Assembly (NCBI RefSeq): GCF_002934265.1
Contig: NZ_PTIX01000004.1
Location: 124,001-188,000, forward strand
Length of the DNA: 64,000 nucleotides
Direction: 5' to 3'
DNA from: Actinokineospora auranticolor
Lineage (GTDB): Bacteria; Actinomycetota; Actinomycetes; Mycobacteriales; Pseudonocardiaceae
Made by a program: the position numbers and the translations under genes. This document shows, in pieces, positions 1-64,000 of the stretch (within the stretch, counting starts at the first letter, position 1; each line of letters opens with the position of its first letter). Under the pieces are notes generated by a model. That model did not search any database. It was not told the origin of the DNA and saw only the letters and a list, made by a program, of their open reading frames with translations.

Positions 1-665
1 GTGTGGCCCGACGACACCCGCTGCTCCTCCACGATCTCGCCGCCGTAGGCGATCTCGGCGCGGATCTCCGGGCCCTCCTCCGGCATCGCCTGGTCGCGCG
101 GCGCGCTCAGCGACAGCACCAGCTCGTCGAGCTCGTCGACCGCGGCCACGATCTGCCGCTGCTCGGTCAGCGTCGGCACGTCCAGGTCCAGCCGCAGCGC
201 CGCGCGCAGCGACTCCACGTACCAGCCGTCGGGGGAGTACGAACCCGACTTGCGGTCGCGCATGCCCACGTCGTAGAGCAGCTCGGCGAGCAGTTGGAAC
301 GCGCTGTCCACCCGCCTGCGGGCGGTGCGCGGGTCCCGGTCGAAGCGGGTCGCCAGCCAGTCGATGCGCTGGTCGAGGAACCCGCCGTCGGCCTCCTTGT
401 GCAGGCCGAGCGCCACCGATGCGGCCAGGTCGAGGTCGGACGGCAGCCGCGCGCTCAGGTGGGTCAGCTGGAGCACCAGCTTGCGGCGCACCAGCGCCGG
501 GTCATCGATGCCGGTGATGCCGCACGCCATGCGCAGCGCCCGGCCGACCCGGTTGTGCAGATCGTCGGACCGCACCCCGCGGCCGCGCCGGATCTCCTTC
601 AACTCGGTGACCACGTCGGCGATCTGCACCCCAACCACCTGTTCATCCACCACCCTCGACCGCAC
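1..665 (-). CDS. Hypothetical protein, 3' end beyond the window
   Basis: The reading frame is open on the minus strand from a GTG at 665 to the window edge, giving 221 codons with no stop. The start was chosen because GGAGGGG lies about 6 bases upstream; two further in-frame GTGs at 653 and 650 have weaker ribosome sites. The visible protein is soluble and charged. It has an N-terminal segment VTELKEIRRGRGVRSDDLHN, an arginine-rich middle containing DRDPRTARRRVD, and no transmembrane segment. It resembles short uncharacterised actinobacterial proteins that I cannot assign to a function. Partial because the C-terminus is outside the window. Confidence 0.7.
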   Translation of the reverse strand, partial: MRSRVVDEQVVGVQIADVVTELKEIRRGRGVRSDDLHNRVGRALRMACGITGIDDPALVRRKLVLQLTHLSARLPSDLDLAASVALGLHKEADGGFLDQRIDWLATRFDRDPRTARRRVDSAFQLLAELLYDVGMRDRKSGSYSPDGWYVESLRAALRLDLDVPTLTEQRQIVAAVDELDELVLSLSAPRDQAMPEEGPEIRAEIAYGGEIVEEQRVSSGH

Positions 666-780
666 GGCTATTCCCCTCCGATTCCCAGCATCGCAGAGCC
701 GTATGTCCCGTTACCAGCGCCCCCGTGGTGAACGAATGCCCACCGTGGGCACATCGGGGCCACTCGAACGGGTGAGTATG

Positions 781-813
781 GCCGGTGACCCGCGATTCCC
801 GCGGGCCACCGGC
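781..813 (-). terminator. Candidate intrinsic hairpin
   Basis: GCCGGTG at 781-787 pairs with CACCGGC at 807-813 and CCCGCG at 789-794 pairs with CGCGGG at 800-805, around a short loop and a single-base bulge. There is no T-run, as is usual in actinobacteria. It lies downstream of the tiny minus-strand ORFs at 938-1186 and upstream of the gene starting at 665. Confidence 0.45.
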
Positions 814-848
814 TGACCCTCCCCCCGGCCTTTCCCCTCGTCCCCCGC

Positions 849-866
849 GACGACCCCCCGGTCGTC
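849..866 (-). terminator. Short GC hairpin
   Basis: GACGACC (849-855) and GGTCGTC (860-866) form a perfect 7-bp stem with a 4-base loop, 70 bases past the stop of the 14-codon ORF. It may act with the stronger hairpin at 781-813. Confidence 0.3.
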
Positions 867-937
867 CGCCCCTGGAGTGGACGGGAGCGGCAGGCCCCCG
901 GCCCGCGCCCCCGCCCGTTGTCCCGCAACGGCTTGCC

Positions 938-982
938 TCACACCAGCAGGAGTACCCATGCCGTGATTGAGTGGCTTTCCAT
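938..982 (-). CDS. 14-residue ORF with a near-perfect ribosome binding site
   Basis: The minus strand reads MESHSITAWVLLLV followed by TGA. AAAGGAGGTGA sits 4 bases before the ATG, close to the full anti-16S complement and stronger than any other ribosome site noted in the window. A possible promoter (TGACTT, 18 bases, TAACAC) lies upstream. The peptide is hydrophobic at its C-terminus with three consecutive Leu codons. It could be a leader or attenuation peptide, a tiny membrane peptide or a remnant. There is no obvious regulated gene immediately downstream, which argues against simple attenuation. Confidence 0.35.
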   Translation of the reverse strand: MESHSITAWVLLLV

Positions 983-1087
983 CTCGTCACCTCCTTTTCC
1001 GGGTCCGGGCAGCCTCGAGCCAGGACCCGTGTTCGTGTTAGGCCCCCGATATGGGTGAAAGTCATTCGGATCGCGGTCGGGTCGGCG

Positions 1088-1186
1088 CTACAGGCCGGAC
1101 ACCAGCAGCATCCCGGCGCCCAGGCCCGCGAGGAACAGCCAGAACCCCAAGCGCGCCATCGAACCCACCGTCGTCAGCATTCTCAT
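1088..1186 (-). CDS. Small single-pass membrane protein (32 aa)
   Basis: A 32-codon ORF starts at ATG 1186, behind GGAGGGG 5 bases upstream. It begins MRMLTTVGSMARLGF and the rest is one hydrophobic helix rich in Leu, Gly and Ala, so it would insert as a single membrane segment. It lies about 105 bases before the 14-codon ORF, and the two share the sequence ACGAGATG around their starts. I do not recognise a family. Small size is the main uncertainty. Confidence 0.45.
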   Translation of the reverse strand: MRMLTTVGSMARLGFWLFLAGLGAGMLLVSGL

Positions 1187-1819
1187 CTCGTCCCCTCCAA
1201 GAGATTCACCGTCCCGCACAAACAACCTTGCCCCGGGGAGGAGAGGGGCACGATGACACGTGGCGCGTGCCGAACGTGCCATTTGGCATATTCGCCGGTG
1301 GAAACCGGTTCACGCGGGGGAGTTGGGGTCGCGGGCGGAAAGGCCCAGCGGTTCGACGGCTCGACGCCTCGACGGCGGAGGGGTCGGGCCGGGAACGGCA
1401 CGGCGCGACCGGGGTTCGGGGGTGTGCTCCGGGGGCCCGGCACGTGGTCGGTCGAGTCCGACGGACCGCTGGCGCCCGCGCCCCGCGGCGGACGTCACGG
1501 CGGATCTCGGGCCCGACCACGTGCGTCCTCAGCGGGGCCTGGTCGGCCGCGCGCGAGGCACGTGGGCCACCCGTCACCGGCGGCGGGGCGCGGCTCCGGC
1601 CGGACCGCCGACGGGGACCACCACCAGGGGTGGGGTCAGCGCGGTGAGGGGTGGCGGGGTAGCTCGGTCTCCATGGTGGAACTCCTCTCTGCGCGCCGCG
1701 ACATCACACCGACGGTAGTCGGCGGCGCGGCGCGCGGGAGACCCGCGGCGCGGGTTGACAAGGTTCTGTCCAGGCTGGTCAGGAACTTTCCCCGAACAGT
1801 CCACCTCGGACAGCGCAGA
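1187..1819. other. Region without a convincing gene
   Basis: Long frames exist on both strands but none has coherent protein character. The plus-strand ATG at 1253 has a fair ribosome site but encodes a low-complexity Gly/Arg/Pro product. A 12-codon minus-strand ORF (1636-1674, METELPRHPSPR) has AGAGAGGAG 7 bases before its ATG and could be a leader peptide. Nothing else seen. Confidence 0.5.
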
Positions 1820-1847
1820 GGGGTATGACCCGATCGGGCCATACCCC
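1820..1847 (-). terminator. Hairpin downstream of the glycosyltransferase
   Basis: GGGGTATG (1820-1827) pairs with CATACCCC (1840-1847), with an inner CCC/GGG pair around a GATC loop and one mismatch. It starts 31 bases past the stop of the minus-strand glycosyltransferase, as expected of its terminator. Confidence 0.6.
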
Positions 1848-1877
1848 TGCGTAGCCGTCACGCACTGCTGATCAAGA

Positions 1878-3050
1878 TCAGCTGACCGGTTGGGCGAACT
1901 CGGTGAACCGGGCCACCACCGCACCCGGCGCGGGCATCGCGGAGATCTCCTTGGCGACCGCGGCGGTCGCGTCGGCCGCCGCGTCGTCGGCCAGCAGGTC
2001 CAGCGCGGTCGACGTGATGGCGTCGGCGGTGACGTCGTCGCCGAGCAACTGCCTGCTCGCCCCGGCCTCGGTGAAGGTGGTGGCGTTGAGGAACTGGTCG
2101 GCGCCCTGCGGGACGAACAGCTGCCGCACCCCGGCCGCCGCCGCGCCGAGCGTGGTGCCCGAGCCGCCGTGGTGGACGACGAGGTCGAGGTGCGGGAGCA
2201 GCTCGGCCTGCGGCACCCAGGACTGCACGGTCACGTTGGCGGGCGGGGTGCCCAGCACCGCCGGGTCGACCGTCGGACCGGCCGAGACCAGCACCCGGTG
2301 ACCGGTCGCGGCCAACCCGTCGATGGCCGCCCGCAGCACCGCCGGGTTGCCGAACGCGGTGCCCAGCGTCAGGTAGATCAGCTTCTCCCGGTGCTCCGGG
2401 ACCCAGGAGGGCAGCTCGCCCGGCTCGGAGAACGCGACCGGCCGCACCGGCACCCGGTTCGGGGCAGCGGCGACCTCCTCGTCCTGCAAGGAAGTCGGGT
2501 AGATGTCGAGGTACCGGTCGCGCCCCTCGTGCCCGGCGTCCAGGTCGATCTCGGTCCCGTTCGCGGCCGCGATCTCCCGCAACCCCTCCAGGAACCCGGG
2601 CAGCGTCTGGATGACCCCGCCGCGGCTGACGGCGTGCGACACCGCGGGCAAGCCCTCCGCGCGCGCCGCGATACCGGCACCGACGTTGGCCGCCTCGTAC
2701 ACGACGAGGTCGAACCGCCGCTCGACCATGAGCGGACGGAGGTCCGCGATGAAGTTCTCCGGCATCCGCCTGCCGAACACGGCCGCCGCGGTCCGCCGGA
2801 TCAGCTGCGGGTCGAGCCCGGCGGGGGAGTCGAACTCCGCGACCCCGAACCCGGCCATCACCTCGCGGAACAGCGCTTGCATGTCGCCGCCCGCCCGGAA
2901 GAACTCGAACCCGAGCCGGGCCAGCGGCTCCTCGAAGGACTCCCAGGTGGCGTAGGTGACCCGGTGCCCGGCGTCGCGGGCGGCGATGGCCAGGGGCAGC
3001 AGTGGATAGGTGTGCCCGTGGGCAGGAAGACTTGTGAAGAGGATTTCCAC
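1878..3050 (-). CDS. GT1-family glycosyltransferase (MGT/UGT type)
   Basis: Predicted to transfer a sugar from a nucleotide-sugar donor to a small molecule, as in macrolide, glycopeptide or glycolipid glycosylation. About 390 residues, normal for the family. The N-terminal Rossmann strand reads VEILFTSLPAHGHTYPLLPL. The C-terminal donor-binding signature is present: a conserved WVPQ, then HHGGSGTT, then VPQGADQFLNA. GTG 3050 was chosen because family members begin right at this strand. TTG 3059 and an upstream GTG at 3161 are possible, but the latter adds an atypical 37-residue extension and no start has a strong ribosome site. It stands alone, without sugar-biosynthesis or polyketide genes, so the acceptor cannot be predicted. 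Some flanking bases are less GC-rich than average. Confidence 0.85.
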   Translation of the reverse strand: MEILFTSLPAHGHTYPLLPLAIAARDAGHRVTYATWESFEEPLARLGFEFFRAGGDMQALFREVMAGFGVAEFDSPAGLDPQLIRRTAAAVFGRRMPENFIADLRPLMVERRFDLVVYEAANVGAGIAARAEGLPAVSHAVSRGGVIQTLPGFLEGLREIAAANGTEIDLDAGHEGRDRYLDIYPTSLQDEEVAAAPNRVPVRPVAFSEPGELPSWVPEHREKLIYLTLGTAFGNPAVLRAAIDGLAATGHRVLVSAGPTVDPAVLGTPPANVTVQSWVPQAELLPHLDLVVHHGGSGTTLGAAAAGVRQLFVPQGADQFLNATTFTEAGASRQLLGDDVTADAITSTALDLLADDAAADATAAVAKEISAMPAPGAVVARFTEFAQPVS

Positions 3051-3188
3051 AAGGCCCAAGGTAGGCAGTTCGGTAGCGGTGGGTAGCGGGATTTGTCGGT
3101 ATCCACTGGATTGTCGGAAAAATTGCCACCCGACTGTCGGTCTGCGGACCAGTGGTTTCACCCATGCCTTTACCGGCCGGAGCGCAGA

Positions 3189-3290
3189 TCACGCGATGGC
3201 TCGCACCGCCTGCTCGACATCCTCCAGCCTGGCTCGTGCCATCTCCGCGAAGTCGTTCCGGCGTGCGGCGTCCGGGAATGGTTGCCTCAT
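3189..3290 (-). CDS. Small hypothetical ORF (33 aa)
   Basis: ATG 3290 has CGGAG 6 bases upstream. The product starts MRQPFPDAARRNDFAEMARA and continues as one amphipathic, charged helix ending in VRAIA. It sits between the XRE pseudogene and the glycosyltransferase on the same strand. Codon use is acceptable but the ORF is too short to be sure. Confidence 0.35.
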   Translation of the reverse strand: MRQPFPDAARRNDFAEMARARLEDVEQAVRAIA

Positions 3291-3358
3291 CGGCAACTCC
3301 GGCCGGTTCGGGCAGGCGGGTGCAGCGACAGCGCTTCCTACCCGCCACGAACGAGGAG

Positions 3359-3387
3359 GCCGACTGGGACGTGGTGTCCCAGTCGGC
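3359..3387 (-). terminator. Perfect 12-bp hairpin after the pseudogene
   Basis: GCCGACTGGGAC (3359-3370) and GTCCCAGTCGGC (3376-3387) form a perfect stem with a 5-base loop, 18 bases past the pseudogene stop. Probably the terminator of the former regulator gene. Confidence 0.65.
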
Positions 3388-3405
3388 TTCGCGGTGGTCT
3401 TGGTG

Positions 3406-4048
3406 TCAGAGGTCGATGTGCAACCGGTCGGCGAGCTGCTGCACCGGCGCCTGCCGCCGCTTGGCCCGTTCCGCCAGCTCACGCACCGTCTACCTGCCCA
3501 GTGTGTGGTAGCGCAGCCACTCGGGCGCGGTGCGTTCCGCGGTCAGCAGCTGATCCACCGCGGCTTCGTCGTGGTCGAGTTCGCTGTGCGCGATGGCCAG
3601 GTCGAGCAGGTACCGCGCCCGCCAGGTCGGCGGCACCCACCCGGTTTAGGGCACACGTCCCCAAGGCCACCGCCCGATCGAACTGTTCGGTCTCCACCGC
3701 CGCGTTGACCGCCGCGATGCCCGCGTTGGTCGGCCCGAACGGTGTGGCGTAGAGGTTGTAGTCGAGCGCGCTCAACTCGTCGCGGATGGCCAGCACGCCG
3801 ACCGCTTCCTCATCCACTGTGGCCTGGATGGTGTCCGCCTGCCCGAGCAGCTGCGCGAGTTCGATGTCCAGCGCCCGCGCCCTGCGGGTCAGGGAACTCG
3901 TGCTGGAGGTGTGCCGCACCTCCTGCTCCAGCTTGCGCACCGGGTCCACGCTGACTTCGGCTTGCTCGGCCAACTGTTTCCTGGGTGAACAGCCCGCGGT
4001 TGCGCGCGCGCCTGACGCGCGCACCGAGGCTGAGGTCGTCGCTGGTTA
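3406..4048 (-). pseudogene. Decayed XRE-family HTH regulator with a C-terminal TPR-like domain
   Basis: Homology-like sequence runs through several frames. The N-terminus reads SDDLSLGARVRRARNRG, then shifts frame near 4002 into QLAEQAEVSVDPVRKLEQ and the rest of a helix-turn-helix domain. The C-terminal part runs to about 3645, shifts frame again into RYLLDLAIAHSELDHDEAAV, and is then cut by an in-frame TAG near 3491 before VRELAERAKRRQAPVQQLAD. The expected start is a GTA at 4048 behind GGAGGTGA, which looks like a mutated GTG. The parent family is the actinobacterial HTH regulator of roughly 210-280 residues. Two frameshifts, a stop and a lost start make function very unlikely, unless the sequence has errors. 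Confidence 0.8.
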
Positions 4049-4156
4049 CGGCGGAGTCACCTCCGGTCGCCGTCGGGCCGATGGCCTTGCGGTACGTGCC
4101 CCGGCGACTCCAGGGGAGGAGCTACCAGCGCCGCAACGGCCTGGACACGCCGGTGC

Positions 4157-4747
4157 TCAACGCAGCGCCGGGGGTAGGTGGGTCTCGTCGCCCAGGGGCC
4201 AGGTGAGGGGGTCTGGGCCGAGGGTAGTCAGTTCGGTCACCTGCAAGACGCACCAAGGCGACACCTCGCGGCGGTCGGACAGGACCGCGTCGACGAAGTC
4301 CAGCCACGGTACCCACTCGGTGGCGTCCACCTCGTCCGGGTTCGGGGCCGCCTCCGCACTCCCCGCGAGCACCACCCGGTACACCGGGCACATCTCGTTC
4401 TCCACCGTGCCGTCCGGCATCTCCGCGCGGTACCGGAAGCGCGGGAGGAGCAGTTCCACGGTGTGCGGGCCCGGCAGGCCCAGTTCGTCGACCAGCCTGC
4501 GTTCGACCGACGCCGCCGGGGGCTCGCCCGGGGCCGGGTGGCCGCAGCACGAGTTGGTCCAGATCCCCGGCCAGGTCTTCTTGGTGGCGGCCCGCCGGGT
4601 GAGCAGGAAGCGGCCCTCCGAGTCGAAGACGTAGCTGGAGAAGGCCAGGTGCAGCGGCGTGTCGCCGTGGTGCACGGTGGCCTTGTCCGCCACCCCCACG
4701 GCCGCGCCCGCCTCGTCGAGGAGCACTACCTGTTCGGCGATCTTCAC
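4157..4747 (-). CDS. idi: Isopentenyl-diphosphate delta-isomerase, type I
   Basis: Interconverts IPP and DMAPP in isoprenoid biosynthesis, in the cytosol. About 196 residues of a NUDIX-fold protein. The catalytic-cysteine motif TNSCCGHP and the catalytic-glutamate region VENEMCPVY are both present, with [20 protein letters not shown] near the N-terminus. GTG 4747 was chosen because the family begins close to [10 protein letters not shown]. In-frame GTGs at 4756 and 4771 and a TTG at 4783 cannot be excluded, as no ribosome site is strong. It lies 46 bases downstream of argS on the same strand and is probably co-transcribed with it. Confidence 0.93.
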
Positions 4748-4793
4748 GCCGCACACTGTGCCTGGCCCCACCGAGGCGGGCAAGCCGGCTGTC

Positions 4794-6533
4794 TTAGAGC
4801 TCGTGCGGGGCGGCGATGCCCAGCAGGTCCAGCCCCAGGGTCAGCACGTCCGAGGTGACCTTGGTGAGCACCAGCCGGGACGCGCGGTCGTCGGGGTCGA
4901 CGTCCGAGCGCAGGATCGGGCAGTTGTCGTAGAACGTGGTGAACGTCGCCGCCAGCTCGTAGAGGTAGCCGGTGAGCTTGTGCGGCGCGTACGCCTCGAT
5001 CGTCGCCGCCACCGCGGCGGGCAGCTGCAGCAGCTTGAGCACCAGCGCCCGCTCGGCCGGGTCGGTGATCCGGACCCCACCCCCGGGCTCCTGCTCAGCC
5101 TTGCGCAGGATCGAGTGGCAGCGGGCGTTGGCGTACTGCAGGTACACCGACGTGTTGCCCTCCTTGGCCAGCATCCGGGCCCAGGTGAAGACGTAGTCCT
5201 TCTCCCGGTCGCTGGACAGGTCGGCGTACTTCACCGCGCCGATGCCCACCGCCCGCGCGACCTCCGCCTGGCGCGCGGCGTCCAGCGAGGAGCGCTCGGC
5301 GACGGTCTTCTCCGCCTGCTCCACCGCTTCCGCCAGCAGCTCGACCAGTTTCACCGAACCGCCCGCGCGCGTCCGGATGGTCTTGCCGTCCTCGCCGAGG
5401 ATCGTGCCGAATCCGATGTGGACGGACGTGTGCCCCTCGGTGAGGTACCCCGCCTGCCGGGACGCGGCGAACACCATGGCGAAGTGCTGCGCCTGCGGGT
5501 TCCCGACCACGTACAGCAGGTCGGTCATGTCGCGCTCTTCGGCCCAGTAGCGCGCGGTCGCGAGGTCGGTGGCGGCGTAGCCGTAGCCGCCGTCGCTCTT
5601 GCGCACGATCAGCGGCAGCGGGTTGCCCTCGCGGTTGCTGAACCCGGGCGGGAACACGCACACCGCGCCGTCGCTGATCTCGGTGAGGCCCTTGGCCTCC
5701 AGGTCCGCGGTGACCGCGTCGAGGTACGGGTTGTAGAAGCTCTCGCCGTAGATGTCGGCGTCGGTGAGCCGCACGCCGAGCAGGTCGTAGACCTTCTGGA
5801 AGTGCCGGGTCGACTCGGCGACCAGCGCCCGCCACAGCACCAGCGTCTCCTCGTCGCCGCCCTGCAGCGCCACGACGCGCGCGCGGGCCCGGTCGGCGAA
5901 CGCGGGGTCGGCGTCGAACTTGGTCCGCGCCTGCTGGTAGAAGCGGTTGAGGTCGCTGATGCCGCGCTCGGCCACCTCCACGCCGGCGCCCTCGTCGAGC
6001 AGGTGCTCGATGAGCATGCCGAACGGGGTGCCCCAGTCGCCGAGGTGGTTGTGCGGGGTGACCTGGTGGCCCGCGAAGCGCAGCAGCCGCAGGATGGCGT
6101 CGCCGATGATCGACGACCGTAGATGCCCGATGTGCATCTCCTTGGCCACGTTCGGGCTGCCGTAGTCCAGCGCGTACCGGCGCGGCTCGTCGGCGGTCGG
6201 CACCCCGAGGCGCTCGTCGCCGAGCAGCGCGGCGGCCCGATCCGCCAGCCACCCGTCGCGCAGCCGCAGGTTGATGAACCCCGGGCCCGCCACCTCGGGC
6301 TCGTCGACCAGGTCGGCCGAGTCCAGGTGCGCCACGATGGCCTGGGCCACCTCCCGCGGCGGCTTGCCCAGCCGCTTGGCCAGGCTCATGGCCGCGTTGC
6401 ACTGGTAGTCGACGCCATCGCGGGTGGACGGACGGACGACGGCATCGACCGCGGTGATCTCCACGTCGAGCCCGCGGCGCAGCGCCCCGGCCACCCGCGC
6501 ACCCAGTTCGAGTCCGACATCTCCGTGCGCCAC
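4794..6533 (-). CDS. argS: Arginyl-tRNA synthetase
   Basis: Charges tRNA-Arg with arginine in the cytosol. 579 residues, full length for a bacterial ArgS. The N-terminal Add1-type domain is followed by the class I HIGH motif in [14 protein letters not shown], the KMSK-equivalent loop in [16 protein letters not shown], and a C-terminal DALR anticodon-binding domain ending IAAPHEL. The GTG start at 6533 is supported by GGGAGG upstream and by the family's usual N-terminus. idi follows immediately. Confidence 0.97.
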
Positions 6534-7119
6534 CCTGGCACCTCCCTAACCTGTTCCACCCAGTATCCCAGCCCCCGCCGAGCGAGTTTCCCCAGCGCCC
6601 GGGCGGGCACGGACCCGCAGGTCCAGGGCACCTCGCGGGGCTGCCTACTCGGGAGTCAAGCGATGGCCGAAACGATCAGCGCGGCGGTCGTGCCCACCGG
6701 GAACGGCGACGGGGCCGCCGCCCGTGCGGTGGGCGGCGGCCCCACGCCCTTCGGAGCCGTACAGCGGGACAGGCTCCGGCGGGGAGGTCTCCGGGTCGAC
6801 CTGGCGTGTCTCGGGTCACGGCAGTCGGAACGTGACTGTGGTGGGTGGACCGGTCCGGGAGGGCGCGGCGGTGGCGACTCCTCGCCGACACCGCCGCTGC
6901 CACGTGTTCCCCGATCCCCCGGGGAACTCCACCCGCGCCGTCGAGCACCCCTCGCGGGTGCAGGGTCCCGGGACTTCAGCCCTCGATGAAGTTTCCCGGA
7001 CCGTTGAGCGGTGTTCGCGTCGCGTGGCCGTCGTCGTCATTTTGTTGCTGCCAGTATTTGTTAACCGCCGTGAACCTCGCAAGGTACCGGTCCGGTGGGG
7101 TTTTTCCCGGTTCCCATTT
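6534..7119. other. Non-coding or unrecognised region between argS and the permease
   Basis: Nearly 590 bases without a recognisable gene. Plus-strand frames from ATG 6663 (with a fair GGGAG) and minus-strand frames around 6816-7139 have inconsistent, low-complexity products. The main structural feature is the long hairpin at 6711-6743. The bases nearest argS probably hold its promoter (minus-strand GATACT about 30 bases before the GTG). Confidence 0.5.
6711..6743. terminator. Perfect 13-bp GC hairpin
   Basis: GGGGCCGCCGCCC (6711-6723) and GGGCGGCGGCCCC (6731-6743) form a perfect stem with a 7-base loop. It lies 377 bases downstream of the permease stop and 178 bases upstream of argS, so it may end a long 3' region of the permease transcript. 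Confidence 0.5.
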
Positions 7120-8646
7120 CTACGCCGAACGCAGGTCACGCTCGACCGCGGCCAACTCTTCCGCGCTCCCTTGGACTTTCGGCCCGGTGAACCAATGCCG
7201 CGCGGACACCACCCACCACAGTGCCGCGCCGCCGAGCACGACCGCGAACGCGACCGGCGTGTAGTTGAAACTCTCCCACGTAACCGGATGCACCTGCGGC
7301 AACATGAACAGCACGAAGATGAAGCCGACCCAGATCACCGCAACCGTCCCAAGTGGACGTCCCAAGCGGCCGAGGTGCCACGGTCCGGGTTCGAACGCGG
7401 CACCCGCGCGCACCCGCAGGTAGATCGGCGCCACGTAGGCGGTGTAGAGGCCGACCACGGCGATCGAGGTCACGGCCGCGTAGGCCGTGTAGCTCCACAG
7501 GTACGGCACGGCGAGCAGGAACGCTCCCACCGCCGCCAGCCACACCGAGTTGGTCGGCGTCCGCGTGCGCTTGTTGATCCGGTGCCACAGCCCCGATCCC
7601 GGGATCGCGCCGTCCCGGGCGAACGCGTAGATCATCCGCGAGTTGCCGGTGACCGCGGCCATCCCGCAGAACAACTGCGCGCCGATGCACACGAGCAGCA
7701 GGAACTTGCCCGTGGTCGCGCCCGCGGCGTCGAGGAACACCTGCGCGGGCGGCACGCCGGTGGGGGACTCCAGTGCGCCGCGGTAGTCCTGGATGGCGAA
7801 CGTGAGCCCGATCAGCAGCACCCAGCCCGCCACCAGCGACACCAGGATCGAGTGCACGATCCCGCGCGGCCCGGCCGTGGCCGCGTTCCGCGTCTCCTCG
7901 GTCATGTGCGCGGACGCGTCGTAGCCGGTCAACGTGTACTGCGCGAGCAGCAGGCCGATGAGGAACACGTAGACGGGGGAGCCCCAGCCCGTGCCGTTGA
8001 CGAACTCGCCGAACACGAACGACGCGTCCTGGTGGTGGTCGGGCACCACGACGAGCACGCCGACGATGAGCGAGACCCCGATCAGGTGCCACCACACGCT
8101 GACCCCGTTGAGGACCGCCACGACCCGTACACCGAACGTGTTGAGCGCGCCGTGCGCCAGCAGGATGAGCGCCAGCAGCAGGATCGTGTGCGGTGGTGTG
8201 GCGGCGAAGCCGAACTGCAGGTCGAGGAAGGCGTTGAGGAACAGCGCCGCGCCGAAGTCGATGCCCGCGGTCACCGCGACCTGCCCGACCAGGTTGAACC
8301 AGCCGGTGAACCACGCCCACGCGGGCCCGGACAGCCCGCTGTGCGGCGCCAGCTTGGCCGCCCAGTAGTACAGGCCGCCCGCGGTCGGGTAGCTGGAGCA
8401 GATCTCGGCCATGCCCAGCCCGACCAGCACGACGAACACGCCGACCAGCGGCCAGCCCCAGATCATCGCCGCCGGTCCGCCGGTCTTCATGCCGAAGCCG
8501 TACAGCGTCAGGCACCCGGACAGCACCGAGATGATCGTGAAGGACACCGCGAAGTTCGTGAACCCGGACATCGACCGGCGCAGTTCCTGCGCGTAGCCCA
8601 GCGCGTGCAGCCGGGCCTCGTCCGCGTCCGCCCCCGGTTCCGCCAC
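7120..8646 (-). CDS. APC-superfamily amino-acid/amine permease
   Basis: A 508-residue inner-membrane transporter with about 12 hydrophobic segments and short loops. The N-terminal signature includes ALGYAQELRRSMSGFTNFAV and a glycine-rich first helix region, as in GABA/ethanolamine/choline-type APC permeases. GTG 8646 is preceded by GGGGAGG at 5 bases. It is divergent from glnA4 across 234 bases, so it most likely imports the amine that the neighbouring gamma-glutamyl pathway degrades. Ethanolamine or a polyamine is inferred from context; substrate specificity cannot be read from the sequence. Confidence 0.88.
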   Translation of the reverse strand: MAEPGADADEARLHALGYAQELRRSMSGFTNFAVSFTIISVLSGCLTLYGFGMKTGGPAAMIWGWPLVGVFVVLVGLGMAEICSSYPTAGGLYYWAAKLAPHSGLSGPAWAWFTGWFNLVGQVAVTAGIDFGAALFLNAFLDLQFGFAATPPHTILLLALILLAHGALNTFGVRVVAVLNGVSVWWHLIGVSLIVGVLVVVPDHHQDASFVFGEFVNGTGWGSPVYVFLIGLLLAQYTLTGYDASAHMTEETRNAATAGPRGIVHSILVSLVAGWVLLIGLTFAIQDYRGALESPTGVPPAQVFLDAAGATTGKFLLLVCIGAQLFCGMAAVTGNSRMIYAFARDGAIPGSGLWHRINKRTRTPTNSVWLAAVGAFLLAVPYLWSYTAYAAVTSIAVVGLYTAYVAPIYLRVRAGAAFEPGPWHLGRLGRPLGTVAVIWVGFIFVLFMLPQVHPVTWESFNYTPVAFAVVLGGAALWWVVSARHWFTGPKVQGSAEELAAVERDLRSA

Positions 8647-8880
8647 CGTCGCCTCCCCGTCGGACAACCGCCCGCATTGGATCGCGCACAGACCATTAAC
8701 AGACCAATTGCTGTGATGTGGATCATAGCAGCGGGTGGCGCTGTCCGGCCACGACGAGTTTCGAGGTGTCACTGTTTGTTCCACGTCCGGCGGTTGCACT
8801 TGTGGGTCGGCACTGCCAGCATGCTGTGGGCACCCTCTCCAATGGGGTACGTGCTGAACCTTTGCGGAGGAGGTCGGCCT

Positions 8881-10242
8881 ATGCGCGAGCGCGTGGCGCT
8901 GCCGCTCCCCCGACTGCGCGACCTGGTCGCCGACGGCGCGGTCGACACCGTGCTGGTCGCCATGGTCGACATGCAGGGCCGGTTGCAGGGCAAGCGGCTC
9001 TCCGCCAGGTACTTCCTCGACGAGGTCGTCGAGTCGGGCACCGAGACGTGCGACTACCTGCTGGCCGTCGACGTCGAGATGAACACCGTCGACGGGTACC
9101 GCGCCTCGTCCTGGGACACCGGCTACGGCGACTTCGTGCTCCGCCCCGACCTCGCCACGCTCTGCCCGCTGCCCTGGCACGAGGGCACGGCCCTGGTGCT
9201 GGCCGACGTCGAGCAGGTCTCCGGCGGCCCGGTCGCGGTCTCGCCCCGGCAGGTCCTGCGCCGCCAGCTCGACCGGCTCGCCGAACTCGGGCTGACCGCG
9301 TTCGTCGGTACGGAACTGGAGTTCCTGCTCTTCACCGACACCTACGAGCAGGCGTGGAACTCCGGCTACCGCGGCTTGACCCCGGCGAACCAGTACAACG
9401 TGGACTATTCGCTGCTCGGCACCGGCCGGGTCGAACCCGTGCTGCGGGCGATCCGCAACGGCATGGCGGGCGCGGGCATGTACGTGGAGTCGGCCAAGGG
9501 CGAGTGCAACCCCGGCCAGCACGAGATCGCCTTCCGCTACACCGACGCGCTCGCCACCTGCGACAACCACGCCGTCTACAAGACCGGCGCCAAGGAGATC
9601 GCGGCCGCGCACGGCACCAGCCTCACCTTCATGGCCAAGTACGACCAGCGCGAGGGCAACTCCTGCCACATCCACCTGAGCCTGCGCGACGCCGACGGCA
9701 CCCCGGTGTTCGCGGGTGACGGCGAGCACGGCTTCTCCCCGCTGATGCGGCACTTCGTCGCGGGCCAACTCGCCTGCCTGCCCGAGCTGACCTACTTCCT
9801 CGCCCCGAACATCAACTCCTACAAGCGCTTCGCGGACGGTTCCTTCGCCCCGACCGCGCTGGCCTGGGGCCTGGACAACCGCACCTGCGCGGTGCGCGTG
9901 GTCGGCCACGGCCCGTCGCTGCGGCTGGAGAACCGGGTGCCCGGCGGCGACGTGAACCCCTACCTCGCGGTCGCCGCGATGATCGCCGCCGGCTTGTACG
10001 GCGTACAACACGAACTGCCGCTCGACGAGCCGTGCACCGGGAACGCCTACGCGGGCGGGTACCCGCGCGTCCCGGGCACGCTGCGCGACGCCGCCGAGCG
10101 GCTGGCGTCGAGCGCGGTGGCCCGGGCGGCGTTCGGCGCCGACGTGGTCGACCACTACCGCAACGCCGCGCGGGTCGAGCAGGTGGCCTTCGACGCGGCC
10201 GTCACCGACTGGGAGCGCCTGCGTGGCTTCGAACGTCTCTGA
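8881..10242 (+). CDS. glnA4: GlnA4-type gamma-glutamyl-amine synthetase (glutamine synthetase family)
   Basis: Predicted to ligate glutamate to an amine using ATP, the first step of a gamma-glutamylated amine pathway. 453 residues with the family's catalytic core: VGTELEFLLF, ESAKGECNPGQHEIAFRY, HIHLSL and the ATP/glutamate segment NRTCAVRV...RLENRVPGGDVNPYL. The order of this gene, an amidotransferase-like hydrolase, an aldehyde dehydrogenase and an SDR matches Rv2860c-Rv2857c of Mycobacterium tuberculosis. Streptomyces GlnA4 has been reported as gamma-glutamylethanolamide synthetase and GlnA3 as a gamma-glutamylpolyamine synthetase. ATG 8881 has GCGGAGGAGG upstream; the frame is open further upstream but without protein character. 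Which amine is used is unresolved. Confidence 0.88.
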   Translation: MRERVALPLPRLRDLVADGAVDTVLVAMVDMQGRLQGKRLSARYFLDEVVESGTETCDYLLAVDVEMNTVDGYRASSWDTGYGDFVLRPDLATLCPLPWHEGTALVLADVEQVSGGPVAVSPRQVLRRQLDRLAELGLTAFVGTELEFLLFTDTYEQAWNSGYRGLTPANQYNVDYSLLGTGRVEPVLRAIRNGMAGAGMYVESAKGECNPGQHEIAFRYTDALATCDNHAVYKTGAKEIAAAHGTSLTFMAKYDQREGNSCHIHLSLRDADGTPVFAGDGEHGFSPLMRHFVAGQLACLPELTYFLAPNINSYKRFADGSFAPTALAWGLDNRTCAVRVVGHGPSLRLENRVPGGDVNPYLAVAAMIAAGLYGVQHELPLDEPCTGNAYAGGYPRVPGTLRDAAERLASSAVARAAFGADVVDHYRNAARVEQVAFDAAVTDWERLRGFERL

Positions 10243-10950
10243 CCGACCACCGGTCATCGGGCTCACCACCTACCTGGAGCCCGCCACGTTCGGCATCTGG
10301 GAGACCGAGGCCGCCGTGCTGCACCGCGAGTACCTCGACGCGGTCCGCGCGGCGGGCGGCAACCCGGTGCTGCTGCCGCCGATCGGCGACTGGCGCGCGG
10401 CCACCGTCGGCTGGCTCGACGGGCTGGTGCTCTCCGGCGGCGCCGACATCGAGCCGCGCCGCTACGGCCAGCGCCCGCACCCGACCACCGGCACCCCGCA
10501 GCCGCAGCGCGACGCCGCCGAGTTCGCCCTGCTCGACGCCGCGCTCGCGCTCGACCTGCCGGTGCTCGCGGTGTGCCGCGGCATGCAGGTGCTCAACGTC
10601 GCCCTCGGCGGCACCCTGCACCAGCACACCCCCGAGGTCATCGGCACCACCGACCACCAGCCGCAGGTCGCCACCTTCGGCAAGACCGCGCTGAGCCTGG
10701 TGCCCGGCTCGGTGCTGGCGGGTGTGCTCGGCGAGTCCGTGTCCACGCTGTGCCACCACCACCAGTCGCTGGACCGGGTCGCCGACGGCCTGCGGGTGGT
10801 CGGCACCGCGGAGGACGGCACGGTCGAGGCGGTGGAGCTGGCGGGCCCGGGGTTCTGCGTCGGCCTCCAGTCGCACCCCGAGCAGAACACCGACGACGTG
10901 CGGGTCTTCGCCGCCCTGGTGCGCGCGGCCCGCGACCGGAGGGAGACCAG

Positions 10951-10954
<4 letters not shown>
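10223..10954 (+). CDS. Gamma-glutamyl-amine hydrolase, class I glutamine amidotransferase fold (PuuD-like)
   Basis: Predicted to release glutamate from the gamma-glutamylated intermediate at the end of the pathway. 243 residues. Nucleophile elbow VLAVCRGMQVLN with the catalytic Cys, an LSGGADI oxyanion loop and GLQSHPEQ carrying the catalytic His/Glu, as in the peptidase C26 family. The GTG start overlaps the end of glnA4 by 20 bases, with GGAG upstream, and the stop overlaps the next start as GTGA, so the genes are translationally coupled. Confidence 0.88.
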
Positions 10955-12312
<1,358 letters not shown>

Positions 12313-12314
12313 GC

Positions 12315-13085
12315 ATGGGTCAGGGCCGCTTGGACGGGCGGGTCGCGGTGATCACCGGCGGGGCAGGCGGCATCGGGCTGGCCTCGGTCCGCAGGCTGGC
12401 CGCGGAGGGCGCCCGGGTGGTCGTGGCCGACGTGGACACCGTCGGCGGCCCGGCGGCGGCCGACGAGGTCGACGGGCTGTTCGTGCGGGTCGACGTGACC
12501 AGCGAGGCCGAGGTCGAGGCGCTGTTCCAGACCACCGTCGACACCTACGGGTCGGTCGACGTGGCGTTCAACAACGCGGGCATCTCACCGCCGGAGGACG
12601 ACTCGATCCTGGAGACGGGCATCGAGGCGTGGGAGCGGGTGCAGAAGGTCAACCTCACGTCGGTGTACCTGTGCAGCAAGTACGCGATCGGGCACATGCG
12701 CGCGCGGGGGCGCGGGTCGGTCATCAACACGGCGTCGTTCGTCGCGGTCATGGGCGCGGCGACGTCGCAGATCTCCTACACCGCGTCCAAGGGCGGGGTG
12801 CTGGCGATGAGCCGCGAGCTGGGCGTCCAGTTCGCCCGCGAGGGCATCCGGGTCAACGCGCTGTGCCCGGGGCCGGTGAACACGCCCCTGCTCCAGGAGC
12901 TGTTCGCCAAGGACCCCGAGCGCGCCGCCCGGCGGCTCGTGCACATCCCGCTGGGGCGCTTCGCCGAGCCCGAGGAGATCGCGGGCGCGGTCGCCTTCCT
13001 GGCCAGTGACGACTCGTCGTTCATCACCGCGTCGTCGTTCCTGGTCGACGGCGGCATCTCCGGTGCCTACGTGACACCGCTGTAG
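12315..13085 (+). CDS. Short-chain dehydrogenase/reductase
   Basis: A 256-residue classical SDR. NAD(P)-binding TGGAGGIG, structural NNAG, catalytic Tyr/Lys in YTASKGG and an upstream Ser. ATG 12315 was preferred over GTG 12309 because GGGAG lies 5 bases before it. It starts two bases past the aldehyde dehydrogenase stop. Matches the position of Rv2857c; its exact substrate in the amine pathway is unknown. Confidence 0.9.
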   Translation: MGQGRLDGRVAVITGGAGGIGLASVRRLAAEGARVVVADVDTVGGPAAADEVDGLFVRVDVTSEAEVEALFQTTVDTYGSVDVAFNNAGISPPEDDSILETGIEAWERVQKVNLTSVYLCSKYAIGHMRARGRGSVINTASFVAVMGAATSQISYTASKGGVLAMSRELGVQFAREGIRVNALCPGPVNTPLLQELFAKDPERAARRLVHIPLGRFAEPEEIAGAVAFLASDDSSFITASSFLVDGGISGAYVTPL

Positions 13086-13087
13086 CA

Positions 13088-13810
13088 GTGCACCCCGAGC
13101 AAGTCCCGCCGGTCCTCGCCGACGCGCTGTTCCGCCCGGTCCGCACGGGCAACGCGTTCGAGGAGACGATGGAGCGGATGTTGCAGGCCATCCGCCTCGG
13201 CGCCATCCCGCCGGGCGGTCGCCTGCCACCGGAGCGCGAGCTGTCCGCCCGCCTGGGCATCAGCCGGGTCACCCTGCGGGAGGCGCTGCGGGCGCTGCAG
13301 GAGTCCGGCCACGTCGAATCCCGCCGGGGCCGCTACGGCGGCACGTTCGTCCGCCCCGTGCCGACCCACCGCGCGGTCGCCGGGCCACCGCCGTCGCCCG
13401 AGGCCGTCGAAGACACCCTGACCTTGCGCTTCGTGCTGGAGACCGGGGCCGCGGAGACCGCCGCGGCCCGGGCGCTGGGCCCCCAGGTCCGCCGCCACCT
13501 CAGGGCGTGCCTGCAGGACTGCGCCTCCGCCCCGCCCACCGACTACCGCCGCACGGACTCGCGGCTGCACCTGGCCATCGCCGAGGCCACCGGCGCCCCT
13601 TCGCTGACGGGGGCGGTCGCCGACGTCCGCAGCAGGCTCAACGCCCTGCTCGCCGCCATCCCCCGCATCCCGGCCAACATCGAGCACTCGGACGCCCAGC
13701 ACCGGGACATCGTCAACGCCATCCTGGACGGCGACCCGCCCGCCGCCCGCACCGCCATGGCCGAACACCTGGCGGGCACCGCCTCCCTGCTCCGCGGCTT
13801 CCTCGCCTGA
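13088..13810 (+). CDS. GntR-family regulator, FadR subfamily (FCD domain)
   Basis: 240 residues. N-terminal winged HTH (about residues 25-85) with GGRLPPERELSARLGISRVT and the wing RRGRYGGTFV. The C-terminal helical FCD domain contains the expected acidic and histidine positions (DSRLHLAIAEATG and HRDIVNAIL). GTG 13088 follows the SDR stop by two bases without a clear ribosome site, suggesting coupling. As the last gene of the amine cluster it is probably its local regulator, sensing an acid intermediate. Confidence 0.85.
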   Translation: MHPEQVPPVLADALFRPVRTGNAFEETMERMLQAIRLGAIPPGGRLPPERELSARLGISRVTLREALRALQESGHVESRRGRYGGTFVRPVPTHRAVAGPPPSPEAVEDTLTLRFVLETGAAETAAARALGPQVRRHLRACLQDCASAPPTDYRRTDSRLHLAIAEATGAPSLTGAVADVRSRLNALLAAIPRIPANIEHSDAQHRDIVNAILDGDPPAARTAMAEHLAGTASLLRGFLA

Positions 13811-13948
13811 CCCGGACATGAGGTGACCCCGGCGGCCACGCTCCGTGTCACCAACTGTGGCCTGGACCCGATTCACACCCCTCGAACGCCGCTCTCGCCT
13901 AACCTCTTGACATCAGAGCGTCACCAGACCGCACGAGGGGGTGGACAG

Positions 13949-15178
13949 ATGCGCGACCAGGACCGGCCACGCGACCAAGACCGACGCCGTGAGCAGCCCC
14001 GCGACCGCCGCCTGCCCCCGCCGCCCGGCACCCCCACCCGCCTGCCCGACCGCGCCGCCCCACCCCGCCCCGCGCGCAACCCCGCGGACGCCAAGACGGA
14101 GTTCATCCGCCCGGTCCGCCGCCCCGTCGACGGGCCCACCGAGCGGATCCGGCCGAACCGCGGCTCACTCCACGGCAGCCTCAACGGGTCCCTGAACGGC
14201 AGCCTCGACGCCCCGCGCCCCGCCCCGCCGCGGCGCGCCCCCGAACCCCCGACCGAGATCATCAAGCCGGTCGCCCCGCCCGTGGTCGACCCCGTGGACG
14301 AGCGCGACGAACCCCGCGACCCGTTCGACGACGAAATCGCGGAATCGCCCGCCAAACCGCCCCGGAAGAAACTCGGCACCGGTGCGAAGATCGTTCTCGG
14401 CGCGGGTGAACTGCTCGTCTCCGCCGGTCTCGTCGTCCTGCTATTCGTCGTCTACGAAGTGTGGATCACCGACCTGATCTCCGCGGGCAAACAGGACGAC
14501 GTGACCGTCGCGCTCGACGACCAATGGAACCAGGGCGATCCCGAGCGGCAGCAGAAGATCGAATTCGCCGACGGCCAGGGGATGGCCAAGCTCTACATCC
14601 CCGCGCTCGGCGAGGACTACCACTTCACCGTCGTCGAGGGCACCTCCACGGCCGATCTGGAAATCGGCCCCGGGCACTACAAGAAGTCCGCGCTGCCGGG
14701 GGAGCCGGGCAACTTCGCCGTGGCCGGGCACCGGGTCGGCAAGGGCGCGCCGTTCAACGACCTCGACCTGCTCCAGGCCTGCGACGCCATCGTCGTCGAG
14801 ACCAAGACCGGCTGGTTCGTCTACCGCATGCTGCCGACCACCGACGAGGCCGCGAACTGGGCGAACCGCGGCGCCGACCCGCTCTGCGCGGGCACCCCGG
14901 GCTCGGCGAAGGTCGAGCCGCTGACCGGTGACTACGCCGCCGCGGTCGGCCGCCAGATCGTCACCCCCGACCACAGCGAGGTCGTCGCGGCGATCCCGGG
15001 AAACCCGGCCGCCCGAATCCCGGTGGACCAGCGGCGGAAACTGATCACCCTCACCACCTGCCACCCGAAGTTCTCGAATAGGCAGCGGATGATCCTGCAC
15101 GGCGTCCTCGTGCGGGAACAGCCCAAGAACGCCGCCGATCGGGCGGCGGTGCCCGTGGAGTTGCGCGAGACCCGCTGA
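13949..15178 (+). CDS. Class E sortase
   Basis: Membrane transpeptidase that cuts LAxTG motifs and links surface proteins to peptidoglycan. 409 residues. A long cytoplasmic Pro/Arg/Asp-rich N-terminus with a small GSLNGSL repeat is followed by one membrane segment (about 156-177) and an extracellular sortase barrel. His261 lies in VAGHRVGKGAPF, Cys371 in TLTTCHP, and the Arg follows in SNRQRM, so the catalytic triad is complete. ATG 13949 has GAGGGGG upstream. It precedes a giant LAxTG adhesin by 140 bases, its likely substrate; a second LAxTG protein lies at 57906. Confidence 0.93.
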   Translation: MRDQDRPRDQDRRREQPRDRRLPPPPGTPTRLPDRAAPPRPARNPADAKTEFIRPVRRPVDGPTERIRPNRGSLHGSLNGSLNGSLDAPRPAPPRRAPEPPTEIIKPVAPPVVDPVDERDEPRDPFDDEIAESPAKPPRKKLGTGAKIVLGAGELLVSAGLVVLLFVVYEVWITDLISAGKQDDVTVALDDQWNQGDPERQQKIEFADGQGMAKLYIPALGEDYHFTVVEGTSTADLEIGPGHYKKSALPGEPGNFAVAGHRVGKGAPFNDLDLLQACDAIVVETKTGWFVYRMLPTTDEAANWANRGADPLCAGTPGSAKVEPLTGDYAAAVGRQIVTPDHSEVVAAIPGNPAARIPVDQRRKLITLTTCHPKFSNRQRMILHGVLVREQPKNAADRAAVPVELRETR

Positions 15179-15318
15179 AAGATCGCCTTCAAACACCCGG
15201 TTCCGCATCGTTACCCACCTTTACCCATAACGGTGAACATCGCAGCGCCGGCGGGCGCTGTGGCATGACCCACGGCAGATTCCGATTCGTCGGAAACTGC
15301 ATGTTGTGGGGAGTGGTC

Positions 15319-18300
15319 ATGTCCAAATCGAGAGCGGCACGCCGTGCGCTGGCCGCCACGTTGGCAGCCTTGGCGGCGGCCGCCGGGGTGGTCGTGGTGA
15401 GTACCACTCCCGCGGAAGCCAGTACCGCGCGCCCGTTCATCGCGCAGTACGACGAGGAGATCTACGGGGACTTCGTCCAGGCGGGCAACGGCAACATGCG
15501 GTGCCCGGACGTCACCGACCCCATCGATCCCTTCGGTGAGCCGCGCACGACGTGTCCGACGGCGCGATCCCGCGCCACGACCGCCGCCACGGCGAACAAC
15601 GACTCGTACTACATGCGGTGGGCCGACGTCGACGGCGAGCCCGGCACGATCAACTCCTCGAAGTCCAGCTTCACCTTCCCGCCGGGCGCCAAGGTCGCCT
15701 ACGCGGGGCTGAGCTGGGCGGGCAACAACGGCCGGGTCCGCCTGCTCGACGGCACCATGGCCACCGCCCCCGGGTGCAGCACCAGCCAGTACCTCGCCGA
15801 CGCGGGCAACGCGAACGCGCCCGCAGGCGACCCGACGAGCCAGCAGGTGTGGTTCACCGTCGGCGGCTCGACCACCACCTACTTCCCGCAGGTGATCAAC
15901 GCCGACTCGGACAGCGACCTCGGCGACACCCAGGTGGGCTTCTACAGCGCGCACGTGGACGTCACCAACCAGGTGGCCCAGAACGTCACCACCGGCACGG
16001 TGAACACCGGCGTCGGCAACATCTGGACCCCGGAGGGCTTCGGCTGCTTCGCGGGCTGGTCGCTGACCGTCGTGTACGCCTACGACGAGCCGACCGCCAC
16101 CTACGCGGAGCAGAAGAAGCACGTCACGGTCTTCGACGGCCACGCGCACCAGACCGCGAGCGACTCGCCCACCACCATCACCGCCAACGGCTTCCGCGCC
16201 TCCGGCGGCGACACGCGCGTCGGGGTGACCGCCTACGAGGGCGACTTCAACATCAACGGCGACACGTTCAAGGTCAACGGCAGCGCGTTCGACGACCCGC
16301 TCGCCCTGGGCACACTGGACAACTTCTTCGTGTCCAACGCGCCGGACGCGGTGGACCCGGACGTGGACAACAACATGAGCGTCGACAGCAAGACGCTCAC
16401 CACGAGCGAGATAGCGCCCGGTGACACCACCGCCACGTTCGCCGCCGCCACCACCAACGACGCCTTCCTGTTCCAGGGGCTCGCGGTCTCCGTCCCGGTG
16501 ACCTCGCTGTTCGTGACGAAGAAGTTGAACCCGGGCAACCCCGGTCCGTTCCGCGCGAACGCCGCCATCACCTACGACATCGTGGTGAAGGCGATCGGCG
16601 ACACCGTGGAGAACGTGACGATCAACGACCCGAACGGCCCGGCGTGCAACAAGACCACGCCGACCAACGTCACAACGGTGGCACCGTGGACTTATTCGTG
16701 CACGGACACGACGAAGACGACCAGCTACACGAACACGATCACGGCATCGGGCCTGACCACCAACGGCGACGAGGTCGTCGGTCAGGGCAAGCTCGACGTG
16801 GTGGTGATCAACCCGTCGATCGATATCGCCAAGACGACGGACAAGGCCAACTACGCCCTCGGCGAGACGATCACCTTCACCATCGCCGTGCACAACGACG
16901 GCAACGCGGCGCTGACCGGCGTCCAGGTGACCGACACGACGGTGCCCGCGTGCAACAACGCCACCATCGGCAACCTCGGCGTCGGGGCGAACACCTCGTA
17001 CACCTGCACCGCCACGGCGCCGATCACCGGTGACAGCAACACCGCATCGGTGACGGCGACCGACCCGCTCGGCGGCACGGTCACCGACAGCTCCACCGTC
17101 TCGGTGCCGACCGTCGGCACGATCTCCGGAAAGGTCTTCGCCGACCGCAACAACAACGGCATCTACGAGCCGGCCAACTCGGAGACCACCATCGCGGGCG
17201 TGACCGTCAACCTGAGCGGCACCCCGATCAGCGGCGGGCCGGTCAGCATCGGCGGCACCACGAACTCCCTCGGTGAGTTCGAGTTCCCGAACATGCAGGG
17301 CGGCACCTACACGCTGACCGAGACCACTCCGGCCGCCTTCGACGACGGCATCGACACCCCGGGCGCCAACTCCTCGGCGGGCGGCAACGACTCGTTCACG
17401 ATCGTCATCTCGTCGGGCCAGTCGAGCACGCTCAACTACTTCGCCGAGCAGCCCGCGGCCAGCCTCGCCGGTTACGTCTACACCGACGCGAACAACAACG
17501 GCGTCAAGGACATCGGTGAGGCGGGCATCGCCAACGCCGTGGTCCAGCTGACCGGTACGGACAGCGAGAGCCACCCCATCACGTTGCCCACGAGCACCAA
17601 CGCGGGCGGCGCCTACAGCTTCCCGGCGCTGCGGCAGGGCACCTACACCATCACGGAGACCACCCCGCCGGGCCTGACCGACGGCAAGGACACCGTGGGC
17701 GACGCCACCGGCACGCTCCAGGACCCGGACTCGATCATCAACATCGGTCTCGGCGCGCGCGTGGCGGGCACCGGGTACCTGTTCGGCGAGTTCACCCCGG
17801 TGTCGATCTCCGGTCGGGTGCACCACGACGGCAACCCGCCGAACAACGGCATCCAGGGCGTGCAGCTGACGCTGGCCCTGCCGGGTGGTGGCACGACCCA
17901 GACCAACACGCTGTCCGACGGCTCGTACTCCTTCACCAACCTGGCGCCGGGCACCTACTCGGTGGCCGAGCTGCAGCCCGCGGGCTACGCCGACGGCCCC
18001 GAGTCCGCCGGTAGCCCGGCGGGCAACACCTCGGTGAACGACGTCATCAGCGGGATCACCCTGGCTTCCGGCCAGGCCGGTTCCGAGTACGACTTCGCCG
18101 AGGACCGCGGTTCGCTGGTCGGTGTGGTCTTCCACGACCGCAACAACAACGGCACCAAGGACTCGGGCGAAGAGGGCCTCTCGACGACGGTCACCCTGAC
18201 GGGCAACACGCCGGGCGGCCCGGTGAACACCTCGGTGACCTCGGCGTCGCTGACCGGCGCCTTCGAGTTCCAGGGCCTGCTCGGCGGTCTGTACACGCTG

Positions 18301-21045
18301 ACCGAGACCCAGGTGCCGGGCTACAGCAGCGGCATCAACACCGCGGGTACCGCCAACGGCATCGCGGTGGGCGGTGACGCCATCCTCGGCATCACGCTGA
18401 ACAACGGCCAGGACGCCACCGGCTACACCTTCGGCGAGTTCACCGGCGGCTCCATCACGGGCCGGGTCGTGCACGACGGCGCCGGGCCCAACAACGGCAT
18501 CTCGGGCGTGTCGATCGCCCTGTCCGGCGCGGCGACCGACAGCACGACCACCGCGTCGGACGGCACGTTCATCTTCGAGAACCTGGCGCCGGGCACCTAC
18601 ACCATCACCGAGACCCAGCCCATCGGCTACGGCGACGGTGAGGACTCCGGGCCGACCGGCACCGGCACCGGATCGGTCGGCAACGACGTCATCACCGGCA
18701 TCGTGGTGGCCTCCGGGCAGACCCGCTCGGAATACGAGTTCGCCGAGGAGCGCGCGTCGATCTCGTCGGTGGTCTACGAGGACCTGAACGACAACGGCAT
18801 CAAGGACTCGGGTGAGGACGGCGTTGCCGGTGTCGACGTCAAGCTCACGGGTACCGACGCCAACAGCGCCCCGGTCGACATCACCGTCACCACGAACTCC
18901 GACGGTGTCGCCAAGTTCGTCGACCTGATCAGCGGCGAGTACGCGCTTGAGGAGCTGGACCAGCCCGCTCCCTGGCTCGACGGCGACGACACCGCCGGTA
19001 CCGCGGGCGGCACCCCGGTGCCCAACGGTGACAAGATCAACGGTATCGCGCTGACCCCGGGCCAGATCGCGACCGGCTACCGGTTCGGCGAGATCCCGGG
19101 CGCGGCGATCAGCGGTTCCGTGGTGGACGACAACACCACCGGGCCCAAGGGCATCCAGAGCGTGCTGATCACGCTGTCGGGTACCGATGACCGCAACCAG
19201 GCGGTCAACGACACGGGCTACACCGACGAGGACGGTGTGTTCGCGTTCACCGACCTCCGCCCGGGCACCTACAAGATCGTCGAGACCCAGCCGACCGAGT
19301 ACGGCGACGGCCCCGACATCCCGGGCACGATCATCACCAACACGCCGGTGCCGACCAACGACGAGTTCAACACCATCATCCTCGGTGCCGGGGACAAGGC
19401 GGTGGACTACAAGTTCACCGAGACCCTCGGCTCGCTCGCCGGTGTCGTGTTCCGCGACAAGAACAACAACAACGTCCAGGACCCGGGTGAGGCCGGTATC
19501 CCGGGCGTCACGATCAACCTGACCAGGCTCGGCCTGGGCCGGGCGGCCGCCGCCCCGGAACCCGCGGGCAGCGTGGTGACCGGACCGAACGGCGCGTACG
19601 TCTTCGAGAACCTGGTCGGCAACGCCTACGCCATCACCGAGGTCCAGCCCGCCAACTTCGGCAACGGCCAGATCGGCCTCGGCAACCCGGCGGGCACGCT
19701 CCAACCGCCGAACACGATCACCGGGATCTTGCTCGAAGGCGGTCAGGACGGCACCGGCTACACCTTCGGTGAACTGGCGCAGACGGTCACCGGCACGGTC
19801 TGGCGCGACGACAACGGCAACGGCCAGATCGACGTCGACGAGACGGTCCGCTACGAGGGCGTCACGGTCGAGCTGTTCGACCTCGACGGCAACCTCGTGG
19901 ACACCGCGGTGACCGCGGCGGTGACCGGCATGTACAGCTTCGGCTACGTGCCCGCGGGCTCCTACACGATCAAGGAGACCCAGCCCGCCGGGGTCGGGTC
20001 CACCACACCGGACGCCATCCAGATCAGCGTCACCACGGAGACCGGCGCCTCGCAGAACTTCGGCGAGCAGCTGGGTCTGATCGGTGACTACGTCTGGAAC
20101 GACAGCAACGCCAACGGTGTGCAGGACGCCGGTGAGCCCGCCGCGGCCAACATCGCGGTGACGCTCTACCAGGCCGACGGCACCACGGTGGTCAAGTCGA
20201 CCACGACCGGCAGCGACGGCAAGTACTGGTTCCGCAACCTGGCCGTCGGCGACTACAAGGTCGGCATCGAGCTGCCGACCGGCAAGGTGCTGACCAGGCC
20301 GCACGCGGGCACCAACGGTGACCTCGACTCCGACATCGACTGGGTCACCGGGCGGACGGCGACGCTGGGCATCGCGGTGGTCGACAACCTGATCCCGCAG
20401 CTGACCAACGTCGACGCCGGCCTGGTCAACAAGCTGGTCGACCTCGCGGCGGCGGTCACCACCGCCTCCCCGACCGCGGCCATCGGCGACACCGTGGTGT
20501 TCAACTCGACGATCACCAACGCGGGGACCGTGCCTGTCCGGGGTGCGCGGGTCGTGATCACCATCCCGGCCGGTCTGCGGATCGTGTCGGCGGGCGGTGA
20601 CGCCATCGCCGCCCAGGCCGCGCAGGAGGGCGGCTTCGGGGCCGACGCCTTCGAGGCCACCGCGGCGGTGCCGTGGACCTGCACGATCAGCGGTCAGCAG
20701 GTGACCTGCGTGACGGACGCGACGATCCTGCCGGGCCAGACGACCGGGCCGGTGCTGGTGAACACCACCGCGCTGACGACGATCACCGACACCACGGCGA
20801 CCGCAGCGGTGACGCTGGCCGACGGCACGCCGGACGACAACGCGGCCAACGACAACGCGGTCGCGGCGATCGCGGTGCCCGCGAGCACCACGACCACCTC
20901 GCCGAGCACGTCGACCGACGACGGCACGCTGGCTTCCACCGGTGCCAACGTCCGCTGGCTGTTCCTCGGCGGTGTGCTGCTCGTGGCGATCGGCTGCGCG
21001 GCGCTGTTCATCGTCCGCAGGCGGCGGGGGAGTGGTACCGAGTAG
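15319..21045 (+). CDS. Giant LAxTG-anchored adhesin with ten SdrD-B/Cna-B type repeats
   Basis: A 1,908-residue cell-wall protein. Order: signal peptide (cleavage near AEASTA, residue 35); a globular N-terminal region to about 390 with several Cys; two DUF11-like domains (about 395-595); ten B-type repeats beginning near 600, 714, 829, 931, 1043, 1146, 1262, 1371, 1489 and 1586; another DUF11-like domain near 1707; a Thr/Ser linker; LASTG at about 1871; a membrane helix; and an RRRRGSG tail. Several repeats carry DxNNNGxxDxGE, a calcium-binding signature of SdrD B domains. In the middle they alternate with a second type marked by HDG..NNGI. ATG 15319 is supported by GGGGAG. Role is probably adhesion or stalk-like display; the ligand is unknown. 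Confidence 0.92.
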   Translation: MSKSRAARRALAATLAALAAAAGVVVVSTTPAEASTARPFIAQYDEEIYGDFVQAGNGNMRCPDVTDPIDPFGEPRTTCPTARSRATTAATANNDSYYMRWADVDGEPGTINSSKSSFTFPPGAKVAYAGLSWAGNNGRVRLLDGTMATAPGCSTSQYLADAGNANAPAGDPTSQQVWFTVGGSTTTYFPQVINADSDSDLGDTQVGFYSAHVDVTNQVAQNVTTGTVNTGVGNIWTPEGFGCFAGWSLTVVYAYDEPTATYAEQKKHVTVFDGHAHQTASDSPTTITANGFRASGGDTRVGVTAYEGDFNINGDTFKVNGSAFDDPLALGTLDNFFVSNAPDAVDPDVDNNMSVDSKTLTTSEIAPGDTTATFAAATTNDAFLFQGLAVSVPVTSLFVTKKLNPGNPGPFRANAAITYDIVVKAIGDTVENVTINDPNGPACNKTTPTNVTTVAPWTYSCTDTTKTTSYTNTITASGLTTNGDEVVGQGKLDVVVINPSIDIAKTTDKANYALGETITFTIAVHNDGNAALTGVQVTDTTVPACNNATIGNLGVGANTSYTCTATAPITGDSNTASVTATDPLGGTVTDSSTVSVPTVGTISGKVFADRNNNGIYEPANSETTIAGVTVNLSGTPISGGPVSIGGTTNSLGEFEFPNMQGGTYTLTETTPAAFDDGIDTPGANSSAGGNDSFTIVISSGQSSTLNYFAEQPAASLAGYVYTDANNNGVKDIGEAGIANAVVQLTGTDSESHPITLPTSTNAGGAYSFPALRQGTYTITETTPPGLTDGKDTVGDATGTLQDPDSIINIGLGARVAGTGYLFGEFTPVSISGRVHHDGNPPNNGIQGVQLTLALPGGGTTQTNTLSDGSYSFTNLAPGTYSVAELQPAGYADGPESAGSPAGNTSVNDVISGITLASGQAGSEYDFAEDRGSLVGVVFHDRNNNGTKDSGEEGLSTTVTLTGNTPGGPVNTSVTSASLTGAFEFQGLLGGLYTLTETQVPGYSSGINTAGTANGIAVGGDAILGITLNNGQDATGYTFGEFTGGSITGRVVHDGAGPNNGISGVSIALSGAATDSTTTASDGTFIFENLAPGTYTITETQPIGYGDGEDSGPTGTGTGSVGNDVITGIVVASGQTRSEYEFAEERASISSVVYEDLNDNGIKDSGEDGVAGVDVKLTGTDANSAPVDITVTTNSDGVAKFVDLISGEYALEELDQPAPWLDGDDTAGTAGGTPVPNGDKINGIALTPGQIATGYRFGEIPGAAISGSVVDDNTTGPKGIQSVLITLSGTDDRNQAVNDTGYTDEDGVFAFTDLRPGTYKIVETQPTEYGDGPDIPGTIITNTPVPTNDEFNTIILGAGDKAVDYKFTETLGSLAGVVFRDKNNNNVQDPGEAGIPGVTINLTRLGLGRAAAAPEPAGSVVTGPNGAYVFENLVGNAYAITEVQPANFGNGQIGLGNPAGTLQPPNTITGILLEGGQDGTGYTFGELAQTVTGTVWRDDNGNGQIDVDETVRYEGVTVELFDLDGNLVDTAVTAAVTGMYSFGYVPAGSYTIKETQPAGVGSTTPDAIQISVTTETGASQNFGEQLGLIGDYVWNDSNANGVQDAGEPAAANIAVTLYQADGTTVVKSTTTGSDGKYWFRNLAVGDYKVGIELPTGKVLTRPHAGTNGDLDSDIDWVTGRTATLGIAVVDNLIPQLTNVDAGLVNKLVDLAAAVTTASPTAAIGDTVVFNSTITNAGTVPVRGARVVITIPAGLRIVSAGGDAIAAQAAQEGGFGADAFEATAAVPWTCTISGQQVTCVTDATILPGQTTGPVLVNTTALTTITDTTATAAVTLADGTPDDNAANDNAVAAIAVPASTTTTSPSTSTDDGTLASTGANVRWLFLGGVLLVAIGCAALFIVRRRRGSGTE

Positions 21046-21076
21046 CGAGTGAGCGGTCCCGATCAGACTGATCGGA

Positions 21077-21116
21077 GCAGCGGGCCCCGCCAGGACTTCC
21101 TGGCGGGGCCCGCTGC
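21077..21116 (+). terminator. Strong terminator after the adhesin
   Basis: An 18-bp perfect stem (21077-21094 with 21099-21116) around the loop ACTT, 31 bases past the adhesin stop and followed by CGTTGG. Confidence 0.85.
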
Positions 21117-21311
21117 CGTTGGTCCTTAACGGACACCTCGTTCGACCACACGGGACAACTGGTCACAAACCGTTAGCCGCATCACTCAACTGTGGGGATG
21201 GTTTTGTTATCTAACTTCACCTGATTAGCCCAAATAGGGGTGTCAGGTCTTGTTTCTGTAGCGATTGCGCCGTAAACCAACACCCGATCAGGGCTATTGG
21301 GTGGAGGAGAG

Positions 21312-22028
21312 ATGACGCAACCGGTGAACACCAACTGGCAGGGCTTCTGGTCCGACCTGCCGCACGAACGCGGGCTGGCGGTGTGGGACAGCGCGCCCGG
21401 TGTCACCGCCACCGCCCACCTGCCGCTCTTCGAGCAGCACTTCGCCATCGACCTGCCGCTGCTCGACGTCGGCTGCGGCAACGGCACCCAGTCCGCAGCG
21501 CTGGCCGAGCCGTACCCCCGGGTCATCGGCCTGGACTTCGCCCCCGCCGCCATCGAGCACGCCCGCTCGCTCTACGGCAACGCGGGCGTGGAGTTCCGCG
21601 TCTTCGACCTCGCGGACGTCGAGGCGGCCCGCGCGCTGCACGCCGAGATCGGCGACAGCAACATCTACATGCGTGGCGTCCTGCACCAGATGCCGGACGA
21701 GCGCCGAGCCGACGCGGCGGCGTCCCTGGCGGCGCTGCTGGGCGCGACGGGCCACCTGTTCGCGGTCGAACTGGCCCCCGCGGCCGGTGGCGTGATCAAG
21801 GAGGCCATGGGCCAGTCCGACACCTCGGTCCCCAAGATGCGCCTGGTCTTCAAGCACAACCTCACCCCGGCGGCGTGGGAAGAGGGCAAGCTGGAAGTGG
21901 TCCTGCGCGGAGCCGACCTGGACATCGTCGACGCGGGTGCGGTGACCTTGCAGAGCACGGACACCCTGCCGGACGGCAGCAGGCTCGACTTCCCGATGAA
22001 CTACGTCGTGGCCCGCACGGCGAGGTAG
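21312..22028 (+). CDS. Class I SAM-dependent methyltransferase
   Basis: 238 residues. The SAM-binding motif LLDVGCGNGTQSAALAE is followed by the acidic end of strand 2 in VIGLDFAPAAI and then FRVFDLADVE. No second domain and no recognisable substrate motif, so it could act on a small molecule. GGAGGAG lies immediately before ATG 21312. The upstream 130 bases are unusually AT-rich for this genome and probably hold the promoter. It has no same-strand partner; the CRISPR array follows. Confidence 0.85.
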   Translation: MTQPVNTNWQGFWSDLPHERGLAVWDSAPGVTATAHLPLFEQHFAIDLPLLDVGCGNGTQSAALAEPYPRVIGLDFAPAAIEHARSLYGNAGVEFRVFDLADVEAARALHAEIGDSNIYMRGVLHQMPDERRADAAASLAALLGATGHLFAVELAPAAGGVIKEAMGQSDTSVPKMRLVFKHNLTPAAWEEGKLEVVLRGADLDIVDAGAVTLQSTDTLPDGSRLDFPMNYVVARTAR

Positions 22029-22128
22029 TGGCGGTGGTGGGGCCGGGCAACCGGCCCCACCGACCGGGGTGGATGCCGAAGTGATGTGGAAACGCCGTTA
22101 CGGCCGCAGAACCCGCAGGTCGGAAAGG

Positions 22129-22523
22129 GTGCTCCCCGCGCACGCGGGGATGGTCCCTGGCGTGACCTGCTCCGCAGGACCGACTTCCGGTGGTCCCCGC
22201 GCACGCGGGGATGGTCCGTAGCAGAGTTCGACAAGACGATGCGGGAGGAGATGGTCCCCGCGCACGCGGGGATGGCCCCGGCGCGAACTCCGTCTGGTCG
22301 ATCTGCCCCAGGTGGTCCCCGCGCAAGCGGGGATGGTCCCGACGCGATGATCGACCCCGCTCCCGGGGCGCCGTGGTCCCCGCGCACGCGGGGATGGTCC
22401 CGCCTACTCCGAAGAGGCGGCTGACCTTGCCCGGTGGTCCCCGCGCAGGCGGGGGTGGTCCTCACACCGACTTGCGGGCCAGGTCCGCGCCTGGGTGGTC
22501 CCCGCGTATGCGGGGATGAGTTG
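22129..22523 (+). CRISPR. Type I-E-like CRISPR array, 7 repeats and 6 spacers, no cas genes nearby
   Basis: Seven 29-base repeats start at 22129, 22190, 22251, 22312, 22373, 22434 and 22495, exactly 61 bases apart, leaving six spacers of exactly 32 bases. The repeat core CCCCGCGCACGCGGGG is palindromic, typical of type I-E in actinobacteria. Repeats vary: the first has GTGCTCC, the third starts with A, the fourth and sixth have single changes in the loop, and the last loses its 3' end. The degenerate last repeat suggests the leader is on the left, within 22029-22128. Spacers are all different. No cas gene lies in the window, so the array is orphan here or served in trans. Confidence 0.95.
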
Positions 22524-22641
22524 GGTTTCGTCTGATCCGCCTTCAGGCAGCCCCCGGCATGATCCAGCCCACGGTGGATGCAATGGCCGTAGTGGGGCCG
22601 ATAAGGTCGCGGGGGTCCTGGTGTGCTGATGGGGGTGCAGC

Positions 22642-23292
22642 GTGATCGAGCGGATCCTGCCGTCCGCCGTGGTGGCGGTCGAAGCGTACGACGACCCACC
22701 CGAGGCCGTCCTGCTCCCCGACGAAGAGCCCGTCATCGCCAGGGCCGTCGACAAGCGCAGGCGTGAGTTCACCACCGTCCGGTACTGCGCCCGCCAAGCC
22801 CTCGCCAAGCTGGGCCGCCCACCCGCCGCGATCATCCCCGGTGAGCGGGGCGCTCCCCAGTGGCCCGACGGCGTCGTCGGCAGCATGACCCACTGCGCGG
22901 GCTACCGGGCCGCCGTCCTGGCCGAGGCCACCGAGATCACCACGGTGGGCATCGACGCCGAGCCGCACGTCGAACTCCCCGACGGTGTCCTCGACGCCGT
23001 CAGCCTCCCCGACGAGCGGGTCCACCTCGCCGAACTCGCCGCCGCGCACCCCGAGGTGCACTGGGACAAGCTCCTCTTCGCCGCCAAGGAGAGCGTCTAC
23101 AAGTCCTGGTTCCCGCTGGCCCGCAAGTGGCTCGGCTTCTCCGACGCCCGCCTCCGCTTGGCCCCCGACCACACCTTCACCGCCGAGCTGCTGGTCCCGG
23201 GCCCCACGGTCAACGGCGTCGAACTCACCGGCTTCACCGGTCGCTGGACCACCGACAACGGGCTCGTCGTCGCCGCGATCGCGCTGGTCTAG
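22642..23292 (+). CDS. 4'-phosphopantetheinyl transferase (EntD/Sfp type)
   Basis: Moves the phosphopantetheine arm of CoA onto carrier proteins of polyketide, peptide or fatty-acid synthases. 216 residues. Conserved motifs: GSMTHCAGYRAA, the magnesium-binding VGIDAEPH, and FAAKESVYKSWFP. GTG 22642 is set by the family N-terminus; the ribosome site is weak. Its 3' end overlaps convergent ogt by 4 bases. No synthase gene is in the window, so it probably serves carrier proteins encoded elsewhere. Confidence 0.92.
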   Translation: MIERILPSAVVAVEAYDDPPEAVLLPDEEPVIARAVDKRRREFTTVRYCARQALAKLGRPPAAIIPGERGAPQWPDGVVGSMTHCAGYRAAVLAEATEITTVGIDAEPHVELPDGVLDAVSLPDERVHLAELAAAHPEVHWDKLLFAAKESVYKSWFPLARKWLGFSDARLRLAPDHTFTAELLVPGPTVNGVELTGFTGRWTTDNGLVVAAIALV

Positions 23293-23822
23293 TCGAAGAG
23301 CGAAGGCTGGCCGTTCGGTGCCGCGCCCTCGATCCCGAGGATGCGCAGCTTCGTCACGGCCCCCTCACCCGCCGAGAAGCCGCCCACCTTGCCGTTGGCG
23401 CCCAGGATCCGGTGGCACGGGATGATGATCGGGTACGGGTTGCGCCCCAGCGCCTGGCCGACCGCCTGCGCCGAACCCGGCAGCCCCAGGCGGTTCGCGA
23501 CCTCGCCGTAGGTCAGGGTCTCGCCCGGCGGGATGGCGCGGGCCACCTCGTGCACGCGCCGGTCGAACTCGGGAACCTCACTGGGATCCACCGCGATGTC
23601 GACCAGGTCGTCGACCGCCCCGCCCAGGTGCGCGACCATCCGCGTGATCGCCGACCGCACCTCCTCCGGCGGTTCGGCCTCCTCGCCGAACCGGCGGAGC
23701 CGGGCGACCGTGGCCGCCGGGTTCCGCTCCGGCAGCTGCACCGCCACGATCCCCCGAGGACCCCAGGCCACCCCGCAGCGGCCGATGGCGGTGTCGAACA
23801 ACGCGTACCCGGATTCCCACAC
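23289..23822 (-). CDS. ogt: Methylated-DNA-[protein]-cysteine S-methyltransferase
   Basis: Repairs O6-alkylguanine by suicide transfer to its own cysteine. 177 residues. The active site IIIPCHRILGANGKVGGFSAG and the DNA-binding helix region YGEVANRLGLPGSAQAVGQAL are intact. There is no Ada-type N-terminal domain. GTG 23822 has only a weak ribosome site. Convergent with the phosphopantetheinyl transferase gene. Confidence 0.93.
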   Translation of the reverse strand: MWESGYALFDTAIGRCGVAWGPRGIVAVQLPERNPAATVARLRRFGEEAEPPEEVRSAITRMVAHLGGAVDDLVDIAVDPSEVPEFDRRVHEVARAIPPGETLTYGEVANRLGLPGSAQAVGQALGRNPYPIIIPCHRILGANGKVGGFSAGEGAVTKLRILGIEGAAPNGQPSLFD

Positions 23823-23836
23823 CCCACCAGCATGCC

Positions 23837-23866
23837 TGAGCCCCGCACCGGGCGGTGCGGGGCTCA
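23837..23866 (-). terminator. Terminator between the hypothetical gene and ogt
   Basis: TGAGCCCCGCACC (23837-23849) and GGTGCGGGGCTCA (23854-23866) form a perfect 13-bp stem with a 4-base loop, 14 bases past the stop of the minus-strand gene at 23880. Confidence 0.8.
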
Positions 23867-23879
23867 GGGGTTCCTCAAC

Positions 23880-24515
23880 TCAGGTGTGCAGGAGCTGGTT
23901 GAAGAACGAGCGGTACCGGCGCAGGGCCTGCCGCAGTTCCTCGGTCTGGGCGTCCGAACCGGACTGCCAGGCCTCTTCCAGGCCCCGCTTGTGCTCGGTG
24001 AAGGTGGCGGCCAGGGCCTGCATCACCTCGGCCACCAAGTGGTCGGCGTTGCGCACCGCGTCCTGCGGGTCGTCGACGAACGTGGTCTGGATCGACTGCC
24101 ACTGCTCGCGGAAGCGGCCCACCTCGTCGTCGCCGAACAGCGGGGCGCCGGGCTCCTCGCCCTCGGTGGCGACCGGAACGCCGGACTCGCGCACCTCCTG
24201 CTGCTCCGGGATCGCCTCGGTCGGTGCCGCGTCCTGGTACGGCGGCTCGGTGGTGCCGTGCAGACCCGGCTCGGTGTGCCAGTCCGCCGCGCCGGCGGAC
24301 GGGTCCGTCGCGTCGGTGCCGTAGTCGTCCGCGGCGCGGGTGCCGTGCGCCTGCGTGGCGGACGCGTCAGTGGTGTACGCGCCGTCCGAGTGGGCTGTCG
24401 TACCGTCCGGTTCGACGGGGGAGTGACCGGTGTCGGCGGCGTCGGTGTCGGTCCGGCGGTCGTCGGCCAGCAGGTCCTCGGTCTGCAACTGGCGGTCGCT
24501 CTCGTGCTGTGGCAA
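23880..24515 (-). CDS. Hypothetical protein with a C-terminal helical domain shared with its neighbour
   Basis: 211 residues from a TTG at 24515 with AAGGGA upstream. The first 125 or so residues are an acidic, Thr/Ala/Asp-rich, probably disordered tail. The C-terminal 80 residues are helical and contain FREQWQSIQTTFVDDPQDAV and RYRSFFNQLLH, closely resembling the downstream half of the protein encoded at 24555-25202. No signal peptide or membrane segment. Same strand, 39 bases after the neighbour, so one operon. Function unknown. Confidence 0.75.
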   Translation of the reverse strand: MPQHESDRQLQTEDLLADDRRTDTDAADTGHSPVEPDGTTAHSDGAYTTDASATQAHGTRAADDYGTDATDPSAGAADWHTEPGLHGTTEPPYQDAAPTEAIPEQQEVRESGVPVATEGEEPGAPLFGDDEVGRFREQWQSIQTTFVDDPQDAVRNADHLVAEVMQALAATFTEHKRGLEEAWQSGSDAQTEELRQALRRYRSFFNQLLHT

Positions 24516-24554
24516 GGGAAGTCCCTTTCCGTGTGGGGGTGCCGGGGGAGCGGG

Positions 24555-25202
24555 TCAGCGGTGTTCGACGTTGTCCGTGGTGCGGGTGGCGTGCCCGTTG
24601 TTCAGCGCGCGCTCGCGGTCGGCCCGGGCCTCGGCGTCGCGCACGTCGGCGCCGCGCACGTCCACGCCGTCGCCGAGCAGGTCCTGGAACAGCGAGCGGT
24701 ACCGCACGATCGCCTCGCGCAGGTCCTCAGTGGACACTGAGCCGTCCTTGCCCGCCAAGCGGGTGGACACGCCGTGCGCCTGCCGGTAGTGCTCCACAGT
24801 GGACGAGTGGCGCACCGACAGGTCGGCGAAGCGCTGCTCGTGGTCGCCGTCGACCGGGTAGCCGCGCTCGGCCATCAGCTCGGTCACCAGCCGGTCGGCC
24901 TCGGCGACCGCCTCGGCGGGCCGGTCGACGAACCGCTCCTGCACGCCCGCCCACGCCTTGGTGTAGCGCTCGCGCGCGGCGGGGTCCAGCGGGCGGATGT
25001 CCAGCGACGCGTGCCGCTTCTCCCGCGCGGCCAGCTCGCGCTCGACCTCCCGCTTCGGCCGCTCGCGCAGCGCCCGGTCGTACTCGTCGCCGAAGCGCGC
25101 GCGCAGGTGACGACTGCGCGACTGCGCCACGACGACGAGCGCGACCAGGGCCACCACGATGACCACCGCGACTATGACGCCGATGATCGCGCCTGTTGAC
25201 AT
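24555..25202 (-). CDS. Membrane-anchored hypothetical protein
   Basis: 215 residues. An N-terminal membrane helix (about 5-26, IIGVIVAVVIVVALVALVVV) is followed by a basic, charged segment and a cytoplasmic helical domain with VQERFVDRPAEAVAEADRLV and RYRSLFQDLL. This domain matches the C-terminus of the downstream protein, suggesting duplication and possibly a shared partner. GAAGGAG lies 8 bases before ATG 25202. Similar anchored proteins are common in actinobacteria but I know no assigned role. Confidence 0.82.
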   Translation of the reverse strand: MSTGAIIGVIVAVVIVVALVALVVVAQSRSRHLRARFGDEYDRALRERPKREVERELAAREKRHASLDIRPLDPAARERYTKAWAGVQERFVDRPAEAVAEADRLVTELMAERGYPVDGDHEQRFADLSVRHSSTVEHYRQAHGVSTRLAGKDGSVSTEDLREAIVRYRSLFQDLLGDGVDVRGADVRDAEARADRERALNNGHATRTTDNVEHR

Positions 25203-25375
25203 CGGGGTTTCTCCTTCCGCACCGCGAAGTCCACGGCTAAGATCCGTGACCCGGTTGCGCTGGACGTACCCCTGCCCCCCGGTGGTGAAACGGATTCGGC
25301 GCCCGTTGGGCCATTAGGCGCAGCACGGCGCCGAACCCGGTTGTACACAATGGACCAATCCGGCGGGATTCCGCC

Positions 25376-25786
25376 TCAGCAGGCGCAGCCCGCCCCGACC
25401 ACGGTGGTCAGCGGGTCGGCCGCGCGCTCCGCGCCGACCAGCGGCAGCCCCTCGCGCGCCCAGTACTCGAACCCGCCGATCATCTCCCGCACCCGGTAGC
25501 CCAGGCGCGCGAACTCCAACGCCGCCCGGGTGCCCCCGTTGCAGCCCGGGCCCCAGCAGTAGGTCACCACGTCCGCGTCGGCGGGCACCAGGTCGCGGGC
25601 CCGCGCGGCGATCTCCCGGGTGGGCAGGTGCAGCGCGCCCGCGACGTGGCCCTGCGCCCACGACTCGGCGGAGCGGGAGTCGACCAGCACCAGCGGCGTC
25701 CCCGCGACCTGCGCGGCCCGCACGTCGGAGGGGTCGGTCTCGAAGGTGAGGCGGGCGGTGAAGTGCGCTACGGCTTCGGTGTTCAT
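25376..25786 (-). CDS. Single-domain rhodanese-like sulfurtransferase
   Basis: 136 residues. The CH2A-like start LVLVDSRSAESWAQGHVAGA and the active-site loop TYCWGPGCNGG with the persulfide-forming Cys identify the fold. The C-terminus ends in GAGCAC, adding two unusual cysteines. Divergent from the GlxA-type regulator gene, which may control it. Sulfur donor and acceptor unknown. Confidence 0.88.
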   Translation of the reverse strand: MNTEAVAHFTARLTFETDPSDVRAAQVAGTPLVLVDSRSAESWAQGHVAGALHLPTREIAARARDLVPADADVVTYCWGPGCNGGTRAALEFARLGYRVREMIGGFEYWAREGLPLVGAERAADPLTTVVGAGCAC

Positions 25787-25889
25787 GCGGCAATCCTGCG
25801 GTCGCGCCGCTCACGGGGACAGTGGCGTGAACGACGCGGTGCGCTAACATCTCGCCATCCGCACAGTCAGCGTCCTCACCTACGACGGC

Positions 25890-26798
25890 ATGTCCGCGTT
25901 CGAACTCGGCATCGTGACCGAGGTCTTCGGCCTGCCCCGCCCCGAACTCGACGTCGAGTGGTACCGGCTCACCATCCACGCCCACGGCCCCGTCCGGGTC
26001 GTCGGCGGCGCCACCCTCACCGCCGACGCGCCGCTCGACGCCATCGCCGCGGCCCACACCGTGATCGTCCCCGGCGTCTCCGACGTGCGGGCACCCGTCG
26101 ACCCGGCGGTGGTGGCGGCGCTGCGGGCCGCGCACGCCAACGGCGCCCGCCTGGTCTCCATCTGCTCCGGCGCGTTCGCCATCGCCGCCACCGGGCTGCT
26201 CGACGGCAGGCGCGCGGCCACCCACTGGCGCTACGCCGCGCGGCTGGCCGCGCGCCACCCCGAGGTCGAGGTGGACGCGGGTGTCCTCTACGTCGACGAC
26301 GGCGACGTGCTGACCAGCGCGGGCTCGGCCGCGGGCATCGACCTGTGCCTGCACCTGGTCCGCCGCGACCACGGCGCCACCACCGCCAACGCGGTGGCCC
26401 GCCGCCTCGTCGTGCCGCCGCACCGCGACGGCGGGCAGGCCCAGTTCATCGAGACCCCGATGCCCGCCCCCGAGGACGACGCGGTCACCGCCAGCATGGC
26501 GTGGGCGCTGGCCAACCTCGCCGCGCCGATCACCGTCGACCTGCTGGCCCGCCGCGCCCACCTGTCCACCCGCACGTACCTGCGCCGGTTCAAGCAGGGC
26601 AGCGGGACCAGCCCGATCCGCTGGCTCATCGAGCAGCGGGTGCAGGCCAGCCTGCCGCTGCTGGAGTCCGGCGACCGGTCCATCGACGAGGTCGCCGCCG
26701 CGGTCGGGTTCGAGAGCGCGGTGACCTTCCGCCACCACTTCACCCGCGCGCTGCGCACCTCGCCGTCGGCCTACCGGCGCGCGTTCAAGGACCGCTGA
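25890..26798 (+). CDS. GlxA-type AraC regulator with an N-terminal DJ-1/PfpI domain
   Basis: About 302 residues from ATG 25890. The N-terminal PfpI-like domain includes VIVPGVSDV and the nucleophile-elbow-like LVSICSGAFAIAATGLLDGR. The C-terminal two-HTH AraC domain includes ARRAHLSTRTYLRRFKQ, the second HTH IDEVAAAVGFESAVTFRHHF and PSAYRRAF. In-frame upstream codons encode IRTVSVLTYDG, which fits the missing first beta strand, but no ATG, GTG or TTG lies between the TAA at 25845 and 25890. The biological start may therefore be an unusual ATC at 25857. Ends directly against the convergent gene at 26799. Confidence 0.88.
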   Translation: MSAFELGIVTEVFGLPRPELDVEWYRLTIHAHGPVRVVGGATLTADAPLDAIAAAHTVIVPGVSDVRAPVDPAVVAALRAAHANGARLVSICSGAFAIAATGLLDGRRAATHWRYAARLAARHPEVEVDAGVLYVDDGDVLTSAGSAAGIDLCLHLVRRDHGATTANAVARRLVVPPHRDGGQAQFIETPMPAPEDDAVTASMAWALANLAAPITVDLLARRAHLSTRTYLRRFKQGSGTSPIRWLIEQRVQASLPLLESGDRSIDEVAAAVGFESAVTFRHHFTRALRTSPSAYRRAFKDR

Positions 26799-27323
26799 CT
26801 ACTTGCCCCGCTCGACCGCGACCAGCGCCGGGTCGGCCAGCTGGTAGCCGACGCCGCGCACCGTGCGGATCAGCTCGGCGCTGGACCCGATCTTGCCGCG
26901 CAGCCTGCGGACGTGCACGTCCACCGTGCGCTCGCTGACGTAGACCGTGCGCCACACCTGGCTCATCAGCGCCCGTCTGCGGTGCACCCGGTTGGGGTGC
27001 GTGGCCAGGTAGAGCAGCAGGTCGAACTCCAGCCGGGTCAGCTCGACCTCCCGGTCCCGCCACAGCACCCGGCGCGCGTCGGCGTGCAGCACCAGCGGCG
27101 CGGGGGCGCGCACCGGCAGCGGGACCACGGTCGGCCGGGGCGCGGGCTCCGGCAGCTCGGTGAGGGTGACGGCGAGGTCGTCACCGAGCGCGGTGATCGC
27201 CTCGACCAGCCCGGCGGCGAGCGCGGGCACGCGGTCGGGCGCGGCGGTGAGGTGCACGGTCAGCGTGACGCGCGCGGCGTCACCACCGGCCGTGGTGCGG
27301 AGGTCGGCAGCGGCGGAGGTCAT
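26799..27323 (-). CDS. Winged-helix (OmpR/PhoB-type) DNA-binding protein without a receiver domain
   Basis: 174 residues from ATG 27323 with GGGGA upstream. The C-terminal 95 residues are a complete trans_reg_C winged helix (REVELTRLEFDLLLYLATHP, VDVHVRRLRGKIG, IRTVRGVGYQL). The N-terminal 80 residues are not a response-regulator receiver: no phosphorylatable Asp context, but Ala/Leu/Thr-rich sequence that could form a small alpha/beta or dimerisation domain. No histidine kinase gene is adjacent. Probably a transcription factor controlled by something other than phosphorylation. Confidence 0.82.
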   Translation of the reverse strand: MTSAAADLRTTAGGDAARVTLTVHLTAAPDRVPALAAGLVEAITALGDDLAVTLTELPEPAPRPTVVPLPVRAPAPLVLHADARRVLWRDREVELTRLEFDLLLYLATHPNRVHRRRALMSQVWRTVYVSERTVDVHVRRLRGKIGSSAELIRTVRGVGYQLADPALVAVERGK

Positions 27324-27504
27324 GGCGGTCCCCGGGAGGTCGAGTGGTCGGTGGCTGGTGGACCGAGCCGCGACATCGACCGCCGGTGATCGGAGCGGGA
27401 CGCACCGCACAAGTCGACCAGCCCCCGGAGGGGCCGGTCAACGACGTCCGGAGGGTGGAACCACCCGCCCGGCGGTGTCCCCCGAGCGGTGTTCCCCACC
27501 GGAC

Positions 27505-28581
27505 CTACTCGGCGGAATTCTCCAGGTAGGTCTCGATGTAGTGCTCCGAGGACAGGTACGGGTGCAGCACGTCGGTGCCGCGCGGCAGGAACCACTCGTC
27601 GAAGTCCAGGCCCGGGGTGCCCAGCAGGTCGATCTCGTCCTCGCCGGACTCGGAGTCCAGGTCGTAGATGCGCTCGTGGTCGGAGTCGGTCAGCACGTGC
27701 TCGTCGAAGGCCGCCCAGATCTCCTTGAGCGGCAGCTCGTCGAGCAGGCCCGCGAGGTCGAGCTGCACCCCGGTCTCGGCCTTGAGCACGTGCAGCGCCA
27801 GCGCCTCGGCGGTGCACAGCGGCGGGGTCCAGCCCGGCTGCGACAGCCGGTAGCCCAGGATCGCGGTGACCACCAGGAACTGCTTGGCGAACAGCGCGCC
27901 GTAGTGCTCGGCGTAGCGCATCGGCAGCTGGTTGAGCACGCTGAGCGCCTCCACCTCGGCCGCCGAGCCCTCCGCGTCCTCCAGCTCCTGCACGTCGGCG
28001 AACAGCTCGTCGGTGAGGATCTCCATGGCCTGCACGACCGCGCCCGCGACCAGCCGCGCGGCGTCCTCGGAGACCGGGGAGTCCGGGTCGTCGGCGCGGT
28101 GGCCGAACGCCTCGAGGCCGAAGGCGCGCAGCGAGTCGGCGGAGCCGCGCAGCTCGTCGCGCAGCGCGGCGATCTCCTCGTCGGTCAGCTCGCGGTCCTG
28201 CTCGTCGTCATCGTCGTCGAGCAGGTCGGTCTCGCCGAGCGCGGCGGCCAGGTCGTCGTCGGAGGCGATGACCTCGCACCGGCCGACGTTCCAGCCCTCC
28301 AACAGCTCGGTCTGCGCGAGCAGCTCGGTGAGCACGTGCCGGGCCGACTCCTCGGCGTAGGACAGCGCGGGCGCGTCCAGCAGCCAGGTCACGATCGCGC
28401 CCGCCGGGTGCACCGCGATCCGGTGGTCCAGCGGTTCCACCTCGACCCCGTCCGGGCCCTCGATCCCGGCGAGCAGGTCCAGTTGCTCGTCGAGCAGGGC
28501 GGCGACACCGTGGCGCTGCAACGGGTCGAGCTCCGGGGTGTCGGCTGGCGGGGCGACCTCGGCGGTGAGCTGGTATTCCAC
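27505..28581 (-). CDS. Hypothetical acidic protein (358 aa)
   Basis: GTG 28581 begins VEYQLTAEVAPPAD. The product is strongly acidic, with a DDDDDEQDRELTDEE run near residue 130, no signal peptide and no membrane segment. The C-terminal half is helical, and the protein ends YIETYLENSAE. Good actinobacterial codon bias and length make it a real gene, but I recognise no domain. It stands between the winged-helix gene and the PhoD-like gene on the same strand with 55-180-base gaps. Confidence 0.8.
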   Translation of the reverse strand: MEYQLTAEVAPPADTPELDPLQRHGVAALLDEQLDLLAGIEGPDGVEVEPLDHRIAVHPAGAIVTWLLDAPALSYAEESARHVLTELLAQTELLEGWNVGRCEVIASDDDLAAALGETDLLDDDDDEQDRELTDEEIAALRDELRGSADSLRAFGLEAFGHRADDPDSPVSEDAARLVAGAVVQAMEILTDELFADVQELEDAEGSAAEVEALSVLNQLPMRYAEHYGALFAKQFLVVTAILGYRLSQPGWTPPLCTAEALALHVLKAETGVQLDLAGLLDELPLKEIWAAFDEHVLTDSDHERIYDLDSESGEDEIDLLGTPGLDFDEWFLPRGTDVLHPYLSSEHYIETYLENSAE

Positions 28582-28636
28582 GTTCGGGAGTCTAGGAGCG
28601 GTCGCGGAGTTCGGCGCTGGCGGGCACCCCGTGGGG

Positions 28637-30283
28637 TCAGCGCGGGTGGGCCGCCGTCAGGGGCACGGTCGGCAGCGGTCGCAGCCGCGGACCGTCCGGT
28701 CCGGCGTCGGCGCACTCGATGACCAGGTCCGACGCGCGTCCGCGCACCCGCAGCGTGGCCACCGCGTTGCCGAAGAACGGGCCGGACACCTTCCGCCAGT
28801 CCACCGGCAGCGGCTCGATCTCCGGCGACCGGTACATCCACCACCGCAGCACCCGGGCCAGCGGCTGCCACCAGCCCAGCCGGAACAGCGGCCGCATGTA
28901 CCGCTCGACCGCGTTGTGCACGGGTGAGCAGGTCAGCTGGTAGACGCGGGCGTTGACCGGCCGGTCGAAGGTGGCCTCGGCGGCGTACACGTGGTGCACG
29001 TCCCCGGACAGCACGCACACCGTGGCCGCCGAGCCCTCGGCGATGCGCCGCACCAGCCGGGTCAGCCGGTCCGACGACTGCCGGAACGACGGCCAGTGCT
29101 CCAGGTCGGCGGCCTGCCGCAGCTTCTCCGCCAGCCGCCCGCGCCAGTCGGTCCGCCTGCACGCGACCTCGTTCATCGACTGCACGTGGCTGATCACGTG
29201 CGGCATCAGCCACGGCAGCGACGAGCCGATCAGCAGGTGGTCGTAGTGGCCAGCCACTTCGTCATTAGCCGCGTTGGCCTCGATCCACTCGAACTCGCCG
29301 TCGCCGACCATCGACCGCTGCCCGTCCTTGAGGATGCGGCCGGAGCGGGTGTCGATGACCAGCAGCCGGACGTTGCCGAAGTCGCGCCGGTAGCTCCACC
29401 GCACGCCCTTGCGGCCGTTGTACTCGCGGGTGGCCACGTCGGCGAACGCGCCGAGCACGTCGGCCGCGTCGCCGTCGGCCGAGGTGACCTTGCGGTAGGT
29501 CTCGTCCTCGGCCAGCTCGTCCGGCGACAGGTTGCCGATGTGCTGGTAGATCCAGTACGAGACCAGCGCGCCGCGCTCGCGCGCGGCCCACCACGACGTC
29601 TGCTCGATGGTGTCGCGCCAGGTCTGGGAGGTGTTCCAGTCGTCGCGCACGTCGTGGTCGTCGAACACCATGGACACCGGGACCGTGGCGAACAGCCAGC
29701 GGACCAGGTCGGTCGACCAGGCCTCGTGGTAGAGCCGGACGTACTCGGTGAAGTCGGCGACCTCGGTGCCGGGCGGTTTGTCCGGGTCCCGGCGGTCGGC
29801 GATCCACGCCTGCGTGGCCTTGCTGGTCTCGTCGGCGTAGACCTGGTCACCGAGCAGGACCAGCGAGTCCGGCCAGTCGACCTCCTCCTCCGACGCCATC
29901 CGCACGGCGTAGGCGGCGAGCGCGTCGGTGCCCCAGAGGCGGTGCTCGGTGGGGTCGTCGCTCTCCGGCTTGCGGCACGAGCCGAACAGCAGCAGGAAGT
30001 CATCGTCACCGCCGTCGGGCAGCGTCCGGATGCGGCTGGGCGGGAAGTCGGAGCCCGGCTGCGGCCAGTGGGTCTTGCCGTCGAGGCGCACGTCGTACTC
30101 GGTGACCGAGGCGGGCGCGAGCCCGGTGAGCACGACGAGCGCGTAGTGGTGGCCGGTGACCTCGAAGGTGTGGGCGGTGCGGCCCGCGATGGTGACCTCG
30201 CAGGCCGCGTCCGTCTCCACCCAGATCGTGGCCGACGTCGAGTCGACGTGGCGCAGGATCGGGCCCAGCAGCAGTTCGGGCAT
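28637..30283 (-). CDS. PhoD-like phosphatase / metallophosphoesterase
   Basis: 548 residues. A short N-terminal beta-sandwich (PELLLGPILRHVDSTSATIWV, typical of PhoD N-domains) is followed by a metallophosphatase core: LLFGSCRKP, SLVLLGDQVYADE, VFDDHDVRDDWN, and VLSGDVHHVYAAE near residue 440. These Asp/Asn/His clusters fit a metal site. Unlike secreted PhoD it has no Tat or Sec signal, so it is probably cytosolic. CACGGAGGAGG lies before ATG 30283. Natural substrate uncertain (phosphodiester or phosphomonoester). Confidence 0.88.
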   Translation of the reverse strand: MPELLLGPILRHVDSTSATIWVETDAACEVTIAGRTAHTFEVTGHHYALVVLTGLAPASVTEYDVRLDGKTHWPQPGSDFPPSRIRTLPDGGDDDFLLLFGSCRKPESDDPTEHRLWGTDALAAYAVRMASEEEVDWPDSLVLLGDQVYADETSKATQAWIADRRDPDKPPGTEVADFTEYVRLYHEAWSTDLVRWLFATVPVSMVFDDHDVRDDWNTSQTWRDTIEQTSWWAARERGALVSYWIYQHIGNLSPDELAEDETYRKVTSADGDAADVLGAFADVATREYNGRKGVRWSYRRDFGNVRLLVIDTRSGRILKDGQRSMVGDGEFEWIEANAANDEVAGHYDHLLIGSSLPWLMPHVISHVQSMNEVACRRTDWRGRLAEKLRQAADLEHWPSFRQSSDRLTRLVRRIAEGSAATVCVLSGDVHHVYAAEATFDRPVNARVYQLTCSPVHNAVERYMRPLFRLGWWQPLARVLRWWMYRSPEIEPLPVDWRKVSGPFFGNAVATLRVRGRASDLVIECADAGPDGPRLRPLPTVPLTAAHPR

Positions 30284-30388
30284 GGCTCCCCTCCTCCGTG
30301 GTGACCGGCGGGGCTGAGCCTGCACCGAAGCCCGCTCCGCTAGGTACCACGAATCGGTGAACCGAACCCCTTTCGGGTTGGACGGTCG

Positions 30389-31699
30389 CTAAACGGACCG
30401 CACGCCCTTGATCTCGCCGCCGCGGAAGGCGTCGACGAACAGGGCGTGGTCGCGCCGGGTCTGCTCGGCGTAGCGGCCCGCGAACTCCACGACCCAGGCC
30501 ACGAAGTCGTCCTCGCGGTCGCCGATGGCCGCCGAGATGGCCTCCTCCACCTGGAAGTCGACCAGGGTCTGCTCGGAGTCGGAGTCCGACACGCAGTGCG
30601 CCTTGGCGGTCGCCCGACCCAGGTACTCCAGCACGGGGAGCATGTCCTCGGGCTCGGTCAGGTCCGACCAGTCCAGGTCGGCGACGTACGGGGACAGCTC
30701 CGCGACCACGAACCCGACGCCGTCGACCTCGGTGTGGCCCAGCCACGGGTCGGCGTGCGCCTGCAGCGCCCGCTGCGAGACCGCGGTCCGGTGGCCGTGG
30801 TGGTGGAAGTAGCCGCGGATCTTCTCGTCGTCCACGATCCGGCTCGGCGCGGCCACGTTCGCCTGCTTCATGGACAGCACGACGTCGTTCTCCAGGGCCT
30901 GCGACCGGCCCTCGACCAGCACGTTGTACGCGGGCAGCCCGGCCGAGCCGATGCCGAAGCCGCTGCGGCCGACCACGTCCTTGACCGCGTAGCTCAGGCT
31001 GCTGCTGGCCCGCTTGCCGCTGGGGATGGTGTCGAGGTACGCCTCGAACGCGGCCTCCACCTTCGCCCGCTCGTCGGCGTCGAGCGCCCGCACGCCGGGG
31101 CCGGGCCGGAACACGCGGTCGAAGTCGCGGATCGAGGTGACCTCGGTCAGCAGCCCCACCCGGGTGGCCAGCCGGGCCTTGAGCAGCACCTCGTTGATCG
31201 CGCCCTGGGTGTTGTCGATGCGCAGGCTGAACAGCTCGTCACCGGGCTTGTCCGCGAACTCGCGGACCTGCCGCACGTACGCGCGGGTGTAGGTCTGCAC
31301 CAGCCGGGTGATCTCGTCGTCCGGCAGCGCCTTGCGCCAGCCCAGCAGCGCCATGCTGGCCGCGAACCGGCGCACGTCCCAGGTGAAGCAGCCCAGGTAG
31401 GCCTCGTCGAAGTCGTTGACGTCGAAGACCAGCGTGCCCTCGGCGTCCATGTAGGTGCCGAAGTTCTCCGCGTGCAGGTCGCCCTGGATCCACACCCGGC
31501 TGGTGCGCTCGTCGGCCCACTCGTCCGGCTCGTCGACCATGTCGGCGTAGAACAGGCAGGCGCTGCCCCGGTAGAACGCGAACGGCTCGGCGGCCATCTT
31601 GCGGAACTTGCTGCGGAAGGCCACCGGGTCGGCGGCCATCAGGTCGGCGAAGGCGGTGTGCAGGACGGACACGATGCGGCGGCGACGGTCGTCGCTCAT
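30389..31699 (-). CDS. DUF2252 protein
   Basis: 436 residues with the family's kinase-like (aminoglycoside-phosphotransferase-like) signatures: FYRGSACLFYADM, VWIQGDLHAENFGTYMD and VFDVNDFDEAY, plus a later KQANVAAPS. Start ATG 31699 has GAGGAG about 8 bases upstream. DUF2252 proteins are widespread in actinobacteria and are of unknown substrate. It lies 105 bases upstream of the PhoD-like gene on the same strand and may share its transcript. Confidence 0.9.
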   Translation of the reverse strand: MSDDRRRRIVSVLHTAFADLMAADPVAFRSKFRKMAAEPFAFYRGSACLFYADMVDEPDEWADERTSRVWIQGDLHAENFGTYMDAEGTLVFDVNDFDEAYLGCFTWDVRRFAASMALLGWRKALPDDEITRLVQTYTRAYVRQVREFADKPGDELFSLRIDNTQGAINEVLLKARLATRVGLLTEVTSIRDFDRVFRPGPGVRALDADERAKVEAAFEAYLDTIPSGKRASSSLSYAVKDVVGRSGFGIGSAGLPAYNVLVEGRSQALENDVVLSMKQANVAAPSRIVDDEKIRGYFHHHGHRTAVSQRALQAHADPWLGHTEVDGVGFVVAELSPYVADLDWSDLTEPEDMLPVLEYLGRATAKAHCVSDSDSEQTLVDFQVEEAISAAIGDREDDFVAWVVEFAGRYAEQTRRDHALFVDAFRGGEIKGVRSV

Positions 31700-32082
31700 C
31701 AAGGGGCTCCTCGGGGGGACGGCGCGGGTGCCGAGTTCACTCGCGCAGACCCTCCCACCACCCGGTCGGTGGATCAAGGTCGGATAAGCCAGGTCACGCG
31801 GCGCCCCGTGCCGCACGCCCGGGTGAACCGGGTCGAACCAGCGATACCGGACGTATAGCACGGTTCCCCGGTCGCGGCCCGGGGGCCGGTGCGGCGCCCA
31901 TTACCTTCCGATCTCAACCGGACGGTGAACTCACGATGGCAGGTAATCCGATCGAGTAGTTCAGTCACTCTCGACGCGCACCCGGCACCGTCCTTCCGGC
32001 ACAGTTGCCCCAGCGCGCGGCACGGGGGTGCCGCGCGCCCACCGGGAATTCGCCCGCGGTCGCCGGGAAAGGCATTGGCGCA
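31700..32082. other. Divergent intergenic region
   Basis: About 380 bases between DUF2252 (minus) and DUF4239 (plus). No convincing ORF. It is locally less GC-rich (31900-31960) and must hold the two divergent promoters; I could not fix clear -35/-10 pairs. Confidence 0.5.
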
Positions 32083-32844
32083 ATGAACATCTACCTGTCC
32101 GGTCTCATCTGGGTGCTGGGCGCGGCGCTGGTCACCGCGGCCGTGGCGTACCTGATCCGGCGGATCGGCGAGACCACGGGCACGGTCGAGAACAACGAGG
32201 CCGCCGGTCAGGTGTTCACCATCGTCGGCGGCCTGCACGCGGTGCTGCTGGCGTTCGTGCTGATCTCGCTGTTCGACGCGACCAGCGCCGCCGAGGACGA
32301 CTCCTACCGGGAGACCGAGAACCTGGTCGCGGCCCGCTGGGCCGCCGACTCCCTCGGCGAGCCCACCCGGACCGAGGTCCGCGACCTGGTCGACCAGTAC
32401 CTCGACGCGGTGATCAACCACGAGTGGCCGGACCTGCGGCAGGGCAATGACGACGTCTCCGGTGAGGGTTGGTCCGCGCTGGAGAAGATGCGCCAGGCCG
32501 TCGCGCAGGCGCAGGCGGGCGACGACTGGGAGAACGCGCAGAAGACCGACGCGGCCAACAAGCTGTGGGACGTCTACCAGGCCAGGCAGGACCGGCTCAA
32601 CGCCGCGGGCAACGGCATCAGCGACGTGCTCTGGTTCGCGCTCGTCGCGGGCAGCGTGATGTCGGTGGCGCTGCCGCTGCTGTTCGGCGGCCCGCGCCCG
32701 GTGACCCACATCGTGATCGTCTCCATCCTGGCGGGCACCCTGTCGCTGCTGCTGTTCGCCACCCAGCAGCTGCAGAACCCCTACAGCGGCGGGGCCCAGG
32801 TCGAGCCGACCGCCTTCGAGAGCGCCCAGGCGCGGCTGCGGTGA
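32083..32844 (+). CDS. DUF4239 membrane protein
   Basis: 253 residues with an N-terminal helix (about 4-24), a second near residue 45 to 62, and two closely spaced helices near the C-terminus (about 185-230), the bestrophin-like layout of DUF4239. A typical segment is VFTIVGGLHAVLLAFVLISLFD. The start ATG 32083 has a weak AAAGG. The stop overlaps the next gene as GTGA. Function of the family is not established. Confidence 0.85.
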   Translation: MNIYLSGLIWVLGAALVTAAVAYLIRRIGETTGTVENNEAAGQVFTIVGGLHAVLLAFVLISLFDATSAAEDDSYRETENLVAARWAADSLGEPTRTEVRDLVDQYLDAVINHEWPDLRQGNDDVSGEGWSALEKMRQAVAQAQAGDDWENAQKTDAANKLWDVYQARQDRLNAAGNGISDVLWFALVAGSVMSVALPLLFGGPRPVTHIVIVSILAGTLSLLLFATQQLQNPYSGGAQVEPTAFESAQARLR

Positions 32845-34073
32845 ACCGGCGGGCGACCCTGGCGGGCACCGCCGCGCTGGCGGTGGTGCTCGCGGGCGGC
32901 GCCGTGCTGACCGGTGTCACCGGCGGCGAGAGCCGGGCCGCGCAGCCGGGCGGGCCGGACTGCGTGTTCTACCGCGTGCACAGCACCGACTACGGGCTCT
33001 CCGTGCTCAGCAGCGTCGACCTGGCGGACAACACGATCACCCGGGTGGGGACGCTGGGCTACCGGGTCAACGCGCTCGGCTACTCGGCGCGGCGGAACAC
33101 GTTGTGGGGCTTGGCGAGCCGGAACGCGGACGGCGTGTTCGCCGACGGCGCGCACGTGGTCGCGATCGGTGGCGACGGGTCGGTCGCCGACCTCGGGCCG
33201 GTGCGGCGCCTCAACCCCGGACAGGTCCCGGACCTGTTGCGGGGCGCCACCGCGGGCGCGGTCGTCGGCGACCGCCTGGTGGTGCGCGACGGCGTCGCGC
33301 TGTTCCAGATCGACATCGACCCCGACAGCTCGACGTACCTGTCGCTGGTGGGCGTGCGCACGCTCTCGCCCGCGCCGCTGGCCAACGCGGTCGACGACTT
33401 CGACGTGCGCGACGGCGAGGCGTATGGGGTGAGCAACGCCGACCCGACCGTCGGGCAGGTGGTGCGCATCGACCTGGACTCGGGTCAGGTGTCGCGTGTG
33501 GACGCTCCGGGACTGCCCGGTGGCACGTCCTACGGCATGGTCGTCCTGGGCACCGATGGCGCGCTCTACGCCGCGTCCAACCGCCAGCTGGAGCAGAGCG
33601 TGCTCTACCGCGTCGGCCTGGCCCCCGGCGCGCCCGTGACGACGCTGACCGCGTGGCCCGCGGTGTCCTCCTCGGACGCGACGAGCTGCCTGCCCGGCAT
33701 GGCGCCCGCGACGACCCCGCCGCCGACCCCGCCCCCGTCACCGCAACCACCCGCGCCCGCCCCCACGACCCGCGCGCCCGCGATCTCCACCACCCGGCCC
33801 CCGATCAGCCCGACGCCGATCCCGATCGTCCCGCCGCCACCGCCCACTCCGGACGCCCAACTGGCCACCACGGCCGCACCCCAGGCACCGCCGCCGATCC
33901 CGCCCGCGCCGTCGGCCCGGCGGTTCCGCGCGGTGGCCACGACCACACCGCCGCACGCCACGCGCCGCGCGCGGACCGCCACGCAGGAGAAACGCCGCTG
34001 GGGCGTGACCGTGCTCGTGCTGGTGCTCGGCGGCGCGGCCGCCGCCGGGGCGAGCCGGGCGCGGCGCAGGTAG
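32841..34073 (+). CDS. Secreted, C-terminally anchored beta-propeller-like protein
   Basis: 410 residues. Signal peptide (about 1-33), then about 250 residues of beta-rich repeats resembling DUF6923-type propellers (TDYGLSVLSSVDLADN, TITRVGTLGYRVNALGYS, LYAASNRQLEQSVLYRV). A Pro/Thr-rich linker (PPPTPPPSPQPPAPAPTT and on) spans the wall, and a final helix VTVLVLVLGGAAAAGA precedes RARRR. There is no LPxTG/LAxTG motif, so anchoring is by the membrane helix. GTG 32841 is coupled to DUF4239. Ligand unknown. Confidence 0.82.
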   Translation: MNRRATLAGTAALAVVLAGGAVLTGVTGGESRAAQPGGPDCVFYRVHSTDYGLSVLSSVDLADNTITRVGTLGYRVNALGYSARRNTLWGLASRNADGVFADGAHVVAIGGDGSVADLGPVRRLNPGQVPDLLRGATAGAVVGDRLVVRDGVALFQIDIDPDSSTYLSLVGVRTLSPAPLANAVDDFDVRDGEAYGVSNADPTVGQVVRIDLDSGQVSRVDAPGLPGGTSYGMVVLGTDGALYAASNRQLEQSVLYRVGLAPGAPVTTLTAWPAVSSSDATSCLPGMAPATTPPPTPPPSPQPPAPAPTTRAPAISTTRPPISPTPIPIVPPPPPTPDAQLATTAAPQAPPPIPPAPSARRFRAVATTTPPHATRRARTATQEKRRWGVTVLVLVLGGAAAAGASRARRR

Positions 34074-34099
34074 GGCTAGCCCCACCCCCAACCCGCCTG

Positions 34100-34122
34100 C
34101 CAGCGCCATGGGTCGGCGCTGG
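34100..34122 (+). terminator. 8-bp hairpin after the anchored propeller gene
   Basis: CCAGCGCC (34100-34107) and GGCGCTGG (34115-34122) form a perfect stem with a 7-base loop, 27 bases past the stop and 63 bases before the ABC operon. Confidence 0.5.
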
Positions 34123-34184
34123 TCACGCCCATAACGTCATCCCCGAACACGAACGACGGAGTCGACACTCTTCGGGGAGCAGCG

Positions 34185-34924
<740 letters not shown>

Positions 34925-34925
<1 letters not shown>

Positions 34926-37408
34926 TGTTCGGCCTCGCCATGCGCACCCTGCGCTTCCGCAAGGGCGGCTTCCTCGGCACCTTCATCGCGGTGTTCTTCG
35001 GCGCGATGCTCGTCGCCGCGTGCGGCGGCCTCATGGAGACCGGGATCCGCACCGCGCTCCCGCCGGAGCGGATGACCGGCGCGGACCTGCAGGTCATCGC
35101 CGCGCACAGCTTCGAGCTGATCCACCGGCCCGCCCGGCCGGAGCACGACGACGGCCCCGACTACGAGACGGCGACCCTGCCCGAGCGGGTCCGCCTCGAC
35201 CGCGACCTGGCCGACGGGATCCGCGCGGTCCAGGGGGTGCGCGCGGCGACCCCGTCGGTCAACTTCCCCGTTGTGGTGGGGAAGAACAGCACCTCCGGCC
35301 ACAACTGGGAGTCGACCGGGCTGGGCGACTACCGGCTCGACGGCGCCGCGCCGCGCGCCGGTCAGGTCGTGGTGGCACCGGCCACAGGTGTGGGGATCGG
35401 TGACCGGGTCACGGTCCTGGCCCGTGGCACGGCGGTCGACTACACCGTCAGCGGCGTTGCCGACATGGCAGGAGCGCCACCCGCGGTCTTCTTCGCCGAC
35501 GCGGACGTCCCCCGGCTGGCCGGTCGTTCCACTGTGGACAGCTTTGGCGTGGTGGCGGAACCGGGCACCGACCTGGAAGCGTTGAGCGGGAAACTGGCCG
35601 CGCTGCAAGGGGTCGAGGTGCTGTCCGGCGACGAGCGCGGTCTCGCCGAGCACCCGGAGGCCGAGTTCAAGGCGAACGACCTGATCGTGCTCGCCGCGGT
35701 CACCGGCGGACTGGCCACGATGGTCGCCATGTTCGTGGTCTCCTCCACGCTGGGCCTGTCCATCCAGCAGCGCGGCAAGGAGTTGGCGCTGCTGCGGGCC
35801 GTCGGCACGACACCGCGGCAACTGCGGCGCATGGTGCTGCTGGAGGCGTTCACCGTGGCGCTGCTGGCGACCGCGTTGGGCTGCTGGCCGGGACGATGGG
35901 TGGGGCAGTTCCTCTTCGACCGGTTGGCCAGTCGCGGTGTGGTGCCGGACGAGCTGCGGTTCCACCTCGGCTGGATCCCGGTGGTCGTGGCCATCGGCGC
36001 GAGCCTGCTCACGACCCTGGTCGGTGCGGCCGTCACCGCGCGCCGCGCCGCCCGCACCCGGCCGACCGAGGCGCTGGCCGAGACCGCGATGGAACGCCGC
36101 TGGCTCAGCGTGCCCCGCGCGCTGCTGGCCGCGCTGGCCTTCGGTGGCGGTACGGCCCTGGTGATCGTGACGGTGACGGTCATGAGCGGTCCGGTCGCGG
36201 CGAGCACGGCGGGCCCGTCGGTCATGCTGTGGGCGGTGGCCGTCGCGCTGGTCTGCCCTGGGCTGACCAAGCTGGTGCTCGGCGTCATCCGGCTGCCGCT
36301 GCGCGCCGTGTCGGGGATCCCCGGGGAACTGGGGCTGCTCAACTCGCGGGCCCGCACGGTCCGCGTGGCCGCCGCGGTCATGCCGATCATGCTGGCCACC
36401 GGGGTCACGGTCGCGAACATCTACCTCCAGACCACCCAGACCGCGATCGCCCGCGAGGCCTACGCGCAGACCTTGCGCGCGGACGCCGTGATCGGCTCCG
36501 CGACCGGCGGCCTGCCCCGCGACCTGCTGGCCAAGGTGCGCGCCACACCTGGCGTGACAGCCGCTGCGGAACTGGCCGCCACCAGGATGTTCGTCATCGA
36601 GCCCTTCGACGACTCGCAGAACGACGACGGCTACGACGTGCAGGCGGTCGGCGGGGACATCGCGGAAACCACTGCGGTGACGGTGAAATCCGGTTCGCTC
36701 GACGGCCTGACCGGTGCCACCGTGGCCCTTCCGGAGTCCATGGAGCACAAGGTCGGCGACCGCATGAAGGTCCGCTTGGGCGATGGTGCCTTCGTGGACG
36801 TCACGGTGGTGGCGACCTTCACCGGCGTCAAGGGCTTCGAGAACGTGCTGATGCCCGCGGACCTGGTGGTGCCGCACGTGACCGAGGGCCTGCCGGACCA
36901 GATCTTGGTGCGCGGGGACGTCAGCGCGGTGGCCGCCGTGGCGGCGGCGGTACCGGGCGCGTACGTCGGCGACCGGGCCATGCTGACCGCGGCTTTCGAG
37001 GAGGGGCAGCAGATCGGCGCCTGGGTCAACTACCTGATCGTCGGCATGATCATGGCCTACACGGTGATCTCGGTGGTGAACACGCTGGTGATGGCGACGG
37101 TGAAGCGCAAGCGGGAGTTCGGCCTGCAACGCCTGACCGGCTCCAGCCGGGCCCAGGTCATGCGGATGATGGGCGTCGAGGCCACCGCCGTGGCGCTCAT
37201 CGGGCTCGTCCTCGGCACCCTCGTCGCCGCGCTGACCCTGGTCCCGTACAGCCTGGCCGCCCAGGATTCCCTGCTCCCCAGCGGATCCCCGTGGGTCTAC
37301 CTGACGGTCCTGATCGGCATGGCGGTCCTGGTCCTGGCGGCCACCCTGTTCCCGGCCTGGACCGCGACCCGCGCCCGACCGGTCGACGCCGCCGCGCTCC
37401 CGGACTGA
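34925..37408 (+). CDS. FtsX/MacB-type ABC permease
   Basis: 827 residues. An N-terminal helix (about 17-37) and a large external domain are followed by a first FtsX helix block (about 257-385), a central pair of helices, a second external domain (about 480-690), and a second FtsX block (about 700-815). The double-FtsX arrangement is typical of actinobacterial MacB-like exporters or mechanotransmitters. QQRGKELALLRAVGTTPRQL is the conserved coupling segment, repeated as KRKREFGLQRLTGSSRAQV. Substrate unknown; no two-component genes adjoin. Confidence 0.92.
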
Positions 37409-37446
37409 CCGAACTGATCGGACTGGCAGGCGAGACCACCTGAATA

Positions 37447-37493
37447 CGGCTCGGGCCGTGGCGGATCGAGGGGTTCCGCCACGGCCCGAGCCG
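37447..37493. terminator. Bidirectional 19-bp hairpin
   Basis: A perfect 19-bp stem (37447-37465 with 37475-37493) and a 9-base loop, between the convergent ABC permease and GntR genes; it can terminate both. Confidence 0.85.
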
Positions 37494-37497
37494 CGGG

Positions 37498-38217
37498 TCA
37501 GTTCCGGATGCTCTGCGCGTGCCGCGCCGCCGCGACGCGGGTGCGGATCGGGGCGTAGTGCGCGACCACCGCGTCCGCGAACGCGAGCGAATCCCCGGCG
37601 CGGGCGGCGTGCACGATCGCCTTGTGCAGCCGCACCGGGTCCTGGTCGCTCGGGGTCAGGCCCAGCCGCGGCGCCACCGCCGTGAAAACGTCCCAGAAGG
37701 CGTCGGTCAGCTGGCTCACGAGTTCGTTGCCCAGGGGATTCACCAACAGGGCGTGGAATCGGCGGTCGGCGACGACGCGGTCGGCGTCGACCGCCGTGCC
37801 CATGCTGCTCGCCAGGTCGTCGAGGGTGTCCAGGTGCGGTCCGTCCAACGCGGAGATGATCGCCGCGGCGTTGCCGCGCTCGAACAGCTCCCGCACGTCG
37901 ACCAGTTCCGACAGGACGGCGAAGTCGTCGTTCGGGCTGAGCAGGCCGCGGAAGGTCAGGCCCTCGACCAACGCCGACAGGCTCAGCCCGCCGACGTACG
38001 TGCCGTGCCCGTGCCGCACCTCGACGATGTCCAGCGCGTCCAGGGTTTTGATCGCCTCGCGTACGCTCGACCGGGACGCCCCCAGCGCGGCACACAGTTC
38101 GTTCTCCGTGGGCAGGGGGCTGCCGGGGCGGAGCCGGTTGTCGAGGATGTAGCGCTTGATCCGCTCGCTCACCTCCTGCCGCAGCAGTGACCGTCCGACA
38201 CGCTCGTTGGACACCAC
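37498..38217 (-). CDS. GntR-family regulator, FadR subfamily, divergent from edd
   Basis: 239 residues. Winged HTH at about 8-75 with PGSPLPTENELCAALGASRS and HGHGTYVGG, then an FCD domain (DRRFHALLVNPLGNEL and a conserved His in LHKAIVHAARAGD). GTG 38217 was taken over the adjacent GTG 38214, with GAGGGG 9 bases upstream. An upstream extension of about 49 residues is possible but not family-like. Palindromes at 38353 and 38426, and a matching one before agaS at 41230, suggest that it represses both sugar-acid and amino-sugar genes; this is inference. Confidence 0.87.
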   Translation of the reverse strand: MVSNERVGRSLLRQEVSERIKRYILDNRLRPGSPLPTENELCAALGASRSSVREAIKTLDALDIVEVRHGHGTYVGGLSLSALVEGLTFRGLLSPNDDFAVLSELVDVRELFERGNAAAIISALDGPHLDTLDDLASSMGTAVDADRVVADRRFHALLVNPLGNELVSQLTDAFWDVFTAVAPRLGLTPSDQDPVRLHKAIVHAARAGDSLAFADAVVAHYAPIRTRVAAARHAQSIRN

Positions 38218-38352
38218 GGTTGGCAACCCCTCTCTCGCTGGCCACACCCTCTCACGGCGGTGGGGCCTTGGGGTGTCGGACAGCGGCGGCGGTGTGTTTT
38301 CTTCACCGGGCGCGCGGGAATCGGTCGCCCGGCAACCGAGCCGGATCGTTGG

Positions 38353-38365
38353 ATTGTTTGACAAT
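38353..38365. promoter_or_regulatory. Candidate GntR-type operator (ATTGT-TTG-ACAAT)
   Basis: A perfect 5-bp inverted repeat with a 3-base centre between the regulator gene and edd. The half-site layout fits FadR-type GntR sites. No long ORF in the 390-base divergent region. Confidence 0.45.
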
Positions 38366-38425
38366 CGTTCCGCTGGTGGTGGGTGCGCTCTGAGCTGGGC
38401 ATATGTACAGTGCGCAGCGACAGAG

Positions 38426-38437
38426 TTGTCTAGACCA
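38426..38437. promoter_or_regulatory. Candidate operator TTGTCTAGACCA upstream of edd
   Basis: Near-palindromic, one base from the ideal TGGTCTAGACCA, and matching the site before agaS at 41230-41241. It lies 40 bases upstream of the predicted edd -35 element. Confidence 0.55.
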
Positions 38438-38476
38438 TAGACCGCCGCACTCCGAAGAGCGGGCGCTGAATCGATT

Positions 38477-38506
38477 TTGACAGCCCGCGCGGGGGATCGG
38501 TACGGT
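38477..38506 (+). promoter_or_regulatory. Predicted edd promoter
   Basis: TTGACA (38477-38482), 18 bases, TACGGT (38501-38506), about 100 bases before the edd start. A full-consensus -35 is rare in this window. Confidence 0.6.
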
Positions 38507-38608
38507 CGGTGGTGTCACGGCTGGGACCGCCGTCGGAGTCGGTTCCGACTCCCGTCAGTTCCCCCACTCGCCCGTTCCCCACTCGCAGACGAGGCCGGAG
38601 ACCTTCCC

Positions 38609-40486
38609 ATGAGCGTGTCCCTGAACCCGGTGGTCGCCGCGGTCACCGAGCGGATCACCGCGCGCAGCGCGCGGACCCGGTCCGCGTACCTGGCGCGGAT
38701 GGCCGCCGCCGAGACCCCGCGACCGATGCGCGGCGGCCTCGGGTGCAGCAATCTGGCGCACGGCTTCGCCGCCTGCGCCGGGCCCGACCGCCTCGCCGTC
38801 AAGGCCGGGGTGGTGCCCGGGGTGGCGATCGTGTCCGCCTACAACGACATGCTCTCCGCCCACCAGCCGCTGCACGAGTACCCGGACTGGATCAAGGCCG
38901 CGGTGCGCGAGGCCGGTGGCGTCGCCCAGTTCGCGGGTGGCGTGCCCGCCATGTGCGACGGCATCACCCAGGGCCGCGCGGGCATGGAGCTGTCGCTGTT
39001 CAGCCGCGAGGTCATCGCCATGGCCACCGGCGTCGCGCTCTCGCACGACATGTTCGACGCGACGCTGCTGCTCGGCGTCTGCGACAAGATCGTGCCGGGC
39101 CTGCTCATCGGCGCACTCGCCTTCGGCCACCTACCGGCCATCCTGGTGCCCGCGGGCCCGATGGCCTCCGGCCTGCCCAACGGTGAGAAGGCCCGCGTGC
39201 GCCAGGCGTACGCGGAGGGCAAGGCCAACCGCGACGACCTGCTGGCCGCCGAGTCCGCGTCCTACCACTCGCCCGGCACCTGCACCTTCTACGGCACCGC
39301 GAACTCCAACCAGCTCGTCGTCGAGGTCATGGGCCTGCACCTGCCCGGCGCCAGCTTCGTCCCGCCCGGCACCCCGCTGCGCCGCGCGCTCACCGAGGCC
39401 GCGGGCCGCCGCGCCGTGGAGATCACCGCGCAGGGCGAGCAGTACACCCCGGTGTCGCAGGTGGTCGACGAGAAGGCCGTGGTCAACGGGGTCATCGCGC
39501 TGCTGGCCACCGGCGGCTCCACCAACCACACGCTGCACCTGGTCGCCATCGCCGCCGCCGCGGGCATCCAGCTGACCTGGGACGACTTCTCCGACCTGTC
39601 CGCGGTCATCCCGCTGCTGTGCCGGATCTACCCCAACGGCACCGCCGACATCAACCACTTCTCGGCCGCGGGCGGCGTGCAGTTCCTCATCGGCGAACTC
39701 CTCGACGCGGGTCTGCTGCACAACGACGTCACCACCGTCGCGGGTCCCGGCCTCGACCGCTACCGCCAGGAACCCGAGCTCGACGACGGCGTCCTCACCT
39801 GGCGCGACGGCCTGCGCACCTCCGCCGACCTCGAGGTGCTCCGGCCGGTCGCCGAGCCGTTCGCCGCCGACGGCGGCCTGCGCATGCTGGCGGGCAACCT
39901 GGGCCGCGCGGTGATCAAGGTGTCCGCGGTGGCAGAGGCCAACCGGGTCGTCGAGGCCCCCGCGCGGGTGTTCACCACCCAGGAAGCGGTCTCCGCCGCG
40001 TTCCAGGCGGGCGAGCTGGACCGCGACGTCGTGATCGTGCTGCGCCAGCAGGGGCCGCGCGCCAACGGCATGCCCGAGCTGCACGGCCTCACCCCGGCGA
40101 TGAGCGCGATCATGAGCCGCGGCCACAAGATCGCCCTGGTCACCGACGGCCGGATGTCCGGCGCGTCCGGCAAGATCCCGGCCGCCATCCACTGCACCCC
40201 GGAGGCCGCGGCCGGTGGCCCGATCGCGCTCATCCGCGACGGCGACCTGGTCCGGCTGGACGCGGACGCGGGCCGGGTCGAGGTGCTCGTCGAGTCCGAC
40301 GTGCTCGCCGCGCGCACCCCGGTCGACGCCCCCGCCGACGACCTGGCGTGGCACGGCACCGGCCGGGAGCTGTTCACCGCCCTGCGCCGCGCCGTCGGCC
40401 CCGCCGACCACGGCGCCAGCGTGTTCGGCCCGGCGTTCGACGCGTTCGACGACCGGGGCGCCGAGGAGCTCGAGTACTCGGCGTGA
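38609..40486 (+). CDS. edd: Phosphogluconate dehydratase (Entner-Doudoroff)
   Basis: Dehydrates 6-phosphogluconate to 2-keto-3-deoxy-6-phosphogluconate. 625 residues of the IlvD/Edd iron-sulfur dehydratase family, of Edd-like length. Probable cluster cysteines occur in [10 protein letters not shown] and [11 protein letters not shown]. The conserved C-terminal [14 protein letters not shown] segment is present. ATG 38609 has GGAG 8 bases upstream. eda follows by 20 bases, so the two Entner-Doudoroff enzymes form one operon. IlvD is a possible confusion, but length and the eda partner favour Edd. Confidence 0.94.
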
Positions 40487-40506
40487 GCCGGGAGAGGAAT
40501 CTTGCG

Positions 40507-41118
40507 ATGAGCCTGTTGGACGTCTCGCCGGTCGTGCCGGTGGTGGTCATCGACGACGCCGAGAAGGCCGTGCCGCTGGCCGCGGCCCTGCTGCGCGGCG
40601 GGGTCGGGATCGTGGAGGTCACGCTGCGCACCCCGGCCGCGCTGGAAGCCATCCGGCGGATCGCCGCCGAGGTGCCGGACACCGTGGTCGGCGCGGGCAC
40701 GGTCACCGCGTCCGAGCACGCCGCCGCCGCGCTGGCGGCGGGCGCGCGCTTCCTGGTCACCCCGGGCAGCACCGACCGGGTGCTCGACGCCGCCGCGGAC
40801 ACCGGGCTGCCGGTGCTGCCCGGGGCGGCCACGGTCACCGAGGCGATGCGGCTGGCCGAGCGCGGGTACACCGAGCTGAAGTTCTTCCCGGCCGCGGCGG
40901 CGGGCGGCGTCCCGTTCCTCAAGTCGATCGCGGGTCCGCTGCCGGACCTGCGGTTCTGCCCGACGGGCGGCATCTCCGCCAACACCGCGGCCGACTACCT
41001 CGCGCTGCCCAACGTGGGCTGCGTCGGCGGGAGCTGGCTGACCCCGGCCGCCGCCTTGGCCGCCGACGACTACGCCGAGCTGGAGCGACTGGCCGGGGAG
41101 GCCGCCGCGCTGCGCTGA
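40507..41118 (+). CDS. eda: KDPG aldolase
   Basis: Splits 2-keto-3-deoxy-6-phosphogluconate into pyruvate and glyceraldehyde-3-phosphate. 203 residues of a TIM-barrel class I aldolase. The catalytic Glu lies in VEVTLRTPAAL, the Schiff-base Lys in ELKFFPA, and the phosphate-binding loop is FCPTGGIS. GAGAGGA precedes ATG 40507. Ends with its own terminator. Confidence 0.94.
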   Translation: MSLLDVSPVVPVVVIDDAEKAVPLAAALLRGGVGIVEVTLRTPAALEAIRRIAAEVPDTVVGAGTVTASEHAAAALAAGARFLVTPGSTDRVLDAAADTGLPVLPGAATVTEAMRLAERGYTELKFFPAAAAGGVPFLKSIAGPLPDLRFCPTGGISANTAADYLALPNVGCVGGSWLTPAAALAADDYAELERLAGEAAALR

Positions 41119-41133
41119 GCGACCGCACGGGAG

Positions 41134-41167
41134 AAGAGCGGGTAGCCCCCTGGGGCTGCCCGCTCTT
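41134..41167 (+). terminator. Terminator of the edd-eda operon
   Basis: A 16-bp stem (41134-41149 with 41152-41167, one G-T wobble) and a 2-base loop, followed by T-rich CTTTCGCTGTT. Confidence 0.82.
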
Positions 41168-41229
41168 TCGCTGTTCACCAGAACTTCGCCCGACCCCGGT
41201 GGGCACCCCGGTCGGCCCGCGCCGGACAA

Positions 41230-41241
41230 TGGTTTAGACCA
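41230..41241. promoter_or_regulatory. Candidate operator TGGTTTAGACCA upstream of agaS
   Basis: Near-perfect palindrome differing by two bases from the site at 38426. It is 122 bases before the agaS start, within a 195-base gap after the eda terminator. Further down, imperfect direct repeats (TGCATGATGA and TGCATGAATGA) overlap the likely promoter. Confidence 0.55.
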
Positions 41242-41362
41242 GAGGCCGATTGGGGGAGGATGGTCGGGCATCTGCTGGGCGGATGCGCGGCACCTTGCCG
41301 GTGACTGCACACAACTGCATGATGAACGCGTCAAACGTGCATGAATGAGCAGAGGAGCGGTC

Positions 41363-42223
41363 ATGTCCTTCGTCGAGAGCGAGATCGCGAGCCAGCCGGA
41401 CTGCTGGGCCCGCGCCGTGGACCTCGACCTGCGCGTGACCCAGCCGGGGGAACGCGTCGCCGTGGTGGGCTGCGGCACCTCGTGGTTCATGGGCATGGCC
41501 TACGCCGCGCTGCGCGAGGCCGCCGGGCACGGCGCCACGGACGCGTTCCCCGCGTCGGAGGCGCTGCTCGGCCGCGACTACGACCACGTCGTCGCGATCA
41601 CCCGCTCCGGCACGACCACCGAGGTCATCGACCTGCTGCGCGACACGAAGACGCCCAGCACCGTGCTCACCGCCGTGCCCGGGTCGCCCGCCACCGGGTT
41701 CGCCGACCGGACCATCGCGCTCGACTTCGCCGACGAGCGCTCCGTCGTGCAGACCCGCTTCGCCACCACCGCGCTCGCCGCGCTGCGGGTGTCCCTCGGG
41801 GAGCGGCTGGACGGCGCGATCGCCGACGTGCGCGCCGTCCTCGCCGACGAGAACCCACCGGAGGGCGGCCAGTTCACCTTCCTCGGTCGGGGGTGGACCG
41901 TGGGGCTGGCGCACGAGGCCGCGCTCAAGCTGCGCGAGGCCGCGGGCGCGTGGACCGAGTCCTACCCGGCCATGGAGTACCGGCACGGGCCGATCAGCGT
42001 CGCCGAGCCCGGTCGCGTGACCTGGGTGTTCGGCCCGACGCCTGCCGGGCTCGCCGCCGACGTGGCCGCGACCGGCGCGACCCTCGTCGAGAGCGGACAC
42101 CGGGACCCCATGGCGCACCTGGCGTTAGCCCAGCGCGTGGCCGTCGCGGCCGCCCGCCGCGGCGGGCTCGACCCGGACCGGCCCCGCAACCTGACCCGCT
42201 CGGTCATCCTCCCGGGCGCCTGA
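41363..42223 (+). CDS. agaS: SIS-domain amino-sugar isomerase/deaminase (AgaS-like)
   Basis: 286 residues with two SIS domains: GCGTSWFMGMAYAA and ITRSGTTTEVIDLL in the first, and LGRGWTVGLAHEAALKLREAAG in the second, as in the isomerase half of GlmS and in AgaS. Predicted to convert galactosamine-6-phosphate to tagatose-6-phosphate with loss of ammonia; glucosamine-6-phosphate is the alternative. GAGGAG lies before ATG 41363. First gene of a three-gene operon with an aldolase and a sugar-phosphate kinase, which supports the AgaS role. Confidence 0.82.
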   Translation: MSFVESEIASQPDCWARAVDLDLRVTQPGERVAVVGCGTSWFMGMAYAALREAAGHGATDAFPASEALLGRDYDHVVAITRSGTTTEVIDLLRDTKTPSTVLTAVPGSPATGFADRTIALDFADERSVVQTRFATTALAALRVSLGERLDGAIADVRAVLADENPPEGGQFTFLGRGWTVGLAHEAALKLREAAGAWTESYPAMEYRHGPISVAEPGRVTWVFGPTPAGLAADVAATGATLVESGHRDPMAHLALAQRVAVAAARRGGLDPDRPRNLTRSVILPGA

Positions 42224-42224
42224 C

Positions 42225-43088
42225 GTGCCTCTGGTCCCCACCACCGACATCCTCACCGCGGCCGCCGCGCGCGGCCGCGGTGTCGGCGCGTTCAACGTCG
42301 TGCAGCTCGAGCACGCGCACGCCATCGTCGAGGGCGCCGAGCGCGCGGGCGCGGCCGTCGTGCTGCAGATCAGCGAGAACTGCGTGCGCTACCACGGTTC
42401 CCTGCGCCCGCTGGCGGTCGCGACCCTGGCGGTGGCCGCCGCGGCGGGCGTGCCGGTCGCGGTGCACCTCGACCACGTCGAGTCCGCGGACCTGGTCCGC
42501 GAGGGCGTCGACCTCGGCGTCGGCTCGGTCATGTTCGACGCGTCCCGGCTGCCGTACGCGGACAACGTCGCGGCCACCCGGGACGTGGTGCTGGCCTGCC
42601 ACGCGGCGGGGGTGGGCGTCGAGGCGGAGCTGGGCGAGATCGGTGGCAAGGACGGCGCGCACGCGCCCTGGGTGCGCACCGACCCGGCCGAGGCGGCCGA
42701 GTTCGCCGCCGCGACCGGGGTGGACGCGCTCGCGGTCGCCGTCGGCTCGTCGCACGCCATGCTCAGCCGCGACGCGGAGCTGGACCTGGACCTGGTGCGC
42801 GCGCTGCGCGCGGCCGTCGTCGTCCCGCTCGTGCTGCACGGCTCCTCCGGCGTGCCCGACGCGGACCTGACCGCGGCCGTGCGCGCGGGAATGACCAAGG
42901 TGAACGTCGCCACCCGGCTGAACGCGGTGTTCACCGCCCGGGTGCGCGCCGCGCTCGCCACCGAAGAGTCCCTGGTGGACACCAGGAAGTACCTCGGCCC
43001 GGCCCGCACCGCGGTCGCCGCAGAGGTCGCCACGCTGCTGGGTGTGCTGCACGCGCTCCCGGCCGAGATGATCGGGACACCGGCATGA
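42225..43088 (+). CDS. Class II (zinc) ketose-bisphosphate aldolase, GatY/KbaY-like
   Basis: 287 residues. Zn-binding and active-site segments: VAVHLDHVESADLV, ELGEIGGKDG, and LVLHGSSGVPD. Splits tagatose- or fructose-1,6-bisphosphate into two triose phosphates. GTG 42225 is one base past the agaS stop. Its stop overlaps the kinase start as ATGA. Given the neighbours, tagatose-1,6-bisphosphate is the likelier substrate. Confidence 0.88.
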   Translation: MPLVPTTDILTAAAARGRGVGAFNVVQLEHAHAIVEGAERAGAAVVLQISENCVRYHGSLRPLAVATLAVAAAAGVPVAVHLDHVESADLVREGVDLGVGSVMFDASRLPYADNVAATRDVVLACHAAGVGVEAELGEIGGKDGAHAPWVRTDPAEAAEFAAATGVDALAVAVGSSHAMLSRDAELDLDLVRALRAAVVVPLVLHGSSGVPDADLTAAVRAGMTKVNVATRLNAVFTARVRAALATEESLVDTRKYLGPARTAVAAEVATLLGVLHALPAEMIGTPA

Positions 43089-43990
43089 TCCTCACCGTCA
43101 CCGCCAACCCCGCGCTGGACGTCAGCTACCGCGTCGACGAGCTGCGCCCCGGCCAGACCCACCGCATCCGCGCCGTGCACGAACGGGCGGGCGGCAAGGG
43201 CTTCAACGTCAGCCGGGTCCTGTACGACCAGGGCGTGCCGACCCTGGCGCTGGGCCCGGTCGGCGGCATCCTCGGCGACTCGCTGCGCGCGGACCTGGTG
43301 GACTCGGGCGTCCCGCACGACCTGCTGCCCGTGGCGGCGGCCACCCGCATGACGATCGCCGTCGTGGCGACCGAGGCCACCATGTTCAACGAGCCCGGCG
43401 GCCCCCTCTCCACCGCCGACTGGCTGCGGCTGGCAGGCCTGGTCGGCGAGTACCTGCCGACGACGGATGTGCTGGTGTGCTCGGGAAGCCTGCCGCTGGA
43501 CGCCCCGGACGAGACCTACGCGGACCTGGTCGGGCTGGCCCGCGAGGCGGGGGTCCCGACGGTCGTCGACGCGGGCGGCCCCGTCCTGCGGGCGGCGGCC
43601 GAAGCGGGCGCGGCCGTCCTCAAGCCCAACGCGGAGGAACTGGCGGCCGCCGTCGGCTTCGACGACCCCCTCCGCGGCGCGCGACTGCTGAAGGAAGCGG
43701 GCGCGGGCGCGGTCCTGGTCTCCCTCGGCGCCGACGGCACCCTCCTGGTCACGGACGAAGGCGAGTGGCGCGCGGCCCCGCCGTACCCGATCGCGGGCAA
43801 CCCCACCGGCGCGGGCGACGCCGCCGTCGCCGCCCTCGCCGACGGCCTCCGCCGCGGCCTCCCCTGGCCCGACCGCCTGGCGCTGGCCGTGACCTGGTCC
43901 GCCGCCGCCGTGGCCGCCCCCCTGGCCGGGATGATGGACGCCGACACCCTGGCGGAGATCGAGGGCAAGGTCGCCGTAGTCCCCCTCTGA
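43085..43990 (+). CDS. PfkB-family hexose-phosphate kinase (tagatose-6-P or fructose-1-P kinase)
   Basis: 301 residues. N-terminal NPALDVSYRVD, substrate loop GGKGFNVSRVL, KPNAEEL, and the C-terminal anion-hole motif GNPTGAGDAAVA with the catalytic Asp. These fit the LacC/FruK/AgaZ-like group. Placed between AgaS and aldolase chemistry, it should phosphorylate tagatose-6-phosphate. Followed by a 284-base gap holding a TAGAAT -10-like element near 44071. Confidence 0.88.
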   Translation: MILTVTANPALDVSYRVDELRPGQTHRIRAVHERAGGKGFNVSRVLYDQGVPTLALGPVGGILGDSLRADLVDSGVPHDLLPVAAATRMTIAVVATEATMFNEPGGPLSTADWLRLAGLVGEYLPTTDVLVCSGSLPLDAPDETYADLVGLAREAGVPTVVDAGGPVLRAAAEAGAAVLKPNAEELAAAVGFDDPLRGARLLKEAGAGAVLVSLGADGTLLVTDEGEWRAAPPYPIAGNPTGAGDAAVAALADGLRRGLPWPDRLALAVTWSAAAVAAPLAGMMDADTLAEIEGKVAVVPL

Positions 43991-44274
43991 CCCACACCCC
44001 ACCGCGAGTTGTCCACAGGCATGATCGCTACCACCCGGTACCGTCGGTGCGCGCCGGTAGAATTAATTCCGGGGGCCGGGGGCATCTCCACCGACCATTC
44101 CGCATTTCCAGCCCATTTCGTCCTCATGGCGCAGCGCCGATCAGCCACCGTCCTGCGATCATGTCCCGAGGTGGCACGCGGGCGGCAATCGCGCGAACAC
44201 GCGGAGTACCGCGCCAACCGCGAAGCCGCAGTTGCCTACGATGAAGGCCGGGACGAAGGCCGGGAGGTGGCGCC

Positions 44275-44619
44275 GTGGCGGAACCGGAAGGCGAGGAGCC
44301 GGATTACCGGTTCACCCTCGCCAATGAACGCACTTTCCTCGCCTGGGTGCGCACCGCCCTGGCATTGGTCGCCGGTGGTGTCGCCGTCTGGCAATACCTG
44401 CCCGATCTCGGCGTCCCCGCGCTCCGCGGCGGGATCGGTATCGCGCTGGTCGTCCTCGGCACCGTCCTCGCCGGACTGAGCCACCACCGCTGGCGGGCCA
44501 CCCAACGCGCCATCCGCAGGTCGGAGCCGCTGCCCACCGGGATCGGCGTGCCGCTGCTCGCCGCCGGGGTCACCGCCGTCGCGCTGGGGGTGCTGGTGCT
44601 GGTGGTCGTCGGCCGGTGA
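44275..44619 (+). CDS. DUF202 membrane protein (YidH-like)
   Basis: 114 residues, three helices, with the typical LANERTFLAWVRTALALVAGGVAV segment. GTG 44275. Overlaps the next DUF202 gene by four bases (GTGA). A pair of DUF202 proteins encoded back to back is a common actinobacterial arrangement; function unknown. Confidence 0.87.
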   Translation: MAEPEGEEPDYRFTLANERTFLAWVRTALALVAGGVAVWQYLPDLGVPALRGGIGIALVVLGTVLAGLSHHRWRATQRAIRRSEPLPTGIGVPLLAAGVTAVALGVLVLVVVGR

Positions 44620-44879
44620 GCGGACTCCAAGCCGAGCGCACCCGCCTCGCCTGGTCGCGGACCGGGTTGTCGGCGGCGGCGGTCGGCGCGCTGCTGCTGC
44701 ACGGCGCCGAGGCCCCGGTCGACGTGGTGTGCGGACTGGTCGTGCTGCTGTGCGCGGTCGGAATGGTCCTCTGTGGAGAGGTCCGGTTCCGGGCGGGACC
44801 GTCCACCCTGCCCGCCTGGGTCGGCCTGTTCGCGATCACCCCGGGCGCGGCCGCCGTCGCGGCGCTGCTGGTCCGGTAG
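44616..44879 (+). CDS. DUF202 membrane protein, second copy
   Basis: 87 residues, three helices, starting SGLQAERTRLAWSRTGLSAA, the short version of the DUF202 signature. Coupled to the preceding gene. The two probably form a hetero-oligomer in the membrane. Confidence 0.85.
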   Translation: MSGLQAERTRLAWSRTGLSAAAVGALLLHGAEAPVDVVCGLVVLLCAVGMVLCGEVRFRAGPSTLPAWVGLFAITPGAAAVAALLVR

Positions 44880-44882
44880 AGA

Positions 44883-44914
44883 CCCGGGGCCGGCGCGGCA
44901 CCACCGGCCCCGGG
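44883..44914 (+). terminator. Terminator of the DUF202 pair
   Basis: CCCGGGGCCGG (44883-44893) and CCGGCCCCGGG (44904-44914) form an 11-bp perfect stem with a 10-base loop, directly after the stop. Confidence 0.75.
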
Positions 44915-45229
44915 CACGCACTCGTCTCGGTCCCGCCCCGTCGAAGGAGGGTGCCGACGGGCCTCGATGCGGGGTCCGTGAGCCTGGTGCCCAGGCAGTA
45001 TCGGGGCGCACCACCCCGGTGGTCCAGTCCCTACCGATCGGTAATCGAACGCACCGCCCGGAATCTACCCAGCGTGTCCGTCACCCGGTACGGCCTCACT
45101 CGATGGTGGAACAGTCCGCACGTGCCGGGTGCGCCGAAAGCAAATGTGCGTAACGTGACACCAGGCGGGGAAATCGCAGGTCAACGCGCTGTCACGGACA
45201 GAGCCTCCAGACTGGGACGGGGGAGCGAC
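44915..45229. other. Intergenic region before the XRE regulator
   Basis: 315 bases without a supported gene. The last 130 bases have lower GC and probably carry the regulator's promoter; no clear consensus pair seen. Confidence 0.5.
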
Positions 45230-45724
45230 ATGGACGGTGTGGCTTACCAGCGCGCTCTCGGGCGCGAATTGCAGCAACTGCGCATGCGGCGCCGGTGGAC
45301 CCGCGCGCAGCTCGTGCAGCGGCTGCCCAACGAGCTGTCCGCGCAGGCGCTGGCGTCCTACGAGACCGGCACGCGGTCGTGCACCGTGGTCCGGTTCGTG
45401 CAGCTGTGCACCGCGCTGGAGGCGTCCCCGCACGACCTGCTGGAGCGCGTGCACGACCAGGTCAGCCACGAGGAGTACCCGGCCTCGCTCAAGGTCGACC
45501 TCGTCGAGCTGGCCGACGACGAGCGCCCCGAGCTGGCCCCGGCCCGCCGCTGGGCGGCCACCGAGGTGGCCCGGCACGCCCCCGGCACCCGCGACCTGGA
45601 CCTGGCCGCCCTCGAGTCGCTCGCCGCTCTGTGTGGACTGTCCACCGTCGAGCTGGTCCGCATGCTGCGCTCCGGCCCGAACGCCGACGAGCCGACCGCC
45701 GATGAGCCGGAAAACCACGGCTGA
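45230..45724 (+). CDS. XRE-family HTH regulator
   Basis: 164 residues. HTH at about 8-70 (GRELQQLRMRRRWTRAQLVQ, then ALASYETGTRSCTVVRFVQLC). The C-terminal 90 residues are acidic and helical without a known ligand domain; such two-part regulators are common in Pseudonocardiaceae. GGGGGAG lies before ATG 45230. No neighbour is an obvious target. Confidence 0.82.
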   Translation: MDGVAYQRALGRELQQLRMRRRWTRAQLVQRLPNELSAQALASYETGTRSCTVVRFVQLCTALEASPHDLLERVHDQVSHEEYPASLKVDLVELADDERPELAPARRWAATEVARHAPGTRDLDLAALESLAALCGLSTVELVRMLRSGPNADEPTADEPENHG

Positions 45725-46081
45725 TCCATTTCCCGAGCGCAATTCCGCCGGTTGGCCGAATTGTCACACCTGCCACACCGGTCCCGAATAGCACGAAAAC
45801 GGACCTGGACGGCGTACGGGGCAGTGGTGACTGATCCGCCACGCTGAGTTCGCTGTGGACAGTCCGCTATTCGGTCGAGGTGGTAATTTTCCGGCGCCAT
45901 TGTGTCCTCCAGCGACCGGCGCCTCACCCGTTGTTTCGGAATCGAGTCAAGCGCGGTCGCGTCGTTCCCTGTGAGGACGATGGCAACCTCGCGGACCCTC
46001 CGGATTTTTCTCCCGTCCACTCGTGAACCAGACGATTCGACCACGTCGGGGTTGGTACCACTTGGGGATGGGAGAAACCCG
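45725..46081. other. Intergenic region before the YegP-like gene
   Basis: 357 bases. One frame is open through it in phase with the next gene, but its product is not protein-like and I place the start at 46082. AT-richer stretches at 45730-45790 and 45870-45900 suggest promoters. Confidence 0.45.
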
Positions 46082-46435
46082 ATGGCTGTCGCCCGCTTTC
46101 AGATCTACAGATCCGCCGACGCGGGAGTGACGTGGCGATTCCTGTCTGCGAACAACCGCAGCCTGGGACAGGCCGCCAGGTTGTTCGTCGACGCCGAGGC
46201 CTGCGCCCGCGCGCTGGTCGAACTCCGCGCCCGCGTCGCGGACGCCTCCGCCACCACCGCTCGGGAGACCACCTCCCAGCTCTGGTCGTGGCGGGTCCGG
46301 CTGGAGGGCGCCGACCTGGCCGTGTCCAGCCGCCGCTACCACCGCCGCGTCCAGGCCCAGTACGCCTGCCGCTCCTTCCTCGGTCTCGTGGCCGACGCCG
46401 CGCTCGCCGACCTGCCGAGGGCGGTGCGCTTCTGA
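46082..46435 (+). CDS. YegP/DUF1508-like protein
   Basis: 117 residues. The N-terminal half, MAVARFQIYRSADAGVTWRF followed by LSANNRSLGQAARLFVDAEA, matches the YegP fold (strand-helix repeat with a W and an N-G-like turn). The second half, with SQLWSWRVRLEGADLAVSSR, appears to be a diverged second copy. GGGAG lies 8 bases before ATG 46082. Function of the family is unknown. Confidence 0.72.
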   Translation: MAVARFQIYRSADAGVTWRFLSANNRSLGQAARLFVDAEACARALVELRARVADASATTARETTSQLWSWRVRLEGADLAVSSRRYHRRVQAQYACRSFLGLVADAALADLPRAVRF

Positions 46436-46580
46436 TGGCCCGCCGCACCGTCCACTCCGCACACGCCGACCGCGAACCCGGTTCGCGTTCGTCCGTTGTT
46501 CACGGTCGCATCGGAACCCGGCAAGCTGCGCGGGTTTGGCTCACCGGGTTCACCGAACACCAGACCCGGAGCGGCCGAAG

Positions 46581-47564
46581 ATGACCACACTCGAAGCGCG
46601 CAGGCGCCCGACCCTGTCCGGCGGGATCGACGGGGTCTTCCGCATCGCCTTGCGCACGGCGGGTTTCCTCGTCCTCGGTCTCATGGTGACGGTGGGCGGG
46701 TTCCTGCTCTTCCGCGGCCTCACCGCGTTCGCCGCGGCGGGACCGGCCTTCCTCACCACCCAGACCTGGGAGCCCGACTCCCGCAACTTCGGCATCGCCG
46801 CGGTGCTGGTCGGCACGCTGCTCATCGCCTCGGTCGCGCTGGTGGTGGCCTTCCCGATCGCGCTGGGCATGGCGCTCTACATCTCCGAGTACGCCCCCCG
46901 CTGGTTCAAGCGGTTCCTCACCTCCGCGATCGACCTGATGGCCGCGGTGCCCAGCGTCGTCTACGGGCTCTTCGGCGCCACGATGCTGCAGTGGAACGGG
47001 CTCGACGTCCCGCGCTGGCTGTCCATCCAGTTCGGCTGGATCCCGTTCCTCGACGTGCCGGAGGCCGACCCGGACAACCCGCTGTCGCCGCTGAACGTCT
47101 ACACCGCCTCCTCCTTCTGGGCGGGCCTGGTGGTCGGCTTCATGATCATGCCGTTCATCTGCTCGGTGATGCGCGAGTCGTTCACCCAGGCACCGCCCGG
47201 CGAGCGCGAGGGCGCCTACGCGCTCGGGTCCACCCGCTGGGGCATGATCCGCAGCGTGGTGCTGCCCTTCGGGCGCAGCGGCATGATCGGCGGCACCATG
47301 CTCGGCCTCGGCCGCGCGCTCGGCGAGACCATCGCCGTCGCGATGATCATCTCGCCGATCTTCGTGATCCAGCCGCACATCCTCGGCGCGGGCGCCAACT
47401 CGGTCTCCGCGCTCATCGCCCAGCAGTGGGGCGCGGCCAGCCCCTTCGGGCTCAGCGCGCTGATGGCCGCGGGCCTGGCGCTGTTCACCCTGACGCTGAT
47501 CGTCAACTTCGCCGCCTCCGCGGTGATCGCGCGCAGCCGCTCCGGTCAAGGGAGCGATGCCTGA
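46581..47564 (+). CDS. pstC: Phosphate-type ABC permease PstC
   Basis: 327 residues, six to seven membrane helices, binding-protein-dependent permease fold. The loop GAYALGSTRWGMIRSVVLPF is the EAA coupling segment, followed by GLGRALGETIAVAMI. MAAVPSVVYGLFGA is typical of PstC. ATG 46581. Upstream GGCTCACC and GGTTCACC (46538 and 46547) vaguely resemble PHO-box half-sites but with 9-base, not 11-base, spacing. First gene of a long, atypical operon whose ATPase is 14 kb away at its far end. Confidence 0.9.
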   Translation: MTTLEARRRPTLSGGIDGVFRIALRTAGFLVLGLMVTVGGFLLFRGLTAFAAAGPAFLTTQTWEPDSRNFGIAAVLVGTLLIASVALVVAFPIALGMALYISEYAPRWFKRFLTSAIDLMAAVPSVVYGLFGATMLQWNGLDVPRWLSIQFGWIPFLDVPEADPDNPLSPLNVYTASSFWAGLVVGFMIMPFICSVMRESFTQAPPGEREGAYALGSTRWGMIRSVVLPFGRSGMIGGTMLGLGRALGETIAVAMIISPIFVIQPHILGAGANSVSALIAQQWGAASPFGLSALMAAGLALFTLTLIVNFAASAVIARSRSGQGSDA

Positions 47565-48907
47565 TGTCCACGATGGAGCAGGGTGCGGTGGGACAGGAAG
47601 TCACGCAGCCGGTAGCGGCGCTGCCGGGGAGCACGCAGCCGGTGGCCGTCCGGCAGGAAACCGTCGCGACGGTCACCGTGCCGGTGCCGCACCAGACCGA
47701 GCAGCAACGGCCCAGGGGCCCGGAGGCGCGCCGCGACACGCGGTCGTTGCGGCCCGCCGACGTCGTCACCGTCATCGGCGCGCTGTGCGCGGCGGCGGCG
47801 ATGACCGGGCTGCTGTTCGACCAGATCGCCCCGTTCTCCGGCGTGGTCGGCTTCGTCGCCATCGCCTTCCCCTTGTTCCTGGCCGTCTACGCGCTGCTGG
47901 TGTCGCTGGAGAACGACGCGCTCGCCATCCGCGACAAGCTGGTCTCCGCGCTGCTGCACGGCATCATGGTGATGACCATCGGCGCGCTCTTCTGGATCAT
48001 CCTGTACCCGGTCCTCAAGGGCTGGGGCGTGATCTGGAACGGCAACTTCTACACCGAGGACATGTCCAACGCGGGCACCCTGGACCCGTTGGAGCTCGGC
48101 GGGATCCTGCACGCGATGGTCGGCACGCTCGAGCAGATCACCATCGCGCTGGTCATCACCGTGCCGCTTGGCCTGACCACCGCGGTGTTCCTCAACGAGA
48201 CCCGCGGCGTGTTCACCCGGGTGGTGCGGACCGTGGTCGAGGCGATGACCGCGCTGCCCTCGATCATCGCGGGCCTGTTCGTCTACGCCTCGCTGATCCT
48301 GCTGCTCGGCTTCACCCGGTCCGGCTTCGCCGCGGCCTGCGCGATCAGCATCATGATGCTGCCCATCATGATCCGGGCCGCGGACGTGGTGATCCGCCTG
48401 GTGCCCAGCTCGCTGCGCGAGGCGTCGCTGGCCATGGGCGCCGGGCAGCTGCGCACCGCGTGGCACGTGGTGCTGCCGACCGCCCGCTCCGGCCTGACCA
48501 CCAGCGTGCTGCTGGCCACCGCGCGCGGTGTGGGGGAGACCTCGCCGGTGCTCATCGCCGCCGGGTTCACCCCGTACCTGAACTTCGACCCGTTCAACGA
48601 CGCGCAGGTCTCGCTGCCCCTGGCCACCTACCAGATGGTGTCCTCGTCCGAGGACACCATGAAGACCCGCGCCTTCGGCGCCGCCGTCGTGCTGCTGGTG
48701 CTGGTGCTGGTGCTGTTCGTGCTCGCCCGGCTGCTCGGCGGCCGCGAGGCGGGCAACCTCTCCGCCGGTCAGCTGCGCCGCCGCAAGCGCGCGTCGGCGC
48801 ACGACCGCGAACGCTTCATCGAGGCGGCCACCCGCCGCGCCGCCCGCCCGCAGCCCACGCCGCCGCCGTGGTCGCCGCCCCAGCAGCCCCAAGGAGAGTC
48901 AGCATGA
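47564..48907 (+). CDS. pstA: Phosphate-type ABC permease PstA with an extended N-terminus
   Basis: 447 residues, longer than the usual ~300. A Gln/Thr/Val-rich cytoplasmic N-terminus of about 65 residues precedes the helices, and a C-terminal basic/Pro-rich tail of about 50 residues follows. MTALPSIIAGLFVYA and AMGAGQLRTAWHVVLPTARS are PstA-like, with RGVGETSPVLIAAG after the EAA loop. ATG 47564 overlaps the pstC stop (TGATG), and the stop overlaps the next start (ATGA). Confidence 0.9.
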   Translation: MSTMEQGAVGQEVTQPVAALPGSTQPVAVRQETVATVTVPVPHQTEQQRPRGPEARRDTRSLRPADVVTVIGALCAAAAMTGLLFDQIAPFSGVVGFVAIAFPLFLAVYALLVSLENDALAIRDKLVSALLHGIMVMTIGALFWIILYPVLKGWGVIWNGNFYTEDMSNAGTLDPLELGGILHAMVGTLEQITIALVITVPLGLTTAVFLNETRGVFTRVVRTVVEAMTALPSIIAGLFVYASLILLLGFTRSGFAAACAISIMMLPIMIRAADVVIRLVPSSLREASLAMGAGQLRTAWHVVLPTARSGLTTSVLLATARGVGETSPVLIAAGFTPYLNFDPFNDAQVSLPLATYQMVSSSEDTMKTRAFGAAVVLLVLVLVLFVLARLLGGREAGNLSAGQLRRRKRASAHDRERFIEAATRRAARPQPTPPPWSPPQQPQGESA

Positions 48908-50592
48908 CCCGCCAGGTACGCGTCAGGAGCCGGGTGCTCGCCCTGCTCTCGGCGCTCACCGTGCTCGTCACCGTGACGGTCGGGTTCGCCCCGGCCGCCG
49001 CGGCCCAGGGCTACGTCGCCATCAGCGGTGCCGGGTCGACGTGGAGCTTCAACGCCATCGACCAGTGGCGCAAGAACGTGCAGCAGTTCGGCATGCGGGT
49101 CAACTTCTCCGGCACCGGCTCCACCGACGGCCGCAACCAGTTCAAGGCGGGCCAGATCGACTTCGCCGTCTCGGAGATCCCCTACGGGCTCACCGACGGC
49201 GGCGTGAAGGACTACCCGCCCGCCGACGGCAACTTCGCCTACATGCCGATCGTGGCCGGTGGCACGTCGCTGATGTACAACCTCAAGATCGGCGGCAAGC
49301 GGGTGACGAACCTGCGGCTCTCCGGCGAGGTGGTCACCAAGATCTTCACCCGCCGGATCACCATGTGGAACGACCCGGCGATCCACGCCGACAACCCGTC
49401 GCTGACGCTGCCCGCCCGGCAGATCATCCCGGTGGTGCGCTCGGACGGCTCCGGCTCGACCGCGCAGTTCACCGCGTGGATGGCCGCCCAGCACGGCGCC
49501 ATCTGGGACGACTTCTGCCGCGAGGCCAAGCGAGCCACCCCGTGCGGGTTCACCTCGAACTACCCGTCGCTCAAGGGGATCATCGCCCAGGACAAGTCGA
49601 TCGGCGTCGCGAACTACGTCCGGCAGAACCAGAGCGAGGGCGCGATCACCTACGTCGAGTACTCCTACGCGAAGAACGCGGGCTTCCCGGTGGCGAAGCT
49701 GCTCAACGCGAAGGGCTACTACGTCGGGCCGACCGCGCAGGCGGTGGCGGTGGCGCTGCTGCGGGCCCGGATCAACGACGACCTGACCCAGGACCTCACC
49801 CAGGTCTACACCGACCAGGACGCCCGCACGTACCCGATGTCCAGCTACAGCTACATGATCATGCCGACGGCGGTGAACCAGAAGTTCAACGACCAGAAGG
49901 GCCGCACGCTCTCGGACTTCGCCTACTACTTCCTGTGCGAGGGCCAGCAGTCCGCGGACCGGCTCGGCTTCTCCCCGCTGCCGATCAACCTGGTGCAGGC
50001 CGGGCTCCGGCAGGTCGCCCGGATCCCCGGGTCGACCAGGCAGACGCCGGACCTGTCCCGCTGCAACAACCCGACCTTCTCCACCGACGGCACCAACACC
50101 CTCGCCAAGACCGCGCCGCAGCCCCCGGAGTGCGACCGCAAGGGCGCGACAGCGCAGTGCGACGACGCGGGCAAGCCCGCGACCAACACCGGCGGGAGCG
50201 GCGGCAGCAGTGGGGGCGGCTCCAAGACCGGCGGCTCCGGTGGGACCGGTGGGTCCTCGGGCGGTGGCACCTCCACCGGCGGCACCGGTGCGGGTGGTGA
50301 CGGCGCCGCGGGCGGTGGCGGCGCGGCGGGCGGCACCGGTGACGGCGCGGCAGGCGGTGATGGCGCGGCCGGTGGCGGCGACGGCGCGGGCGGAGGTGAC
50401 GGCGCCGAGGGCGGCGACGGTGGCGACGGCGGTTCGTCGGGCAACACCGCGACGGCCCAGCCGGTGTCGGTCGACCTGCCCCAGCGGGACGGCACGCTGC
50501 TGGTCATCGCGGCGGCCGTGCTGATGGTCGCCCTGGTCGCCGGACCACCGCTGGTGGCGCGGCTGATGCGCCGGACCGGGGGCCGGTCGTGA
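48904..50592 (+). CDS. PstS-like substrate-binding protein with Gly-rich linker and membrane anchor
   Basis: 562 residues. Sec signal (cleavage near AAAAQ, residue 36) without a lipobox Cys. The binding domain retains phosphate-site motifs: ISGAGSTWSF, FSGTGSTDG and RSDGSGSTAQFTAW. After about residue 400 comes a Cys-containing segment, then a Gly/Asp-rich repeat linker (about 425-520), a membrane helix (LLVIAAAVLMVALVAGPPLV) and a basic tail. So the binding protein is tethered from its C-terminus rather than by lipid. GTGA coupling to the next gene. Confidence 0.88.
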   Translation: MTRQVRVRSRVLALLSALTVLVTVTVGFAPAAAAQGYVAISGAGSTWSFNAIDQWRKNVQQFGMRVNFSGTGSTDGRNQFKAGQIDFAVSEIPYGLTDGGVKDYPPADGNFAYMPIVAGGTSLMYNLKIGGKRVTNLRLSGEVVTKIFTRRITMWNDPAIHADNPSLTLPARQIIPVVRSDGSGSTAQFTAWMAAQHGAIWDDFCREAKRATPCGFTSNYPSLKGIIAQDKSIGVANYVRQNQSEGAITYVEYSYAKNAGFPVAKLLNAKGYYVGPTAQAVAVALLRARINDDLTQDLTQVYTDQDARTYPMSSYSYMIMPTAVNQKFNDQKGRTLSDFAYYFLCEGQQSADRLGFSPLPINLVQAGLRQVARIPGSTRQTPDLSRCNNPTFSTDGTNTLAKTAPQPPECDRKGATAQCDDAGKPATNTGGSGGSSGGGSKTGGSGGTGGSSGGGTSTGGTGAGGDGAAGGGGAAGGTGDGAAGGDGAAGGGDGAGGGDGAEGGDGGDGGSSGNTATAQPVSVDLPQRDGTLLVIAAAVLMVALVAGPPLVARLMRRTGGRS

Positions 50593-53108
50593 ACCGCCGA
50601 CCCCGCGGCACCGAGCGGCTGGGCCGCCTGGTGCTCGCCGTGCTGATGATCGTCGCCGGGGTGGCCGTCGCGCTGCCCGCCAGCTCGGTCGCGGAGGGGC
50701 CCGCCTCGACCCCCTCCGCCGTCACCGTGCGCGGCACGGGCAAGTTCGCCTCGCTGGCGTTCACCGCGTCCCAGACCCGGGACCTGATCAACCAGACGGT
50801 CCACCTGTCGTGGACCGGCGCCGCGCCGACCGACGCCAACCGCGGCTACAACTACCTGCAGATCATGCAGTGCTGGGGCGACGACCCGACCGGCCCGCGG
50901 CGCGAGCAGTGCCAGTACGGCGTGCCGCAGGGCTCCTACGACTCGTCGGCCATGTTCTCCCGCGGGCTGATCTACAGCGACCTGCTCAAGGACCCGCTGG
51001 AGACCCAGCCGCAGCAGACCGAGAAGCCCGGCATGGGCACCTACGTGCCGTTCACCCCGGCCAGCCCCACCGACCCGGCCACCAAGCCGTGGGAACCGGG
51101 CTACGGCCTGTACTTCGACGCCTCCTCCACCAACGAGGTGCAGCAGGCGGTCACCCGCGAGGACGGCACCGGCGAGATCGACTTCGAGGTGCAGACCATG
51201 CTGGAGGCCTCCGGCCTGGAGTGCGGCCGGGTCCGCACCACCGGGGCCGACACCGGCAAGCCGCGGCACTGCTGGCTCGTCGTCGTGCCGCGCGGGGACA
51301 CCGAGGTCAACGGCGCCAAGGTCGGCACGCCCGGTGCGGGCGGCCACTACCACAACTACCTCGACACCTCCCCGCTCAGCGCGACCAACTGGGCCAACCG
51401 CATGGTGGTCCGGCTGGACTTCCTGCCGGTCGGCGAGTCGTGCGCGATCGGCCGGGCCGAGCGCCCGCTCAACGGCCACGAGTTCATCGCCGACGCCGTG
51501 CAGCGCTGGCAGCCCGCCCTGTGCGCGGGCAACGGGCCGGTGTTCGGGTTCGTGCAGATGGGCGACCGGGCGGCGCGCGCGCAGCTGGCCTCCGGCGAGC
51601 CCGGCATGGTGTTCCTGTCCAAACCGGCCACCGAGCAGCCCGCGACCGAACCCGCGGTCTACGCGCCGGTGGGGATCTCGGCCTACACCATCGCCTTCGT
51701 GATGGAGAAGCAGCCGTCGATCGCGGCCCCGCCCGACGACTACAAGAACAGCGGGCAGCTCATCCGCGAGCTCAACCTCACCCCCCGGCTGGTCGCCAAG
51801 CTGCTCACCCAGTCCTATTCGGACGCGGTGCCCGGTGCCCAGGAGTACCTTGCGGGCAACCCGGTCCGGCTGGTGCGGGACAAGGAGTTCCTCCAGCTCA
51901 ACCCCGAGTTCGACGTCAACGGGTTCAGCATGCTGACCATCGACGCGCTGGCCTCGTCGGTCGACTCCGACGCCACCGCGGACCTGTGGGCGTGGATCGG
52001 CGCCGATCCCGAGGCCCGCGACTTCCTCAACGGCAAGCCGGACCCGTGGGGTATGAAGGTAAACAAGAACTACCTCAACCTCGAACTGCCGCTGGAGAAC
52101 TTCCCCAAGGCCGACACGACCTGCATCGACGTCAAGTTCGGTGACCTGGTCGCGCCGATCTGCGCCACCACCCGGCACCCGCTGGTCGCCGACATGCACG
52201 AGGCGGGCCGCTCGGCCAACCGCGGCGACAGCATGGGCCGCGAGCCCAACGGCCAGCGCGACCCGCTCGACCTCACCCGCCCCGCGTTCGGCCGGATCGG
52301 CAGGCAGCCGATCGGTCGGCGCGCGATGCTGGCCGTGGTCGACAAGGCGACCGCGGACCGCTACGGCCTGTTCACCGCGAAGCTGCGCAACGCCTCGGGC
52401 AAGTTCGTCGCGCCGAGCGCGGAGAACATCCTGGCCGGTGTCGCCGAGATGACGCCGACCAAGACCGACGGCGTCAAGGGCGTCAACGTCACCCCCAAGG
52501 CCGCCAACGCCTACCCGCTGCCCATGGTCACCTACGCGGTCACCGCGCCCGCCGCTATCACCGCCGACGCGGGCAAGGACTACGCGACGCTGCTGCGCTT
52601 CGTCACCGGTAAGGGGCAGACCCCCGGTGAGGGCACCGGGCAGCTGCCCTCCGGTTACGTCCCGCTGCCGCAGGCTATGCGCGAGCAGGCGCTGGCCACC
52701 GCGACCACCGTCGAGAAGACCGCGGGCAAGAAGATCACCGTCCCCACCGAGGGCGTCGACCCGGACCCGGCCCCCGACGCGGGCGATGGTGGCGGCACGG
52801 ACTCCGGTGCCGGTGGTGGTGACGGTGGCGACTCGGGCACCGGCGGCGGCGGTACCGGGACCGGCGGACAGGGGGGCGGCGACACCGCCCCCGCGGCGGG
52901 CCAGACCCCGCAGACCGCGGCGCCCCCCGCGGCCGAGAAGCCCACCGACGACACCAGCAAGCCCGTCGCGGACACCAGGACCACCCCGGCCAGCCCGGTC
53001 GGCTGGTTCCTCAAGTACCTGCTGGTGCTGCTGCTGGTCGCGGGTGGACTGGCCGCGGGCGGCGGGCCGGTGCTGAGCATTCTCGGCAGCAGGCGGCGCA
53101 AACCGTGA
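50589..53108 (+). CDS. Large anchored PstS-related binding protein
   Basis: 839 residues from GTG 50589. Signal peptide (about 1-36), a long N-terminal domain with several Cys (MQCWGDDPTGP, EQCQYG), a middle region resembling periplasmic binding domains (GISAYTIAFVMEKQPS, LNLTPRLVAKLLTQSYSD), a Gly/Asp/Thr-rich linker (about 725-780), a membrane helix (WFLKYLLVLLLVAGGLAAGG) and the tail SRRRKP. No lipobox. It probably forms part of the same surface complex as its neighbours; ligand unknown. Confidence 0.85.
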   Translation: MNRRPRGTERLGRLVLAVLMIVAGVAVALPASSVAEGPASTPSAVTVRGTGKFASLAFTASQTRDLINQTVHLSWTGAAPTDANRGYNYLQIMQCWGDDPTGPRREQCQYGVPQGSYDSSAMFSRGLIYSDLLKDPLETQPQQTEKPGMGTYVPFTPASPTDPATKPWEPGYGLYFDASSTNEVQQAVTREDGTGEIDFEVQTMLEASGLECGRVRTTGADTGKPRHCWLVVVPRGDTEVNGAKVGTPGAGGHYHNYLDTSPLSATNWANRMVVRLDFLPVGESCAIGRAERPLNGHEFIADAVQRWQPALCAGNGPVFGFVQMGDRAARAQLASGEPGMVFLSKPATEQPATEPAVYAPVGISAYTIAFVMEKQPSIAAPPDDYKNSGQLIRELNLTPRLVAKLLTQSYSDAVPGAQEYLAGNPVRLVRDKEFLQLNPEFDVNGFSMLTIDALASSVDSDATADLWAWIGADPEARDFLNGKPDPWGMKVNKNYLNLELPLENFPKADTTCIDVKFGDLVAPICATTRHPLVADMHEAGRSANRGDSMGREPNGQRDPLDLTRPAFGRIGRQPIGRRAMLAVVDKATADRYGLFTAKLRNASGKFVAPSAENILAGVAEMTPTKTDGVKGVNVTPKAANAYPLPMVTYAVTAPAAITADAGKDYATLLRFVTGKGQTPGEGTGQLPSGYVPLPQAMREQALATATTVEKTAGKKITVPTEGVDPDPAPDAGDGGGTDSGAGGGDGGDSGTGGGGTGTGGQGGGDTAPAAGQTPQTAAPPAAEKPTDDTSKPVADTRTTPASPVGWFLKYLLVLLLVAGGLAAGGGPVLSILGSRRRKP

Positions 53109-53400
53109 GCGGGCCGGACCTGAGTCCACAAGGGACTGTCCATTGCAAACTTCTTGTTGGCCGCCCGGACACCAGTACGAGCCGGGAACGCAAACTTCGC
53201 CGCGATACCCACGATGGACCGGGAAGTCCGGGCCGCGCACGGCGGAGGAGGGGGTGATGCGCCGACCGGCCTGTGCGGGGAGTTAGCCGCTCCCGACACA
53301 GACCAGCCGGACACCTTGCGTGAGCAACCCGGTGCGGAACCACCGGGAACGTGCTCGGACACCAGTCCGCGCACCACTTGCGGAGAAAAGGATACATGTA
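53109..53400. other. Intergenic region with short direct repeats
   Basis: GCAAACTTC occurs at 53145 and 53190, CGGACACCAGT at 53166 and 53356, and CCGGGAACG at 53182 and near 53343. No supported gene. Probably a promoter/operator region for the second half of the locus; AAAAGGA gives the ribosome site of the gene at 53401. Confidence 0.5.
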
Positions 53401-54384
53401 GTGCGCAAGAAGCAGCGTTTGATCTTCGTGGCCGCCGCCGCGATCACCGCCCTCGGGCTCGCCGCCAACGCCGCCCAGGCGGACCCGGCGGGTGCCCCCA
53501 CCTACCGCGAGCTGGTGGGTGTCGGCTCCGACACCACCCAGACCGTGCTCAACGGCCTCGCCGACGCCGTGACCGTCAACGGCGTCAAGGTGCTGGGCTC
53601 CTACGACGCCCGCGGCACCGCGCAGATCACCACCAAGGACGCGGCCACCAACCCGGCCTGCACCATCGCCCGCCCGGAGAACTCCGGCGGCGGCGTGACC
53701 GCGCTGAAGAACGACGTCGCCGCGGGCACCGGCTGCGTGCAGTTCGCCCGCTCCTCGTCGAACTCGGCCGCGGCCAACCCCGACCTGAAGTTCATCCCGT
53801 TCGCGGTCGACGCCCTGACCTACGCGGTCCGCAGCGACAGCACCGTGCCGAAGAAGCTCACCAAGGCGCAGCTGACCTCGATCTACACCTGCGCCAACAC
53901 CACCTTCAAGCCGCTGGCGCCGCAGTTCGGCTCCGGCACCCGCAGCTTCTTCATCCGCTCCATCATGCCCACCGGCACCACCGACTCGGCCACGCTGTTC
54001 GGCCCCGGCGGCACCTACCCGTGCGTCACCGACAAGGACGCCACCGGTGAGGGCATCCAGGAGCACGTCGGCACCTACCTGACCGACACCAAGCACCTGC
54101 TGCCGTACTCGATCGCCGTGTACAACTCGCAGGTCTACGGCAACGCCCCGGCCGCGCAGGGCAAGGCCGTGCTGGGCACCATCGACAACGTCCAGCCGAC
54201 CAACCTGAACACCACCTCGGTGCTCAAGCGCGACGTCTACAACGTCATCCCGGCGAACAAGGTCACCGTGGCCCCGTACAGCACCGTCTTCGTCGGCGGC
54301 GACTCGCTGATCTGCGCCCGCCAGGACGTCATCACCCGCTACGGCTTCGGCGTCGCGCCCAACTGCGGTCAGCCCGTCTCCTGA
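53401..54384 (+). CDS. Secreted substrate-binding-type protein (PstS-like fold)
   Basis: 327 residues. Signal peptide (cleavage near ANAAQA, residue 23), no lipobox and no C-terminal anchor, so it is released or held by partners. Binding-domain motifs: VGVGSDTTQTVLNGL, then GCVQFARSSS and GSGTRSFFIRSIM. The GSDTTQ wording is typical of a diverged PstS group. GTG 53401 with AAAAGGA at about 9 bases. It follows the two anchored binding proteins and precedes the WxL-like gene by 44 bases. Confidence 0.87.
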   Translation: MRKKQRLIFVAAAAITALGLAANAAQADPAGAPTYRELVGVGSDTTQTVLNGLADAVTVNGVKVLGSYDARGTAQITTKDAATNPACTIARPENSGGGVTALKNDVAAGTGCVQFARSSSNSAAANPDLKFIPFAVDALTYAVRSDSTVPKKLTKAQLTSIYTCANTTFKPLAPQFGSGTRSFFIRSIMPTGTTDSATLFGPGGTYPCVTDKDATGEGIQEHVGTYLTDTKHLLPYSIAVYNSQVYGNAPAAQGKAVLGTIDNVQPTNLNTTSVLKRDVYNVIPANKVTVAPYSTVFVGGDSLICARQDVITRYGFGVAPNCGQPVS

Positions 54385-54428
54385 GCGCCTACACCCCCTT
54401 CTCCCCTTCCTGAAAGGTTTGCACAACC

Positions 54429-56006
54429 GTGCGAAACACCATCGCTCGTAGGCTCGTCGGCGGCGCAGTCGTGTTCGCCGCCGCCACCGCGGCCACCCTC
54501 GGCGCCGTCGGCGTCGCGTCCGCCGACAACCCCGTCGGCAACCTCGGCACCGTGACCGGCAACAAGCTGACCGGTCTCGACACCGACGCCCCCACCTGGA
54601 CCACCGCCGCGGGCTGCTCCCCCGACTCCGACGGCTACAACCTCTACATCCACGGTCCGGGCGGCTTCAACGGCGGCCTCGTCGCCACCCCCGTCACGGA
54701 CGTGGGCTTCTCCACCGCCGCAGGCTTCGGCGTCGTGCAGGGCCAGACCTTCAAGGACATCGCGCTCGACAACAGCACCACGATCGTGCCGGGCAAGTAC
54801 ACGATCAAGGTCAACTGCGTCGACCAGTTCGCGGCGGAGACCAAGGGCTCCTTCACCCGCGACATCTACTTCACCTCGGCCACCGCGTGGCAGAGCAACA
54901 ACCCGGCCGACCCGGTGCCGACCACGACCGCGCTGTCGGTCGCCCCGGCCTCCCCGGTCACCCAGGGCGCCAACGTCACCCTGACCGCCACCGTGTCCCC
55001 GGCCTCCGCCACCGGCACCGTGCAGTTCAAGGACGGCGCGGGCAACCTCGGCTCCCCGGTGACCGTGGTCAACGGTGTCGCCACCTTGTCCACCACCGCG
55101 CTGGCGGCGGGCAACCGCTCGCTGACCGCGGCGTTCACCGGCTCGTCCGCCCTGGTCGGCAACTCGACCTCGGCTGCGGTCAACTACCAGGTCAACGCCC
55201 CGGTCGTGACCCAGACCAGCACCGCCCTCGCGGTCACCCCGAGCGGCTCGGTCCAGGCGTTCACCCCGGTCACCCTGAGCGCCACCGTGGCCCCGGCCTC
55301 GGCGGCGGGCACCGTCCAGTTCTACGACGGCGCCAACACCCTGGGCAACCCGGTCGCCGTCGCGGGCGGCTCGGCCACCCTGAACACCTCGACCCTCGCG
55401 GTCGGCGCGCACAACTTCACCGCGCGCTTCACCCCGGCCAACGCCGCGCTCTTCGCGCCCTCGGCCTCGGTCGCCGTCGCCCTGGACGTCACCCCGTTCG
55501 CGGGCGTGTCGGCCTCGGAGAACATCACCACCACCGTCGTCGCCGGTGAGCTGCTGATCAGCGTCGCGAACCAGAACGTGGTCCTGCCCTCCCCGGTCAT
55601 GGCCGCCGACGGTTCGCTGCTGACCACCGCGGGCTCGCTGAACCCGATCAAGGTCGTCGACACCCGCGCGGGCAACCCGGGCTGGAACGTCTCCGGCCAG
55701 GTGTCCGACTTCTCCAACGGTGCCGCCAGCATCAACGGCGCGAACCTGGGCTGGACCCCCAAGCTGGTCGACAAGGCCGCGGTCCAGAACATCACCGTCG
55801 GCGCGCAGGTGAACCCGGCCAACGCCATCGCCCCGGGTGCCTCGGCCCCCGCGGGCCTCGGCCTGGCCTCCTCGCGGACCCTCGCCACCGCTTCCGCCCT
55901 GGGCGGCAACGGCACCGCGAACCTGTCCGCGGACCTGGCCCTGAACGTCCCCACCTCCACCGTGGCGGGCACCTACTCGGCGCTGCTGACCCTCACCGCC
56001 ATCTGA
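54429..56006 (+). CDS. Secreted Ig-repeat protein with a WxL-like C-terminal domain
   Basis: 525 residues. Signal peptide (to about 33); a 110-residue domain beginning LGTVTGNKLTGLDTDAP that recurs in neighbouring proteins; two Ig-like (Big_5-type) repeats (about 158-255 and 258-355; TVQFKDGAGNLGSPVTVVNG and TVQFYDGANTLGNP); and a C-terminal domain with VVDTRAGNPGWNVSGQVSDF and a final TYSALLTLTAI. The last resembles WxL domains, which bind peptidoglycan non-covalently, and the next gene encodes a DUF916 WxL-partner protein. GTG 54429; GAAAGG is 11 bases upstream. Confidence 0.82.
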   Translation: MRNTIARRLVGGAVVFAAATAATLGAVGVASADNPVGNLGTVTGNKLTGLDTDAPTWTTAAGCSPDSDGYNLYIHGPGGFNGGLVATPVTDVGFSTAAGFGVVQGQTFKDIALDNSTTIVPGKYTIKVNCVDQFAAETKGSFTRDIYFTSATAWQSNNPADPVPTTTALSVAPASPVTQGANVTLTATVSPASATGTVQFKDGAGNLGSPVTVVNGVATLSTTALAAGNRSLTAAFTGSSALVGNSTSAAVNYQVNAPVVTQTSTALAVTPSGSVQAFTPVTLSATVAPASAAGTVQFYDGANTLGNPVAVAGGSATLNTSTLAVGAHNFTARFTPANAALFAPSASVAVALDVTPFAGVSASENITTTVVAGELLISVANQNVVLPSPVMAADGSLLTTAGSLNPIKVVDTRAGNPGWNVSGQVSDFSNGAASINGANLGWTPKLVDKAAVQNITVGAQVNPANAIAPGASAPAGLGLASSRTLATASALGGNGTANLSADLALNVPTSTVAGTYSALLTLTAI

Positions 56007-56053
56007 GGCAGCACACCGGGAATTCGGCTGAATCCAGCTAGTTGACGCAGCCG

Positions 56054-56090
56054 GTGGGGCGGATCGGGCCAGGCCCCCGGTCCGCCCCAC
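56054..56090 (+). terminator. Hairpin after the WxL-like gene
   Basis: A 15-bp stem (56054-56068 with 56076-56090, one wobble) and a 7-base loop, 47 bases past the stop, within the operon. May attenuate rather than end transcription. Confidence 0.65.
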
Positions 56091-56121
56091 ACCCCCGACC
56101 GACACGACGAAGGACCTCCCC

Positions 56122-57129
56122 ATGACGCGGATCTGGCGCCTACCGGTGCTGTTGGGTCTGTTGACCGCCCTGGTGCTGGGTATCGCACCCGCGCCCGCCG
56201 CCGCGGCGCCCGCGACGTTCGGCGTGCGGCCCGCGACCGCGGCCGCGCCGGACAACCGCCCCAACTTCAGCTACAGCGCCACCCCGGGCGCGGTGATCGT
56301 CGACTACCTGGCCGTGGCCAACGTGTCCAACGACCCGTTGAAGCTCAAGCTCTACGCCAACGACGCCTTCAACACCCCCGACGGCGGGTTCGACCTGCTG
56401 GCGTCGGGGAACCGGTCGGTCGACGTCGGCTCGTGGGCCGCGCTGGAGACCGGCGACGTGGAGGTCCCCGGCCGCACCACCCGCATCGTGCCGTTCCGCG
56501 TGGTCATCCCGCAGAACGCCACCCCCGGCGACCACGTCGGCGGCATCGTGGCCGCGCTGGTGACCGAGGCGACCAACGCCGAGGGGCAGCGCGTGGCCGT
56601 CGAGCAGCGCGTCGGCGCCCGCATCTACCTCCGGGTGTCGGGCGAACTGCGGCCCCACCTGTCCATCGAGGACTTGACCGCCGACTACGTCGGCTCGTAC
56701 TTCGGCACCGGTGAGACCGTCGTCGAGTACACCGTGCGCAACACCGGCAACGTGCGGCTGGGCGGCAAGCAGAAGGTCACCGTCGAGACCCCCTGGGGCT
56801 CCGGGACCGCCGCGCCGGACCTGAAGGACGTGCCGGAACTGCTGCCCGGCAACGCGCACCGCGTGCGCACCACCGTCCCGGGCGTGCTGCCCGCCGGTTG
56901 GCTGGACACCCTCGTGCACATCGACCCGGTCGCGCCGCCCGGACCGCAGCCCGCCGCCGAGGCGGTCGACGCGAGCGTCACGGTCGTCGCGGTGCCGTGG
57001 CTGGTGCTCTCCATCCTGCTGCTCGTGGTCGCGCTGACCGTGTTCCTGCTGTGGCGCAGGCGGAAGCGCCGCGCCACCGGCAAGTCCGCACCGGAACCGC
57101 TGCCGGAGGTCGAACGTGCTTCTGCGTAA
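56122..57129 (+). CDS. DUF916 (WxL-interacting) membrane-anchored protein
   Basis: 335 residues. Signal peptide (about 1-29), then FGVRPATAAAPDNRPNFSYS, the typical start of the DUF916/WxLIP domain, with VIPQNATPGDHVGGIVAAL following. A C-terminal helix (about 292-312) and RRRKRR tail leave the protein on the outer face. DUF916 proteins bridge WxL proteins and the cell wall in Firmicutes. AAGGA precedes ATG 56122. The next gene overlaps by 14 bases. Confidence 0.85.
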   Translation: MTRIWRLPVLLGLLTALVLGIAPAPAAAAPATFGVRPATAAAPDNRPNFSYSATPGAVIVDYLAVANVSNDPLKLKLYANDAFNTPDGGFDLLASGNRSVDVGSWAALETGDVEVPGRTTRIVPFRVVIPQNATPGDHVGGIVAALVTEATNAEGQRVAVEQRVGARIYLRVSGELRPHLSIEDLTADYVGSYFGTGETVVEYTVRNTGNVRLGGKQKVTVETPWGSGTAAPDLKDVPELLPGNAHRVRTTVPGVLPAGWLDTLVHIDPVAPPGPQPAAEAVDASVTVVAVPWLVLSILLLVVALTVFLLWRRRKRRATGKSAPEPLPEVERASA

Positions 57130-57874
57130 CCTCGCCGTGGTCGCCGCCGCCGCGGGCGCGCTCGCGATCACCCTGCCCGGCACGGCGTCGGCCGACCGCG
57201 TCGGCGGGTTGCTCATCACGCCGGGGGAGAGCGTCGACCAGGTCCCGGTGCGGCTCAAGACCGAGAAGGGCTGCCCGGCGGGCACCACCGGCTACTTCGC
57301 CACGATGACCGGGCACGGCCTCGACAACGTCGTCGTGGTGCCCGCCAGCGACGTGTCGATGTCGCTCACCGACGGGTTCGTGGTGCCGGTCGCCTACACC
57401 TTCCGCGACTACGCCCAGGACAACAAGACCACGCTCAGCGGGCGCTACCAGGTGGCCCTGCACTGCGTGGACGCCTTCACCCAGCAGGAGTTCGGCACCT
57501 TCACCGCCGAGGTCGACTTCCCGGAGCCCAGCCGGTACGCCGCCGTGGGTCCCGCCAAGGGGCCCGCGCGCAACACCGAGCCGATCATGCCGCCGGAGTT
57601 GGGCCTGGCGGAGCAGCCGGGGGTCGCGCCGCCCGTCGAGGGCGGCACCGGGGCGGGGCAGCCGCAGCCCGCGCGGCAACCGCCCGCTGGGCAGCCGTCG
57701 ACACCGAACGACCCGTCCAATTCGTCCGATGTGGACACTTCGACGCAGGCCGCGCCGGAGTCCTCGTCGAAGCTCTTCTACTACGTGGCGGGCGGTGTGG
57801 CTGTTGTCGTGCTCGGCGCGGGGATCGCCGTGGCTCGCAGCCGGGGCACGAGAACCGAGTCCGACTCCGAGTGA
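57116..57874 (+). CDS. Membrane-anchored surface protein with the shared ~110-residue domain
   Basis: 252 residues. Signal peptide (cleavage near TASA, residue 24); a diverged copy of the shared domain (about 25-140), including AYTFRDYAQDNKTTLSGRYQ and ALHCVDAF; a Pro/Gln/Ser linker; and a C-terminal helix (YYVAGGVAVVVLGAGIAVA) with an acidic end, no LPxTG-type motif. GTG 57116 overlaps the DUF916 gene, so the two products are likely made in parallel. Confidence 0.82.
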   Translation: MLLRNLAVVAAAAGALAITLPGTASADRVGGLLITPGESVDQVPVRLKTEKGCPAGTTGYFATMTGHGLDNVVVVPASDVSMSLTDGFVVPVAYTFRDYAQDNKTTLSGRYQVALHCVDAFTQQEFGTFTAEVDFPEPSRYAAVGPAKGPARNTEPIMPPELGLAEQPGVAPPVEGGTGAGQPQPARQPPAGQPSTPNDPSNSSDVDTSTQAAPESSSKLFYYVAGGVAVVVLGAGIAVARSRGTRTESDSE

Positions 57875-57905
57875 CGCGCTCGGACCTACTGGAGGAATAC
57901 CGTTC

Positions 57906-59498
57906 ATGCGCAAGCGCCAACTGATCGCGGCCGGTGCCGCGGTCCTCACCCTGTCCTCGGCGGGCGTCATCCTCGCCGCGGCGGGCAGCGAGGCCGAGGT
58001 CCCGGCGGCCACGCTGGGCACGCTGACCCCGTCGAAGACCTCCGGTCTGGACACCGACGCGCCCAGCTACACCACCCAGGGCCCCTGCCCGACCAACTCC
58101 GACGGGTTCAAGGTCGACGTCTACGGCCCCGGCGGCTTCGCGAGCGGCTTACCGGCGACCACCGTGTCCGACGCGGGTTTCTCCACGGACGCGGCGTTCA
58201 CCGTGCCGCAGACCTACGTGTTCCGCGACATCGCGCAGGACGCCTCCACCACGATCGTGCCGGGGAAGTACACGGTCGTGCTGAGCTGCATGGACCAGTT
58301 CGAGTCCCAGGTCCGCGGCACGTTCACCCGTGAGCTGTTCTTCACCACGCCGACCAAGTGGCAGCTGACGGACCCGACCGCGCCGACGACCACGACCCCG
58401 CAGCCGACCACGACGACTCCGGTGCCGACGACCACGACTCCTGAGCCGACGACGACTACGCCGGAGCCGACGACCACCACGCCGGAACCGACGACTACGA
58501 CTCCGGAGCCCACTACTACGACTCCCGAGCCGACCACCACCACTCCGGAACCCACTACGACCACCCCGGAGCCCACCACGACGACTCCTGAGCCGACCAC
58601 TACGACTCCTGAGCCGACGACGACTACGCCGGAGCCGACGACCACCACGCCGGAACCGACGACTACGACTCCGGAGCCCACCACGACGACTCCCGAGCCC
58701 ACCACCACTCCGGAGCCGACCACCACCGTCGAGCCGACCACCACGGTCGCCCCGACCACGTCGACGGACCCCGACACCCCGCCGCTGCTCGGTCTGCTCA
58801 CCCCCAACAAGACCAGCGGCCTCGACGTCGACGCGCCGACCTGGACCACCGCCGGGCCCTGCCCCACCGGGACGGACGGCTACCAGCTCGACATCGTCGG
58901 CCCCGGCGACAAGTTCAAGAACGGCCTCAACATGACCGCGGTCGGTGACGTGGGCCTCTCCACCACCGCGCCCTTCCCCGCGACCCAGACGCTGACCTTC
59001 AAGGACGTCGCCAACGACGCGGGCACCACCATCGAACCCGGCCGCTACGCCGTCATCCTCAGCTGCGTGGTCCAGATCGAGGCCCGCGCCGTCGCCTTCT
59101 ACGGTGTGGCCATCGACTTCACCAGCCCCACCGAGTGGAACCTGGTCAAGGGCAACCCCACCACGCCACCGAAGACCACCCCGCCGACCACTACGACCAC
59201 CACCGGTGCCACCACCACTACGGGCGCGACGACCACCACCGGTGAGACCACGACCAGTGGCGAGACCACCAGTGGCACCACCGACCCGGCCCCCCAGGGC
59301 GGCGTCGGCGGTGGCACCGACGGCGGTAGCGGCTCCGGTTCGGGCTCCGGCACCGGCAACCTGGCCAGCACCGGCGCGTCGATCGGCTTCACCGTCCTCT
59401 CGGGCGTGGCCCTGATCGGCTTCGGCGCTGTCGCCATCGCGGCGACCCGCCGCCGCCGGGCCACCCCCGCCCCGACGCCGTGGCCGACCGACAGCTGA
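57906..59498 (+). CDS. LAxTG wall-anchored protein with two copies of the shared domain and a PEPTTTT linker
   Basis: 530 residues. Signal peptide (to about 31); first shared domain (about 34-150; [20 protein letters not shown]); a Thr/Pro linker of about a dozen PEPTTTT units (about 157-290); second shared domain (about 293-410; [20 protein letters not shown]); a Thr/Gly-rich stretch; LASTG at about 486; a membrane helix; and an RRRR stop. The LASTG signal suits the class E sortase encoded at 13949, since the neighbouring sortase-like protein lacks catalytic residues. GGAGGA lies before ATG 57906. Confidence 0.9.
58377..58760 (+). repeat. In-frame tandem repeat (21-base unit, PEPTTTT)
   Basis: About a dozen near-identical 21-base units with silent third-base changes inside the LAxTG gene. 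Longer identical blocks recur (for example the ACTACGCCGGAGCCGACGAC region), implying block duplication. Copy number is likely to vary between strains. Confidence 0.85.
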
Positions 59499-59507
59499 CC
59501 CACCAAC

Positions 59508-59546
59508 CCGTGTGCGCCGGGGTGCGACCCACCCCGGCGCACACGG
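59508..59546 (+). terminator. Perfect 17-bp hairpin after the LAxTG gene
   Basis: A 17-bp perfect stem (59508-59524 with 59530-59546) and a 5-base loop, 9 bases past the stop and 77 bases before the sortase-like gene. It would separate or attenuate the last two genes of the locus. Confidence 0.78.
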
Positions 59547-59623
59547 CCGCTCCGGCGTGAGGGGGCCGGTGCCGTGCCCGCACGACACCGGTCCGCTCCG
59601 CCCGCACCGAGAAAGGACGCCGG

Positions 59624-60547
59624 GTGACCGCGCTCGACACACCACCGCCGCTGGAGCCGTCGCCCGCCGCTCCCATGCCGGGGCTCGACGACCCGCCGCG
59701 GCCGCCGCGCGGCGTGCTCCAGCTCATCGGGCAGATGCTGGCCATCCTCGGCACCGTGCTGCTGTGCTTCGTCGTGCAGCTCAGCCTCGTCGGCACCGCC
59801 CAGCACGACCGCGACCAGAGCACCGCCTACGACGACTTCCGCCGCGAACTCGCCAACGGCACCGCCCCGGTCGGCGCGCTCGTCGACGGCAGGCTGCTCG
59901 ACAGCGGCACCTCCGTGGCCATCCTGGAGATCCCGCGCATCGGCGTGCGCGAGGTCGTCGCCGAGGGCACCTCGGCCCGCACGCTCAAGTCCGGCCCCGG
60001 CCACCTGCGCAACACCCCCATGCCCGGCCAGGCGGGCACCAGCGTCATCTACGGCCGCCGCGCCACCTACGGCGGCCCGTTCGCGCTGCTCGACAAGCTG
60101 CGCTCCGGCGACGAGATCATCGTGACCACCGGCCAGGGCGAGAGCCGCTACGTCGTGCAGGGCGTCCGCCGCGCCAACGACAAGGAGCGCCCCGCCCTCC
60201 AGTCCGGCCAGGGCAGGCTCACCCTGGTCACCGCCGACGGCAGCTACTACGTGCCCAGCGACATCCTGCGCGTCGACGCCCGCCTGTCCTCCGAGGCCTT
60301 CGACGGCAACCGGCGGCTCCCCGCCTTCGCCGTCCCCGACGACGAGAAGGCCATGGTCGGCGACGCTTCCGCGCTGACGCCCCTCGCGCTGTGGATCCTC
60401 GTGCTCGCCGCCGCCGCGGTCGCCGTGGTGCTCATCCGCCACCGGCTCGGCCGCTGGCACGCCTGGGTCATCGGCGCGCCCGTGCTCGGCGTCGTCGGAC
60501 TCACCCTGGCCGACGCGACCGCGGGCCTGCTGCCCAACCTGATGTGA
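59624..60547 (+). CDS. Sortase-fold membrane protein lacking the catalytic residues
   Basis: 307 residues from GTG 59624 (GAAAGGA upstream). An N-terminal helix (about 33-55) is followed by a sortase-like barrel: [35 protein letters not shown], and [18 protein letters not shown]. The catalytic His is replaced by Arg145 ([10 protein letters not shown]), the Cys by Ala204 ([11 protein letters not shown]), and no Arg follows. Two C-terminal helices (about 250-270 and 280-303) complete the protein, unlike ordinary class E sortases. It is probably a structural or binding subunit. It precedes pstB. Confidence 0.87.
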
Positions 60548-60564
60548 CCGACGAGGAGAACCCA

Positions 60565-61392
60565 GTGACCACGATCCCCGTAGACCTGACGCGGCCCATG
60601 GTGCCGCCCCTCGACGGTCAGGCCACCATCGACGCCCGCGCGGTCTCCGCCTGGTTCGGCGAGCGCAAGGTCCTCGACCGCGTGTCGCTGGTGATGCCCG
60701 CGGGCACCGTCACCGCGCTCATCGGCCCCTCCGGCTGCGGCAAGTCCACCTTCCTGCGCACCCTGAACCGCATGCACGAGCTCATCCCCGGCGCCAGCCT
60801 GGCGGGCGAGGTCTTCCTCGGCGACAAGGACATCTACGACCCGGCCCGCAAGCTCACCGACGCGCGCAAGCAGATCGGGATGGTGTTCCAGAAGCCCAAC
60901 CCGTTCCCGGCCATGTCGATCTACGACAACGTGCTCGCCGGCCTCAAGCTGACCGGCGTCAAGGCGAGCCGGGCCGAGCGCGACGACCTCGTCGAGCAGT
61001 GCCTGGCCAAGGCGGGCCTGTGGCTCGAGGTCCGCGACCGCCTGCGCTCGCCGGGCGGCGCGCTCTCCGGTGGCCAGCAGCAGCGGCTCTGCATCGCGCG
61101 CTCGCTGGCCGTGCGGCCCAAGGTCCTGCTGATGGACGAGCCGTGTTCGGCGCTGGACCCCACCTCGACCCGGCGCATCGAGCAGACGATCGGCGAGCTG
61201 GCGCACGAGGTGACCATCGTGATCGTCACCCACAACATGCAGCAGGCCGCCCGCGTCTCCCAGCAGTGCGCGTTCTTCCTCGCCGAACAGGGCACCCCGG
61301 GCGCCATCGTCGAGGCGGGCCCCACCGAGAAGATCTTCTCCGCCCCCGTGGACCCCCGGACCTCCGACTACGTCCACGGCCGCTTCGGCTGA
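60565..61392 (+). CDS. pstB: Phosphate-type ABC ATPase PstB
   Basis: 275 residues. Walker [39 protein letters not shown] (a PstB hallmark), signature [17 protein letters not shown], Walker [14 protein letters not shown], and the H-loop VTHNM. GTG 60565 has GAGGAG at 5-6 bases. It is the only ATPase of the locus and should power the pstC-pstA permease encoded 13 kb upstream. Confidence 0.95.
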
Positions 61393-61498
61393 TCCGCGAC
61401 ACGCCACACCCCGGCGATCCGGTATCGCTCCCAGTCAGCGGGCTAGCGGCCGATTTCCGCTGGTCCGCAAACCGGCGAACACCCGATCGAGGGGTCGT

Positions 61499-61540
61499 CC
61501 GGTACCGGCCACCGCGGGTAGCGTGGGTGGCCGGTACCGG
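61499..61540. promoter_or_regulatory. Two CCGGTACCGG palindromes forming a larger inverted repeat
   Basis: CCGGTACCGG occurs at 61499-61508 and 61531-61540, 32 bases apart. The intervening arms GGTACCGGCCACC and GGTGGCCGGTACC can also form a 13-bp hairpin (61501-61538). It ends 12 bases before the STAS gene, so it may be an operator or a terminator of the pst-like transcript. Confidence 0.5.
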
Positions 61541-61551
61541 TCGCTGGGGGT

Positions 61552-61884
61552 GTGGTGGATCTTCGGTTGGACCCCGCGCCCGCGCCGGGGGTGGTGCTGG
61601 TGGCCATCGGGGGTGAGGTCGACCTGGTGGCGGCGGGCATCCTGGAGCGGTTCCTGCTCGGCGCGGTCGCCGAACAGCGCAGCCCGCGCCCCGGACTGAT
61701 CATCGACCTGTCCGACGCCGAGTTCTTCGGCTGCGCAGGCCTCAACGCGCTGCTCGCCACCCAGCGCAGGCTCGAGCGCTCCGGCGGCTGGCTGCGGCTG
61801 GTCGACGTCTCCGCCGCGGTCTCCCGCGTGCTCGACGCCAACGGCATGAACACCGACCTGCGGGTCACCTCGTCCAAACCCTGA
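61552..61884 (+). CDS. STAS-domain protein (anti-sigma-factor antagonist-like)
   Basis: 110 residues, the whole protein being one STAS domain (VVLVAIGGEVDLVAAGILE, LIIDLSDAEFFGCAGLNALL). At the usual phosphorylated Ser (DSSGL in SpoIIAA) it has GCAGL, so this site cannot be phosphorylated as in classical antagonists. GTG 61552 (or 61555). No anti-sigma kinase gene adjoins; the sigma-like fusion at 62714 is the nearest sigma factor. Confidence 0.83.
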   Translation: MVDLRLDPAPAPGVVLVAIGGEVDLVAAGILERFLLGAVAEQRSPRPGLIIDLSDAEFFGCAGLNALLATQRRLERSGGWLRLVDVSAAVSRVLDANGMNTDLRVTSSKP

Positions 61885-61888
61885 CCGC

Positions 61889-62602
61889 CTAGGCGTAGCC
61901 GAAGGCCTGCGTCCAGTAGATCCGGTAGCTGCCGCCCCGGTACACGCCGACGCCCAACTCGCCGAACGAGCAGTTGAGGATGTTCGCGCGGTGCCCGGAG
62001 CTGTTCATCCACCCGGTCATCACCGCGTCGGGCGTGGCCTGACCGGCGGCGATGTTCTCCCCGCCGCCCTTGGTGTACCCCTCGGCGCGCATCCGGTCCC
62101 ACGGCGTGCGGCCGTCGGGGCTGGTGTGGTCGAAGTACCCGCGCACCGCCATGTCCTGGCTGTGCTTGCGCGCGGCGGTGGCGAGCTTGTCGTTCCACCG
62201 CAGCGGTCCGCAGCCCGCCTCGGCGCGGCGGGCGTTGACGATGTCGAGTACCTGCTGCTCCTCGGGCTGACCACCGGGGACCGTGGTGGTGGGTTGAGGT
62301 TTCGTGGTGGTGGGGCGCGGTTTTGTAGTCGTGGTGGTGGTCGTTGTCGGTTGGGTCGTAGTGGTAGTCGTCGGTGCGGATGTCGTCGTCGTGGTGGTCG
62401 TGGGTATCGGCGGGGTGGTCGTGGGCGTGGTGGGGCGATGGGGACGGGGCTTGGTGGACGCGGGCACCGCGAAGCCCACCAGGGTGTCGCTGTCCGGTCT
62501 CGCCTCCGTCTGACCCGGTGCGGCCAGCGTCAGCGCGGTGGCGGTCAGGACCGACCCCGTGGCGGCGGCGACCAGAACGGCCAGGCGGCGTCGAGCTTTC
62601 AC
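61889..62602 (-). CDS. Secreted CAP-domain protein
   Basis: 237 residues from GTG 62602. Signal peptide (cleavage near APGQTEA), a long Thr/Pro linker, and a C-terminal CAP (SCP/PR1) domain: IVNARRAEAGCGPLRWNDKL, AARKHSQDMAVRGYFDHTSP, GENIAAG, MNSSGHRANILNCSFGELGV. The conserved His, Glu and Cys residues are present. CAP proteins of this kind are secreted and often wall- or lipid-associated. Divergent from a sigma factor fused to another CAP domain. Confidence 0.9.
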   Translation of the reverse strand: MKARRRLAVLVAAATGSVLTATALTLAAPGQTEARPDSDTLVGFAVPASTKPRPHRPTTPTTTPPIPTTTTTTTSAPTTTTTTQPTTTTTTTTKPRPTTTKPQPTTTVPGGQPEEQQVLDIVNARRAEAGCGPLRWNDKLATAARKHSQDMAVRGYFDHTSPDGRTPWDRMRAEGYTKGGGENIAAGQATPDAVMTGWMNSSGHRANILNCSFGELGVGVYRGGSYRIYWTQAFGYA

Positions 62603-62713
62603 GATCAGGAATCCCTTCGGACGGCGGACTGCTACGCCGGTTGGACGGTGGGGTTGCGCCAGGGATTACGGTCTGAGGCCCAACGAACGCGAAATTTCTC
62701 CGCGGAGGCCGCC

Positions 62714-64000
62714 GTGCAGCCAAGCGATCCGAGCGACACCTCCCTCGCCGCGCGCGCCCGTGCGGGGGACTCCGAGGCGTTCGCGCTGCTCTACGACCGC
62801 TACCGCGAGTCCGTCGCCAGGTTCCTGACCAGGCTCACCGGCGACCCGCACCTGGCCGAGGACCTGACCCAGGAGGCCTTCGTCAGCGCCATGCGGAACC
62901 TGCGGTCGCTGCGCAGACCCGGGCGGTTCCGGCCGTGGCTGTTCACCATCGCCCACCGGGGTGCGCTGGATCACATACGCCGCGGCGGGCCGGTGCTGCT
63001 GCCCGACCTGCCGGAGCTGGCGGCGGGCGACGCGAGCCCGGAGGACGCCGCCGACGCGAACGAGGCCACCCGCCTGGTCTGGGACGCCGCCGCCAGCCTC
63101 GAACCCCGCCAGCTGGCCGTCCTCGAACTGACCTTGCGCGACGAGGTGACGACCGCGGAGCTGGCAGGCGCGCTGGAGGTGCGCACGGCGCACGCGGCGG
63201 TCCTGGCGCACCGGGCCCGCAGCGCCCTCGGCCACGCCGTCCGGCTGTTGCTGCTGGCCCGCAACCCCCGCCACTGCGAGCGGTTGGCCAACCTGGTCCC
63301 CGCGCGGCCGCAGCGGCTCTCGCGCGCGCAACGGGCCTCCGTCGACCGCCACCTCCGCCGCTGCCCGAACTGCCGGGCGCTGGCGAGCAGGCTCACCGCG
63401 CCCACGGCGGTCCTGTCCGCGCTGCTGGTCGCCCCGAGCCCGCGCGTGGACGACCCGGCCTGGGCGGCCATGGACACGAGTCGTCACCTCGTCCGCAAGA
63501 CGGCGGTCACCCTGACCCTCACCGTCCTGTTGACGGCCCTGGTCTCCGTAGCCCCACCCGACGCGCTCCCGCCCGAGGCCGAGTTCCCCTCGCCGACCCC
63601 GGACCTGCCCGCGGTCAGCACCTCGCGCCCGTCGACACCTACGTCCACAGTGGACTCAACCACGTCGGTCGCACCGCAACCACCCTCGTCCACCCGGGTT
63701 TCGTCCGCTTCGCCGACGACCACATCCCGCCCGGCCGTCCAGGCCGAACCGGTCCGCCTCGTGACCTCCCTCAACGCCCGCCGAACGACGTCGGGCTGCC
63801 CACCCCTGCGCGTCGACCCCCGCCTGACCGAGGCGGCCCGCTCCCACAGCGCGGCGATGATGCGCGCGGACCAGGTCACTCTCGCCCCCGAGAACGCCCC
63901 AACCCTCCAACAACGCCTGGCCGATACCGGCTACCACACCGCCGCGGGCTACTTCGTCGCCGCCACCCAAAAAACCGCCGACGAGTTGGCCCCACTCCTC
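62714..64000 (+). CDS. ECF-type sigma factor fused to a membrane segment and an extracellular CAP domain (3' end beyond the window)
   Basis: The frame is open from GTG 62714 (GGAGG, 5 bases) to the window edge, 429 codons without a stop. Sigma region 2 (about 9-85; LLYDRYRESVARFLTRLTGD, EDLTQEAFVSAMRNLR, WLFTIAHRGALDHIRR) and region 4 (about 120-180) are followed by a ZAS-like HxxxCxxC at His213, Cys217, Cys220 (DRHLRRCPNC), then a helix (about 263-281), a Ser/Thr/Pro linker, and from about 346 a CAP-like domain (LVTSLNARRTTSGCPPLRVD, AARSHSAAMM). So sigma, anti-sigma-like zinc finger and sensor-like ectodomain lie in one chain. Confidence 0.87.
   Translation, partial: MQPSDPSDTSLAARARAGDSEAFALLYDRYRESVARFLTRLTGDPHLAEDLTQEAFVSAMRNLRSLRRPGRFRPWLFTIAHRGALDHIRRGGPVLLPDLPELAAGDASPEDAADANEATRLVWDAAASLEPRQLAVLELTLRDEVTTAELAGALEVRTAHAAVLAHRARSALGHAVRLLLLARNPRHCERLANLVPARPQRLSRAQRASVDRHLRRCPNCRALASRLTAPTAVLSALLVAPSPRVDDPAWAAMDTSRHLVRKTAVTLTLTVLLTALVSVAPPDALPPEAEFPSPTPDLPAVSTSRPSTPTSTVDSTTSVAPQPPSSTRVSSASPTTTSRPAVQAEPVRLVTSLNARRTTSGCPPLRVDPRLTEAARSHSAAMMRADQVTLAPENAPTLQQRLADTGYHTAAGYFVAATQKTADELAPLL

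Follow-up and report, generated by a model that had tools for sequence, protein, structure and literature searches.

A Pst-type transporter locus of some actinobacteria with tethered binding proteins and a sortase-shaped protein lacking catalytic residues

The window analyzed here, a 64,000-nucleotide stretch of the Actinokineospora auranticolor genome, contains eleven genes at positions 46581-61392, all on the forward strand. Profile and family matches agreed with the gene identities given in a preliminary description of this DNA. The run begins with two permease genes, pstC (46581..47564) and pstA (47564..48907), whose products both exceed curated TIGRFAM cut-offs. PstC matches TIGR02138 at 245.4 bits (cut-off 196.45), and PstA, which has an extended N terminus and TM-like segments, matches TIGR00974 across residues 128-392 at 208.5 bits (cut-off 193.45). 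The run closes with the ATPase gene pstB (60565..61392; ABC_tran, 113.2 bits). Window PstB is 60% identical to the ordinary PstB of the same genome, and PstB relatives in loci of the order are 75-89% identical. The ordinary pst set lies elsewhere in the genome and includes a lipobox-containing PstS and a PhoU-like gene nearby, so the window set is an additional one. No phoU gene was found beside the window cluster, where pstB is followed by genes for a STAS protein and a CAP-domain protein. The transporter genes had been described as split, with pstCA parted from pstB. This is correct for the window but not as a general feature, as the arrangement is lineage-specific and pstB lies ahead of pstC in some loci (L060/L087, L061/L088, L110 and L185). 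Seven loci that appeared to lack pstA instead encode a PstA-S1 fusion protein.

Three binding protein genes follow pstA. S1 (48904..50592) is PstS-like, with a signal peptide, a Gly-rich linker and a C-terminal TM segment but no lipobox, and its TIGR00975 PstS score of 205.2 bits is barely over the cut-off of 205. A C-terminal TM-like segment was present in 84 of 85 S1 proteins, while a lipobox-like motif within the first 45 residues was present in none of the 85. We assumed that the ligand residues of S1 have the roles that they have in E. coli PstS. On this basis the S1 proteins retain T10 (T/S in 84), S38 (84), R135 (77), S139 (79), G140 (85) and T141 (T/S in 84). Two ligand positions differ from those of E. 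coli PstS, with W replacing F11 in 83/85 and E replacing D56 in 63/85 (D in 22, such that all 85 carry an acid here), and the ligand could therefore be another anion. S2 (50589..53108) contains an N-terminal extra region, a PstS-fold region at approximately residues 296-720 and a C-terminal TM segment. Its PstS match is confined to the C-terminal part (36 bits, under the cut-off), and hhalign pairs S1 with S2 at 98.6% (E 6e-16). The phosphate-loop motif is found in only 1 of 92 S2 proteins, which argues against S2 as a PstS-like phosphate binder; 78 of the 92 have a TM-like segment within the last 75 residues. The phosphate-type site is kept in the ligand columns of S1 and lost from S2. The third gene, S3 (53401..54384), encodes a secreted PBP_like_2 protein with an SGT loop (PF12849, 36.4 bits; cut-off 27). 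The SGT motif recurs in 81/87 S3 proteins, and a C-terminal TM segment is absent from all 87.

Between S3 and the sortase-fold gene lies a block of four surface genes. The first encodes a WxL-like Ig protein (54429..56006) with two Big_3_5 domains and a WxL-like C terminus, followed by a DUF916/WxLIP protein with a C-terminal TM segment (56122..57129; PF06030, 28.5 bits; cut-off 27.3). Next are a C-terminally anchored protein (57116..57874), 33.8% identical to the Ig protein (E 2e-15), and a protein with an LASTG tail of the LAxTG type (57906..59498). A domain of about 115 residues is common to the Ig, anchored and LAxTG proteins and occurs twice in the last of these. The WxL match of the window Ig protein reaches 19 bits (Pfam cut-off 25). 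Among 52 WxL-type relatives collected, 17 of the 25 scanned matched at E <= 0.01, and the two W columns hold W in 50 and 43 of the 52. Similarly, all 19 scanned of the 53 DUF916-type relatives matched at E <= 0.01, and 48/53 have a TM-like segment. The LAxTG protein scores 31.5 bits against NF058583, under the cut-off of 65, and its relatives carry similar tails. Taken as a group, the surface genes display Ig, fn3, WxL-like, DUF916 and LAxTG features. Our comparison set comprised 80 relatives with 61 complete loci; the WxL/DUF916 block was present in 33 of these 61 and absent between S2 and the sortase-fold gene in 28. The proposal of a wall-assembled system consequently does not hold for the core, to which WxL and DUF916 proteins are an optional addition.

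The sortase-fold gene (59624..60547) encodes a protein that matches PF04203 at 77.2 bits (cut-off 26.6), has N- and C-terminal TM segments and ends in LLPNLM. In this pseudo-sortase the catalytic His is replaced by Arg145, the Cys by Ala204 and the Arg, whose catalytic role we presume, by Ile214. Its GRRATYG and LTLVTA segments correspond to GHRRTYG and LTLVTC in the solved relative 5go6. The substitutions are a family trait: the His column holds Arg in 79/80 pseudo-sortases and His in none, the Cys column holds Cys in 0/80, and in 79/80 the aligned sortase region has no Cys at all. PF04203 matched in all 59 that were scanned of the 80 collected. The suggestion that this protein is inactive as a sortase is borne out by the change of catalytic His and Cys in all 80 sequences, and an active sortase with shifted residues is disfavored by the lack of Cys in the region.

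Upstream of pstC is a small conserved gene, U (46082..46435, forward strand, start inferred), which carries the motif WRFLSANNRSLG and has no significant Pfam match. Where pstC was present with 900 bp or more of sequence ahead of it (72 loci), a U relative was found in 29 of the 35 loci that hold DUF916 (in 23/35 no more than 400 bp from the pstC ORF) and in 10 of the 37 that do not. A PHO-box-like direct repeat with an 11-bp period lies at 46487..46504 on the forward strand, about 95 bp ahead of pstC. Across loci that are related to one another, the repeat occurs ahead of pstC at 11-bp spacing in 29/73, compared with 3-6/73 at six other spacings, and is absent in 44/73 and in 7/8 further loci. 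Ahead of S3 it was found in 10-11/77 at spacings of 9, 10 and 11 alike, and ahead of DUF916 in 10/42 at a spacing of 12. A promoter and terminator pattern scan gave nothing above shuffles.

Free variation of the genes between pstA and pstB was tested for and not seen. The order S1-S2-S3-...-pseudo-sortase-PstB is kept in 58 of the 61 complete loci, the pseudo-sortase gene sits between S2 and PstB in all 61, and the conserved order spans many families. S1 and S2 overlap in an ATGA or TGATG pattern in 69/73 loci and pstA and S1 overlap in 48/66, although pseudo-sortase and pstB do so in only 18/66. Together with the PstA-S1 fusions and the repeat ahead of pstC, these results uphold the claim of a fixed multi-protein gene system. 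Furthermore, in 200 genomes of the order a full-length pseudo-sortase was present in 23 of 24 with S2 and in none of 176 without, and in 27 of 27 places it shared a contig with an S2 gene. A distant relative occurs in five more of these genomes. Of 36 protein pairs, S2 and pseudo-sortase had the highest distance correlation (r = 0.92, n = 80); all 36 exceeded permutations, as a shared species tree alone would produce. Plasmid or phage cargo was also considered as an origin and rejected, as S2 had no match in two collections.

Drawing on gene content, conservation, the lost residues, gene overlaps, the PstA-S1 fusion and enrichment of the promoter repeat, all of them read from sequence, we consider it an even call that the locus encodes an additional, specialized Pst-type importer of actinobacteria with a tethered S1/S2 receptor held by a non-catalytic sortase-fold subunit. 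In such a system PstC, PstA and PstB would form the pump and S1 would bind phosphate or a close oxyanion, its C-terminal membrane helix taking the place of the usual lipid anchor. S2, a PstS-fold partner that appears to have lost the PstS way of binding phosphate, may dock S1 onto the pump or lengthen the receptor. The pseudo-sortase would be a membrane subunit that holds the C-terminal stalks of S1 and S2 uncut, thereby keeping the receptors at the pump, and might hold the LAxTG protein likewise where one is present. An outer layer would be added by S3, joined in roughly half of the loci by the WxL/DUF916/LAxTG block. Phosphate limitation probably switches the genes on, with the cluster probably under Pho control, and the assembled complex would capture and deliver phosphate. 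More tentatively, we propose that the dead sortase is a fixed importer subunit that reads the tethered stalks as if they were sorting signals, keeping rather than cutting them, and that together with the site-less PstS-fold protein it forms a tower of receptors standing on the pump.

PstSCAB reports phosphate to PhoR, and the locus might likewise be a sensor, its Pst parts and tethered receptors informing a regulator about phosphate, or about phosphate bound to the wall, with uptake secondary. Because the same genome already has an ordinary pst set, the need for a second pump is not evident, and the loop-less S2 and the pseudo-sortase resemble signaling or scaffold parts. However, no kinase, response regulator or PhoU was recognized in the 15 most widespread flanking families, inspected by eye over 90 residues, and U alone recurs widely. 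PstB and both permeases also seem complete, although a sensor by itself might not need this, and we regard this reading as unlikely. It is more doubtful still that an adhesive or wall-structuring complex recruited the transporter, with phosphate binding serving attachment to mineral or teichoic phosphate. The domains of the surface genes fit such a complex, as do the Firmicute csc clusters, proposed as surface complexes in the sections of PMC1534035 used here, yet the transporter core and pseudo-sortase stay in the 28 complete loci without WxL plus DUF916. About equally doubtful is that the sortase-fold protein is an enzyme of another chemistry, or a chaperone passing LAxTG tails to the housekeeping class E sortase. 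The near-invariance of Arg145 is consistent with this, as are the LAxTG-like tails of genes lying between S3 and pseudo-sortase, found in 21 loci by a count that includes chance matches. On the other hand, the sortase region is almost always free of Cys, and Streptomyces type II loci keep the pseudo-sortase where S3 ends just ahead of it and no gene is called between them. That unrelated surface genes were inserted into a pst operon by chance, a reading for which we found no supporting point, is ruled out for practical purposes by the conserved order in many families and the close co-occurrence.

The textbook route for high-affinity import of phosphate is Pst, and control by phosphate matters for the production of antibiotics in actinomycetes. 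A further Pst system of patchy distribution, with tethered receptors, would be a component of phosphate physiology that has been overlooked. According to a 2021 review, PstSCAB and duplicated Pit are the systems conserved throughout the actinobacteria studied, and a second Pst-type set of this kind is not mentioned in the passages of that review drawn on here (PMC7866108). Additionally, a conserved family of sortases that lack catalytic residues, seen at full length in the order sample only in genomes with S2, would put the sortase fold to a new use. We did not find the gene set described in the open literature searched.

The pseudo-sortase shares a sortase domain and an N-terminal TM segment with class E sortases. 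Among solved structures its closest sequence relatives are 5go6 (E 1e-18) and 5go5, which carry no class label in the search output; the class E enzyme SrtE1 (5cuw) matches at E 3e-8, and the NCBIfam class E family is its top family match at 85.8 bits, under the cut-off of 160. It differs from class E enzymes in the replaced His, Cys and Arg and in its C-terminal hydrophobic segments and PN tail. With PstSCAB the locus has in common PstC, PstA, PstB, a PstS-type S1 with most phosphate ligand columns kept and, in part of the loci, an upstream PHO-box-like repeat. In contrast to PstSCAB, the binding protein is carried on a C-terminal helix rather than being a lipoprotein, the set adds a loop-less PstS-fold partner, a third, secreted binding protein and a pseudo-sortase, and the window copy has no PhoU-like gene beside it. 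The surface block recalls the csc/WxL clusters of Firmicutes, which the sections consulted describe as comprising CscA (DUF916), CscB and CscC (WxL) and CscD (LPxTG) (PMC1534035, PMC10599100), in that a DUF916 protein with a C-terminal TM segment lies beside a WxL-like protein and a protein with a sorting signal. The window cluster has a single WxL-like C terminus, whose motifs are W-x-V and W-x-P, whereas the definition in PMC10599100 asks for at least two WxL proteins in each cluster. The terms "ABC transporter" and "phosphate" are absent from the main text of PMC1534035. Finally, the LAxTG protein has 530 residues compared with 90-140 for CscD, and the window block, unlike the csc clusters, is set inside a transporter operon.

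The eleven genes that the preliminary description had placed between 46581 and 61392 were all found at those positions, on the forward strand. In this cluster pstC, pstA, S1 and S2 form a single tight run, with overlaps of 1 base between pstC and pstA, 4 between pstA and S1 and 4 between S1 and S2. The PstS-fold proteins S1 and S2 each carry a hydrophobic signal at the N terminus and, at the C terminus, a hydrophobic segment with basic residues after it, and the secreted binding protein S3 has a hydrophobic segment at its N terminus only. The genome measures 8.4 Mb, with the window on its contig C4, and the closest rows to its S2 in the S2 tree are from Actinokineospora. Three pstC/pstA pairs are present in this genome (contig C6, the window and contig C17), and the window's Pst set is additional to the ordinary one. 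The ordinary set, on C6, comprises a lipobox PstS, pstC, pstA and pstB, with a gene about 3.5 kb away that we labeled PhoU-like from its sequence. C17 carries a divergent second copy with pstC, pstA, S1, S2, pseudo-sortase, pstB and a convergent S3, from which the WxL/DUF916 genes are absent; PF06030 has one match in the genome. A small protein with no Pfam family (WRFLSANNRSLG), encoded at 46082-46435, recurs upstream of pstC, and short proteins resembling it by eye are encoded near the clusters of two relatives (L180 and L185).

That these genes constitute a gene system is established by observation. A search of named genomes with an alignment of 12 S2 proteins recovered 296 relatives; of these, the 80 most similar in S2 were retained, and component HMMs were run on all of them. 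The kept loci come from Pseudonocardiaceae, Micromonosporaceae, Streptomycetaceae, Streptosporangiaceae, Nocardioidaceae, Cellulomonadaceae, Microbacteriaceae and other families. Among these best 80 of 296, pstC, the pseudo-sortase and pstB are all present in 61 loci; the remaining 19 are truncated where the contig or locus stops, or miss one of the three calls. The order S1-S2-S3-...-pseudo-sortase-pstB is kept in 58 of the 61 complete loci, the exceptions being L171 and L172, where S3 follows pstB, and L130, with no S3 call and split genes. The last is from Actinoplanes liguriensis; its pstA, DUF916 and pstB calls are split, possibly through decay or a draft error. Deeper lineages have the same content in another order: pstB lies ahead of pstC in L060/L087, L061/L088 and L185, and L084 and L186 show yet another arrangement. 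Three of the 12 loci from the order sample duplicate the DNA of named loci (L032/L096, L033/L100 and L039/L136, with identical tree rows), so the sets of 80-92 sequences contain at most three duplicates.

The pseudo-sortase (59624-60547 in the window, forward strand) belongs to a family in which all 59 members scanned have a Pfam sortase domain and whose best solved relatives are sortases. Catalytic columns were read from an alignment of 80 pseudo-sortases in which four further sortase-domain proteins from the window's genome served as references. All four references have the catalytic His, which in the pseudo-sortases is replaced by Arg (79/80) or Lys (1/80). At the catalytic Cys column the 80 proteins have Ala (70), Ser (4), Gly (4) or Thr (2); the two class E-type references are poorly aligned here, and pairing with 5go6 agrees on the loss of Cys. 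The column paired in 5go6 with the sortase Arg, which we take to be catalytic, contains Arg in 0 of 80. The sortase region is Cys-free in 79 of 80, and all 80 carry PN among their eight C-terminal residues, beyond hydrophobic segments near that end. Such a protein, lacking the catalytic residues yet strictly retained, fits the expectation for a pseudoenzyme with a binding or structural role.

S2 is patchily distributed, with matches in 24 of the 200 genomes sampled from the order, 24 of 200 from the family and 8 of 396 from the phylum (the last with two candidates scored per genome). In the 200-genome order sample the pseudo-sortase query found 27 places in 23 genomes at E <= 1.9e-34, all extending to the C terminus and all sharing a contig with an S2 gene no more than about 7 kb away. 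The sole S2 genome without a pseudo-sortase match, G089, is a MAG in 380 contigs, and the 176 order genomes without an S2 match gave no pseudo-sortase match at E <= 1.9e-34. Five weaker places follow (E about 1e-27), all from one genus and in genomes with no S2 match in the order search; the two that were read (L180, 7367-10728, and L181) belong to a third, distant type in another genus of the family. Here the sortase-fold protein has the same residue losses, its gene overlaps a distant S2-like gene by 4 bases, and pstC-pstA-pstB, an S1-like gene and an S3-like gene are neighbors; the S2-like protein matches S2 at 98.0% (E 2e-13). Matches below these mostly end at about residue 170-220, as expected of ordinary sortases. 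The distance correlation between S2 and the pseudo-sortase (r 0.92, n=80) is the highest of 36 component pairs; all 36 exceed their own permutations, and a shared species tree would give the same.

The PstS ligand positions of S1, assigned from the residue roles in E. coli PstS, are retained as T/S, S, acid, R, S, G and T/S in most of 85 sequences, with F11 changed to W in 83 and D56 to E in 63. Residues 296-839 of S2 align with S1 (98.6%, E 6e-16), those beyond about 720 being linker and transmembrane segment, and an RSDGSGT-type loop is found in 1 of 92 S2 sequences. ATGA/TGATG overlaps join S1 to S2 in 69 of 73 loci, pstA to S1 in 48/66, pstC to pstA in 30/66 and the pseudo-sortase gene to pstB in 18/66. 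PstA and S1 share one reading frame in seven loci (L117, L133, L134, L135, L138, L140 and L144) from Streptacidiphilus, Kitasatospora, Nocardioides and a Propionibacteriales MAG; the 1039-1443 residues are reading-frame lengths, with starts not fixed. These fusions tie S1 to the PstA permease of this set.

WxL and DUF916 genes lie inside the cluster in 33 of the 61 complete loci (type I) and are absent from inside it in 28. A quick S2 tree requires 6 switches between type I and type II, versus 24.7 in shuffles. S3 has 663-732 residues in the seven type II loci inspected (Streptomyces, Planotetraspora, Cellulomonas, Curtobacterium, Glaciihabitans and Auritidibacter), and the C-terminal half of the one that was domain-scanned (L157) contains Ig and fn3 domains. 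Streptomyces olivochromogenes strain A53 has both types (L121 and L158), which suggests separate roles, and two S. shenzhenensis strains (L118 and L154) have one type apiece. A record titled as a Bifidobacterium breve MAG (L115) contains cluster genes of the WxL/DUF916 type and, in the tree, sits beside Hamadaea at the end of a long branch; its bin or title looks wrong. A DUF916 search of the 200 order genomes gave matches in 52, from which 40 stretches of 8.7-20 kb were read. Relatives of S1, S2 and the pseudo-sortase occur in 10 of these, nine with pstC/pstA and the tenth (L058) stopping where its contig does. DUF916 without the core is seen in the remaining 30, and 21 of these also have a WxL-like match; thus WxL/DUF916 pairs also occur alone.

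The Ig, anchored and LAxTG proteins have one domain in common (31-53% identity), which occurs in 40 of 42 DUF916 loci versus 8 of 38 others. A Pfam scan of 44 proteins at E <= 0.01 found WxL in 17 (25 were WxL-type) and DUF916 in 19 (19 were DUF916-type). LAxTG-like tails gave 23 matches in 21 loci, in genes between S3 and the pseudo-sortase, and at least two of the matches look accidental (L112, 15224; L143, 13817); some Streptomyces loci carry the tail on the DUF916 open reading frame. Positions 14591-15112 of the window, roughly 45 kb upstream of the cluster on this contig, encode a class E-type sortase whose His and Cys motifs are intact, a candidate for the enzyme that anchors the LAxTG protein.

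In a published description the PHO box is an 11-bp direct repeat whose best-conserved element is GTTCACC, and in Actinosynnema it reads GTTCACGC (PMC9019756). We scored two heptamers in 340 bp around and before the pstC start, with a threshold of 11 of 14 matches. At 11-bp spacing 29 of 73 pstC upstream regions reach it, compared with 6, 6, 3, 4, 5 and 4 at spacings of 8, 9, 10, 12, 13 and 14 and with 6.2% of Markov controls. Elsewhere the 11-bp spacing reaches it in 3/66 pstB, 1/41 WxL, 0/42 DUF916 and 11/77 S3 upstream regions. S3 regions also do so at spacings 9 and 10 (10/77 and 11/77) and DUF916 regions at spacing 12 (10/42); sequence shared among related loci can therefore yield such excesses. 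The ordinary pst set of the window's genome scores 13; the C17 copy scores 12, but other spacings there also give 12-13, and seven further loci score below 11.

What the system does is a reasoned guess. Among the open-licence PMC papers that the searches listed, no title or abstract describes this gene set, and an earlier description elsewhere is possible. We read it as an assembly that appears new, made of known parts: a conserved Pst-type importer with putatively tethered receptors and a predicted dead sortase as companion.
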